Shown one piece after another: positions 1 through 36,467 of a stretch of 36,467 nt of DNA. Position 1 is the stretch's first letter. Each line of letters opens with the position of its first letter. Source of the stretch: a virus. The notes under the pieces were generated by a model that saw only the letters and a program-made list of their open reading frames with translations, was not told the DNA's origin and did not search any database. The position numbers were made by a program, and so were the translations under genes. Location of the stretch: positions 1 through 36,467 of the IMG/VR virus record IMGVR_UViG_3300009073_000026; one strand, given 5' to 3'.

Positions 1-1678
1 CGGAGCGGACGGTCTAGACTGTTGGGATCTAAACGGCAACGGTACTGGAGACCCAGCTGAAGATATCAATAACGATAGCGTCTACGATGCAAACGATTGT
101 AAAGGAGCGGACGGAGCAACAGGAACAAACGGAAACAATGGAGCAGACGGAGCACCAGGAGCGGCTGGCACAAATGGCACGGATGGCACGGATGGAAACA
201 ACGGAGCGGACGGTCTAGACTGTTGGGATCTCAACGGCAACGGTACTGGAGACCCAGCTGAAGATATCAATAACGATAGCGTCTACGATGCGAACGATTG
301 CAAAGGAGCAGACGGAGACCCCTTAACGATTGAAGACAGCCTGACATCGACATCAACAACAAACGCCCTAAGCGCAAATCAAGGACGAGCGTTACTAGAT
401 AGTATAAATAATATAAGCGGCAGCGGCGGCGGCGGCGGCGATCCTTTAGTTTTCGAGATGACCGCACTGACTGGTAGTATCTCTATGGGCAGCACAATAA
501 GTTTAACCGATTCTGACTGGCTGACTCAAATCGACAACAAGTCAATTTTAGACGCAACTAATGACCGTTTAATTATACCGTCAGGCGGCGGTCGGTACTT
601 GTTTGACTTTAGCGGAAATGACAACAAAAGCACTACGTCGGGCACTGGCTACAGGATCAGACTAACTGACGGCGGCTCGATTACCACCATAGGCGAAACT
701 TATATTAAAAATCAAGGATCAGGGGCGCAGAATAGTCAATTTAGAGCGACGGGAGTCAGAGACTTTACAGGAGGCGAAGAGATCACTTTTGGAATGACTG
801 GATATATATCCTCTTCTATTGCCGACGTGATCATCAGAGTAGTAGAAATAAAAGAAAACAACGGAACGGACGGCCTAGACTGTTGGGATCTAAACGGTAA
901 CGGTACTGGAGACCCAGCTGAAGATATCAATAACGATAGCGTCTACGATACGGACGATTGCAAAGGAGCAGACGGAACAAATGGAACAAATGGAAATGAC
1001 GGAGCAGCTGGAACAAATGGCACGGATGGCACAAATGGCACGGATGGAAACAATGGAGCGGACGGCCTCGACTGTTGGGATCTAAACGGCAACGGTACTG
1101 GAGACCCAGCTGAAGATATCAATAACGATAGCGTCTACGATACGGACGATTGCAAAGGAGCAGACGGAACAAACGGAGCAAGCGTAACGATAGAAAATAA
1201 TCTGACATCGACATCAGCTACAAACGCTCTAAGCGCAAATCAAGGACGAGCGTTACTAGATAGCATTAATAACATTAGCGGCGGCGGAGGCGGTGATTTA
1301 GTATTTTTGAACTTACAAGTAAATGACGGAGGTATCGACAGTAATGATCCGCACCCGTTCGACTTAGACGGAGTTTTCAATACACAATGGGATCCTGACA
1401 ATATTAGGAATTTAACTACAGATAAAATAGAAATACCAACTACTGGAGTTTACTCGATAACATTCTCAGCTCAATGTTACAGATCATCGGGGTCGCTACA
1501 TTTAAAAATATATAAAAACGGCACAATGGAAACAGAGTCATACATTAGCCCATCAGGAAACGCTCACGTCGAAACTAGATTTCTTGGAGAGCTACTAGAT
1601 ACGGACGAAATAAGCTTTGAGAGCCTATGGGCTGACGGATGCAGAAATTACCACATAGAATTAACACAGATCGAATAA
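1..1678 (+). CDS. Collagen-like tail fibre, C-terminal part (5' end off the window edge)
   Basis: The frame is open from base 2 to the stop, giving 558 visible residues. The first in-frame ATG at 458 is internal and should not be taken as the start. It begins with collagen-type Gly-X-Y runs and four copies of a Cys-flanked module (DCWDLNGNG...DPAED...NDC) that reads as two EF-hand-like calcium loops. Two spacers carry the fibre motif NALSANQGRALLDSI. Each is followed by a Gly-rich hinge and a beta-rich, C1q/TNF-like domain; the last one, with IPTTGVYSITFSAQ and a YHIELTQIE ending, closes the protein. It is most likely the distal receptor-binding part of a trimeric fibre. The N-terminal part is the open frame starting at 35105, so the gene crosses the window ends. 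It converges on the integrase gene with a gap of only 6 bases. Domain assignment is by pattern, not by search. Confidence 0.85.
   Translation, partial: GADGLDCWDLNGNGTGDPAEDINNDSVYDANDCKGADGATGTNGNNGADGAPGAAGTNGTDGTDGNNGADGLDCWDLNGNGTGDPAEDINNDSVYDANDCKGADGDPLTIEDSLTSTSTTNALSANQGRALLDSINNISGSGGGGGDPLVFEMTALTGSISMGSTISLTDSDWLTQIDNKSILDATNDRLIIPSGGGRYLFDFSGNDNKSTTSGTGYRIRLTDGGSITTIGETYIKNQGSGAQNSQFRATGVRDFTGGEEITFGMTGYISSSIADVIIRVVEIKENNGTDGLDCWDLNGNGTGDPAEDINNDSVYDTDDCKGADGTNGTNGNDGAAGTNGTDGTNGTDGNNGADGLDCWDLNGNGTGDPAEDINNDSVYDTDDCKGADGTNGASVTIENNLTSTSATNALSANQGRALLDSINNISGGGGGDLVFLNLQVNDGGIDSNDPHPFDLDGVFNTQWDPDNIRNLTTDKIEIPTTGVYSITFSAQCYRSSGSLHLKIYKNGTMETESYISPSGNAHVETRFLGELLDTDEISFESLWADGCRNYHIELTQIE
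2..1190 (+). repeat. Collagen / EF-hand-like repeat modules (left copies)
   Basis: Nearly identical blocks of about 110 bases begin at 2, 203, 863 and 1055. Each encodes GLDCWDLNGNG followed by DPAEDINNDSVYD and DCKGADG, and they are joined by Gly-X-Y stretches. The first pair is spaced 201 bases, the second 192. Two more copies lie at the right edge (36164 and 36374), so the assembly break falls inside this repeat family. Confidence 0.9.
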
Positions 1679-1684
1679 TATTAT

Positions 1685-2893
1685 TTAATCGCTGCTGAAT
1701 TGCTCCAAGCCATCCATCGACGTTAGCTGGACATATTCATCAAATGTTTTTTCTTTTGCGTGGCCCGTAACCTTCATGATCAGATACTTTGGCACTCCCG
1801 ACATCAATGAGTTAGTAGCGAACGAGCGTCGCCCTGTATGCGACGTGATCAACTCCCATTTTTCAAACTCCGTGTCGACGTGAATATTCTTTTTGAAACT
1901 AGGCTTTACAAATTTGCTGTTTATACCAGCTATCCGACAAGCCTCTTTTATGGCTGGATTAGCTTTTTGAGAAGATATATGATTAACGCCTTGTTTTATT
2001 ATTTTGATAAATTTTTTGTTTGATGGTATATAAATCGGCTCGTTTGTTTTCTCAGAAAGTAGCTGAAAATATTGACGACCTTTGTAATTTACAAGACTGC
2101 TTTCTTTTAATTTATTCCAATCACCAAAACGCTGACCTGACCAACAGCCTAATAGTATCAGATTTCTTGCGTTCCTTATCCTAGCGTCGGCATATTCTTG
2201 ATCATATAATTTCTTGAGATCAGCCTCGCACAAGTAAGGAAAAAACGTTTTTCTCTTCTTGATCTTAAAGCTTAAGTATGTATCATTATCTTTTGAGCAA
2301 TGACCATCTTTTATGCAAGCTGTCATCATCGCCCGAAAAATTGACAAATTGCCAGCGGCTGTATTTGTGCTGACTCCGTATTTAGTAAAAAGCAATTTAG
2401 TAAACCCGTGAAAAAAAGCTTTATCGACATCATTAAAAGTGAGCTTGTTGTTATACTCATATACTTTGTCAATGACATTATTATATTTCCCTTCCAACCC
2501 TCGATCATACATTGGGTTATTTTTCAATTTAGCAATTTGCCTAAAATAATAAAATACGGTATCACTCTCTATGCCGAAAATCTTATCATAAGATTTAGAC
2601 ATATTCAGTTTATTGAGCTGACCCTTTATCATAAGCCGCCTCCAAGCATCGTTAAATTTAATTTCGATTTGATCTAGGAAATATTTTAGCGAGTTATATT
2701 CTTGGTACGTTTTTCGGGGCCGTTGTGTTTTTTTGTTCCAATCCCTTATCCTAACTTTTTCGCTTAAGAATTTTTTGAACGGCGGAGAATTTGGCAGCAA
2801 CTTGACAACCAATCTTATGTGGGCAAAACTATTCTTATCCTGTTTATTCACGCCTGACGACCGCACCTCTAAATAAAATTTTACCTTAGACAT
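1685..2893 (-). CDS. int: Tyrosine-family integrase
   Basis: This 402-residue site-specific recombinase should integrate and excise the phage at attP. It has an N-terminal arm-binding domain (about 1-95), a SAM-like core-binding domain (about 110-205) and a C-terminal catalytic domain. Catalytic residues are visible: Arg255 in GQRFGDW, a likely Lys282 in LLSEKTNE, His352 and Arg355 in SHTGRRSF, His378 in TGHAKEKTF, and the nucleophile Tyr387 in DEYVQL. Length and order match the integrases of Bacteroidetes prophages and conjugative elements. It reads away from the attP-like region that starts just upstream of its ATG, and it converges on the fibre gene. No excisionase is adjacent; the helix-turn-helix gene at 13862 is one remote candidate. 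Confidence 0.95.
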   Translation of the reverse strand: MSKVKFYLEVRSSGVNKQDKNSFAHIRLVVKLLPNSPPFKKFLSEKVRIRDWNKKTQRPRKTYQEYNSLKYFLDQIEIKFNDAWRRLMIKGQLNKLNMSKSYDKIFGIESDTVFYYFRQIAKLKNNPMYDRGLEGKYNNVIDKVYEYNNKLTFNDVDKAFFHGFTKLLFTKYGVSTNTAAGNLSIFRAMMTACIKDGHCSKDNDTYLSFKIKKRKTFFPYLCEADLKKLYDQEYADARIRNARNLILLGCWSGQRFGDWNKLKESSLVNYKGRQYFQLLSEKTNEPIYIPSNKKFIKIIKQGVNHISSQKANPAIKEACRIAGINSKFVKPSFKKNIHVDTEFEKWELITSHTGRRSFATNSLMSGVPKYLIMKVTGHAKEKTFDEYVQLTSMDGLEQFSSD

Positions 2894-2922
2894 ATGAATA
2901 TTTTAGTTTATGTTCAAAATCC

Positions 2923-2949
2923 GTCGGACGAATGTCGGACAAGTTTATT
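2923..2949 (+). repeat. Integrase arm-type direct repeat, copy 1
   Basis: GTCGGAC followed closely by TGTCGGACAAGTTTAT. The same composite element recurs in the same orientation at 3129-3155 with 24 of 26 bases identical. The copies flank the tRNA-derived core and sit just upstream of int, as arm-type binding sites of tyrosine integrases do. Each element is itself a tandem pair of GTCGGAC. Confidence 0.7.
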
Positions 2950-3029
2950 AAAAACATACCATATATTATAATTATGAAATACTAAAAACTCAATGCTTAA
3001 AGGGTTTTTGTTGTATGTGTTTAATATTG

Positions 3030-3050
3030 CAAATCCCTCCTCTTCCGCCA
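3030..3050 (+). other. tRNA 3'-end fragment, putative attP core
   Basis: The bases read as the end of a T-loop (CAAAT), the 3' strand of a T-stem (CCCTC), the 3' strand of an acceptor stem (CTCTTCC), discriminator G and CCA. The matching 5' strands (GAGGG and GGAAGAG) are absent upstream, so it is not a complete tRNA. The discriminator G fits tRNA-Ser but the identity cannot be settled here. Phages that integrate into a tRNA gene carry exactly such a fragment, so that the gene is rebuilt after recombination. Confidence 0.75.
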
Positions 3051-3073
3051 AGCGTGATTAACGCGAACTACAT

Positions 3074-3109
3074 AAAAGCTTGTAAGTCAATGACTTGCAA
3101 GCTTTTTTT
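3074..3109 (+). terminator. Rho-independent terminator downstream of the tRNA fragment
   Basis: Arms AAAAGCTTGTAAGTCA (3074-3089) and TGACTTGCAAGCTTTT (3091-3106) pair with a single G-U wobble and run into a T tract. The apical pairs would open to make a loop. It lies 24 bases after the tRNA CCA, so on integration it would end transcription of the rebuilt host tRNA. Confidence 0.8.
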
Positions 3110-3128
3110 ATAAGTTTTCATTACATCG

Positions 3129-3155
3129 GTCGGACATATGTCGGACAAGTTTATA
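3129..3155 (+). repeat. Integrase arm-type direct repeat, copy 2
   Basis: Second copy of the element at 2923-2949, in the same orientation and on the other side of the tRNA-derived core. The shared part is TGTCGGACAAGTTTAT preceded by GTCGGAC. Confidence 0.7.
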
Positions 3156-3216
3156 ATTTTGGTCATTTATACTTTCTTATATTTTCATTTAAGACCTCCC
3201 GACGCTGGTCTTAAGA

Positions 3217-3837
3217 ATGAAAGCAAAACAAAAATTAATACTTATCGACGCTGGTCACGGCGGACTATACAAAGGCGAGTATACCACACCAGGCAAAAGG
3301 GCGACCATCAACGGAGTACCGTTTTTCGAGGGCGTTTATAACAGAGCTATCGCGCATCTAGTAAACTTTAAGCTGTCTCAATGTGGGATCAAATCGCATA
3401 TGCTTAGTTACGATAATCGAGACCAAACCCTAGCCTATCGAGTCGAACGAGTCAACCAACTAAATGAAGAGTTTACTTGCTTTTTAATTTCCATACATCA
3501 AAACGCTTTTGACAATCTACAAGCTCACGGCTTTGAGATCTTTACAAGTCCAGGCGAAACATTAAGCGACCTCGCTGCTGAAGCCGCCATCGAAATATTT
3601 AAAAATTCTTATCCTAATCGGGTCGTCCGCTCAACCTTAGACGGGCGCAATGGTAAACTATCAAAAGAGGCAAATTTTAGAATATTGAAGTCGACGACTT
3701 GTCCAGCTATGTTAACAGAATTTGGATTTATGACGAACCCTATCGAGTTTGATTATATGTCTAGCGACAAAGGCATCAGCGATCAGGTCAATTTTTTGAC
3801 TCAAGCACTCTATCATATTCACAATCACATCATATAA
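3217..3837 (+). CDS. N-acetylmuramoyl-L-alanine amidase (endolysin)
   Basis: This 206-residue zinc hydrolase of the Amidase_3 family cleaves the amide bond between muramic acid and the stem peptide. Expected zinc ligands are His14 in DAGHGG, Glu38 in FFEGVYN and His94 in ISIHQNAFD. The catalytic glutamate is Glu168 in MLTEFGFMTNP. There is no signal peptide and no separate cell-wall-binding domain, so it is a compact single-domain lysin that needs a holin or similar route to reach the wall. It is the first gene after attP. The one-segment membrane protein at 32936 is the nearest holin candidate on the circular map. Confidence 0.93.
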   Translation: MKAKQKLILIDAGHGGLYKGEYTTPGKRATINGVPFFEGVYNRAIAHLVNFKLSQCGIKSHMLSYDNRDQTLAYRVERVNQLNEEFTCFLISIHQNAFDNLQAHGFEIFTSPGETLSDLAAEAAIEIFKNSYPNRVVRSTLDGRNGKLSKEANFRILKSTTCPAMLTEFGFMTNPIEFDYMSSDKGISDQVNFLTQALYHIHNHII

Positions 3838-3850
3838 ACAAAATCACCTA

Positions 3851-4066
3851 ATGAAGCCAGGAACAATTATCAAGCTAAAGCGACCAAATAAACCAATAAT
3901 TTTTGGCGAGGTCTCAACTGTTAACCAAGACAATAAAGTCGAGAATATCATCGACTTAAAAGGCGATCGAATCAAGGTCGACGTCAGCGATATAATTATC
4001 GCGCTCACTTGGATAGAAAAACTGATCTATAAAATAAAATTGATTTTACGAATATGGGCAACTTAA
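3851..4066 (+). CDS. Small hypothetical protein
   Basis: 71 residues, not recognised. The first half (GTIIKLKRPNKPIIFGEV, then NIIDLKGDRIKVDVSDI) alternates charged and hydrophobic residues and suggests a small beta-barrel. The last 20 residues are basic and hydrophobic. It lies 13 bases after the endolysin and overlaps the next gene by 13 bases, so the three are probably co-transcribed. Confidence 0.6.
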   Translation: MKPGTIIKLKRPNKPIIFGEVSTVNQDNKVENIIDLKGDRIKVDVSDIIIALTWIEKLIYKIKLILRIWAT

Positions 4067-4530
4067 AACAATCTTATACTCAAGCGGAGTGGAGAAAAAA
4101 GGTCTACAAGGCAAAGAGTCCGAATATTGTCGGGCTGCTAGTAAGGCGCAATAGAGTCGGCTTTGCAAACTGGGATCCACACACTAGGACTTTTAGAGAC
4201 CTATGCAATTTAAAGACCTTCGCCGCCTTCGCTAAAATATTGGAGATCAATCGAAAAGAGATCATAAAGCTCGTTATTGTCCTATCGACTAGGAACGAAC
4301 ACATGGAAAGCTTTTATCGATTGTTTTGTAATGAGTACGGTATCGAGTATCGAATCAGCACGATCGACAAACCGAGTGAGAACATTAATAAGAAAGAATT
4401 TAATAATAATGTCAAGTATGAAGGTCACAGCACTAGACTATCAAGGAAAGCTGCAATGATAGTTTATGATCACAAAGAAGATGAATTTTTAAAAAATCTG
4501 ATCAATGCCAACGATAAACAAAAAAAGTAA
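4054..4530 (+). CDS. Hypothetical protein
   Basis: 158 residues without a recognised domain. The N-terminal half is basic (WRKKVYKAKSPN, LLVRRNRVG) and the middle is helical with EINRKEIIKLVIVLSTRN; the C terminus is rich in Lys and Asn. The overlap with the gene before and the 26-base overlap with the HNH gene after support a real gene in a tightly packed operon. A role in DNA packaging or cutting is possible from its position only. Confidence 0.6.
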   Translation: MGNLKQSYTQAEWRKKVYKAKSPNIVGLLVRRNRVGFANWDPHTRTFRDLCNLKTFAAFAKILEINRKEIIKLVIVLSTRNEHMESFYRLFCNEYGIEYRISTIDKPSENINKKEFNNNVKYEGHSTRLSRKAAMIVYDHKEDEFLKNLINANDKQKK

Positions 4531-4888
4531 AAAGCGGCCTTGGCTTAAGCGTCAATCGTGGGGATCATCTAAGAGTCGATCGCACCGAAAAGATCAGATT
4601 GATTTTTATAACTCGCACAAATGGAGATCTAAAGCAAGGAAACATAAAGTAAAATATCCGCTTTGTGAAGTTTGTAAATTAAACAATATTATCAGAGCGG
4701 TCGAGGTAACTGATCATGTGATCCCTGTAGAGCTTGGTGGAGACCCGTTCGACGATCTAAACCTCAGATCATTATGTCACTCAGATCACAACAGTAAAAG
4801 CGCGAGAGAGAAGAACAGACCTATCTACAGATCAGAAGTAAACGGCAACGGCTTATTAATACCAAGATACCCACTACAAGAAATATGA
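4505..4888 (+). CDS. HNH endonuclease (first of two)
   Basis: 127 residues. The HNH fold is visible as CEVC (Cys54, Cys57), then TDHVIPVELGGDP with Asp70-His71, then DLNLRSLCHSDHN with Asn86, Cys91 and His95. A basic N terminus of about 50 residues precedes it. HNH proteins next to the terminase genes work with the large terminase in DNA maturation in several cos phages, and the position here fits. A homing-type nuclease is the alternative. The ATG overlaps the previous gene, and the stop overlaps the ATG of the next (ATGA). Confidence 0.88.
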   Translation: MPTINKKSKKRPWLKRQSWGSSKSRSHRKDQIDFYNSHKWRSKARKHKVKYPLCEVCKLNNIIRAVEVTDHVIPVELGGDPFDDLNLRSLCHSDHNSKSAREKNRPIYRSEVNGNGLLIPRYPLQEI

Positions 4889-5229
4889 AATATATAACTA
4901 ACACGGATCTCAGACTCGAAGTATACAATAAAACACAGGGCCGTTGTGCTTACTGTGGTAATCATATAAGTTATGACGATATGGAGGTCGATCACATCAT
5001 AGCTCAATCAACATATCACAGCATAGTTAAACATGGCTTACAACCTACTTTCTTAAAGCATCTAAGCGTAGACGATCTTGATCATATAGATAACCTTCAT
5101 TCGTCTTGTAATAGGTGCAATACAGTCAAGTCTAACAAGCCGCTCGAATACTTTAGAAAAAAAGATCAGCTGTTCTACTATGAGACACATACTCAGCTGC
5201 AGGATCGAAAAAAAAATATAAATAATTAG
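4885..5229 (+). CDS. HNH endonuclease (second of two)
   Basis: 114 residues with a second, distinct HNH core: CAYC (Cys21, Cys24), EVDHIIAQS with Asp36-His37, DNLHSSCNRCN with Asn70, Cys75 and Cys78, and Lys82. It is not a duplicate of its neighbour, because the zinc-ligand spacing differs and it has no basic N-terminal arm. Translation is coupled to the preceding gene by an ATGA overlap. The tandem pair sits directly before the terminase genes. One may be the packaging nuclease and the other a homing enzyme. Confidence 0.88.
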   Translation: MKYITNTDLRLEVYNKTQGRCAYCGNHISYDDMEVDHIIAQSTYHSIVKHGLQPTFLKHLSVDDLDHIDNLHSSCNRCNTVKSNKPLEYFRKKDQLFYYETHTQLQDRKKNINN

Positions 5230-5295
5230 GGGGAGGGGGTCAAATTCCTTGCAGATGTAAAATTTTATACATCGCTGCTTAGACTCGCGTATACT
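5229..5295 (+). promoter_or_regulatory. G-rich box and short palindrome before the terminase genes (candidate cos/pac)
   Basis: GGGGGAGGGGG occurs right after the HNH stop, in an otherwise AT-rich genome. It is followed by the imperfect palindrome GATGTAAAATTTTATACATC. Gaps between HNH and terS genes are where cos sites lie in several HNH-bearing phages. There is no direct evidence of cutting here. Confidence 0.3.
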
Positions 5296-5712
5296 TTGTC
5301 AAAACTTCAAACTTTTAAACCCAAATATCACTCTATACGATCCATGAAGAAAGCCAAATCACTCACTCAGATAAATACAGCATCTACAACGAAGGAGGTC
5401 AAAGCTGTTTTAGAGGTCGTCGAATTTTTCAAACGGGCGCACCCTATTAGCTCGATCGCGAAATATTTAAAAGGCGAATTAAAATTTAATGACGCAAAGT
5501 GTAGACTAATATTAGAACGTGCTCAACTAGTAATGAGGTCGGACAATCTTAAAAGTCAACTTGAGCACCTGGAGCAGTCACTCGCAAAACTCGACGACCT
5601 TTATCAAAAAAATTATTTGCTTTCAGAGCTTAAAGAATGTCGAGCGATAGTCGTGGAACATGACAAGCTCTTTACAAAATATATGTTTTTAATCGACTCA
5701 GAATCTGACTAA
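5296..5712 (+). CDS. Hypothetical protein upstream of terS
   Basis: 138 residues from a TTG start; an ATG 16 codons later (5344) is the alternative. The C-terminal half is predicted to be helical with heptad-like leucines (SQLEHLEQSLAKLDDLYQ). The middle (HPISSIAKYLKGELKFNDAKCRLI) could be a small helix-turn-helix, but this is a guess. The stop codon directly abuts the terS ATG, so the two are translationally coupled. A packaging accessory role is inferred from context alone. Confidence 0.65.
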   Translation: MSKLQTFKPKYHSIRSMKKAKSLTQINTASTTKEVKAVLEVVEFFKRAHPISSIAKYLKGELKFNDAKCRLILERAQLVMRSDNLKSQLEHLEQSLAKLDDLYQKNYLLSELKECRAIVVEHDKLFTKYMFLIDSESD

Positions 5713-6165
5713 ATGGCCCGACCAAAAAAACCCGACCAATTGAAAATAATAGAGGGCACTGCTAGAGGTGACAGGATGACGCCCAACGCTCCGAGCTTTG
5801 TGCTAGTCATCGAGACGCCTCCAGCTCCGACAGAGTTTTCCGATGAAGCGATCGAGATATGGGAGCGGATCACATCGTCACTAGTACAAGCTAAGTTATT
5901 AAACACCGTCGATTTAGATATGCTCGCGGCGTACTGTTTGGAGATGGAGGTCTACTATAAAATGAGTAGAAAAACAGAGAAAAGAAAAACCATTATGACC
6001 GACAAAGGCATGATCAAAGTCAGGGCCGAAATGAAGATCAAGAACGACGCACTAACCAACGCTGGCAAGATCGCGGCTCAGTTCGGATTCACGCCAGCGG
6101 CTCGACAAAAGCTAATCGCACAACACCAAGCCGATCGAGCCGATGATCCGTTTGGAGATTATTAA
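5713..6165 (+). CDS. terS: Terminase small subunit, P27 family
   Basis: 150 residues. The family marks are the N-terminal MARPKKPDQLKIIEGTARGDR and the C-terminal FGFTPAARQKLIAQH, with a helical middle and a C-terminal acidic tail (DDPFGDY). It recognises the phage packaging site and hands DNA to TerL. Length is usual for the family. It is followed by terL after 5 bases. Confidence 0.92.
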   Translation: MARPKKPDQLKIIEGTARGDRMTPNAPSFVLVIETPPAPTEFSDEAIEIWERITSSLVQAKLLNTVDLDMLAAYCLEMEVYYKMSRKTEKRKTIMTDKGMIKVRAEMKIKNDALTNAGKIAAQFGFTPAARQKLIAQHQADRADDPFGDY

Positions 6166-6170
6166 ATATA

Positions 6171-7868
6171 ATGAGCAGTAAGAAAAAATCATATCATAAA
6201 TTTGTGGACTCGGTTACGTCGGGCAAACTACCATCGAACAGAAACATAAAGCTGGCGGTATCTCGATTTTCTAGAGACCTAAAGTCCTGCAATAAAAAAA
6301 ACTATCCGTTTTATTTTGATGAAGATGCAGCCGATAGGGCGATCACTTTTGTCAAACGCTTACGACACACAAAAGGAGAATTTGCAAATAGACAGTTTGA
6401 CCTCCAGCAGTATCAGGCTTTCATACTTGCAAACATATTCGGCTGGAAGAAAAAAGATAATAACAAAAGGAGATTCACAAAGGTATATACTGAGATCGCT
6501 CGAAAAAATGGCAAATCAGAATTTGCAGCGGCAATAGGTATTTATTTATTATATGCTGATAATGAACAAGGGGCAGAGATATACACAGCGGCCACAAAAA
6601 AAGATCAAGCGAAAATCGTTTTTAATATCATCAAATCGATGGTCAAGAAAATGAAACTTGAGTCACCAAAAGCAAAGAAGACGATCGGCGTACACACTAA
6701 CAACATCCATGTATTAAGTACTGAAAGTCTAGTCGAACCTTTGCCAGCCGACTCCGACAAGCTCGACGGCCTCAACCCTCACGGCGCGATCATTGACGAA
6801 TATCACTCGCACAAATCAAGCGACTTACTAGAGGTGATCGAAACGGGTATGGGCGCGAGACTGCAACCGCTACTATTCATTATCACGACGGCTGGATTCA
6901 ATCGTTACTCTCCATGTTTTAGATTACGAAAAGTATGTATCGACGTTCTTGAAGATCACAAAGTAGATGATACTTTATTTTCTATGATCTTCACACTTGA
7001 TGAAGGCGACGACTGGAAGCAAGAAACATCTTGGATAAAGTCAAACCCTAATCTCGGCAACGCTCCATACTTGAGCTATATGCAATCGCAACTGACTAAG
7101 GCTATTAACGAAGGGGCGGACAAAGAGATACAATTTAAAACCAAAAATTTAAATATTTGGACTAGCACGGGATCGACTTGGATCAGTGCAGACAAGTGGA
7201 GTGCAAACGGCCAATCGTTTGACATTAAAAAACTTAAAGGGCGTCGAGCTTACGGAGGCTTAGATCTTTCGTCGGTCTCTGATCTATCTGCATTCGTGTT
7301 AGTGTTTCCGCCAATCGACAAGGATCCGACTACTTATATCGTCGGTCGATACTATTGTCCAGAAGAGGGTGCAAAAAAGAGATCAGCAAAAGACGGCGTT
7401 CCCTACCTACAATGGGCCAAAGATAAAGCAATCAAGATGACTCCTGGCAATGTCATCGATTACGACTACATCAAAAAGGATATACTCGACGCTGCTGAGG
7501 ATTACGATATTATCGTCGTCGAGTTTGATAGATATAACTCAAGTCAAATCGTCATCGACTTAACTGAGGAAGGTATCGCGATGGATGCTTTTAGTCAGAC
7601 ATACGTTCACATGAACGCGCCGATAAATCAGATCGAGAAAATGATACTAAATAACGAGGCCAATCACGGCGGCGACGTCGCGCTTGCGTGGATGGCTGGT
7701 AATGTCATGATCAAACTAGATGCGAACGGAAATAGAAAATTTGATAAAGCAGCGAGTACTGAGAAAATCGATGGAATGGTCGCGCTGGCAATGGCAGTCG
7801 GCGGATGGATGACAGAAGAAGTCATCGGCCCAAGCGTATACGAATCAAAAGGAATAACGAAATTATAA
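6171..7868 (+). CDS. terL: Terminase large subunit
   Basis: 565 residues; the packaging motor ATPase and nuclease. The Walker A-like ARKNGKS (Lys115) and the Walker B region GAIIDEYH (Asp209, Glu210) are present, followed by the coupling motif FIITTAG. The RNase H-like nuclease shows YGGLDLSSVSDLSAF, then VVEFDRYNS and a C-terminal EKIDGMVALAMAVGG. The sequence type is the Terminase_1 family found in HK97-like phages, normally upstream of the portal. Here the portal is about 11 kb downstream, beyond the lysogeny and replication genes. Confidence 0.97.
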   Translation: MSSKKKSYHKFVDSVTSGKLPSNRNIKLAVSRFSRDLKSCNKKNYPFYFDEDAADRAITFVKRLRHTKGEFANRQFDLQQYQAFILANIFGWKKKDNNKRRFTKVYTEIARKNGKSEFAAAIGIYLLYADNEQGAEIYTAATKKDQAKIVFNIIKSMVKKMKLESPKAKKTIGVHTNNIHVLSTESLVEPLPADSDKLDGLNPHGAIIDEYHSHKSSDLLEVIETGMGARLQPLLFIITTAGFNRYSPCFRLRKVCIDVLEDHKVDDTLFSMIFTLDEGDDWKQETSWIKSNPNLGNAPYLSYMQSQLTKAINEGADKEIQFKTKNLNIWTSTGSTWISADKWSANGQSFDIKKLKGRRAYGGLDLSSVSDLSAFVLVFPPIDKDPTTYIVGRYYCPEEGAKKRSAKDGVPYLQWAKDKAIKMTPGNVIDYDYIKKDILDAAEDYDIIVVEFDRYNSSQIVIDLTEEGIAMDAFSQTYVHMNAPINQIEKMILNNEANHGGDVALAWMAGNVMIKLDANGNRKFDKAASTEKIDGMVALAMAVGGWMTEEVIGPSVYESKGITKL

Positions 7869-7869
7869 A

Positions 7870-8088
7870 ATGAATCTCGACATAAGCATACTGCAAAAAG
7901 ATGGCTACTGGAAAAAATATCTTGAGATCATTGCCGATCATGATACTCGCGATAATAAACACGCCTACGAAATACTTGAGAGCTTACTAAATGATAAATT
8001 TAATATATCTCGATACGGATCATACAATACTTTCAGAAATGCCAAGCACCAATATTTTAAAAAGAAGAAACGAACAATCCGTAAATAG
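7870..8088 (+). CDS. Small hypothetical protein after terL
   Basis: 72 residues, not recognised. The protein is helical by appearance and ends in a strongly basic tail (KKKKRTIRK), which suggests nucleic-acid contact. It starts one base after the terL stop codon, so it is expressed with packaging genes. It converges on the minus-strand lysogeny operon with only 11 bases between stop codons and no clear terminator. Confidence 0.6.
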   Translation: MNLDISILQKDGYWKKYLEIIADHDTRDNKHAYEILESLLNDKFNISRYGSYNTFRNAKHQYFKKKKRTIRK

Positions 8089-8099
8089 CAAATGGCTAA

Positions 8100-8702
8100 C
8101 TACTTACTCTGCCAATCCTTAAGGGCTCTGCTGAAAAGCGACACGATATTTTCAAAGTCTTCTTTAGGCATCTTGAATACAGCGCTGTCGCTTATTATAT
8201 AAAAGTTGCGGCGACCATACTCGGATTTTGATGGATCGTAAACACCCGATAGCTGGATTTGCTCTAAACCGCATTTACAACTTGTCTTTAGTTTGCCGCC
8301 CCTCATATCTACATTGCCTATTAATGTATATACCTTATTAGCGCACTGAACGAACGTCTCTAGGTCTAGGAGTGTCAGGCTGGCAAAACTGTACCGCTTG
8401 TCGCGGTCGATGCTGACGTTGCTAGATACAGCTACATCACCTAAAAGACTACCTATAGAAATAGATGACAGCTCGGACTTTGTTTCTGTAGTGTTGATAC
8501 TCACAGTGAACGCCCTTGTCGTGTCTGTAGCAGCTAGGTCATAGCGACGGACATATTCTAAATCTATCTGAGAATGCAACTTGCTGAATAATGGACTATA
8601 AGATTTATTAAAACTGATCAACGTCTCCTCGACCGACTGGCCGATGGTGAGGGTACTAAGGGCCAGCAGGGCGATTATTGGAAGTATATTCTTTATTATC
8701 AT
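8100..8702 (-). CDS. Exported protein co-transcribed with the repressor
   Basis: 200 residues. A Sec signal peptide is clear: basic start, hydrophobic stretch LPIIALLALSTLTIG, and a cut near GQS. The rest is not recognised; it has a Ser/Thr-rich middle and a Cys pair in SCKCG. It begins 2 bases after the repressor-like gene on the same strand, so it should be made in the lysogen. That pattern fits a lysogenic-conversion protein, for example one that blocks superinfection at the envelope, but no family match is claimed. Confidence 0.75.
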   Translation of the reverse strand: MIIKNILPIIALLALSTLTIGQSVEETLISFNKSYSPLFSKLHSQIDLEYVRRYDLAATDTTRAFTVSINTTETKSELSSISIGSLLGDVAVSSNVSIDRDKRYSFASLTLLDLETFVQCANKVYTLIGNVDMRGGKLKTSCKCGLEQIQLSGVYDPSKSEYGRRNFYIISDSAVFKMPKEDFENIVSLFSRALKDWQSK

Positions 8703-8704
8703 AA

Positions 8705-9115
8705 CTAATTTTCTGAGACCTTGTCTTGATTTTTCTTGATGCGTTTTATCTCAAGCTCCAAATGTTTGATCCGTAGCTCTACAGCTTTGAGATTCATATC
8801 ATGTACTCTTATAAGCTTATCAACTGCCGCCCCTATCGCGTAACTAGGCTCTGCGACCACGCTCGGCTTACTATCAGCTAAAGGAAGATATGGCTGATAT
8901 TCCCCAGGCGAAACACTTGTGAAATATTCTGGAAATTGTCCGTATATGGCATTTCTGACTGAGTCTGTTCTTTTTGTTCGATTATATATTACACTATTTA
9001 ATTGATCGGGAGTTAAATTAACGAGTGGAGCTAACTCTTTAATACTCAAAGTTTTAGCAGTCTTAGACAGATCAACTTTTAGTCGCTCGATTATTTTAAT
9101 TAGTTCTAAATCCAA
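8705..9115 (-). CDS. Repressor-like helix-turn-helix protein
   Basis: 136 residues from a TTG start. A helix-turn-helix is likely at about 26-45 (IKELAPLVNLTPDQLNSVIY). The C-terminal third (about 92-136) is a charged coiled coil (LKAVELRIKHLELEIKRIKK) suited to oligomerisation. There is no S24-type protease domain, so self-cleavage like lambda CI is not expected. Opposite orientation to the Cro-like gene across a palindrome-rich gap marks it as the lysogeny repressor. It also heads the exported-protein operon. Confidence 0.75.
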   Translation of the reverse strand: MDLELIKIIERLKVDLSKTAKTLSIKELAPLVNLTPDQLNSVIYNRTKRTDSVRNAIYGQFPEYFTSVSPGEYQPYLPLADSKPSVVAEPSYAIGAAVDKLIRVHDMNLKAVELRIKHLELEIKRIKKNQDKVSEN

Positions 9116-9132
9116 AATTTTTAGTAAAAATT

Positions 9133-9148
9133 ATTGTTTATAAACAAT
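9133..9148. promoter_or_regulatory. Operator palindrome O1 in the repressor/Cro switch
   Basis: ATTGTTTATAAACAAT is a perfect 16-base palindrome, 17 bases upstream of the repressor TTG. It is well placed for autoregulation by either divergent protein. The half-site TGTTTA recurs in the second element. Confidence 0.65.
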
Positions 9149-9152
9149 TAAT

Positions 9153-9173
9153 TTGTATGTTTACATCGTACAA
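9153..9173. promoter_or_regulatory. Operator-like imperfect palindrome O2
   Basis: An imperfect dyad with TTGTA and TACAA ends around GTTTACAT, on the Cro side of O1 and about 20 bases from it centre to centre. Together with O1 it could form a two-operator switch. A TTG at its first base could extend the Cro-like gene, but the ATG at 9195 is preferred because this site looks regulatory. Confidence 0.45.
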
Positions 9174-9194
9174 CAAATAAAGAATTTGTTACAT

Positions 9195-9422
9195 ATGATA
9201 AAAATAGAATATACAGAAGCAGACGTTTTGACTTTTACGACATTCCCTGCACTCGCACGGGCGGCTGGTTTAAACTATAGAACTGTGCGCAATTATCTTT
9301 CTCAAAAGATTGCACGACCTAAGCCTTATGTCGTCAAACTGATCAACGAATCTGCTACTAAATTGAAACTTGATAAAATTAAACAGTTGACGGAAGATAG
9401 ACAAGCCGCGCAAGCGGTATAA
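9195..9422 (+). CDS. Cro-like helix-turn-helix protein
   Basis: 75 residues. A helix-turn-helix lies at about 18-37 (PALARAAGLNYRTVRNYLSQK), followed by a basic helix. Small size, a single DNA-binding domain and divergence from the repressor-like gene fit a Cro or early activator role. The frame can be extended to a TTG at 9153, but that would place coding sequence over the second operator dyad. The frame ends before two strong hairpins. Confidence 0.75.
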   Translation: MIKIEYTEADVLTFTTFPALARAAGLNYRTVRNYLSQKIARPKPYVVKLINESATKLKLDKIKQLTEDRQAAQAV

Positions 9423-9507
9423 AACACCTGAGATATTTTCGTCAAGTATAATATAAATCCTTAGCACACGCCGCGCTAAAAAGCTAGCACGGCAAATCAC
9501 ACCCTTG

Positions 9508-9534
9508 AAAGGCTCAGTAGTAACTGACCTTTTA
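9508..9534 (+). terminator. Hairpin after the Cro-like gene
   Basis: AAAGGCTCAGT and ACTGACCTTT pair with a one-base bulge and end in TTTT. It precedes a second, stronger terminator by about 15 bases. Confidence 0.45.
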
Positions 9535-9546
9535 TATCTAGTTATG

Positions 9547-9591
9547 CCCTTGGTTGGGATTTCGAAACTTTATCCAACCAGGGGTTTTTTT
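9547..9591 (+). terminator. Rho-independent terminator of the immediate-early transcript
   Basis: Arms CCCTTGGTTGG (9547-9557) and CCAACCAGGGG (9574-9584) pair with one G-U wobble and are followed by seven T. It separates the Cro-like gene from the replication genes, so readthrough or antitermination could control entry into the early programme. Apart from the two hairpins, the 260-base gap between genes shows nothing else. Confidence 0.8.
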
Positions 9592-9682
9592 AAAGCTTGA
9601 CATATGGCACTTTTATCTAATGCGTTGTTTAGCTGAATAAAATATTGACAATCATTATTGATAATTAACAAACAAATAAAGC

Positions 9683-9922
9683 ATGAAACTTGGAGACAAA
9701 TTACAAGACAGAGTAACAGGATTCACAGGTATAGCGGTTGCCGAAATACAGTACTTAAACGGCTGCAAACAATTTTGCATAAAGCCACGAATGTCAGAAG
9801 ATGGCAAAATGCCTGAAGGGCAATACATAGATATACACCAATTGCAACTAGTCCCAGTTGATCGTGTTGCGCCAGCCTCAATAAGCCCAGGAGGAGTTCA
9901 TCCTGACCAACCAAGTGAATAA
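9683..9922 (+). CDS. Conserved small phage protein of unknown function
   Basis: 79 residues. The N-terminal core (GDKLQDRVTGFTGIAVAEI, then YLNGCKQFCIKP) resembles a family of short phage and prophage proteins that share the pattern KVTGFxG...YLxGCxQ. No biochemical role is known to me. The C terminus is Pro-rich. It has an AT-rich leader with TTGATAATTAA just upstream and is the first gene after the strong terminator. Confidence 0.7.
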   Translation: MKLGDKLQDRVTGFTGIAVAEIQYLNGCKQFCIKPRMSEDGKMPEGQYIDIHQLQLVPVDRVAPASISPGGVHPDQPSE

Positions 9923-9941
9923 AAATAAACAAAGTACTATT

Positions 9942-9996
9942 CGGCCCGACCACACCAAAAAACCAAATCCAGCGTCGGGATATCTTGGTCGGGTCG
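9942..9996 (+). promoter_or_regulatory. Long inverted repeat in the leader before 10090
   Basis: CGGCCCGACCA (9942-9952) pairs with TGGTCGGGTCG (9986-9996) with one G-U wobble across a 33-base loop. A shorter TAGTAG/CTACTA hairpin follows near 10027. There is no T run after either, so this looks more like a structured leader or protein-binding site than a terminator. Confidence 0.4.
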
Positions 9997-10089
9997 AGGG
10001 TACTCTGCAAAATATTACACTCCTTAGTGTTAGTAGTTTCTACTAGGGGGTCGTAGTTCCTTTTTCCCATAATTAAGAGGGTCGGAGTC

Positions 10090-10431
10090 ATGAGCCGACC
10101 CAATTTTCTAAGAAAATCAAAAACTTACAACAAAATGAAAAAACACCTTGAGCTATTCGAGGAGTATAATAAAGAAATGCCTGAAATCTATCGGCGATAC
10201 AAAAGGATCGTTTCCGAAAGAATACAAATGGGCGTCAGGTCTATCTCCAGCCAAAAAATATTTAATGAGATAAGAAAAGAGATCCGATACGAAATGTCGA
10301 TCAGAAACTCACGCCGACGATTTAAGCTTGACAACAATTACGCCCCGATCTATGCTCGAAAATTCATTTCAGATTATCCGAAATATTCCTATTTATTCAA
10401 ATTCAGAAAAACGAAACATGATGAACACTAA
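10090..10431 (+). CDS. Conserved phage protein of unknown function
   Basis: 113 residues, strongly basic. The middle and C-terminal parts (SISSQKIFNEIRKEIRYE, then FKLDNNYAPIYARKFIS) resemble a widespread family of phage early proteins of unknown function, in which a helical DNA-contacting unit is followed by a conserved NNxxxxxYAR segment. It overlaps the next gene by 14 bases and lies in the early block before the replication initiator. Confidence 0.7.
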   Translation: MSRPNFLRKSKTYNKMKKHLELFEEYNKEMPEIYRRYKRIVSERIQMGVRSISSQKIFNEIRKEIRYEMSIRNSRRRFKLDNNYAPIYARKFISDYPKYSYLFKFRKTKHDEH

Positions 10432-10765
10432 TAAGAAATATCGCGCCATGCCGCTGGCGTATTTCATCAACAGGCACGGTCGACTTTTTATCTTTAATAA
10501 AAAGATACGTCACTCTGCATCAAGCAATTTTTCATTCGACGAGTATCGTGGCGTTAGTTATGTCGGGCTAAAGTTTCCCTTACCTGGAGTCGCCTCGCTG
10601 CCTATCTCTGCAACTGCCAAAATGGAACAGATATCTAAACAAGTCGCCTTAGCTAAATATGAAATTCAGTATAAAGCTCTGATCAGTTTTCTCAAAACGA
10701 CCAAGCGATCAAATATCCACCAGGTCAATACACTGCCATCGAGTCGGAAAATATTTAGTCGATAG
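10418..10765 (+). CDS. Hypothetical early protein
   Basis: 115 residues from ATG 10418 (a second ATG follows directly). A longer frame reaching 10328 would lie entirely inside the previous gene and is not favoured. No domain is recognised; the protein is basic, with FDEYRGVSYVGLKFPLPG as its most distinctive segment. The overlap with the gene before suggests translational coupling. Confidence 0.55.
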   Translation: MMNTNKKYRAMPLAYFINRHGRLFIFNKKIRHSASSNFSFDEYRGVSYVGLKFPLPGVASLPISATAKMEQISKQVALAKYEIQYKALISFLKTTKRSNIHQVNTLPSSRKIFSR

Positions 10766-10792
10766 TTTTTTTAATTCACAACTGATAATTAA

Positions 10793-11620
10793 ATGAGGAT
10801 AAACGGATTCTTACAGCTCAAGGAATTTTACAAGATCGTGCTCACTAATCGACACCCTATAAAGCCGCAACACATTAGCCTATACATATTCTATCTTAAT
10901 CAGAATAACAGTTGCGGCTGGATAGAGTGGTTTCAATGCCCTTTTGAGTTTGCTATGGCAGGAGCTAGCTTGACCAATCGTAGGACTTATTATAAATGTC
11001 TCGAAGATCTACAAGTTTGGAAACTGATCGAATACCAAAAAGGGTCGAATCAGTGGACTGCTCCACTGATAAAAGTGGTTGTGCTTAAACGCACATGCAC
11101 TGCCACTTCCACTGCCATACGCACTGCCACTTCCACTGCCACACGCACTGCCACACGCACTGCCACACGCACTGCCACTTCCACTGCCATACATAATAAA
11201 ACTTTAAACTATAAACCTATAACGGGTAACAGCGAACTCGGAGAAAATGCCCCTGAAGAAATACCGATCAATGAATCAAAACAAAAATTTGAGATCGAGG
11301 CGGTCGCCTATCTCGCATCAAAACACCTGTACACGCCAAGCGCGTCGCAGATCGCGCCGCTGCGATCGCTAGAGCGTAGGATAAGGAAATCAATCGAGAG
11401 CCGCGAGGGCCAACAATGGAGAGAAGTATCGACGGAGGCTGTTATCGATTTTTTCAAAGAGATGATAGAAAGCTTGGACGACTGGCAAAGGAAAAACAGA
11501 TTCCAGCCTGACCTATGGGCGAGGGATTTCGACGCGATCGTCAACGGAATGAGACCAACGCCCTCAGCTCTACCGTATTCGATCGACTACTCTAATTGTA
11601 AAAATGACTGGCTAACATGA
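10793..11620 (+). CDS. Replication initiator-like winged-helix protein carrying origin-like repeats
   Basis: 275 residues. The N-terminal 95 (FAMAGASLTNRRTYYKCLEDL, WKLIEY) read as a winged helix of the kind seen in DnaD-like and phage O-type initiators. A linker of about 32 residues is a low-complexity Thr/Ala/Arg/Ser repeat (TATS and TATR units), encoded by eight 12-base DNA repeats. The C-terminal part (WREVSTEAVIDFFKEMIESL, FQPDLWARDFDAIV) would contact the helicase loader. It overlaps the DnaC-like gene by 4 bases, the classic initiator-loader order. The alternative is a transcription regulator. Confidence 0.75.
   Translation: MRINGFLQLKEFYKIVLTNRHPIKPQHISLYIFYLNQNNSCGWIEWFQCPFEFAMAGASLTNRRTYYKCLEDLQVWKLIEYQKGSNQWTAPLIKVVVLKRTCTATSTAIRTATSTATRTATRTATRTATSTAIHNKTLNYKPITGNSELGENAPEEIPINESKQKFEIEAVAYLASKHLYTPSASQIAPLRSLERRIRKSIESREGQQWREVSTEAVIDFFKEMIESLDDWQRKNRFQPDLWARDFDAIVNGMRPTPSALPYSIDYSNCKNDWLT
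11099..11194 (+). repeat. Eight 12-base iterons, putative replication origin
   Basis: Eight tandem units of the ACTGCCACACGC type (starts at 11099, 11111, 11123, 11135, 11147, 11159, 11171 and 11183), varying only in bases 8-12. An AT-rich run (about 11193-11221, containing ATAATAAAACTTTAAAC) follows at once. Iterons plus an AT-rich unwinding element inside the initiator gene is the layout of the lambda origin within gene O. Confidence 0.6.
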
Positions 11621-12390
11621 ATCAACAAAAGACGAGCGAGTATATGGATTACGAAATGGCAGTCACTTTGCAAAAGACTTGTTTTAGTGACCGCGAGAAA
11701 AAACCGAGCGCACCTACTAGGATAAGCGAAGTGACGCCAACAGCAAAAAGAAGGATAAAGCGAGGGCATAAGAAAGTAAAAGTAGCGACGTCCGAAATGC
11801 TGATCACATACGACGGACTCCGTCGAGGTCTACATAAAACCCTCAAGGGTCGTGTCAAAGGCCCTTTGAAATTTACAGATGATCAAACGAAGATTATTAG
11901 ACAGCTTGTTAGATATTTTACTGGCGACCCGAATAGCGAACTTGATCCCGATAAATCAATCTACTTATACGGGAGTTATGGAACAGGCAAAACCACACTA
12001 TTGAGATCAATACTATCGCTGCTACATGATGCCGATCGTCGAGGGTACTCAAATAGTTATTCGTGTGAAATGCTCGACTACAAAGAATTGATCTACAAAA
12101 TAAAAAGCAAGGGCGACTCAAGCATCATTACAAACTATGATAATGTAATGATCGACGACCTAGGCTACACGGAGCAGTCAGAAATAAATATATACGGAAA
12201 CTCAGAGGATCTAGTCACGTCGATAATTTACAATAGACACAAAAAACGCCGACGCCTCAAGACTCACATCACTAGCAACCTATCGCCTGAGAAGTTACTC
12301 AAAAGTCATGGCGAGGGCACTTACTCAAGACTGGTCGAGATGTGCAATATAATTTTTTATCAATCAGAAAACTTAAGATTAAAAAAATGA
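11617..12390 (+). CDS. DnaC/DnaI-like helicase loader ATPase
   Basis: 257 residues. The AAA+ core shows Walker A GSYGTGKTT (119-127), Walker B VMIDDLGY (177-184), a sensor 1 region (THITSNLSPE, about 221-230) and an arginine-bearing segment YSRLVEMC near the C terminus. The basic N-terminal 60 residues would hold the helicase or initiator. It should load the host replicative helicase at the phage origin; no phage helicase is visible in the window. It is translationally coupled to the initiator by an ATGA overlap. Confidence 0.92.
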   Translation: MNQQKTSEYMDYEMAVTLQKTCFSDREKKPSAPTRISEVTPTAKRRIKRGHKKVKVATSEMLITYDGLRRGLHKTLKGRVKGPLKFTDDQTKIIRQLVRYFTGDPNSELDPDKSIYLYGSYGTGKTTLLRSILSLLHDADRRGYSNSYSCEMLDYKELIYKIKSKGDSSIITNYDNVMIDDLGYTEQSEINIYGNSEDLVTSIIYNRHKKRRRLKTHITSNLSPEKLLKSHGEGTYSRLVEMCNIIFYQSENLRLKK

Positions 12391-12767
12391 CAGGCAAAGC
12401 AGCACAAAATACAAACAGCCAGCAACGAATTGAACTGGAGAGAAAAACCCATACCCTTGATGAAGTCAAAGAGTATCACAAATCAATGCTTGAGATAATT
12501 GAAGATTCGGAAGAGAAGGACGCACAGATCGCCCGACTGGAGACCAAACTAGAAGATAAGCACGACGAAATTGAAGAACTAGAAGAAGAGATAAGCGATA
12601 AAAACGAAATACTGACAGAGTTTGAAGATTCATTTGTTGCGTCCGCTCACAACGGTCACGAACCTATCATTCTCGAAAAAATAGAGCAACTACTGACCAA
12701 GTGCAGAAACGGACAACTCACTTACAAAGAAATAGAGGCATCGCTGGACGGGATGCTATCTGACTGA
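12387..12767 (+). CDS. Acidic coiled-coil protein
   Basis: 126 residues from the ATG that overlaps the loader stop (ATGA). A frame reaching 12342 exists but would intrude into the loader gene. Residues about 30-80 form a strongly charged coiled coil (ARLETKLEDKHDEIEELEEE). The rest is helical (ILEKIEQLLTKCRNGQLTYKEIEASL). The function is unknown; a replication adaptor role is inferred from its place between loader and clamp. Confidence 0.7.
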   Translation: MTGKAAQNTNSQQRIELERKTHTLDEVKEYHKSMLEIIEDSEEKDAQIARLETKLEDKHDEIEELEEEISDKNEILTEFEDSFVASAHNGHEPIILEKIEQLLTKCRNGQLTYKEIEASLDGMLSD

Positions 12768-12800
12768 TAATTAAAAACAAATAACTAATCACGATAAATT

Positions 12801-13865
12801 ATGAAAATAGAAAAGTCAATACTTGAGTCGGCTATCGCTAAAATATTTCCACTAGTATCGGAGTCGCCCGTTTTACCGATCCTCGACACGATCTTGATCA
12901 AGTCAAGCGGTAAAAACAAGATCCTATTCGCAGCGAGTAACATCAGGACGACCGCATCGATCACCATCAAGGCGGCACACGCTAAGCCGCTGCAAATGTG
13001 TGTCAATGGAAAACTACTATATAACACGCTGAAAAATTCTCCCGACCAGCCGATCAAACTAGAGGCGGTCAAAAAAATGCTAAGGATCACAACGACGTCG
13101 GGCGTGTATGAAATTGCAATCGAGTCACCTGACGATTTTCCGACACTACCCAAGGCAGACCCAGCCGCTGAACTTGTCGATAACTTTATCCCATCTATCG
13201 CGAGCGTCGCGTTTTCTGCTGCGACAGACCAGCTCAGGATCAATCTAACAGGAATTTATATATCTCCCGAAGTCATAGCCTCAACGGACGCGCATAGACT
13301 TACTATCATAAAGCAGCCGATCAAGATCCCTAAGCCGATCACGCTACCAGCCGAAGCCGCTAAGTACACCAGCACGATCGAGCTACCTGAGCAAATAAGC
13401 ATATTTGCAACAGATAACAACCTCACTATATACGCTCCAATCGAGGACGGCGAAATACTGATCAGCTCTAAACTTATCGCCGAAAAATATCCTGACATCG
13501 CGGCGGTGATACCAGCCAAGAAAAAAGCATCCATCAGCACACTATCACGATCAGCCCTACAAGCGGCACTATCTAGGATAAGGATATACAGCGATCAAGA
13601 CGACGTCTTTATCGCACTGACCAAGAACGAATTAATACTGAGAGCAAAGAGCGCGACCTATCAGAACCAAGCTAAAGAGGCCATCGATATTGACGGCAAT
13701 GACAAGGAAGAAGAACACTATATAAACGCTAAATATGTAGCGGACGCGCTCAAGTTTGTAGCCGACGAAGATCTACAGATCGAGACCCACAAAGCAAATA
13801 TTTTGTTTTATCCAGTCGGCGACCGTTCTAAATTTTGTCTAGTAATGAATAAAACGAAACCATGA
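12801..13865 (+). CDS. dnaN: Sliding clamp, DNA polymerase III beta subunit-like
   Basis: 354 residues, about the length of bacterial DnaN and built of the expected three similar domains (about 1-115, 120-240, 245-354). Family marks are LPILDTILI near the N terminus, YEIAIESPDDFPTLP, the second-domain GIYISPEVIASTDAHRL, ISSKLIAEKYPDIAAVIP, and a final domain ending KFCLVMN. It should form a dimeric ring tethering the host polymerase to DNA. It lies between the helicase-loader block and a helix-turn-helix gene whose ATG overlaps its stop. A full-length clamp is uncommon in a siphophage this small, and no polymerase accompanies it. Confidence 0.93.
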   Translation: MKIEKSILESAIAKIFPLVSESPVLPILDTILIKSSGKNKILFAASNIRTTASITIKAAHAKPLQMCVNGKLLYNTLKNSPDQPIKLEAVKKMLRITTTSGVYEIAIESPDDFPTLPKADPAAELVDNFIPSIASVAFSAATDQLRINLTGIYISPEVIASTDAHRLTIIKQPIKIPKPITLPAEAAKYTSTIELPEQISIFATDNNLTIYAPIEDGEILISSKLIAEKYPDIAAVIPAKKKASISTLSRSALQAALSRIRIYSDQDDVFIALTKNELILRAKSATYQNQAKEAIDIDGNDKEEEHYINAKYVADALKFVADEDLQIETHKANILFYPVGDRSKFCLVMNKTKP

Positions 13866-14176
13866 TGTTATCACCTGAGACCCAAGCTATCGCCGACTTA
13901 CTTAAGGCAATATTAAAACCAGCCATCAGCGAGGTCGTACTAGAAGCCGTCGACATAGGCACGACCCTCAAGGATTTGCCGCCCGTTATGAGTCAGGCGA
14001 CTGTCGCTCGCGCTCTAGACAAACATCCCTCTACGATATGCTCCTGGATCAAGAGCGGACATATAAAGACCGTATTCGTGCATGATATCGCACACATCGA
14101 AAAAACTGAATTACTGCGATTTATAGTCGATAGGAATATAGGCAAAGGAGCAGCTAGAAAAAAACTGAGCGCATGA
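13862..14176 (+). CDS. Helix-turn-helix DNA-binding protein (excisionase-like domain)
   Basis: 104 residues. Residues 43-64 (MSQATVARALDKHPSTICSW) form a MerR/excisionase-type helix-turn-helix, followed by a wing (IKTVFVHDIAHIE). The first 40 residues are helical and may dimerise. ATGATG at the start overlaps the dnaN stop. It could be an excisionase working with the distant integrase, or an early transcription regulator; the sequence does not decide. Confidence 0.7.
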   Translation: MMLSPETQAIADLLKAILKPAISEVVLEAVDIGTTLKDLPPVMSQATVARALDKHPSTICSWIKSGHIKTVFVHDIAHIEKTELLRFIVDRNIGKGAARKKLSA

Positions 14177-14331
14177 TCATAGTATCATTGATCGGCTTTG
14201 TGTTTTTCGTTGTATGGTTTATCGTTAAGATCATCGAGCTTATCATTAAGCGTAATCGGCCAGTCGATAAACACGGCGAAGTAATCAGGTATCGCTGGCA
14301 ACGTCACCAGGTCAAAGCTGATCATCAGTAA
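14173..14331 (+). CDS. Small one-segment membrane protein
   Basis: 52 residues, starting at an ATG that overlaps the previous stop by 4 bases. It begins MIIVSLIGFVFFVVWFIVK, a single hydrophobic segment at about 2-24, and ends in a basic, His-rich cytoplasmic tail (RYRWQRHQVKADHQ). The function is unknown. Such small early membrane proteins can affect the host envelope or exclude other phages, but that is only a possibility. Confidence 0.6.
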   Translation: MIIVSLIGFVFFVVWFIVKIIELIIKRNRPVDKHGEVIRYRWQRHQVKADHQ

Positions 14332-14343
14332 TATATTATCGAC

Positions 14344-14556
14344 ATGAATTATAATCAATGGCATACCTCGGAAAATCTAAAAGCAGAAAGAGACAAAGCC
14401 GTCGCGCTTATCGAATTGATCGACAAGAAAATAAAGTCGGACTTTAGGATATACGACTTTAGTAAATGCAAAAATTGCGGAGGTCGCGGCGGATATCTCG
14501 GCGGCGATTATCATACAGTATGGAAAAATTGTACTTATTGCAAATCAAATAATTAA
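14344..14556 (+). CDS. Small zinc-ribbon protein
   Basis: 70 residues. A helical N-terminal half is followed by CKNC (Cys42, Cys45) with a GGRGGYLGG turn, and CTYC (Cys63, Cys66), a DnaJ-like zinc ribbon. It follows the small membrane-protein gene after 12 bases and belongs to the early block. The function is not known. Confidence 0.65.
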   Translation: MNYNQWHTSENLKAERDKAVALIELIDKKIKSDFRIYDFSKCKNCGGRGGYLGGDYHTVWKNCTYCKSNN

Positions 14557-14573
14557 AACAAATAAATCACGAC

Positions 14574-14951
14574 ATGAAACTAATACCAGTATTCGACACA
14601 AGTAACATCACGGTCGGCGACACGCTACTGATCGAAACTAGAGACTCAGGTCTCGACGGTCTGCAGCTGCGTAGGATAACAGAGATACACGCCGATCTAA
14701 TATTACTCGATGACAAAGACCTCGACCGCCGAATCATATTTTTAAAGGACTATCAAACAGGGAGCGAGAAGTGCTGGGTATTGATAGCGTCTAAAGTTAT
14801 GAGTCTCAAAGAGATCTTGGCACGGATTCCGCACAGCAAAGAAATCGGATCAACGGTCTGTGATTGCTACAAAAAAATGGGAGGGCCACACACCAAGACT
14901 TGCAAATGTGAAAAATGCGGAAACCTTATTGCTGGACGACCCCGACCCTAA
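14574..14951 (+). CDS. Hypothetical protein with C-terminal cysteine cluster
   Basis: 125 residues. The N-terminal 75 look like a small beta-barrel (VGDTLLIET, ITEIHADLILLDD). The C-terminal part has CDC (Cys96, Cys98) and CKCEKC (Cys110, Cys112, Cys115), probably a zinc site. It is not recognised. A 23-base string identical to part of the fibre gene at 31383 begins just after its stop. Confidence 0.6.
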   Translation: MKLIPVFDTSNITVGDTLLIETRDSGLDGLQLRRITEIHADLILLDDKDLDRRIIFLKDYQTGSEKCWVLIASKVMSLKEILARIPHSKEIGSTVCDCYKKMGGPHTKTCKCEKCGNLIAGRPRP

Positions 14952-15003
14952 AGGCAATACCGTGACATTACCAATCATCAATTAATAATTATCAATTTAA
15001 AAA

Positions 15004-15558
15004 ATGGTTTACGACAAAAAGAAAATATTACCGCTGGATATCAAGCGGCTTACTATCTCATTTTTAAACGGCAATCGCGACCAAAAAAACTATCTACGTC
15101 GAAAATGGGATATTATAGAATATCATATGAGAGGCCAGCTAGATCTATGGTGGCTAAGTAAGGGCGGACAGATATCTATACAATTCGTCAAAGATGGCCG
15201 CTCCCAATCTGCTATCGGACTCGACGGACTAGGTAGTTACAAAGAAAGACAAAAGGCGAGTATGCAGATCAATAACAATCACGCAAAAGATCACCGCATC
15301 ATACTGCACGAATCTACTCACATGATCGGCTGCAAGCATCAGCACGACGAAGCTAAATTACTAAAGGACTCGGATAGATTCGGCGTCAATGTGAGTCAAG
15401 ACGTAGATAGTATAACCAGGTATCGGCAAGCTGGCGAAAAGCGAAATTACTATCTGAGTCTCGGAGATATAGATTTTTTGCACCGCTATGACGAATTTAG
15501 AGCTATCGGCGAACAGTGGCGAAGAGATGAAGCAAAACGAAGAGGGCGGAGTTTATGA
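15004..15558 (+). CDS. Astacin-like metzincin metalloprotease
   Basis: 184 residues. The long zinc motif HExxHxxGxxH is complete (His102, Glu103, His106, Gly109, His112 in HESTHMIGCKHQHD), and the HQHD/DRFGVNV stretch after it resembles astacins. Where astacins have the Met-turn SIMHY, this protein reads SITRY, so the Met is Thr while the Tyr that can bind zinc is kept. The C-terminal YLSLGDIDFLHRY matches the astacin ending. There is no signal peptide or prodomain, so it would act inside the cell, or after lysis. The target is unknown. Confidence 0.75.
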   Translation: MVYDKKKILPLDIKRLTISFLNGNRDQKNYLRRKWDIIEYHMRGQLDLWWLSKGGQISIQFVKDGRSQSAIGLDGLGSYKERQKASMQINNNHAKDHRIILHESTHMIGCKHQHDEAKLLKDSDRFGVNVSQDVDSITRYRQAGEKRNYYLSLGDIDFLHRYDEFRAIGEQWRRDEAKRRGRSL

Positions 15559-15594
15559 AAAAAGAGTATTTGTTTCGTTTCTAGATCAACCGTA

Positions 15595-16818
15595 TTGAAA
15601 AAAAAGAAAACAAAAAAAGCTTTGGTCGTCTTAAGCGTATTCGATGGAATGGGCTGCGGACAGATCGCGCTCAAAGAAATGGGGATCCCGATAAAAAAAT
15701 ATTACTCCGCCGAAATCGACAAATTTGCAAACGAACAGACTCGACATAATTTTCCTCATACTATTCAGCTAGGTAGCGTCACTGAAGTAAGGGCCAAGGA
15801 TCTCGACAGGATAGATCTATTTATAGGGGGGTCGCCCTGCCAAGGATTCTCTTTTGCTGGTAAGCAGCTCAATTTTAACGACCCTCGCTCAAAACTATTT
15901 TTTGAATATACGAGGCTTTGGAATGAGATAAAAGAGATCAATCCAAAAGCAAAATTTTTGCTGGAAAATGTGAATATGCGAAAAGAGTATTTGAGGGTTA
16001 TATCTCAATATCTCAGCATTTACCCTGTACGCATAAACAGCAATCGTGTAAGTGCTCAAAATCGTGATCGCTGGTACTGGACTAATATCAAAACAGAAGA
16101 GGTCGGAATATTCAGAGATCTAACGAGCGGAATACCTCAACCTCCCGATCAAGGTATATTACTCAAAGATATACTGCAAGACGAAAGCGAGATCGATGCA
16201 AAATACTATTTGAGCGAAAAAGCCCTTAAAAATTTTCATGATAATAATTTAATAATGGAGACAAGCGTCCGCATATCGGGCACTACGAAAACACCAACCG
16301 CAAAAGGTACTAACTCAAGACATTGGGTCTACGAGACAAACGGCAAGATCGGCTGCGTGTCCGCAACTTGCTACAAACAACCTCAGCAAATAATAGTCCG
16401 AACACCCAGAGAAGCTAGATCTAAAGAAGCAAAAGAGGAACGCAGAAGAACTGGAAAAAATAAATTCAAAGCCAAAAATATCGAACTAACTAAAGAGCAA
16501 ACGATATTTATAAGCGAACCGACGATAAAGGGATTCGCAGAAATACAACCAGGTCAATGTTTCGACGCTCAACATCCCAAAAGCAAAACAAGAAGAGGGC
16601 GAAAAATGGCAAAAAAAACAAACTGCCTATTAACCGCTAACGAGTTTATCCGATACACTCACGACTACAAGCTCCGCCGCCTCACTCCGACTGAGTGCGC
16701 CAGGCTGCAAAATATCCCTGACTGGTATGAGTGGATCGTCAGCGATACACAGATATACAAAATGCTAGGGAATGGCTGGACGGTCGGCGTGATCAAGCAT
16801 ATTTTTAGTTATTTATAA
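15595..16818 (+). CDS. C5 cytosine DNA methyltransferase (orphan)
   Basis: 407 residues from a TTG start. The motifs are in order: cofactor-binding SVFDGMGCGQIAL (14-26), catalytic PCQGFSFAGK with Cys82, ENV (124-126), QNRDR (155-159), a variable target-recognition region (about 230-330, rich in Lys and Arg), and the C-terminal LRRLTPTECARLQ and MLGNGW. It adds a methyl group to cytosine in a sequence that cannot be read from the protein. No restriction gene is near, so it probably protects phage DNA from host restriction or alters host expression. Confidence 0.93.
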   Translation: MKKKKTKKALVVLSVFDGMGCGQIALKEMGIPIKKYYSAEIDKFANEQTRHNFPHTIQLGSVTEVRAKDLDRIDLFIGGSPCQGFSFAGKQLNFNDPRSKLFFEYTRLWNEIKEINPKAKFLLENVNMRKEYLRVISQYLSIYPVRINSNRVSAQNRDRWYWTNIKTEEVGIFRDLTSGIPQPPDQGILLKDILQDESEIDAKYYLSEKALKNFHDNNLIMETSVRISGTTKTPTAKGTNSRHWVYETNGKIGCVSATCYKQPQQIIVRTPREARSKEAKEERRRTGKNKFKAKNIELTKEQTIFISEPTIKGFAEIQPGQCFDAQHPKSKTRRGRKMAKKTNCLLTANEFIRYTHDYKLRRLTPTECARLQNIPDWYEWIVSDTQIYKMLGNGWTVGVIKHIFSYL

Positions 16819-16943
16819 AATCCTAGTTTGCTACTTAATCTAATAGTCAAAAAATACTAATTACAAAGAATAATCTTGGATTGGCGACCGCTCTGTCTGA
16901 TTTTTATTAGCTTGAGATATTCAACAAAACTAAAATTTGAAAA

Positions 16944-17345
16944 ATGAATAAATGGATTAACGTAAATGATAAGATGCCTGACAAGGACGGGACTTACTTG
17001 TGTTACACTAAAGAAACAAAAAACTATACAGAGACTACTATAGTACAGTCATATAGTGAAACACATGGCTTCTCTGACATATTTGGTGATATATACGAGA
17101 CTAAGATTACCCATTGGCAGCCGCTACCAGAAGCACCAAACAAAGAAGAAGAGCATAAACAACTACTAGATAATTTCATAAGGGAGGTGGGATATGAGAT
17201 TGTTGATCTAACGGAAAAAGAAGAAACTCGATACAGAGATGAACTAAGTAGAACACTTGAATTTGGAATTTTTAAATTAAAACAAGCGGGAATTGAATTT
17301 ACAGAAACTTGTTCATCAATTTTTGGTAAATGGAAGCGAAAGTAG
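16944..17345 (+). CDS. DUF551-like small protein
   Basis: 133 residues. The N-terminal 70 match the DUF551 pattern found in many phages: WINVNDKMPDKDGTYLCYT at the start and ITHWQPLPEAP at the end. The C-terminal 60 residues are helical and charged. The function of DUF551 is unknown. It opens a run of small, visibly AT-richer genes between the methyltransferase and the head genes. A second DUF551-like gene lies at 18013. Confidence 0.75.
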   Translation: MNKWINVNDKMPDKDGTYLCYTKETKNYTETTIVQSYSETHGFSDIFGDIYETKITHWQPLPEAPNKEEEHKQLLDNFIREVGYEIVDLTEKEETRYRDELSRTLEFGIFKLKQAGIEFTETCSSIFGKWKRK

Positions 17346-17417
17346 CTTGTCGATAATGTAGAATGATAATCACTGCGACCATCATAGAAAATTGAAAACA
17401 AAATAAAAATATCACAA

Positions 17418-17774
17418 ATGTCAAAACATGCAACAATCGCCATGCTCGAAACTATGGAGCAACAACTACTCGAATTAATAGCAGACTTCTTAGATAGCGA
17501 AGACCAAAAGCTAAATGAGGTGATCGCTCACATTAAAGACCCAATGTCAAGAGAAGACTCTGAACTACATATCCAAATGGCTAAAGCAGCGATGGATATC
17601 TATAAATCAAAGACAGTTCTCTATGATGGTCGTGGTGTATTATCTAATATTATGTCAGAGAGCAAAGCGAACGGCGTCTGCCTCAATGTAGGATGCCAAG
17701 GAAGTGCCGAAAGTTATTATGATAATTACTGTAGTCTAAGTTGCAAGATAAATGGTGAGGCAGATGAGAGGTAA
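17418..17774 (+). CDS. Hypothetical protein with C-terminal cysteines
   Basis: 118 residues. The first 75 are helical (ATIAMLETMEQQLLELIADF). The last 35 contain Cys in CLNVGCQG and DNYCSLSCK, a likely zinc site. No family is recognised. It belongs to the accessory run. Confidence 0.6.
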   Translation: MSKHATIAMLETMEQQLLELIADFLDSEDQKLNEVIAHIKDPMSREDSELHIQMAKAAMDIYKSKTVLYDGRGVLSNIMSESKANGVCLNVGCQGSAESYYDNYCSLSCKINGEADER

Positions 17775-17838
17775 TTAAAAGCGTGGCATTCGCTGTTGAG
17801 GTGTTCTCATTGCGGGTGGGAACTTATAAACTGTAAAA

Positions 17839-17961
17839 ATGGAAAAGAAAGAATTTGGTACTAGGTATGAAGCTTTAGAATGGCTAGATAAGCACAATTT
17901 AAAAATGTGGTCTGGGTGGTTGGCTCTAGATAAGTTTGTTATTTATTACGAGCTTGAGTAA
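17839..17961 (+). CDS. Very small hypothetical protein
   Basis: 40 residues (MEKKEFGTRYEALEWLDK, then KMWSGWLALDKFVIYYELE). It is too short for a domain call. Evidence is limited to an open frame with an AAAAATG start in a gap of suitable size, and a protein-like composition (aromatic C terminus). Confidence 0.4.
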   Translation: MEKKEFGTRYEALEWLDKHNLKMWSGWLALDKFVIYYELE

Positions 17962-18012
17962 TGTTTGGCTGTAAGTGGCGGAATTATTACGAAAACATGA
18001 AAATCAAAAGTT

Positions 18013-18372
18013 ATGACTTGGATAAATATAAAAGAAAAAGAACCAAAACACAAAGAGGACATTATTGTGTACTATGTTGATGAAATAGGCGAGGAGTATA
18101 TCACAGGAGGGTATAAAGATTGGGATACTAATAACTGGGAACTTTATTATAAAAATGAATCAGTAGGACATAACGATATTGCTTGGTGGATGCCTTGTCC
18201 TCTACCCCCTATTGATAGTAATAATTCTGACATCTTACAGCCTATTATCATAGCGGAACAAAGTGAAGCGGCGGTCTGCACCTGCAAGAATCCCAAATAT
18301 ACAATACACGACCATCCTAAGCCTAATACGAAATGGTGTAATATATGCGAAGAAATAGTGCAGACAGGATGA
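18013..18372 (+). CDS. DUF551-like protein with a C-terminal zinc-finger-like segment
   Basis: 119 residues. WINIKEKEP at the start and IAWWMPCPLPPID at about 56-68 mark a second DUF551-type domain, divergent from the gene at 16944. The C-terminal part adds CTC (Cys89, Cys91) and CNIC (Cys109, Cys112), a possible zinc site that the other gene lacks. It is the last gene before the non-coding gap ahead of the portal. Confidence 0.7.
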   Translation: MTWINIKEKEPKHKEDIIVYYVDEIGEEYITGGYKDWDTNNWELYYKNESVGHNDIAWWMPCPLPPIDSNNSDILQPIIIAEQSEAAVCTCKNPKYTIHDHPKPNTKWCNICEEIVQTG

Positions 18373-18791
18373 TAATAAGAATATAAACGCAACTCTATAA
18401 AAGCTTTAAGTCAATCCCGACCACAAAGCGAGTCACAGCGTAACAAGCAATCGCAAACCGCCGACTAACAATTATCCATTTTCTGCAATTCTTATCCTAC
18501 AGCTACAGGAGCGCACTAGCAAAACATACCAAAACAGCCCATATTTAGCTAAATCATACCCTAAATCGTAAAAAAGTTTCTATGTTTTTAAGGGTATGAT
18601 TTGCTAAATACTCACCACTTAAAAACAAGGGCAAAACGCCCGTCGATATTGAGCCAAGACAGTGTTGTGCTCGACCTCACAAAAATCAACCCGGTCAGCA
18701 AATCGTCGATCAAATCAGACCCGAAAAAAAAGTTTGTTTGCAAAACAAACACATTTATCAAAAAGTCGATTCTAATTTTGTAATCGAACTT
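18373..18791. other. Gap of about 420 bases before the portal gene
   Basis: No convincing gene is seen. It holds the long inverted repeat at 18542-18610 and the only CCGG found in the window (18691). A 60-codon TTG frame over 18601-18783 is Lys/Ser-rich and overlaps the portal extension; it is not credited. The stretch probably contains the promoter of the structural operon, but no clear Bacteroidetes promoter match is claimed. Confidence 0.6.
18542..18610. promoter_or_regulatory. Long inverted repeat upstream of the head operon
   Basis: TATTTAGCTAAATCATACCCT (18542-18562) pairs with AGGGTATGATTTGCTAAATA (18591-18610), leaving one bulged T and a 28-base loop. There is no T tract after it in either direction strong enough for a terminator. 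Possible roles are a regulator-binding site or an RNA structure controlling late genes. Confidence 0.6.
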
Positions 18792-20105
18792 ATGATAAAC
18801 ATAGCAAAGCGAACAATAAGCAATATTAAAAACCGCCTAGGCGGTAAGTCTATCACGCGATCACTCCGCACGACAGGCGGTAAAAGCTTGTTGAATTTGC
18901 CGATAATATTCGGCGGAGCTACCAAGTCAGGCGTCAAGATCACACCTAACACCTCGCTCGCGTTTAGTGCCGTGTATGCAAGTGTCAAGGTGATCACTGA
19001 GAATATCGCGTCGCTACCCTTCCAAGTCATGCAGACACAAGCCGACGGCAAATCACCAGCGACTGACCATCCATTACATAGGCTACTCAAAAAAGAACCG
19101 AGCGACGCCCTGACCTCTTTTAATTTTCGTCGGACGCTTATCGCGAATTATCTTTTGTGTGGTGACGGTTATGCGCGTATCGTACGAAACAAAAAGAGCG
19201 GTCAGCCGATAGCCTTCGAGATCATGGAAAGTTCACAAGTCGAACCGATAAAAGTCAAAGACGGCGAAAATTATAAATTATGGTATGCAGACTACGAGCG
19301 TCAGCAAATCCTATACCCTACCGACGTGATCCATATCAGCGATCTAAGTTTCGACGGTCGTCGTGGTATGAGTAGAGTTATGATCGCAAAGGAGTCGATC
19401 GGTATGTCTATCGCGAGCACTAACTTTGCAAACGACTTTTATAAAAACGGCATCCATCTCGGCGGATATCTAGGCACTGAAAAAGAGCTAACAGTCGAAG
19501 CTGCTGAACGCCTGCGATCTTCTTTTAAAGAAACTTACTCTGGCCCTAATCGAGTCGGCGAAGTTGCTGTCTTAGAGGACGGCGTCCAGTTTCATAAGTA
19601 CGAACACTCGATGCCGCTATCCGACGCGCAATTTATAGAGACAAAAAAATTCCAGATCGAGGACGTCGCGAGGATCTTTGGAGTACCGCCGCATAAGATC
19701 GGACATCTAGAGCGATCGACGAATAATAATATCGAGTCACAAAACACGGAATTTGTAGAGAACACTCTCAGACCGATCGTCGTATTGATCGAGCAAGAAT
19801 TTGATAAAAAAATATTCGCGGAGGTCGATCAAGAAACCTACTACACAAATATTGAGCTAAAAGGATTGTTAAGGGGCGATATAAAAACGCGCACACAATT
19901 TTATACCAAGTTATTTGATAGGGGAATATTCTCGATCAACGATATCAGAGCACTAGAAGACATGAATAAAGTAGACGGCGGCGACGCGAGATTTATTCCG
20001 CTCAACATGATACCGCTTAGTGAGGTCGATAATTATATGGAATACCTGACTAGTAAAAACAACGGACAAAACAAAAGCAGAGAATCAGAGGAAGAGGAAG
20101 AGTAA
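18792..20105 (+). CDS. Portal protein, HK97 type
   Basis: 437 residues from ATG 18792; a TTG 18 codons earlier (18738) would add an N terminus with no portal features. The twelve-fold portal ring forms the head vertex and DNA channel. Family marks include LAFSAVYASVKVITENIASLPF, LCGDGYARIVRNKKSGQP, DVIHISDLSFDGRRGMSRV, and a C-terminal IFGVPPHKIGHLE with NNNIESQNTEF. The Glu-rich tail (SEEEEE) ends it. It begins the structural operon, followed by protease and capsid in the HK97 order. Confidence 0.95.
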   Translation: MINIAKRTISNIKNRLGGKSITRSLRTTGGKSLLNLPIIFGGATKSGVKITPNTSLAFSAVYASVKVITENIASLPFQVMQTQADGKSPATDHPLHRLLKKEPSDALTSFNFRRTLIANYLLCGDGYARIVRNKKSGQPIAFEIMESSQVEPIKVKDGENYKLWYADYERQQILYPTDVIHISDLSFDGRRGMSRVMIAKESIGMSIASTNFANDFYKNGIHLGGYLGTEKELTVEAAERLRSSFKETYSGPNRVGEVAVLEDGVQFHKYEHSMPLSDAQFIETKKFQIEDVARIFGVPPHKIGHLERSTNNNIESQNTEFVENTLRPIVVLIEQEFDKKIFAEVDQETYYTNIELKGLLRGDIKTRTQFYTKLFDRGIFSINDIRALEDMNKVDGGDARFIPLNMIPLSEVDNYMEYLTSKNNGQNKSRESEEEEE

Positions 20106-20161
20106 TAATATCGCTCCGACTTCACTCAGGATAAGAATTAAAAATTGATAATTAAAAATAT

Positions 20162-20884
20162 ATGAGCAAGGTTAAAACCAACACAGCAACAAGAACCAAA
20201 ACACCAAACAGTGACGCGGTCTATGTTCCTGGTAACATCAGAGTAAACAGCGAGACTAGAGCTGAGGGCGATACCTATACATTTGAGATATCTAACGCTG
20301 GCGAAGATAGGCATGGCTCAGTGATACCGATATCAGCTTGGAGACTTGATAATTATAACAAGAACGGCATCGTCGCCTACTTACACAAAACAAACGACTA
20401 TCGAGCAAACCCCGACCTAGTCATCGGCAAAGGTCAGGCATATATCGACGGCGACAGGCTAATGGCCGACACTATATTTGAGCCTCAAGAGATCAATGAG
20501 CTGGCCCATAAGATAAGAAGCAAGATCGACTTTGGATCACTGAGAGCCGTGTCGGTGGGATTCTTACCGATCAAATGGCACTGGGGCAACAGAGAGCAAA
20601 ACTCAGAAGAGAATGACGACGTACTTTATTTTGACGAAGTCGAATTGCTAGAGTTTAGCGTCGTCGACATCCCTAGCAATCCAGACGCTGGACTCCGATC
20701 GCTAGATGGATTCTTAAGAGACGAGCGAGACATCAGGACTGATAAAAAAGAAAGCAGCGAAGAAAACGACAAAGGAGACAAGCACAAGAAAGTAAATATG
20801 AGAATGAACGAAAATCTAGTCAGGCTAAATAAAAACAAACGATTAGCTTATGGTCTACGACTTATCGACTCCGACTCGCATTAA
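20162..20884 (+). CDS. Prohead protease, HK97 type
   Basis: 240 residues. A serine protease of the S78 type, matching its place between portal and capsid. The catalytic His is in IVAYLHKTNDY (His75) and the Ser in LRAVSVGFLP (Ser131), followed by EFSVVDIPSNPDA. The C-terminal 50 residues are Lys- and Glu-rich and probably serve as the scaffold-interacting, self-cleaved tail. The gene has an AT-rich leader with TTGATAATTAA. Confidence 0.93.
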   Translation: MSKVKTNTATRTKTPNSDAVYVPGNIRVNSETRAEGDTYTFEISNAGEDRHGSVIPISAWRLDNYNKNGIVAYLHKTNDYRANPDLVIGKGQAYIDGDRLMADTIFEPQEINELAHKIRSKIDFGSLRAVSVGFLPIKWHWGNREQNSEENDDVLYFDEVELLEFSVVDIPSNPDAGLRSLDGFLRDERDIRTDKKESSEENDKGDKHKKVNMRMNENLVRLNKNKRLAYGLRLIDSDSH

Positions 20885-20913
20885 TTAATTAATTATAAAA
20901 AATTCATTTTAAA

Positions 20914-22236
20914 ATGAAAAAGAAACTTTTAAATCTTCAAGCACTAAGGACAGCGGCCATCGGCACGCAGACGGCTCTAATGGATATCGCTCGCACCGAG
21001 GGCGAAGCTCAAGACATCAGAGCGTTTACAGCAATCGAACAAAAGAAATTTGATGAAGCTGACGAAGAGATCACAAAACTCGACTCCGAGATCGAAAACC
21101 TTGAGAGAATGATCAAGGCCGAAACGAGAGCGGCGGAAGTAAGGGTCGCAACTGACAGAGCGGCAAAAGACACACCTGAGCAGAAGGTCGCAAAAAGATA
21201 CTCGCTGATAAAAGCCATAAGGGCGACGGTCGGCAAAGGAGAGCTGGAAGGGGTCGAGAAGGAAATGCACCAAGAAGCACTAGTCGAGGCAAAGCGATCT
21301 AATACTCAGGTCGTAGGGAATGTCGGCGTTCCTGCAATGCTATTCAAACCGAAAACTAGAGCAACACTAGAAACGGGCGTACCGCTAACGGCTGGCAATC
21401 TGATCGATACTGAGGTCAGAGATCAGATCGTCGGAGCACTACGACCTGAGCTACAAGTAGTAAACCTAGGAGCAGACATCAGAACGGGTCTTACTAGTAA
21501 CGATTCATTCATCAGACAAAAAGAAGTCTCAGCGGCATCATGGAGAGCAGAGAAAGCCGCTGCCACTGAGACAAATCCCGAATTTGAACTAGTCGACCTA
21601 TCTCCAAAAGGATTAAGCGCATTTACGCCGATCACTCTAGAGATGATCATGCAAGATAACAGAGGTATCGAGGCGAGCGTCAGGTCGGATCTAGAGATCG
21701 CTATCGCTACCAAGCTCGACGCTGATCTGATCAACGGCGACGGAAGCGGAAAACCCGAAGGGATCCTGAACACTAGCGGCATCAACAACGTGACATTCGG
21801 AGGAGTGCCGACATATGAGAAACTAGTCGAGCTAGAAACGCTGATCGCCAGCGCAAACGCATCGGGCAATATGATGGCATACCTGACAAGTCCATCGGTC
21901 AAAGGACTACTGAAGTCTACCAAGATCGACGCTGGCTCAGGTCGTATCGTGTGGAATACATATCCCAACCCTGGTAATATGGGGAGTATGGATATGGTGA
22001 ACGGGTACAGAGCCGTGACCTCGACTCAGATGCCTGTCGCTACTGGAAAACACTCTATGATCTTCGGTGACTGGAGCAAACTTATCGTTGATCAGTGGGG
22101 AGGTGTAAGTTTCTATGTCGATGATGCGACGCAGATCAAAAACGGGATCATCAATATCGTAGTCCATAGCTGGTGGGATGCTGCCGTCAAGCACGCTAAA
22201 AGCTTTAGCGCGGCGGTCGACATCGATCTAGCTTAA
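20914..22236 (+). CDS. Major capsid protein, HK97 fold
   Basis: 440 residues. The first about 120 form a charged coiled coil, the delta domain that acts as scaffold and is removed by the protease. The rest carries the HK97 capsid pattern: NLIDTEVRDQIVGAL, SFIRQKEVSAASW, ATKLDADLINGDGSGKPEGIL and a beta-rich C terminus (SMIFGDWSKLIVDQWGG). Length is usual for capsids with a fused delta domain. A stable hairpin follows within 50 bases of its stop. Confidence 0.95.
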   Translation: MKKKLLNLQALRTAAIGTQTALMDIARTEGEAQDIRAFTAIEQKKFDEADEEITKLDSEIENLERMIKAETRAAEVRVATDRAAKDTPEQKVAKRYSLIKAIRATVGKGELEGVEKEMHQEALVEAKRSNTQVVGNVGVPAMLFKPKTRATLETGVPLTAGNLIDTEVRDQIVGALRPELQVVNLGADIRTGLTSNDSFIRQKEVSAASWRAEKAAATETNPEFELVDLSPKGLSAFTPITLEMIMQDNRGIEASVRSDLEIAIATKLDADLINGDGSGKPEGILNTSGINNVTFGGVPTYEKLVELETLIASANASGNMMAYLTSPSVKGLLKSTKIDAGSGRIVWNTYPNPGNMGSMDMVNGYRAVTSTQMPVATGKHSMIFGDWSKLIVDQWGGVSFYVDDATQIKNGIINIVVHSWWDAAVKHAKSFSAAVDIDLA

Positions 22237-22270
22237 TCATAGTATATGCTAACGAATTATCTTAAATCAA

Positions 22271-22301
22271 TTGTGAGTGACCGATCAAAGGTCACTCGCA
22301 A
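22271..22301 (+). terminator. Hairpin after the capsid gene (attenuator or mRNA end)
   Basis: TTGTGAGTGACC and GGTCACTCGCAA pair with one G-U wobble around the loop GATCAAA. No T tract follows, so it may be a partial terminator or a structure stabilising the capsid mRNA. A comparable hairpin follows the tail-tube gene. Confidence 0.5.
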
Positions 22302-22330
22302 TAATTCAAAACCCATCAATAAAGATCACC

Positions 22331-22609
22331 ATGTCAAAACCAAAAAAGGCAACGCCAAAAAAAAGAACAGCGGCGAAGAAACCAGCAGCGAAGAAAAAAG
22401 CAACAGCAAATAAAGCAACGACAAAGCCTGTCGCTCAGAGGGCCACAACTACAGCGACCAAGAAAAAAAAGCCAAAAGAAATAAGAGTCAAGTTTTTAAA
22501 AACGCCTTACGGAAAATATAAGATACCATATTTTGAAGGTCAGGAGGCTATGATCGAGACAGTACTCGCGGAGACAATGATCAGAGATAAGTACGCCGAA
22601 AAACTATAA
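22331..22609 (+). CDS. Small head protein with N-terminal Lys/Ala-rich (histone H1-like) tail
   Basis: 92 residues from ATG 22331; an upstream GTG frame would run through the hairpin and is rejected. The first 45 residues are a Lys/Ala repeat (AAKKPAAKKKATANKATTK) like the tail of histone H1. The last 45 (IRVKFLKTPYGKYKIPYFEG, then LAETMIRDKYAEKL) are a small folded unit of the type found in HK97-like head-tail modules. The gene at 24466 has a related unit with a KA-rich tail at the other end. DNA contact in the head is plausible but inferred. Confidence 0.65.
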   Translation: MSKPKKATPKKRTAAKKPAAKKKATANKATTKPVAQRATTTATKKKKPKEIRVKFLKTPYGKYKIPYFEGQEAMIETVLAETMIRDKYAEKL

Positions 22610-22651
22610 GCCAAAAAACAAGGCTTAAGTCTAAATGTAAAAAAGCAAAAA

Positions 22652-23188
22652 ATGAGATTTCAAACCATAAAAGACAGCAAGCTCGAACCCGTCTCGACAG
22701 ACGAGGTCAAGGCCCATCTAAGAATCGACGGCGAGGATCTCATGCTTAACCTATACCGTACAGCTGCCAGGCAGCAAGCCGAAAACTACACGGGTCGAGC
22801 GTTCCTGACCAAGACGATCGCGATATATAATGACACAGTACCGCGAGATAAGATCACGCTATGGAATACGCCAGTAAAAAAGATAGTGAAATTTAAGTAT
22901 CGAGATGAGAGCGGCAAAGTGCAGAGCCTCCAAGACAAAGACTACTTAATACAAGGATCAGCACCCGAATACCTTATCCCGACTAGCGGACAATTTCCAG
23001 CTGGCACGGATCTAAGGATCGAGGCGGTCTGCGGAGGCGTGAGTCGCGAAAGCGTACCGAGTGCTATCAAGGCGGCGATACTGCTGACTATAGGTACACT
23101 CTATGAGAATCGAGAGGAGACCGTCAAGCGACTGCCGACCTCAGCTCGTAATTTACTAGAGCCGTATCGGATTTGGCAATTTTTTTAA
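22652..23188 (+). CDS. Head-tail connector (gp6-like)
   Basis: 178 residues. The N-terminal pattern PVSTDEVKAHLRIDGEDLMLNLYRTAARQQAENYTGR is typical of the gp6/gp15 connector family that binds beneath the portal. The middle is beta-rich (ITLWNTPVKKIVKFKYRD) and the C terminus is helical (AIKAAILLTIGTLYENRE). It lies in the canonical HK97 order between capsid and head-tail adaptor. Confidence 0.88.
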   Translation: MRFQTIKDSKLEPVSTDEVKAHLRIDGEDLMLNLYRTAARQQAENYTGRAFLTKTIAIYNDTVPRDKITLWNTPVKKIVKFKYRDESGKVQSLQDKDYLIQGSAPEYLIPTSGQFPAGTDLRIEAVCGGVSRESVPSAIKAAILLTIGTLYENREETVKRLPTSARNLLEPYRIWQFF

Positions 23189-23236
23189 AAGCTTGAGCCG
23201 CGAGAAAATTATCAATTATCAATTAATAATTATCAA

Positions 23237-23572
23237 TTGAGAAGATCACTTGTAAAAATAGCAGACCTACGGAGTCGGATAACTATAGAGCAGCAGACAA
23301 GCGAGCGAGATGGCTGGAATGGTAATCAACTACACTGGACGACGCTCGCGGTGTTATGGGCTAAAGTAGACCAGAGTCACGGATCAGAAAAAGAAGAGGC
23401 CGCACGAGAGACGGCCATCGATGTGACGACCTTTACTGTCCGTTATCGAAAAGAGCTAAACGATACCAGTCTCAGGATAAAGCACAACGATAAAATATAC
23501 GACATCGAGTCGGTCATAGACATGGAGAATATGAGGCGTTTTATGTTGATCAGATGCAAAGCTAGAACGTAA
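23237..23572 (+). CDS. Head-tail adaptor (SPP1 gp16-like)
   Basis: 111 residues from a TTG start, which directly follows the leader motif AATTATCAATTG. The pattern IADLRSRITIEQQTSERDGWNG, then WAKVD, and the late IYDIESVIDMENMRRFMLIRC match the head-tail joining family (Phage_H_T_join). Length is usual. Confidence 0.88.
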   Translation: MRRSLVKIADLRSRITIEQQTSERDGWNGNQLHWTTLAVLWAKVDQSHGSEKEEAARETAIDVTTFTVRYRKELNDTSLRIKHNDKIYDIESVIDMENMRRFMLIRCKART

Positions 23573-23595
23573 TTGATAATTAATAATTAAGCAAG

Positions 23596-24078
23596 ATGAG
23601 TTTATCAACTGACGCGCAAATAAGAGTAATCGTTAACAAGATGCAAAAAATGGAGCACATCTATGACCGACGTACTAGGAACGCGATAACAAAGAAAGCA
23701 GCGAAGCCGATGATACAGAGAGCAAAAGCAAACATCAAGAACAGTAAAAAACCACACAAGAGATACAACAAAGCTGGTGAACACGTAGCGACATATTACC
23801 CAGGAAATTTAAAAAAATCAATAAGAGCGATCAATCTCAGAAGGTCAGCTGACACCTTTGTCGGGCCAAGAGTTAGTAAGAGCGGAAGCGAGGGAGATTT
23901 TAAAGGGAATCGATCCGACGGATATTATGGTCACTTTGTTGAGTTTGGCACTAACAAGATCACAGGTCAACACTACATGAGACGAGCCGCCGACGCAACT
24001 AGCAAGCAAGTTTTAGAAATTTTAGAAAAATTAAGTAGAGCAGAGTTTTTGAGGTACGTCGCTAAACATACTACATAG
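23596..24078 (+). CDS. HK97 gp10-like head-tail protein
   Basis: 160 residues. Family marks are the helical, basic N terminus (AITKKAAKPMIQRAKANI), LKKSIRAINLRR, and the conserved YYGHFVEFGT with HYMRRAADAT. It sits between adaptor and tail terminator, the usual position. It is strongly basic, as is common in the family. Confidence 0.9.
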   Translation: MSLSTDAQIRVIVNKMQKMEHIYDRRTRNAITKKAAKPMIQRAKANIKNSKKPHKRYNKAGEHVATYYPGNLKKSIRAINLRRSADTFVGPRVSKSGSEGDFKGNRSDGYYGHFVEFGTNKITGQHYMRRAADATSKQVLEILEKLSRAEFLRYVAKHTT

Positions 24079-24081
24079 ATC

Positions 24082-24453
24082 ATGATAGAAACAATAATAA
24101 AAAAATTACTAGAAGATGCGGCAGTCAAAGGAATGGTCGGTAATAATATACACGTCCTGAGAGTACCACAAAATGAGAGCTATCCAGCGATCGTACTGAC
24201 TAACGTGTCTAAGATACCAGGTCAGACAAAATCGGCTCAACTACCACTAGACAGAAATAGACTGCAAGTCGACTGCTACGATCCGAGTCCGATACGAGCT
24301 AACGCCCTATCGCAGATCGTGAGAGCGTCACTGCACGGATACAAAACCGCTGACATCAGTAGAGTGTATCTAGACAACGAACACCATGACTATATAGACG
24401 AATCTGCACTGGCAGTTAATCGCGCTGATTATATCGTAATAACAAACAACTAA
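24082..24453 (+). CDS. Tail terminator / completion protein (DUF3168-like)
   Basis: 123 residues. ETIIKKLLEDAAVKGMVGNNIHVLRVPQ and YPAIVLTNVS at the N terminus, then RLQVDCYDPSPIRANALSQIV, match the DUF3168 tail-completion family that caps the tail tube. It follows the gp10-like gene after 3 bases. Confidence 0.85.
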   Translation: MIETIIKKLLEDAAVKGMVGNNIHVLRVPQNESYPAIVLTNVSKIPGQTKSAQLPLDRNRLQVDCYDPSPIRANALSQIVRASLHGYKTADISRVYLDNEHHDYIDESALAVNRADYIVITNN

Positions 24454-24465
24454 AACAAATCAACC

Positions 24466-24732
24466 ATGTGGATAAAACTACTAAAACCTTATAAGACCTA
24501 CCCAGCCGATCATACGCTCTTAGTGCTAGACAGTCTAGCAAGTCAGCTGATCAGTGACGGAGCGGCAGAGCCGACAAACGACATACCTGAGCGACCAGCA
24601 ATCAGCGAAGAGTCAGAAGAAGAGGTCGAGGCGTCCGCACAAGATGACACAGCAAAGAAAAAAGCAGCTAACAAAAAAGCAGCTCCAAAAAAAAGCAGCT
24701 CAAAAAAAGCAGCCCCAAAAAAAGCAACTTAA
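24466..24732 (+). CDS. Small protein with C-terminal Lys/Ala-rich (histone H1-like) tail
   Basis: 88 residues. The N-terminal 35 (WIKLLKPYKTYPADHTLLVL, then LASQLISDGAAEP) are a small fold of the same type as the C-terminal half of the protein at 22331. An acidic linker (EESEEEVEAS) follows, then a KA-rich tail (KKAAPKKSSSKKAAPKKAT). The tail is therefore on the opposite end from its relative. Another reading frame over the same repeats is a shadow. Confidence 0.7.
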   Translation: MWIKLLKPYKTYPADHTLLVLDSLASQLISDGAAEPTNDIPERPAISEESEEEVEASAQDDTAKKKAANKKAAPKKSSSKKAAPKKAT

Positions 24733-24780
24733 AAAAAGCAACTCATAATTCAATTAATCATAAATCAAAAATTATAATCA

Positions 24781-25188
24781 ATGGTTCAAAATGGACATTA
24801 TCTAAGACTATATGTAGAAGGCGCGGCGATCGCAAAAGCGACTGAATGCAGCGTACAAATGCAAACAGCGACCAGGGAGCTGGCGCACAAAGACACAGCT
24901 GGTGCAGGCGGCGGATTCAAAGAAGTGGCTGGCGGTCAGAAATCTTGGTCGGTATCTTCATCAGCCTTGCTTGCATTCGGTGACAATCTAGGGTCGCTGC
25001 ACACTGCCTGGAAGGATGGAGCGGAAGTCGCGGTTTCCTTTAACGCGTCATCAGATCCAGACGTAACAAATGGAAAATCATTTGCTGGCGTCGGGATAAT
25101 AACAAGCCTAGAGGTCAATGCGCCTAACAATGAAAACTCGACTTACTCCGTATCGATAGAAGGTAGCGGCGAACTTACTTACGGATAA
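24781..25188 (+). CDS. Major tail tube protein
   Basis: 135 residues. Beta-rich throughout, with RLYVEGAAIAKATECSVQMQ, ELAHKDTAGAGGGFKEVAGG, KSWSVSSSALL and a closing NENSTYSVSIEGSGEL, the pattern of TP901-1-like tail-tube proteins. It stacks as hexamers to form the tail tube. Its position before the tail chaperones fits. Confidence 0.88.
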   Translation: MVQNGHYLRLYVEGAAIAKATECSVQMQTATRELAHKDTAGAGGGFKEVAGGQKSWSVSSSALLAFGDNLGSLHTAWKDGAEVAVSFNASSDPDVTNGKSFAGVGIITSLEVNAPNNENSTYSVSIEGSGELTYG

Positions 25189-25197
25189 TTATAAAGA

Positions 25198-25246
25198 CTA
25201 GAGGCTGCCAGCTCTAAGCGACCTACTTACTGCGATCAGCCTCTAG
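25198..25246 (+). terminator. Hairpin after the tail-tube gene
   Basis: A perfect 10-base stem (CTAGAGGCTG at 25198-25207, CAGCCTCTAG at 25237-25246) with a 29-base loop, 9 bases after the stop. There is no T tract. It probably lowers readthrough into the chaperone genes, or protects the tube mRNA. Confidence 0.55.
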
Positions 25247-25271
25247 CTCACAACTTTAAAAAAAATCACAA

Positions 25272-25607
25272 ATGAAAAAAGTACTAATAAACAAAAAAAA
25301 TTATCCGATAAGTTTCGGAATGATGGCGATCGCAAATTTTACAGATATCGCAAAGATACCTTTGTCAGAATTTGAGCGAGCACTAACTAATTTAACGCTT
25401 ATGGATAGCTTGAATTTAGTGTTGTGCGGACTAGAAGACGGTCATCGAAAAAGCAGCTCCCAAAAAGATTTTGACATCAGTGTCGCTGACCTCGCTGATC
25501 TATTTGACAAGGATAGCGAAGCACTAGAAAGGTGTATGAATTGTCTTAATGAGTCACTACCTGACGCCAAGGCACAAAAAAAATCTGCCAAGGGCGCAAA
25601 AAAGTAG
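25272..25607 (+). CDS. Tail assembly chaperone, short form (gpG-like)
   Basis: 111 residues when the zero frame stops at TAG. The protein is helical (YPISFGMMAIANFTDIA, MDSLNLVLCGLEDG) with a Lys-rich end (AQKKSAKGAKK). Small size and place between tube and tape-measure genes are those of gpG-type chaperones, which coat the tape measure during tail assembly. The last codons form a slippery site (A AAA AAG, 25598-25604), so a share of ribosomes should move to the -1 frame and make the longer product. Confidence 0.85.
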   Translation: MKKVLINKKNYPISFGMMAIANFTDIAKIPLSEFERALTNLTLMDSLNLVLCGLEDGHRKSSSQKDFDISVADLADLFDKDSEALERCMNCLNESLPDAKAQKKSAKGAKK

Positions 25608-25641
25608 AGCCGCTATCTTTTGGAGACCTACAAAAGATGGC
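25598..25641 (+). promoter_or_regulatory. Programmed -1 frameshift signal (slippery heptamer plus hairpin)
   Basis: A_AAA_AAG is in the zero frame exactly before the TAG stop. A hairpin follows: GCC (25609-25611) and ATCTTTTG (25615-25622) pair with CAAAAGAT (25631-25638) and GGC (25639-25641) around the loop GAGACCTA. A second slippery string, A_AAA_AAA, lies about 20 bases upstream. The downstream frame is in -1 phase, as required. Confidence 0.85.
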
Positions 25642-25984
25642 ATTTAGGGCTGGGGTCACGCTTACAGATTTTTGGGATAGCACACCTAGAGAGGTAGGCT
25701 ATCAGATAGAGGCATACAGCAAACGACAGCACGATGAAAACTTAGAAGCTTGGAGGCGGACTAGATGGCAAACCGCCGCACTTATGAATATGCTAGTCGC
25801 CAAGGGTAAACAGATCAAAGTCACTGACTTGATCAGACTACCAGGCGACGACATCAATATGACGTCGGAAGCGATAGACGTCGAGGCAATGGATAAAAAA
25901 TTTGATGAAATGGATGCAGCTCGAAAAGCAAAAGGATTACCAAGTCTAGATAAAGTTATACGAGATCTAAGTATTAAGGTTTAA
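25604..25984 (+). CDS. Tail assembly chaperone, frameshift extension (gpGT-like T domain)
   Basis: Read by -1 slippage this adds 126 residues (beginning VEPLSFGDLQKMAFRAG) to the 111 of the short form, for a 237-residue fusion. The conserved GVTLTDFWDSTPREVGYQIEAY is typical of the T part of gpGT proteins. An internal ATG at 25637 could give a stand-alone product, but it lies in the middle of the conserved region, so the frameshift is the better reading. Confidence 0.85.
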   Translation, partial: VEPLSFGDLQKMAFRAGVTLTDFWDSTPREVGYQIEAYSKRQHDENLEAWRRTRWQTAALMNMLVAKGKQIKVTDLIRLPGDDINMTSEAIDVEAMDKKFDEMDAARKAKGLPSLDKVIRDLSIKV

Positions 25985-26013
25985 TAAATATCAATTAAAA
26001 ATTATCATTAAAA

Positions 26014-28422
26014 TTGGGTAAAACACTCGGCGAAGTATTAATAAGGATCGGCGTAGACGAGCGACGACTTGCTAAAAGCCTAAAGCGTGGCGAGCGTAAA
26101 TTTGCGCGGTCGGCAGCTTACTATAAGCGGATCGGCAAAACAATGACTGCAAGTCTTACATTGCCACTACTAGCCGCTGGCGGAGCGAGTGCAAAACTTG
26201 CGTCTAGTCTTGAAACTAGTTTCGGTAAGATCGAGAACCTTGTCGGGATCAGCGGCAAAACGCTCGACGATTTTAAAACCAAGATCGCGGAGTCGTCTCA
26301 ACCACTAGCCACATCACAGAAGGATCTCGCTGACGCTTTATTTGTCATCACGTCCGCTGGAGCTAGAGGAAACAAAGCACTCAATATATTACTAGCATCG
26401 TCAAAGGCGTCTAATATAGGGCTGGGCGAAACCAAAGAAGTCGCACGGGCCGCAACAGCCGCACTGACCGCCTACCAAAAACAAAACCTAAAATCTGCTA
26501 GAGCCGTCGATATAATGACTGCTATTATTAGAGAGGGAAATTTAGAAGCCAGCGACCTAGCTCCGACCCTTGGGCGTGTCTTGGGATTAGCTGCGAAGCT
26601 TGACATTAGCTTTGAAGAGGTCGGAGCCTCTATCGCTACATTCACACGACTAGGAGTCGGAGCAGAAGAGGCGGTCGTCGGACTCAGGGGTGTTATGAAC
26701 TCAGTACTAAAACCAAGTAAACAAGCCAAGGTCGCACTGGCAGAGATAGGGCTGACCAGCGACCAGCTCCGCCAAAAGATAGGAAAGGACGGACTCGCAA
26801 ATACATTAATATTCTTACTAGACAGGCTCGATGGTAATGATGAAGCACTAGGGCGTATTATTCCCAATGTAAGGGCACTCAGTACCGTGCTCGGTACGGC
26901 TGGCGTACAGGGCGCAAAGTATACAGAGATACTTAACAACATAGAAAACAGTACAGGCATAGTCGACAAAGGATTTGAGAAAGTAAGCAAGTCGAGCGCG
27001 TTCCAATTTAAAGCCGCTTTAGTACAACTCCAAAACGTCGGCATCAAGATCGGTAGTCAACTGCTGCCGATCATTATCAAAATGCTAGGCGTATTCTCAC
27101 AGCTAATAAGCAAATACCAATCACTAAACCAGGAGAAACAACAAACACTCCTCAAGGTCGCTTTACTAGTCGCTGCTATAGGGCCGCTACTTACACTATA
27201 CGGAACATTCAACGGAATGATCTCGACATCGCTCCGACTAATTGGCGCGCTCGCTCCGATGATCATCACGCTTATCAAGACTGCATTAGGGCCGTGGGGT
27301 CTCGCGCTCGCAGGAATCGCAGCGGCTGGCGTAGCTGTTTACAAAAATTTTGATACGGTGCGAGATCTCATTGTAGACATATCTAATTATTTTATTGACC
27401 TCTATAATAACTCGCAACTATTCAAAGGTACAGTCCTAGGAGTAGAGTTAATATTTAAAAACATATGGACGATCGTAAAAGGCATCGGGTCGACGGTCAG
27501 CAACGTGCTTGAGTTTGGTATCGCTGGTTTTAAAAAGTCGGCGGTCGATGCAATGGACGAGATCAAAAAAAATACAGAGGAATTTGCAAAAGATTTTCTC
27601 AACCCCGAAAAAATAGACCCGATAAGCGGCGAAGATGTAGACAGACTATTCTCAAACATTACTAGCAAGCTGCCCGACATAAAAGAAAAGATATCGAGCC
27701 TGTTTAGTTTTTCCAGTCTTGGACTTGGTGGAGGCGGCGGAGGCGGCGGAGGCGGAAGCGTCGCGGCACTACCTGAGCAAGACAGCGAAGGAGGCCCAGA
27801 AAAAACACTGACCTCTGTGACTACCCTCAAGACCTCTTTTGAAGAGTTGCAAAGCATCGACCCAGCTGGCTTTTTACTCAATGTCGACAGTGTCATAAAT
27901 AGACTCAGCAAGTCGACCGTTCAGCTCGGTAAAACGCTCAAGGATAAATTAAATAAATCTCTGATAGCGTCGGGCGAAGCACTTGGCGACAGTATGAAAC
28001 ACGCGCAGACCTTCAAGGAAGCTGGCAAAATAATTCTCAACAGCATAAGGGAGACCATAGGCGGACTACTAGCGGTCACTATAGCGCACGCCATCAAAGG
28101 AGCTTTTGAGGTCAACCCAATATTCGGAGCAATATTAGCCCCAGTTTTGGCTGGGGCGGCGGTAGGTCTGTTTAATACATTAGTGCCAGCATTCGCCGCT
28201 GGTGGTAGCTATGGCGGCGGACTCGCGCTAGTAGGCGAACAAGGGCCTGAGCTTATCAATTTTAATCGAGGCGGTCAAGTGTATAATAATCGCGACACGG
28301 TCAAGATGCTAGGCGGCGGAGGATCTAGGGGCGCACTAGACGCGACAGTCACTGTCGAGGGTGATAAGCTGCTTGTTTTAATGAGGGAGATGGAACGCAG
28401 AGAAGATAGAGGCATTGTATAA
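26014..28422 (+). CDS. Tail tape-measure protein
   Basis: 802 residues from a TTG start; AATTG after the AT-rich leader is the same start arrangement as at 23237. The TP901-type core is visible: LETSFGKIENLVGISGKTL, LADALFVITSAGARGN and EVARAATAALTAYQ. Hydrophobic segments lie near 380-450 (LLKVALLVAAIGPLLTLYG, PWGLALAGIAAAGVAVY). A Gly run (about 573-582) separates the C-terminal part, which ends with a Gly-rich GLALVGEQGPELI motif. The protein sets tail length. At roughly 0.15 nm per residue, 802 residues suggest a tail near 120 nm. Confidence 0.95.
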   Translation: MGKTLGEVLIRIGVDERRLAKSLKRGERKFARSAAYYKRIGKTMTASLTLPLLAAGGASAKLASSLETSFGKIENLVGISGKTLDDFKTKIAESSQPLATSQKDLADALFVITSAGARGNKALNILLASSKASNIGLGETKEVARAATAALTAYQKQNLKSARAVDIMTAIIREGNLEASDLAPTLGRVLGLAAKLDISFEEVGASIATFTRLGVGAEEAVVGLRGVMNSVLKPSKQAKVALAEIGLTSDQLRQKIGKDGLANTLIFLLDRLDGNDEALGRIIPNVRALSTVLGTAGVQGAKYTEILNNIENSTGIVDKGFEKVSKSSAFQFKAALVQLQNVGIKIGSQLLPIIIKMLGVFSQLISKYQSLNQEKQQTLLKVALLVAAIGPLLTLYGTFNGMISTSLRLIGALAPMIITLIKTALGPWGLALAGIAAAGVAVYKNFDTVRDLIVDISNYFIDLYNNSQLFKGTVLGVELIFKNIWTIVKGIGSTVSNVLEFGIAGFKKSAVDAMDEIKKNTEEFAKDFLNPEKIDPISGEDVDRLFSNITSKLPDIKEKISSLFSFSSLGLGGGGGGGGGGSVAALPEQDSEGGPEKTLTSVTTLKTSFEELQSIDPAGFLLNVDSVINRLSKSTVQLGKTLKDKLNKSLIASGEALGDSMKHAQTFKEAGKIILNSIRETIGGLLAVTIAHAIKGAFEVNPIFGAILAPVLAGAAVGLFNTLVPAFAAGGSYGGGLALVGEQGPELINFNRGGQVYNNRDTVKMLGGGGSRGALDATVTVEGDKLLVLMREMERREDRGIV

Positions 28423-28493
28423 AATAAACTAGACTAAAGAAAGCCATCGCACAAAACTCAATTTTCAAATTAGAAAAAAATAAAACTTAAGAT

Positions 28494-30953
28494 TTGCCGA
28501 TAACTTGTAACTATAAATCGCTCGCTGGAGTGCCCTATCTGCTGGAGATCTCAGGCGGAGTAAGTGGAGAGGTGCGACTGTATGGTAAACAGGGCGTCGT
28601 CATCAGTATGAACGGAAGCGACACCGACCTACACAAAAGAATAATCAGCACCTCAGCGACTTTTAGTATCATGGTCGACAGCATCCTTGTCGAAAATTTT
28701 ATCACCGATCTAGTCACATCACACGAACAGAAATACACGACGAAAGTCTATGAAGGCACGAAGCTGATATTTGTCGGCTACTTACTCAACGACTCTATTG
28801 TGAGACGACAGGAGTATCGGGCTGGAATACAACTAACAGCCGCCGACCCTTTTAAGTTAATGAAGGGTATAACCTACGCCAACAATGCTGCGCTTTTATC
28901 ATATAGAGGAAATGATACGATACACGAACATTTTATGAAATGCTTTGCAGAAGTTCCGATCGCGACCTCGTTTAGTTTTACGACGGACTGGCGACCTAGT
29001 GGCGTCGGCGGCGGAGACCCATTAACAAAAATAAGAGTCGCACACTCTACATTTTATAAAGCTGGTTTTTTTGGTGTTTCGTTTAGTAATGCGTCACTAC
29101 TTAGAGACGAGTTTTTTAGTTGTTACGAAGTACTGGAGATGCTGCTGACTAGTTTTAATATGCGCGTCTATCAGAGTCAGGGCGTATTTAATTTTGAGCA
29201 GATAAGTCACAGTTTTGACGGAGGTAACACTTTCTATTATGGAGGCGCGAGCGGCACGGTCGGCGTGTCGACTCCCGTCGTTATTGATAGAGAAGATTAT
29301 ACAAGACTTAACAAGCCACTGGAGCGATACATCCCAGCACTAAGACACGTCATCGTCAAGTATGTAGCTGGAGGCCAAGCGAATATCTTAAAAAATTATA
29401 GTTGGAAAACGGACGACGACGACCTCAAGGAAATACACACAATGAACGTGCCCGAAAAAGCTTATATCGCTGCCGTGTTTTCGATACGTCACAGACTTGC
29501 TATCACAAATCCAGCTCTAGCAATCCCAACGCGCCTAAAGTTTAGGATAAGAATAAAGCTTGTAAGCCCTAGCGGCACGGAGTCGATCGCTAGGACGACT
29601 AAAGACATAGGCACGCATAACGTTAATTATCAACCGATATCAATAAACACTAATGACGGGGTCGACGTATGGTCTAGTGTGCAGAGTGCAAGTATACCGC
29701 CGACCCAATTTTTGACAGTGAGCAACTACCAGGAGACGACCGTCAATATCAGGACTCCCGAAATATCAGAAGAGGACGACGTCGTCATCAGTGTACAGAT
29801 AGAGCTAGTAGGTTTATTTGATGGCCTCGGAAATAGTTTTGATAACTCCGAATACAGCATTGACTGGATCGCAAAAGATCACACGCTAAGAGTAGTTAAC
29901 TTGATCACGGTCGGCAATGAGTCAGAGGATGACTACGAGATACATAAGAGCGAAGGCGATCAGCGCAATAGCGAAGTAGTGGAGTTTGTCAGTCATATAG
30001 GCGACGCTCCCGATCAGATCAACTACAGAAAACTACAAAGCGAAAGCGGCTCGGAGTGGGTCGATACCGATAGCTGGAGCAGTGGACTCGCGACAGGCGG
30101 AACAAGGATCAGCACCCTACTTGCAAAGGAGATGCTAGAGATGAGAAAAAAACCGACAGAACTATTTGACGGTACAATATGGAGACTCAAGCCGCTATAC
30201 TTTAATAATAGGATCGACATAGACGGCACTGTCTACATCATACTGAGGGGCAAAAAGAGCACGGGCGTCGACGAGGTCTCAGGTGTATGGGCGAGTATAG
30301 GTCACGGCCCATCGGTCAAAGACACGATCGGTGATACGATAATTCTAGACCGACTAGACATCCCTATCGGACTCGACCCTGGATCACCTCCCGACAGCAA
30401 TTTTGGTTCGGACATTTTAGAGCCGCCTCGATCAGTGAATTATACTAACGAGCGACTACCTGACGCTGTCGGACTGACTTCTATCCCGATCAACAAAAAT
30501 ATATACAGCCCGATCAATGAAGGTGACAGTATCAGACTGGTCGATCAGACGACGGGCAACATAGAGCGATTTACAGTTATTCAAGACTTGACACCAACAG
30601 ACAACAGCCTACTGATAATAAACAAAACACTCGACGCTCCTATCCCAGCTGGCACTCCGATAATAGTAGACTCACTAGGTAGCGGCGGCAAACTATACGA
30701 AGAGTTTGAAAATGTAACTAGTAACAAAATAGCTATCACCAACACCCTACCCGACACCACAATTTTTAGCGAGGGTTTTATAAAGAAAAATATCCTTGTA
30801 TATCTCAACGGCGTCAAGTGCAGATATGTCACAAGCGCACCAAGTCAATTAAATCGATACACGATAAACAGCATCAATAATGAAATAGAATTTAGTGAAG
30901 CCTTAGAGGGTGACGACTACATAGAGGTATATTATCCGCCTGACCTATTATGA
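28494..30953 (+). CDS. Large tail-tip / baseplate protein
   Basis: 819 residues from a TTG start. The N-terminal 350 (ITCNYKSLAGVPYLLEISGG, FVGYLLNDSIVRRQEYRAGIQLTAADP) look like a distal-tail and hub structure and are similar in style to tail proteins of other Bacteroidetes prophages. The C-terminal 400 are beta-rich. Position directly after the tape measure fits a tail-tip protein. No enzymatic motif is seen. Confidence 0.75.
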   Translation: MPITCNYKSLAGVPYLLEISGGVSGEVRLYGKQGVVISMNGSDTDLHKRIISTSATFSIMVDSILVENFITDLVTSHEQKYTTKVYEGTKLIFVGYLLNDSIVRRQEYRAGIQLTAADPFKLMKGITYANNAALLSYRGNDTIHEHFMKCFAEVPIATSFSFTTDWRPSGVGGGDPLTKIRVAHSTFYKAGFFGVSFSNASLLRDEFFSCYEVLEMLLTSFNMRVYQSQGVFNFEQISHSFDGGNTFYYGGASGTVGVSTPVVIDREDYTRLNKPLERYIPALRHVIVKYVAGGQANILKNYSWKTDDDDLKEIHTMNVPEKAYIAAVFSIRHRLAITNPALAIPTRLKFRIRIKLVSPSGTESIARTTKDIGTHNVNYQPISINTNDGVDVWSSVQSASIPPTQFLTVSNYQETTVNIRTPEISEEDDVVISVQIELVGLFDGLGNSFDNSEYSIDWIAKDHTLRVVNLITVGNESEDDYEIHKSEGDQRNSEVVEFVSHIGDAPDQINYRKLQSESGSEWVDTDSWSSGLATGGTRISTLLAKEMLEMRKKPTELFDGTIWRLKPLYFNNRIDIDGTVYIILRGKKSTGVDEVSGVWASIGHGPSVKDTIGDTIILDRLDIPIGLDPGSPPDSNFGSDILEPPRSVNYTNERLPDAVGLTSIPINKNIYSPINEGDSIRLVDQTTGNIERFTVIQDLTPTDNSLLIINKTLDAPIPAGTPIIVDSLGSGGKLYEEFENVTSNKIAITNTLPDTTIFSEGFIKKNILVYLNGVKCRYVTSAPSQLNRYTINSINNEIEFSEALEGDDYIEVYYPPDLL

Positions 30954-30996
30954 TCAATACGACAAACATAATTATATCATTAATCCTAAATTTTAG

Positions 30997-32880
30997 ATGA
31001 AGCAAATACTATTATCCATTTTACTGATCTTAACAACGACTACGATCTACGGTCAGAAATTAAAACAACTAGAGCACGCTGACGGCGAAGGGTATACAAT
31101 TTTCACCGACCCGACAGGGCGACAAAAGTACATCCTGTTCGATTCGCTTACCGTTGCGAAGGTCTTACAATTTGACACAGCAACCGACTCACTCTATTTG
31201 CTAACAAAATACGGCGACACATTGAGCAGCGTATCGCTCAGCTCACTCGCAAACCAGTCACTGAGCTACAGCACCCCGAATGATATTATAAGCTTGACAG
31301 GCGGCGGCTCTATCGACATCACAGAGGTCAATACAGATGATCAGACGTTAAGCGTGTCAGGATCTAGTCTGAGTATAAGCGGAGGCAATACCGTGACATT
31401 ACCAAGCGGCGGAGGCGGCGGCGGAGATCCCGATCAAACCTTATCCTATACGGCAGCTAGTGACGTTATCAGCATCAGCGGCGGCAATGCTATCGACATC
31501 ACAGAGGTCAATACAGATGATCAGACACTCAGCTTTAATACATCGAATCAAAACCTAAGTATCGGAGGCGGCAACACGATAAGCCTTAGCACCCTACTAA
31601 ATACAAATACCGATAATCAAAATTTAAGCCTCAGCGGAAACAATCTAAACATAAGCGGAGGTAGTGGCGTGAGTTTAGCAAACTACACGCAGTCGCTAGG
31701 ATATAATAATTCTACGAACCTCTTAACACTAAGCAACGGCGGCGGAAGCATAAACAGAAACGATCTACAATTAGACCAGCTCATTAATTATTCACCCACT
31801 ACAAAACAAATTTCGCTATCAAGCAGCGAGGGGGCTGGGGTTCAATATGTAAATATCGGATCGCTCAATACAGATGATCAAATACTAAGCTTGAGCGGAT
31901 CGAGTCTGAGTATATCGGGCGGCAATACCGTGACCATCCCGACAGGCGGAGACCCAGATCAAAGCTTGTCCTATACGACATCTACTGACGTCATCAGTAT
32001 CAGCGGAGGTAATTCTATCGACATTACAGAAGTCAATACAGACACCCAAAACCTGAGCTATAACACATCGACCGACGTGATCAGTCTGACCAATGGCGGC
32101 TCTATCGACATTACAGAAGTCGATACAGATGATCAGACGTTAAGCGTGTCAGGATCTAGTCTGAGCATAAGCGGAGGCAATAGCGTGACATTACCAAGCG
32201 GCGGAGGCGGAGACCCAGATCAAACCTTAAGCTATAGCGGAGCAGCCTTGTCAATCAGTGGCGGTAATACTGTGTCGCTACCTTGGACTAAAAGCGGAGT
32301 CAATATTTATACCGACGGCGGCAATGATAGAGTAGGGATCAGAACTAATAACCCAACTCAAAACCTCCATGTAGACGGATCAGTCAGAATAGAGGGCGGT
32401 CTATATGATAGAGATAACTGGCATGGAACAAGCGGCACGAGATTATATAGTGGAGGCTTGGCTGGCGTTTCATGGGAGTACTATTCATATGGAAGCACGA
32501 CAGGAAACTCAAGTCAAACGATAACCACATCAAACACAACTTTAACTCTAGGAAGCGGCGGTCAGGCGTATAATATGACATCGGGTAGCAACGAATTAAC
32601 GAGCACGCACGGCGGCGTCTATTTGGTAAATTTTCAAACCGAAGTCTATTATATATCGTCAACGGCAAATATCAAAATACAACTTTATAAAAATGGATCA
32701 GCATTCGGCAAACCAGCGTACAGCCCTTATGTAAGTTCGACAAATTACAAAAGTTCAGTTTCGACAATTGGCATGATAACACTTTTCCCTGGAGATGGCG
32801 TCAGCGTCAGAGCTACCATATACGACGGCACGTCTGCAAAGGTCGACGAAAAATATCTAATACTAACACAGGTAAACTAG
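30997..32880 (+). CDS. Fibre-like repeat protein with a Sec signal peptide and C-terminal C1q-like domain
   Basis: 627 residues. The start MKQILLSILLILTTTTIYGQ is a clear Bacteroidetes signal peptide, cut after YGQ. Residues about 85-430 are repeats built from two motifs: DQTLSVSGSSLSISGGNTV and VISISGGNAIDITEVNTD, with Gly-run hinges. A short IRTNNPTQNLHVDG segment follows, then a C-terminal beta-sandwich (GGVYLVNFQTEVYYIS, IKIQLYKNGS, YLILTQVN) like that of the collagen-like fibre. A tail or side fibre is likely. Why it carries a signal peptide is an open question. Confidence 0.8.
   Translation: MKQILLSILLILTTTTIYGQKLKQLEHADGEGYTIFTDPTGRQKYILFDSLTVAKVLQFDTATDSLYLLTKYGDTLSSVSLSSLANQSLSYSTPNDIISLTGGGSIDITEVNTDDQTLSVSGSSLSISGGNTVTLPSGGGGGGDPDQTLSYTAASDVISISGGNAIDITEVNTDDQTLSFNTSNQNLSIGGGNTISLSTLLNTNTDNQNLSLSGNNLNISGGSGVSLANYTQSLGYNNSTNLLTLSNGGGSINRNDLQLDQLINYSPTTKQISLSSSEGAGVQYVNIGSLNTDDQILSLSGSSLSISGGNTVTIPTGGDPDQSLSYTTSTDVISISGGNSIDITEVNTDTQNLSYNTSTDVISLTNGGSIDITEVDTDDQTLSVSGSSLSISGGNSVTLPSGGGGDPDQTLSYSGAALSISGGNTVSLPWTKSGVNIYTDGGNDRVGIRTNNPTQNLHVDGSVRIEGGLYDRDNWHGTSGTRLYSGGLAGVSWEYYSYGSTTGNSSQTITTSNTTLTLGSGGQAYNMTSGSNELTSTHGGVYLVNFQTEVYYISSTANIKIQLYKNGSAFGKPAYSPYVSSTNYKSSVSTIGMITLFPGDGVSVRATIYDGTSAKVDEKYLILTQVN
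31260..32290 (+). repeat. Internal repeats of the fibre gene at 30997
   Basis: At DNA level the block encoding DQTLSVSGSSLSISGGN recurs near 31340, 31885 and 32135, and the SIDITEVNTDDQ block about five times. Copies near 31340 and 32135 are almost identical over about 80 bases. This is a likely site of recombination or copy-number change, and an assembly risk. Confidence 0.75.
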
Positions 32881-32935
32881 ACAACCAAAACCAAACAAAG
32901 AAAACAACATTTAAGAAAATCACTAAACCGAAAAT

Positions 32936-33247
32936 ATGAATTTGCAGGCATACCCTATATCACCAGATCAAATACTAAAGATAACGCCAGCATCGATGGC
33001 TGGCTATGGATTGGCTTTAGCGGTGTTAGCTTTAGTCGCTTATGTATTTTATAAGAGATGGCACGAACTAGAGATATACACTAGAGCGCGAGACGAAGCA
33101 CTAGCAACCTCCGCAAAAGACACGATAGCCATACTGGCAAAAGTAGAACTGAGGCTGCACGATCAAAAAGACATGAAGGATCTTATAAAAAGCTTGATCA
33201 CGACAAACGAAAATATATTACAGATCATACAAAAAAAGAATCAATAG
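32936..33247 (+). CDS. One-segment membrane protein, holin candidate
   Basis: 103 residues. A single hydrophobic segment at about 20-38 (SMAGYGLALAVLALVAYVFY) is followed by a basic-to-charged helical tail of about 60 residues (RARDEALATSAKDTIAILAK). Size and layout fit phage holin-like proteins common after the fibre genes. The endolysin is on the other side of attP on the circular map, so the assignment is from topology alone. Confidence 0.55.
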   Translation: MNLQAYPISPDQILKITPASMAGYGLALAVLALVAYVFYKRWHELEIYTRARDEALATSAKDTIAILAKVELRLHDQKDMKDLIKSLITTNENILQIIQKKNQ

Positions 33248-33292
33248 CGATCAGTAGCAACGACCAATTATCAATAATAAATCATTAACTCA

Positions 33293-33826
33293 ATGTTCAG
33301 TATAGGTAAATATTTTAGGAAGAGAAACGAGGAGCGACTAGCTACAATACAGGCACTCGCTGAGGAGACTAAAAACCTAAAAGAGAATTTTATGTTCGTA
33401 GCCGCTCCGCTTGTCAATCTAGGTAATTATATAATTCCGACTGACAGCTATGTGACATCGCCCACTGGCGCGATGCTGCGAATAGTGCAACACAAAGACG
33501 ATATTATCAAAGAAGTAGAAGAACCGATAAGAGATGTATTAAAGAAAATAGATTTTGATGCCTCGACTGTTATTTGCGTCTTGAGTAAGGCTGGAGATTT
33601 TTTTGCAAAGCACTATCACGAACAACAGGAAGAACTATATATAATACGGGGCGCAATGGACTCGCTCTTAATTGCTAAACATTCGCCAGAGGGCCGCATC
33701 AAATTTAGAGAGGGTGATTATATAAAAATACCGCCGCTACAAGTACACGCGTACACATACGTCGCGCCAAGCATTACGATCGCCGTGATCACTCCTAGAG
33801 TCTATCTAGCAAAACTAGAATTATAA
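33293..33826 (+). CDS. Cupin-domain protein
   Basis: 177 residues. The cupin metal site is visible: HYHEQQEELYIIRG gives His107, His109 and Glu114, and the second motif REGDYIKIPPLQVHAYTYV gives His152. The first 45 residues are a charged helix (RKRNEERLATIQALAEETK) with no signal peptide. Cupins bind metals or small ligands; the ligand here is unknown. It lies between the membrane protein and a small conserved gene, in the late region, where a metal- or sugar-binding accessory role is conceivable. Confidence 0.8.
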   Translation: MFSIGKYFRKRNEERLATIQALAEETKNLKENFMFVAAPLVNLGNYIIPTDSYVTSPTGAMLRIVQHKDDIIKEVEEPIRDVLKKIDFDASTVICVLSKAGDFFAKHYHEQQEELYIIRGAMDSLLIAKHSPEGRIKFREGDYIKIPPLQVHAYTYVAPSITIAVITPRVYLAKLEL

Positions 33827-33856
33827 TTTTTTTAAGTAACCACATAAATCATAATA

Positions 33857-34213
33857 ATGGATAACAGTCTAACAACTAAAGAAACAACGGATTTTCTAAA
33901 ATTCATTTTTGATCTTGGCGACGCAGTGCTCGGAGCACTAGACGACAACAAGATCACGACCCTCGACGCTCCTAGATTCTTAACCGCCGCACTCAACGCA
34001 CCGACAGCGATCGAAGGTATCAACAAGATACCAGCCGAATTGCTAGATCTCAGTGCAGAGGAAGCGACAGAACTCAAAGCGATCATCGTCAATCGTTTTG
34101 ATATTCCAGACGATCAAGCTGAGATACTTTACGAAAATATTATGCTGAATGGGATCGGAATGTTTAGAAGCATTCATCGACTATACAGGCACAAAAAAAC
34201 GCCTATCGCATAG
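33857..34213 (+). CDS. Small acidic helical phage protein
   Basis: 118 residues. The sequence (FLKFIFDLGDAVLGALDDNKIT, then PAELLDLSAEEATELKAIIV) resembles a group of short helical phage proteins found near lysis and fibre genes in Bacteroidetes phages. Their function is unknown to me. A short basic end (RLYRHKKTPIA) closes it. Confidence 0.6.
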   Translation: MDNSLTTKETTDFLKFIFDLGDAVLGALDDNKITTLDAPRFLTAALNAPTAIEGINKIPAELLDLSAEEATELKAIIVNRFDIPDDQAEILYENIMLNGIGMFRSIHRLYRHKKTPIA

Positions 34214-34303
34214 GATGTACTTTTTTCATCGTGATCAAGCCGTCGACGCTCAAAGGAGTGTCGGCGGCAATTTTAAACAACTCAAGAAAACCAAACTAAA
34301 ATA

Positions 34304-35068
34304 ATGAGACAAAAAACAAACCCTAAAATTTCGACAATAATTATTCTTGCTTTAGCTATCATGATCATCGGACAGTCATGTCTAGATACTGAGCCGCCTA
34401 CTTTGTTTAAGTGTGGATTTAGTAACGGAGCAGCCAGCGTCGACAGCATCACGACAGCGGATAATATTATCGCGCTTGAGACGCACCCAAAACCTAAGAT
34501 CTATCTATCATTTAATTATATGAGTGACTTTTTATCGGACACAATAATCAGCATATCGGACGACCTCACTAATCTAATGATATACGAACTCGATCAAGCC
34601 TTTTACGGGCTTATCGATTTTGAGTTACATGACAATACTTACAACTTTATTTCAGGAGGCTACACGATAGACGAGGTATTCTACGGAGGTCTAAACGAGG
34701 AACAATCTGAATACTTTAGAAGTCACACCGAGGACGACGTCATCAATGTATATGTCACCAGGTCAGACTCAGATATAACAGGGTTTACATTTATGTCAGT
34801 CAATCATGTAGACCCCGATATCATACAAGGTCACTGGTTTTTAAATAGTTTATTTATTGGAGATAATAGTTTCGACGATGACAGTACTATCGCGCACGAG
34901 GTCGGACATTTATTCGAGCTTAATCATGTCGTGTACAACGGCTATAATGGAAAAGTTGCCTGTGATAATTTTATGTCTTATCTGCCGTGTTCAAGCACCT
35001 ACACGCTCCAGCAACTTGACACGATAATCCATAACCTGATCAACAAACGAGAGTACTTAATAAAGTAA
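34304..35068 (+). CDS. Lipoprotein-like metzincin metalloprotease
   Basis: 254 residues. A signal sequence ends in IIGQSC with Cys26 as the lipidated residue, so the protein should be anchored in the envelope. The zinc site HEVGHLFELNH (His198, Glu199, His202, His208) is of the HExxHxxxxxH type, with Glu at the usual Gly position. CDNFMSYLPC follows with a Met-turn candidate Met224. The closing TYTLQQLDTIIHNL resembles the end of pappalysin-like (M43) proteases. It is unrelated in sequence to the astacin-like gene at 15004 beyond the zinc motif. Confidence 0.75.
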   Translation: MRQKTNPKISTIIILALAIMIIGQSCLDTEPPTLFKCGFSNGAASVDSITTADNIIALETHPKPKIYLSFNYMSDFLSDTIISISDDLTNLMIYELDQAFYGLIDFELHDNTYNFISGGYTIDEVFYGGLNEEQSEYFRSHTEDDVINVYVTRSDSDITGFTFMSVNHVDPDIIQGHWFLNSLFIGDNSFDDDSTIAHEVGHLFELNHVVYNGYNGKVACDNFMSYLPCSSTYTLQQLDTIIHNLINKREYLIK

Positions 35069-35104
35069 CTAGCGACCAACAAAAAAACAACCAAAAAATT
35101 AATA

Positions 35105-36467
35105 ATGAAAAATCTTATACTAGCAATTTGTATTCTATACGCGGCGTCAGCTGCAGCACAAGACATCACCTTTATCAAGCTAGAAAGTGGAGTCGTCAAA
35201 GTCGATGACGATGGCGAACTATTCTACGCTCAACCTGACTTATACGAGATGGCCATCGACTCCGACTCAGATAGCATTAGATTCTATAAAGCTGGCGAAC
35301 GGAGTAACATTAGCTTTAAAGACGTGCCCATCTCTAGAGCGTTTGTTTACACAGATATCGACTGGCTTAATTGCGACCCACAACAACCGCCAGCAAATAA
35401 TAATATCGAGGCCGTCGATTTTATTGTTTCTAATTTTTTCAAGTCAGGCGGCACGGAATACCAGACCATCGACAACATGATCGACCAAGACAACTTATAC
35501 GATAACGACGATACCAAGTACCCGACCCAGCAAAGTGTAAAAGCTTATGTCGACGGTAGTAGTGTGAGAGTGCTGGACGTCCTAGGATCAACGTCGGGAG
35601 TCGCCGCACTTAGCGCAAATAAAGGCACTGAGTTAGTCGACAGAATAGAGGAAATCAGAGACTATGTCGATGCCAGTTCTATACATCCGATAGACTCTTT
35701 AACATCAAGATCTACAGATCACGGTCTTAGTGCCAATCAAGGCCGCTTATTATACGACAGCTTAAAACTCAACAGAGTCAGCTTTAATCAGCTAGGCGAA
35801 TCTCTACAAGACAGCATCGATAATCTAGAGTCATACGTCAACACTCAAGACTCGTTCTTACAAGACAGCATCGATAATCTAGAAACATACGTCAACACTC
35901 AAGACTCGACCTTACAAGACAGCATCGATAATCTAGAAACATATGTCAACACTCAAGACTCGACCTTACAAGACAGCATCGATAATCTAGAGTCATACGT
36001 CAACACTCAAGACTCGTTCTTACAAGACAGCATCGATAATCTAGAGTCATACGTCAACACTCAAGACTCGATCTTACAAGACAGCATCGATAATCTAGAA
36101 ATATATGTCAACACTCAATACTCCTCACTACAAGACAGCATCGACAATATAGAATTATCGGCTGGAGCGGACGGCCTCGACTGTTGGGATCTAAACGGCA
36201 ACGGTACTGGAGACCCAGCTGAAGATATCAATAACGATAGCGTCTACGATGCAAACGATTGTAAAGGAGCAGACGGAGCAGCTGGAGCAGATGGAAACAA
36301 TGGAGCAGACGGAGCACCAGGAACAGCTGGCACGGATGGCACGGATGGCACGGATGGAAATAATGGAAACAACGGAGCGGACGGTCTAGACTGTTGGGAT
36401 CTAAACGGCAACGGCACTGGAGACCCAGCTGAAGATATCAATAACGATAGCGTCTACGATGCGAACG
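35105..36467 (+). CDS. Collagen-like tail fibre, N-terminal part (3' end off the window edge)
   Basis: The frame runs open from this ATG to the window end (454 codons) with no stop. MKNLILAICILYAASAAAQ is a Sec signal peptide. After it come DTKYPTQQSVKAYVDG and two fibre spacers (GVAALSANKGTEL, HGLSANQGRLLYDSL). Seven 18-residue helical repeats (LQDSIDNLETYVNTQDST) and the collagen/EF-hand-like modules follow. The same modules open the window at base 2 in a frame that ends at 1678, so both parts belong to one gene of at least about 980 codons. It is probably the receptor-binding fibre. Confidence 0.88.
   Translation, partial: MKNLILAICILYAASAAAQDITFIKLESGVVKVDDDGELFYAQPDLYEMAIDSDSDSIRFYKAGERSNISFKDVPISRAFVYTDIDWLNCDPQQPPANNNIEAVDFIVSNFFKSGGTEYQTIDNMIDQDNLYDNDDTKYPTQQSVKAYVDGSSVRVLDVLGSTSGVAALSANKGTELVDRIEEIRDYVDASSIHPIDSLTSRSTDHGLSANQGRLLYDSLKLNRVSFNQLGESLQDSIDNLESYVNTQDSFLQDSIDNLETYVNTQDSTLQDSIDNLETYVNTQDSTLQDSIDNLESYVNTQDSFLQDSIDNLESYVNTQDSILQDSIDNLEIYVNTQYSSLQDSIDNIELSAGADGLDCWDLNGNGTGDPAEDINNDSVYDANDCKGADGAAGADGNNGADGAPGTAGTDGTDGTDGNNGNNGADGLDCWDLNGNGTGDPAEDINNDSVYDAN
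35804..36160 (+). repeat. 54-base tandem repeats coding an 18-residue stalk
   Basis: Copies begin with CAAGACAGCATCGA at 35807, 35861, 35915, 35969, 36023, 36077 and 36131 (the last partial), exactly 54 bases apart. The protein unit LQDSIDNLETYVNTQDST has hydrophobic positions spaced 4-3-4-3-4, a pattern close to an 18/5 helix period, suited to a nearly straight trimeric stalk. Confidence 0.9.
36164..36467 (+). repeat. Collagen / EF-hand-like repeat modules (right copies)
   Basis: Two copies begin at 36164 and 36374 (210 bases apart), the second cut by the window end after 94 bases. It differs from the copy at base 2 by two visible bases, so it is either a separate copy or a variant of the same one. 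Confidence 0.85.

Follow-up and report, generated by a model that had tools for sequence, protein, structure and literature searches.

The window, by which we mean the whole stretch of viral DNA analysed here (36,467 nucleotides; IMG/VR record IMGVR_UViG_3300009073_000026), encodes a phage beta sliding clamp in an early replication block, and we favour the reading, to which we assign a probability of roughly 0.55, that this protein forms a ring which the host clamp loader places on DNA and which tethers the host Pol III. The beta clamps of phages already form a recognised family, and the window clamp adds to it a member whose partner-binding pocket has diverged.

Table 1. Replication-block features and the integrase gene of the window, with the evidence for each assignment
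Feature	Position	Strand	Basis or remark
Integrase	1685-2893		phrog_1, 6e-21
Putative replication initiator	10793-11620	+	N-terminal part weakly matches ORFs of Tenacibaculum and Polaribacter phages
Candidate origin iterons	11092-11189	+	About eight tandem 12-bp repeats within the putative initiator gene
DnaC-like helicase loader ATPase	11617-12390	+	phrog_50, E 1.6e-22
Coiled-coil-like ORF, 141 aa, GTG start, between loader and clamp	12342-12767	+	Weak coiled-coil-type matches
Beta sliding clamp (DnaN-like), three domains	12801-13865	+	354 aa; Pfam, PHROG, NCBIfam, PDB, AlphaFold2
Clamp C-terminal end, M-N-K-T-K-P and stop	13845-13865	+	Alignments, sequence read
Small HTH-like protein, start overlapping the clamp stop	13862-14176	+	HTH matches below cut-off

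Results

The product of the clamp gene (Table 1) carries the Pfam clamp domains, all three of them and in their usual order, with scores that exceed the curated cut-offs (bits/cut-off: PF00712, 47.4/24.4; PF02767, 43.3/27; PF02768, 39.9/27), and it matches phrog_947, the family of phage DNA polymerase processivity factors, with an E value of 2e-49 (residues 1-349 to positions 5-361 of the 368-position profile). Its PDB sequence matches are bacterial clamps, the best being 8dt6 (E 1.5e-18); these matches, together with those in Pfam and PHROG, rule out a chance ORF. An AlphaFold2 monomer, built on an alignment of 34 relatives (33 from IMG/VR contigs and one from a MAG locus), reached a pLDDT of 93.0 and a pTM of 0.86; the best 50 Foldseek PDB rows for this model were all DnaN clamps or clamp complexes, and VIA-align superposed it on E. 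coli beta (2pol) with Z 36.5 and 2.1 A over 346 residues. Because the domains, the model, the Foldseek rows and the superposition agree, the prediction from the monomer model that the protein is a three-domain ring subunit is well supported, and the full-length, three-domain DnaN-like clamp of the original prediction has held up. Identity to any aligned clamp is about 18-26%, and the invariant core residues are kept. One score counts against the reading that we favour: in NCBIfam TIGR00663, the equivalog of cellular DnaN, the window clamp obtains 131.9 bits, below the cut-off of 137.65. The possibility that the gene is a host dnaN in a mis-assembled piece of chromosome was ruled out, since the neighbouring genes are phage genes; tblastn found no match to dnaA, recF or gyrB in the window piece around the clamp (L093).

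The DnaC-like loader that had been predicted to accompany the clamp was confirmed by its family match (Table 1), and its matches include the DnaC-like loaders of Bacteroides and Porphyromonas phages. It lies directly downstream of the putative initiator gene, which it overlaps by 4 nt and whose own identity rests on a weak match; the two may form a replication module of the lambda O/P type. The presence of an initiator near the clamp, also predicted, thus finds weak support: the N-terminal part of the protein resembles an ORF of Tenacibaculum phage Gundel_1 named 'replication protein' or 'primosomal protein' (E 2e-4), and also ORFs of Polaribacter phages (3e-3), but no family match was obtained in Pfam, PHROG or NCBIfam. 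The single-sequence model of this protein was poor (pLDDT 34.5). The unit length of the iteron-like repeats within its gene is a multiple of three, and we regard this array as a candidate origin; the ori of lambda lies inside gene O. When 50 clamp-bearing records and the window were considered together, the phrog_50 loader match was found in one of the 51, the window itself, and a DnaB domain in only one other record. An initiator, a DnaC-like loader and a clamp are thus seldom found together in this sample, weighted as it is towards alphaproteobacterial-type clamps.

Searches of the whole window gave no match to family A (PF00476) or family C (PF07733) polymerases and none to the DnaB helicase domain (DnaB_C), and PHROG scans of 50 window ORFs gave no polymerase, primase or replicative helicase other than cross-matches. 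The sole primase-named match is the cytosine methyltransferase (weak, 3e-6), the sole helicase-named match is the loader with its P-loop (0.001), and phrog_6615, a family named DNA polymerase, is a match of the clamp itself. The predicted lack of a polymerase, primase and helicase beside the clamp thus agrees with what Pfam and PHROG detect in the window, from which a small piece may be missing. At both contig ends (1-1678 and 35751-36467) lies a tail fibre gene of the collagen-like type that has long repeats within it, and a tandem array with a 54-bp unit is found at 35805-36154. The contig probably broke within these repeats, and the two fibre-gene ends do not join in one frame; it is for these reasons that a small missing piece is possible.

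By 'no polymerase' we mean no replicase of family A, B or C, the types that the searches of these records covered; Rhizobium phage 16-3, for one, has an annotated 'DNA polymerase/primase'. The set of 50 clamp-bearing records, each searched whole, comprises 44 of the 80 IMG/VR loci that were kept and six named records; L031 and 35 others, near-copies or short pieces, were left out. One member, W06 (L010), is a piece of chromosome, which leaves 49 viral records. The set is weighted towards alphaproteobacterial-type clamps and contains several fragments, and its records are not independent of one another. DNA_pol_A, DNA_pol3_alpha and DNA_pol_B were each found in 0 of the 50, and the same searches were positive in 10, 10 and 5, respectively, of 14 control genomes. 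A tyrosine integrase match was present in 32 of the 50 records (28 above cut-off). With no polymerase in 50 records and an integrase in 32, a clear pattern emerges: records with a clamp as a rule have no polymerase of family A, B or C, although single fragmentary records prove little. If the clamp is replicative, the lack of a polymerase in these records means that a host polymerase must be its partner.

To compare the partner-binding pocket, we used the residue lists of PMC11139829, in E. coli numbering. At subsite I, where according to the passages of that source used here the clamp-loader subunit delta docks, 9 of 12 residues are identical to those of E. coli, the changes being G174A, R246A and V360L. 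At subsite II, four of the eight are identical (H175, N320, Y323 and M362), P363N, M364K and R365T are substituted, and V344 falls in a gap. The C-terminal end of the clamp (Table 1) replaces the usual M-P-M-R-V/L, which forms subsite II, and P363 is kept in 35, M364 in 30 and R365 in 34 of 37 compared phage clamps (the 40 picked, minus L004, L008 and L010). This end looks genuine, because the stop codon of the clamp overlaps the ATG of the next gene by 4 nt; a frameshifted C-terminus was rejected on the same overlap, which is not proof. In the E. coli clamp, P363S severely impairs the binding of Pol III alpha and Pol V, as stated in the part of PMC7261172 consulted, and for this reason the altered subsite II counts against the reading that we favour. 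Judged from the sequence, the changed subsite suggests a partner preference unlike that of a textbook clamp.

At the dimer interface, I272 is kept and F106 and L273 are both replaced by Y, so that the hydrophobic core has changed conservatively with respect to E. coli. All of the ion-pair residues except E304 are replaced, which is a further point against the favoured reading; charged residues of this interface are described as less conserved than the core (PMC11139829, in its interface passages). The six channel helices carry a net charge of +7 in the window clamp and +6 in E. coli beta. Taken together, the conserved fold, the dimer core and the channel charge suggest a working ring, presumably dimeric.

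In the tree, the window clamp is grouped with the clamps of a Salinibacter phage and a Cellulophaga phage and with PDB chain 8dt6 (support 98/95), and this group stands apart from the other phage clamps. The nearest branch to the window clamp is that of the Salinibacter phage clamp, its sister (92/75), and the branches joined here are long; without the Salinibacter and Cellulophaga phage rows, the window clamp still joins 8dt6 (98/90). L002, L009, L011, L020, L026 and L074 were left out of the second tree. A single clade of the window and all phage rows was weakly rejected (p-AU 0.029). This topology only suggests that phage clamps may have been acquired from hosts more than once, because the window sits between long branches.

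The clamp had been presented as unusual in a temperate siphophage of 36 kb, a view that must be given up: clamps are widespread, and they occur in Salinibacter phages of 35-36 kb and in the integrase-bearing Rhizobium phage 16-3. With the clamp as the tblastn query, 37 phage records matched, some of them mis-filed chromosomes (the 37 were checked in part for these), and one motif scan of IMG/VR returned 411 stretches, 305 of which encode relatives (80 loci were kept). BFVD contains 169 structural matches to the clamp at E <= 1e-3, many of them named phage beta clamps, and among 72,556 plasmid records 71 match, some of which are chromosome-sized. L010 (MT837359) and L008 (Acinetobacter phage MD-2021a), filed as phages, are chromosome pieces around dnaN-recF; the same very probably goes for a second Acinetobacter record and for two Salmonella records of 500 kb. 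In the clamp-bearing phage contig L018, a DnaA-like segment is found at 10585-10782 (53% over 66 aa).

Clamps that are common and host-derived in this clade would, by the original prediction's own account, have spoken against it; they are common among phages at large, but for the closest clade no close relatives were found. Searches of IMG/VR gave no close relatives of the clamp, portal or loader, and no clamp was detected with the one terminase relative found. A search of genome contigs for the clamp gave only one distant locus, megablast of 6171-16815 against phages gave no match, and the Salinibacter clamp as the query retrieved, apart from itself, just its sister and a single short contig.

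Several named systems can be set beside the window. Its clamp matches the phage clamps of PHROG 947 over the full length and has the same fold as the clamps of Caulobacter phage Sansa and of Nodularia and Gordonia phages, but it is set apart from PHROG 947 by an identity of only about 18-26% and by its odd C-terminus. The Salinibacter phages M1EM-1 and M8CR30-2 (Holosalinivirus, 35-36 kb) resemble the window in having a clamp, no annotated polymerase and a host of the FCB group; their clamp, however, precedes a Toprim primase/ATPase, whereas that of the window lies behind a DnaC-like loader, and the Salinibacter phage record differs further in that it gives no tyrosine-integrase match and keeps the clamp end MPVML. 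Rhizobium phages 16-3 and RR1-A and Aurantimonas phage AmM-1 likewise have a full-length clamp and gave no match to a polymerase of family A, B or C, but their clamps have an MPMRV-type end and other neighbouring genes. Phage 16-3 has integrase and repressor genes, and AmM-1 has a primase gene and a gene annotated with a DnaA C-terminal domain. Mycobacteriophage Corndog (cluster O) has a beta clamp and a DNA primase/polymerase, with no Pol III alpha named in the sections of PMC4351075 used here; it differs from the window in its host, in its gene order and in that those sections report no integrase. With E. coli beta and cellular DnaN, the window clamp has in common the three-domain fold and most of subsite I; it departs from cellular DnaN in its TIGR00663 score, in lacking a dnaA-dnaN-recF setting and in its changed subsite II.

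Discussion

According to the reading that we favour, the initiator, with the repeat array inside its own gene, would bind the origin, and the DnaC-like loader would bring in the host helicase, after which the host primase and Pol III would join. The host clamp loader would then place the phage ring, presumably a dimer, on phage DNA, where the ring would tether Pol III, possibly along with repair proteins, and the phage clamp gene would raise the supply of clamp during the replication burst. It is plausible that a phage supplies a clamp for the host replicase to use, and this agrees with the finding of no polymerase in 50 clamp-bearing records, with the binding of the partner presumed. SPP1 and similar phages use the host replicase holoenzyme (PMC5615212, in the part consulted).

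The altered subsite II leaves open whether the ring prefers other partners, opposes host replication or escapes clamp inhibitors. A clamp that had changed partners would still be loaded by the host through subsite I, would be poor for Pol III, and would tether proteins of recombination, repair, methylation or late transcription on phage DNA. The substitutions P363N, M364K and R365T at positions that most phage clamps keep, the effect of P363S on alpha and Pol V binding, and the activation of late transcription by T4 gp45 (PMC9690074, as far as the portion used goes) are consistent with such a change, but four residues of subsite II are retained and the clamp gene follows closely on those of the putative initiator and the loader. 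Moreover, no convincing clamp motif was found in the other window proteins: there is a single QLDLW, at residue 45 of ORF 15004-15558, and the chance of at least one match is 0.22. We hold this reading as tentative and unlikely. It is distinctly doubtful that the rebuilt subsite II marks a host-loaded ring that refuses the usual docking of the polymerase, and that the operon of initiator, DnaC-type loader and clamp would thereby supply a private platform for phage partners or a ring insensitive to inhibitors. A diverged pocket could indeed escape inhibitors, and clamp-targeting toxins exist (PMC12795458, in the part seen); on this basis the phage clamp might stand in for a host clamp blocked by a toxin, by the inhibitor of a competing phage or by a defence system, which we consider very unlikely, PADLOC having assigned the clamp no defence family in a scan of five window proteins.

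Alternatively, the protein might act as a decoy or poison: by occupying the host clamp loader or entering mixed rings, it would slow host replication to the benefit of the phage. The changed dimer ion pairs and subsite II could be understood in this way, and host clamps are among the targets of phages, as in the solved Gp168-beta-clamp complex (7evp, going by its title). The fold, dimer core and channel charge speak instead for a working ring, and a whole clamp is not needed for that job; such a role seems very improbable to us. The Gp168 of that complex we take to be a phage protein. A decaying or neutral cargo copy of the host dnaN would explain the long branch in the tree and the many substituted canonical residues, but hardly the open frame of normal length, the complete fold modelled at high confidence, the 4-nt overlap with the next gene and the retention of the invariant core residues, and we give this explanation almost no credence.

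Polymerase-less clamp phages are numerous, and why they need a ring of their own is a question that can be tested. Loading at subsite I and the tethering of the polymerase at subsite II may be separable in the window clamp, which would make this member, with its changed pocket, a useful test case. To judge from titles and the opening lines of abstracts, in a largely open-access literature, the role of a clamp in polymerase-less phages is hardly taken up; in the parts of PMC4351075 and PMC5463345 used here, phage clamps are annotated and nothing more is said of them.

The window contains portal, head, tape-measure and major-tail-protein genes, and its integrase gene makes a temperate lifestyle likely. 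Tenacibaculum and Polaribacter are genera of Bacteroidota, and because the phages that carry the relatives of the putative initiator have such hosts, a host of the Bacteroidota group is likely here too; a Bacteroidota promoter pattern gave matches no better than chance.

Further genes of the window deserve mention. A C5-cytosine DNA methyltransferase with a TTG start and a lysine-rich beginning is encoded at 15595-16818 (PF00145, 4.7e-44) and perhaps serves restriction evasion. ORF 15004-15558 (184 aa) contains an exact metzincin-type motif, HESTHMIGCKH, and gives weak reprolysin-like Pfam matches (E about 0.02, below cut-off); it is a possible phage-borne metalloprotease in the early region, as far as the sequence allows. 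On the minus strand, ORF 8100-8702 (200 aa) has a signal-peptide-like start, adjoins the leftward ORF 8705-9115 and has no family match; it may possibly be a surface or exclusion gene expressed in lysogeny. Finally, two overlapping HNH endonuclease genes (4505-4888 and 4885-5229) lie shortly before the small terminase gene.

Follow-up and report, generated by a model that had tools for sequence, protein, structure and literature searches.

Candidate Sec-exported virion fibres in a temperate Bacteroidota siphophage and in Cellulophaga phages

Results and Discussion

Two fibre genes with Sec signal peptides

Two fibre genes that begin with Sec signal peptides were found in a temperate siphophage with a Bacteroidota host. 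We see about an even chance that fibre 1, probably together with fibre 2, is a virion fibre that is exported through Sec, cleaved, kept in the periplasm and attached to the tails when the cell lyses. The usual view of tailed phages is that the entire tail is assembled in the cytoplasm. Export and virion membership of such fibres are supported by relatives; for the phage studied here, we infer that the fibres are in the virion, that the signal peptide is cleaved and that joining takes place at lysis. The features discussed below lie in a window of 36,467 nucleotides, which is the whole stretch of DNA analysed (a complete IMG/VR record):

28494..30953, plus strand: tail-tip protein directly 5' of fibre 1, without signal peptide
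30997..32880, plus strand: fibre 1 (627 aa), with Sec signal peptide, repeats and C-terminal beta domain
32936..33247, plus strand: 103-aa protein with one evident membrane helix
33293..33826, plus strand: cupin-domain protein without export signal (Pfam Cupin_7, 5e-7)
33857..34213, plus strand: 118-aa protein without family match or signal peptide
34239..34268, plus strand: strong terminator-like hairpin (13 bp stem, 4-nt loop, -28.3 kcal/mol, z -5.2)
34304..35068, plus strand: 254-aa lipoprotein with a metzincin-type zinc site (Pfam Peptidase_M43, 5e-5)
35105..36467, plus strand: N-terminal part of fibre 2, with Sec signal peptide, phage-fibre repeats, and collagen and CWDLNGNG modules
2..1678, plus strand: C-terminal part of fibre 2, with more CWDLNGNG/collagen modules, PF22337 repeats and a BclA-like C-terminal beta domain
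1685..2893, minus strand: tyrosine integrase (Phage_int_SAM_5), convergent with fibre 2

Considering that the same collagen/CWDLNGNG repeat is present at both record ends and that the frame at 2-1678 continues it, the record represents a permuted phage genome whose break falls within this repeat, with the C-terminal half of fibre 2 at the opposite end. The integrase indicates a temperate phage. Neither INPHARED nor IMG/VR yielded a close relative of the tail protein, of fibre 1 or of the peptidase, and distant profiles and positional comparison were therefore used. The sole terminase relative in IMG/VR stops short of the fibre region, and the INPHARED matches listed for the tape measure protein are all outside Bacteroidota.

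Fibre 1 starts 43 bp after the tail-tip gene, downstream of it and of the tape measure gene, which is the fibre slot, and it belongs to the tail operon, no terminator lying between the two genes. Its N terminus reads MKQILLSILLILTTTTIYG/QKLK (a slash marks the predicted cleavage site), with a signal peptide of residues 1-19 and Gln at +1, and its start is certain because an in-frame TAG directly precedes the ATG. The repeats of fibre 1 are of the SLSGSSLSISGGNTV type, the protein contains no cysteine, the phage tail fibre repeat PF22337 (Phage_fiber_rpt) was not found in it, and the AlphaFold model of its C terminus is poor (pLDDT 42) and was disregarded. Fibre 2 begins with MKNLILAICILYAASAAA/QDIT (signal peptide of residues 1-18, again with Gln at +1), and its start is fixed at 35105, the upstream frame being closed by the peptidase stop and offering no alternative start codon. 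A QDSIDNLE repeat is present six-fold in its N-terminal part, cysteines stand 26 residues apart in the CWDLNGNG modules, and the C-terminal part matches PF22337 clearly (1.8e-19, 69.5 bits vs a curated cut-off of 27). PF22337 proteins in Bacteroidota genomes readable in full have no signal peptides, and thus PF22337 alone does not mark the exported variant. The model of the C terminus of fibre 2 is moderate and gives only weak C1q/BclA/CBM35-like matches. Fibre 2 adjoins the integrase and is parted from the tail genes by other genes and the hairpin, directly 3' of which lies AAUUUUAAA and which separates the late genes, including the operon of fibre 1, from the peptidase and fibre 2.

Signal peptides were called by a rule-based scan written for this analysis, not by SignalP, and fibre 1 passes it only when a term for the Bacteroidota Q rule is included. 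This rule (Gln just after the cleavage site of Bacteroidota signal peptides) and the presence of Q-rule genes in phages have been published (PMC10367356), and an [AGS]/Q-type site was present in 19/22 host signal peptides from the Bacteroidota loci that we fetched. When each protein was shuffled 20,000 times, a comparable signal arose in 28 (fibre 1), 8 (fibre 2) and 26 (peptidase) shuffles, and none of the 113 ORFs of at least 200 aa in six other Bacteroidota phages reached the same threshold. The Sec signal peptides that a preliminary description had assigned to both fibre genes are strong ones and are upheld, as is the lipoprotein signal of the protease, whose lipobox (AIMIIGQS/C) is present.

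Signal-bearing fibre-slot proteins in Cellulophaga phages

We examined the fibre slots of eight isolated Cellulophaga phages, namely phi10:1, phi19:1 and Nekkels (Assiduviridae), phi18:3, phi19:3 and phi46:3 (Pachyviridae), Ingeline (Duneviridae), and phi39:1. The scan called a signal peptide in 27/28 of the fibre-slot proteins, and that of the remaining one, phi39:1 gp25 (MRKLILFFGLIFCLEMAA/Q), was judged by eye. Gln follows the predicted cleavage site ([AGS]/Q) in 16/17 N-terminal families, among them those of fibres 1 and 2; with 0.11 such sites expected per 25-aa window, this gives P of about 1e-14. By contrast with the fibres, none of nine proteins upstream of them has a signal peptide, and neither do the fibres of eight other Bacteroidota phages. 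Thirteen of the signal-bearing proteins, from four phages, are annotated as virion proteins by experimental MS/MS (phi18:3 gp085-087, phi10:1 gp091-094, phi19:1 gp101-104, and phi39:1 gp25-26), a status taken from GenBank notes, and the purified particles could also have carried along fibres set free at lysis. As in the window, consecutive large fibre or lyase proteins with Sec signals, nearly all with Gln at +1, follow the tail genes in these phages; unlike in the window, no lipoprotein metzincin is annotated in the stretches examined, and fibre 2 of the window is set apart, with a hairpin and a peptidase gene before it.

The family of the tail-tip protein, identified by jackhmmer, is common to Flavobacterium phage 11b gp43 and phi10:1 gp088, and the latter is an MS/MS virion protein according to its GenBank note and directly precedes the signal-bearing fibres. 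Fibres 1 and 2 have no similarity to the MS/MS-verified fibres detectable by phmmer, and the link to them is drawn from position, tail-protein family and signal peptide, not from fibre sequence. The same gene order recurs in a prophage of the Flavobacteriaceae (L215), with two signal-bearing proteins before the lysis genes, and neither the window nor L215 (from the tail protein to the lysis genes) contains a fibre without a signal peptide. A further locus was set aside, its signal-bearing neighbours looking by eye like a host secreted-protein cluster.

Proposed export route and its implications

Taken together, these data are consistent with a recurring route in Bacteroidota tailed phages, which we rate as an evenly balanced proposition, whereby virion fibres are exported by Sec, cleaved to an N-terminal glutamine (pyroglutamate), folded in the periplasm and mounted only at lysis. 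Sec would carry the fibres out of the cytoplasm, signal peptidase I would cut them at the Q-rule site so that the mature protein starts with glutamine, and the host would probably convert this residue to pyroglutamate. Folding and assembly would follow in the periplasm, which would offer fibre 2 both calcium and the formation of disulfides. The T9SS C-terminal sorting domain (TIGR04183) is absent from both fibres, and they should therefore stay in the periplasm; two host relatives of fibre 1 match this domain, one above the curated cut-off (L201) and one below it (L200). The fibres could then join the tails once lysis proteins open the envelope. It had been proposed earlier that exported fibres meet the virion either in the periplasm or during lysis: the part concerning exported virion fibres has gained strong support from the MS/MS-annotated fibre-slot proteins of four relatives, while the joining itself is still reached by deduction.

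If this is true, disulfide bonds, calcium and a pyroglutamate cap become accessible to a Sec-routed fibre, adhesins and lyases that the host secretes can be borrowed ready-made with their signal peptides, and fibre mounting must come after export, which would change the view of host-range evolution in marine and gut Bacteroidota phages. It would also be a warning for annotation that a 'secreted' gene next to phage tail genes may encode a fibre. A literature search, mostly outside subscription papers, returned no report that connects signal peptides with virion fibres, which is weak evidence of novelty.

Alternative explanations

A possible but rather unlikely alternative is that the fibre-like proteins are exported without entering the virion, acting as cell-surface adhesins, as receptor blockers, or as a surface-remodelling pair with the metzincin lipoprotein, with secretion either by the lysogen or at a late stage of infection. 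Receptor blockers such as T5 Llp stop progeny from binding to the dying cell. The repeats of fibre 1, together with its signal peptide type, also occur in secreted host surface proteins of Bacteroidota (T9SS-type adhesins), and the paired-cysteine CWDLNGNG module of fibre 2 is shared, along with the signal peptide type, by collagen-like secreted or lipoprotein cellular proteins. Moreover, the peptidase and fibre 2 constitute one unit beyond the hairpin and beside the integrase, a frequent site of lysogenic-conversion genes, and the Maribacter phages Molly and Colly encode, remote from the tail genes, a metzincin lipoprotein together with a collagen-like lipoprotein that is annotated 'tail fiber'. 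However, such proteins are MS/MS-annotated as virion proteins in four relatives, fibre 1 lies in the tail operon, fibre 2 carries phage fibre repeats, and the window would be left without any separate fibre. Lysogenic-conversion genes as the only explanation were downgraded given the annotated Cellulophaga fibres.

It appears improbable that the signal-like N terminus is unused for export and instead retained as a hydrophobic helix that docks the fibre to the tail tip during cytoplasmic assembly. The virion annotation of relatives would fit this as well, and across several phages residues 1-131, which contain the signal, are 94-97% conserved and everything after them is replaced, which resembles a docking domain. 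Nevertheless, a docking helix does not explain why 16/17 families keep a signal-peptidase site that has Gln at +1, capture of such sequences by Sec would be expected, and related fibres without signal peptide exist, with other N termini.

Not supported, and by far the least probable, is the envelope-located maturation system of the preliminary description, with the anchored protease, the cupin and the membrane protein as processing factors for exported fibres: the protease and both fibres have export signals and lie close together, and a metzincin lipoprotein recurs with an exported collagen-like protein in Molly and Colly, but no metalloprotease is annotated beside fibres in the regions examined of phi10:1, phi19:1, phi18:3, phi19:3, phi46:3, Ingeline and phi39:1, the cupin has no export signal, the hairpin splits the protease from the operon of fibre 1, and Cellulophaga phage phiST has the order tail protein, membrane protein, cupin and endolysin with no signal peptide on a fibre.

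Accessory genes and comparison with other systems

In the proposed route the peptidase is an accessory envelope protein and no proven fibre protease. It fits the pattern of lipobox, HExxHxxxxxH and Met-turn (zinc motif HEVGHLFELNH, candidate Met-turn NFMSY), with the usual metzincin Gly replaced by Glu, and it scores 23.6 bits against Pfam M43 (cut-off 23) and 17 bits (E 0.0023) against the zinc metalloproteinase lipoprotein family NCBIfam TIGR03952, below the cut-off of 208. The metallopeptidase of Molly and Colly has been noted previously (PMC8776804). Like the window, these phages combine a short lipoprotein bearing a metzincin site with an exported collagen-like protein, but only 16 residues around the zinc site align with our peptidase, and their collagen-like partner, unlike fibre 2, is itself a lipoprotein. 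Porphyromonas gingivalis phages also have genes with Q-rule signal peptides, of unassigned function, which were interpreted in that study as possible outer-membrane modifiers and were not connected with fibres or virions (PMC10367356). The 103-aa membrane protein is holin-like by position, and phiST gp31 has a similar layout (layout only, with no family match). Nekkels gp55 was considered as an ordinary fibre lacking a signal peptide and was rejected as such, for it carries one. Its lyase module also occurs without a signal inside a phiST tail protein, indicating that export is not needed for that fold.

Export signals in the fibre region

Sec signal peptides stand at the N termini of both fibres and a lipobox at that of a 254-aa protein at 34304; our signal-peptide caller thus confirmed what the preliminary description had claimed for the two fibres and the protease. 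The genes of this region are:

28494-30953, tail protein
30997-32880, fibre 1
32936, 103-aa membrane protein
33293, cupin
33857, 118-aa gene
34304-35068, lipoprotein metzincin
35105-36467, continuing across the record break at 2-1678, fibre 2

Start codons of both fibres are settled by upstream in-frame stops. With this caller (our own, not SignalP; fibre 1 passes only with the Gln(+1) term), comparable signals occurred in 0.04-0.14% of shuffled sequences, and the threshold was reached by 0/113 ORFs of at least 200 aa from six other Bacteroidota phages.

Signal peptides on fibre-slot proteins of related phages

The family of the tail protein takes in Flavobacterium phage 11b gp43 and Cellulophaga phage phi10:1 gp088, and its profile found a tail protein in one Flavobacteriaceae prophage (L215). 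The genes that follow there encode, in order, a Phage_tail_2 protein, two proteins of 692 and 531 aa that both bear signal peptides, a membrane protein, an M15-type endolysin and a spanin-like lipoprotein. The 531-aa protein pointed to Cellulophaga phage Nekkels_1, where all fibre-slot proteins carry signal peptides. When phi46:3, phi18:3, phi10:1, phi19:1, phi19:3, Ingeline_1 and phi39:1 were also read, signal peptides were called in 27 of the 28 fibre-slot proteins of Nekkels_1 and these seven phages, the remaining one being evident by eye, and in none of nine upstream proteins of the same Cellulophaga phages. GenBank records "experimental MS/MS proteomics analysis" for phi18:3 gp085-087, phi10:1 gp091-094, phi19:1 gp101-104 and phi39:1 gp25, and virion membership by MS/MS for phi39:1 gp26; their link to the window is one of position and shared tail-protein family and does not extend to the fibre sequences. 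Fibres 1 and 2 carry host-type signal peptides, as do those fibre-slot proteins of relatives that are annotated as virion proteins.

No signal peptides were found on the fibre-slot or tail proteins read in 11b, P2559S, P12024S, P12002L, B40-8, phiST, 6H and RAP44, so the feature is a variant rather than a rule. The lyase module of Nekkels gp55 recurs at about 66% identity inside a signal-less phiST tail protein, implying that the same module can reach its place by two N-terminal solutions.

Another prophage (L237) encodes a signal-bearing protein of 345 aa among its structural genes (13475-14512, minus strand), and the fibre of that prophage has no signal peptide. Maribacter phage Colly_1 (L246, 3380-10014) clusters a lipoprotein metzincin, a collagen-like lipoprotein whose "tail fiber" annotation is doubtful and an OmpA protein with a signal peptide, far from its tail genes.

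Cleavage-site pattern

Each of the 17 distinct N-terminal families, which take in the two L215 proteins along with fibres 1 and 2, opens with charged residues and has a hydrophobic core; in 16 of them Gln comes directly after Ala, Gly or Ser, where chance predicts 0.11 per window (P about 1e-14). By its sequence this pattern matches the Bacteroidota Q rule for signal peptidase I substrates, noted earlier for function-unknown genes of Porphyromonas gingivalis phages (PMC10367356). Selection for a cleavage site argues that the proteins would be exported and their signal peptides cleaved rather than kept as anchors. Q-rule signal peptides in phage genes are thus already published; our literature search, with subscription literature largely outside its reach, found no papers linking signal peptides to virion fibres. 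Within the limits given, the signal peptides, the Q-rule form they take and the relatives' MS/MS annotation stand firm.

On the minus strand, the stretch 8100-9115 holds the gene of a 200-aa protein that begins with a Q-rule signal peptide (MIIKNILPIIALLALSTLTIG|Q) and, beside it, a small gene (8705-9115) that, by position, could be a repressor; neither matched a Pfam family, and the 200-aa protein is a candidate exported lysogeny or superinfection-exclusion protein.

Likeness to secreted host proteins

Fibre 2 as a whole is a mosaic that combines the signal peptide, phage fibre repeats (PF22337, E 1.8e-19 in the C-terminal part), QDSIDNLE repeated six times, stretches of collagen, CWDLNGNG modules in which paired cysteines occur together with calcium-loop-like sequences, and a BclA-like C-terminal beta domain. 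Many cellular proteins contain CWDLNGNG modules, for which no Pfam model matched in fibre 2; among the 74 ORFs of this kind whose N termini could be read, our caller gave 42 a signal peptide or lipobox, and the second cysteine is present in 95/105 motif copies. Fibre 1 has no cysteines, and in a set of 247 Bacteroidota genomes large host proteins make up most of the nearest relatives of its repeats; of five relatives from a later comparison, four have signal peptides. Through these shared repeats and modules, both fibres resemble secreted host proteins of Bacteroidota, but the T9SS sorting domain, matched in two fibre 1 relatives (one below cut-off), is absent from both.

At many loci (L019-L098) the CWDLNGNG module, with its two cysteines and calcium-loop-like sequences, turns up in collagen-like proteins that are often exported; its wide spread takes in Bacteroidota, Planctomycetota, Thermoplasmata and others.

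Gene order and proposed working

Tail protein, fibre 1, 103-aa membrane protein, cupin and 118-aa gene follow one another with gaps of 30-55 bp, and no structured intergenic RNA was found between the first and the last. A 13-bp hairpin (-28.3 kcal/mol, z -5.2) stands after the 118-aa gene, before the metzincin and fibre 2; a gap of 6 bp parts the end of fibre 2 from the convergent integrase. Of the two fibres, fibre 1 makes the better case for an exported virion fibre, and fibre 2 could instead be a surface protein that is expressed separately, together with the metzincin. In the likeliest working, exported virion fibres would leave the cytoplasm late, be cleaved, fold in the periplasm and be mounted on tails at lysis. 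The protease-cupin fibre maturation system proposed earlier found no support. A second zincin-like motif (HESTHMIGCKH) occurs at 15004-15558 in a protein without a signal peptide, with weak Reprolysin matches.

Genome and host

At 36,467 bases, this IMG/VR record of a virus encodes a temperate siphophage, with a tyrosine integrase (Phage_int_SAM_5), Amidase_3 lysin, TerL, portal, prohead protease, HK97-type capsid, tape measure and tail protein. The two record ends no longer overlap exactly, but both hold the same collagen/CWDLNGNG repeat and an open frame enters at base 2, which marks the record as a permuted genome whose break falls within fibre 2. Integrase type, signal-peptide type and relatives point to a Bacteroidota host. 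The phage has its own DNA polymerase III beta clamp with all three Pfam domains (12801-13865), and a gene of the replication region (10793-11620) holds an internal 12/24-base tandem repeat (about 11092-11192) coding TATSTAIRTATSTAT-like residues. Between integrase and amidase (2894-3216), two near-identical blocks (GTCGGAC...ATGTCGGACAAGTTTAT) accompany a hairpin and are candidate attP and integrase arm sites.
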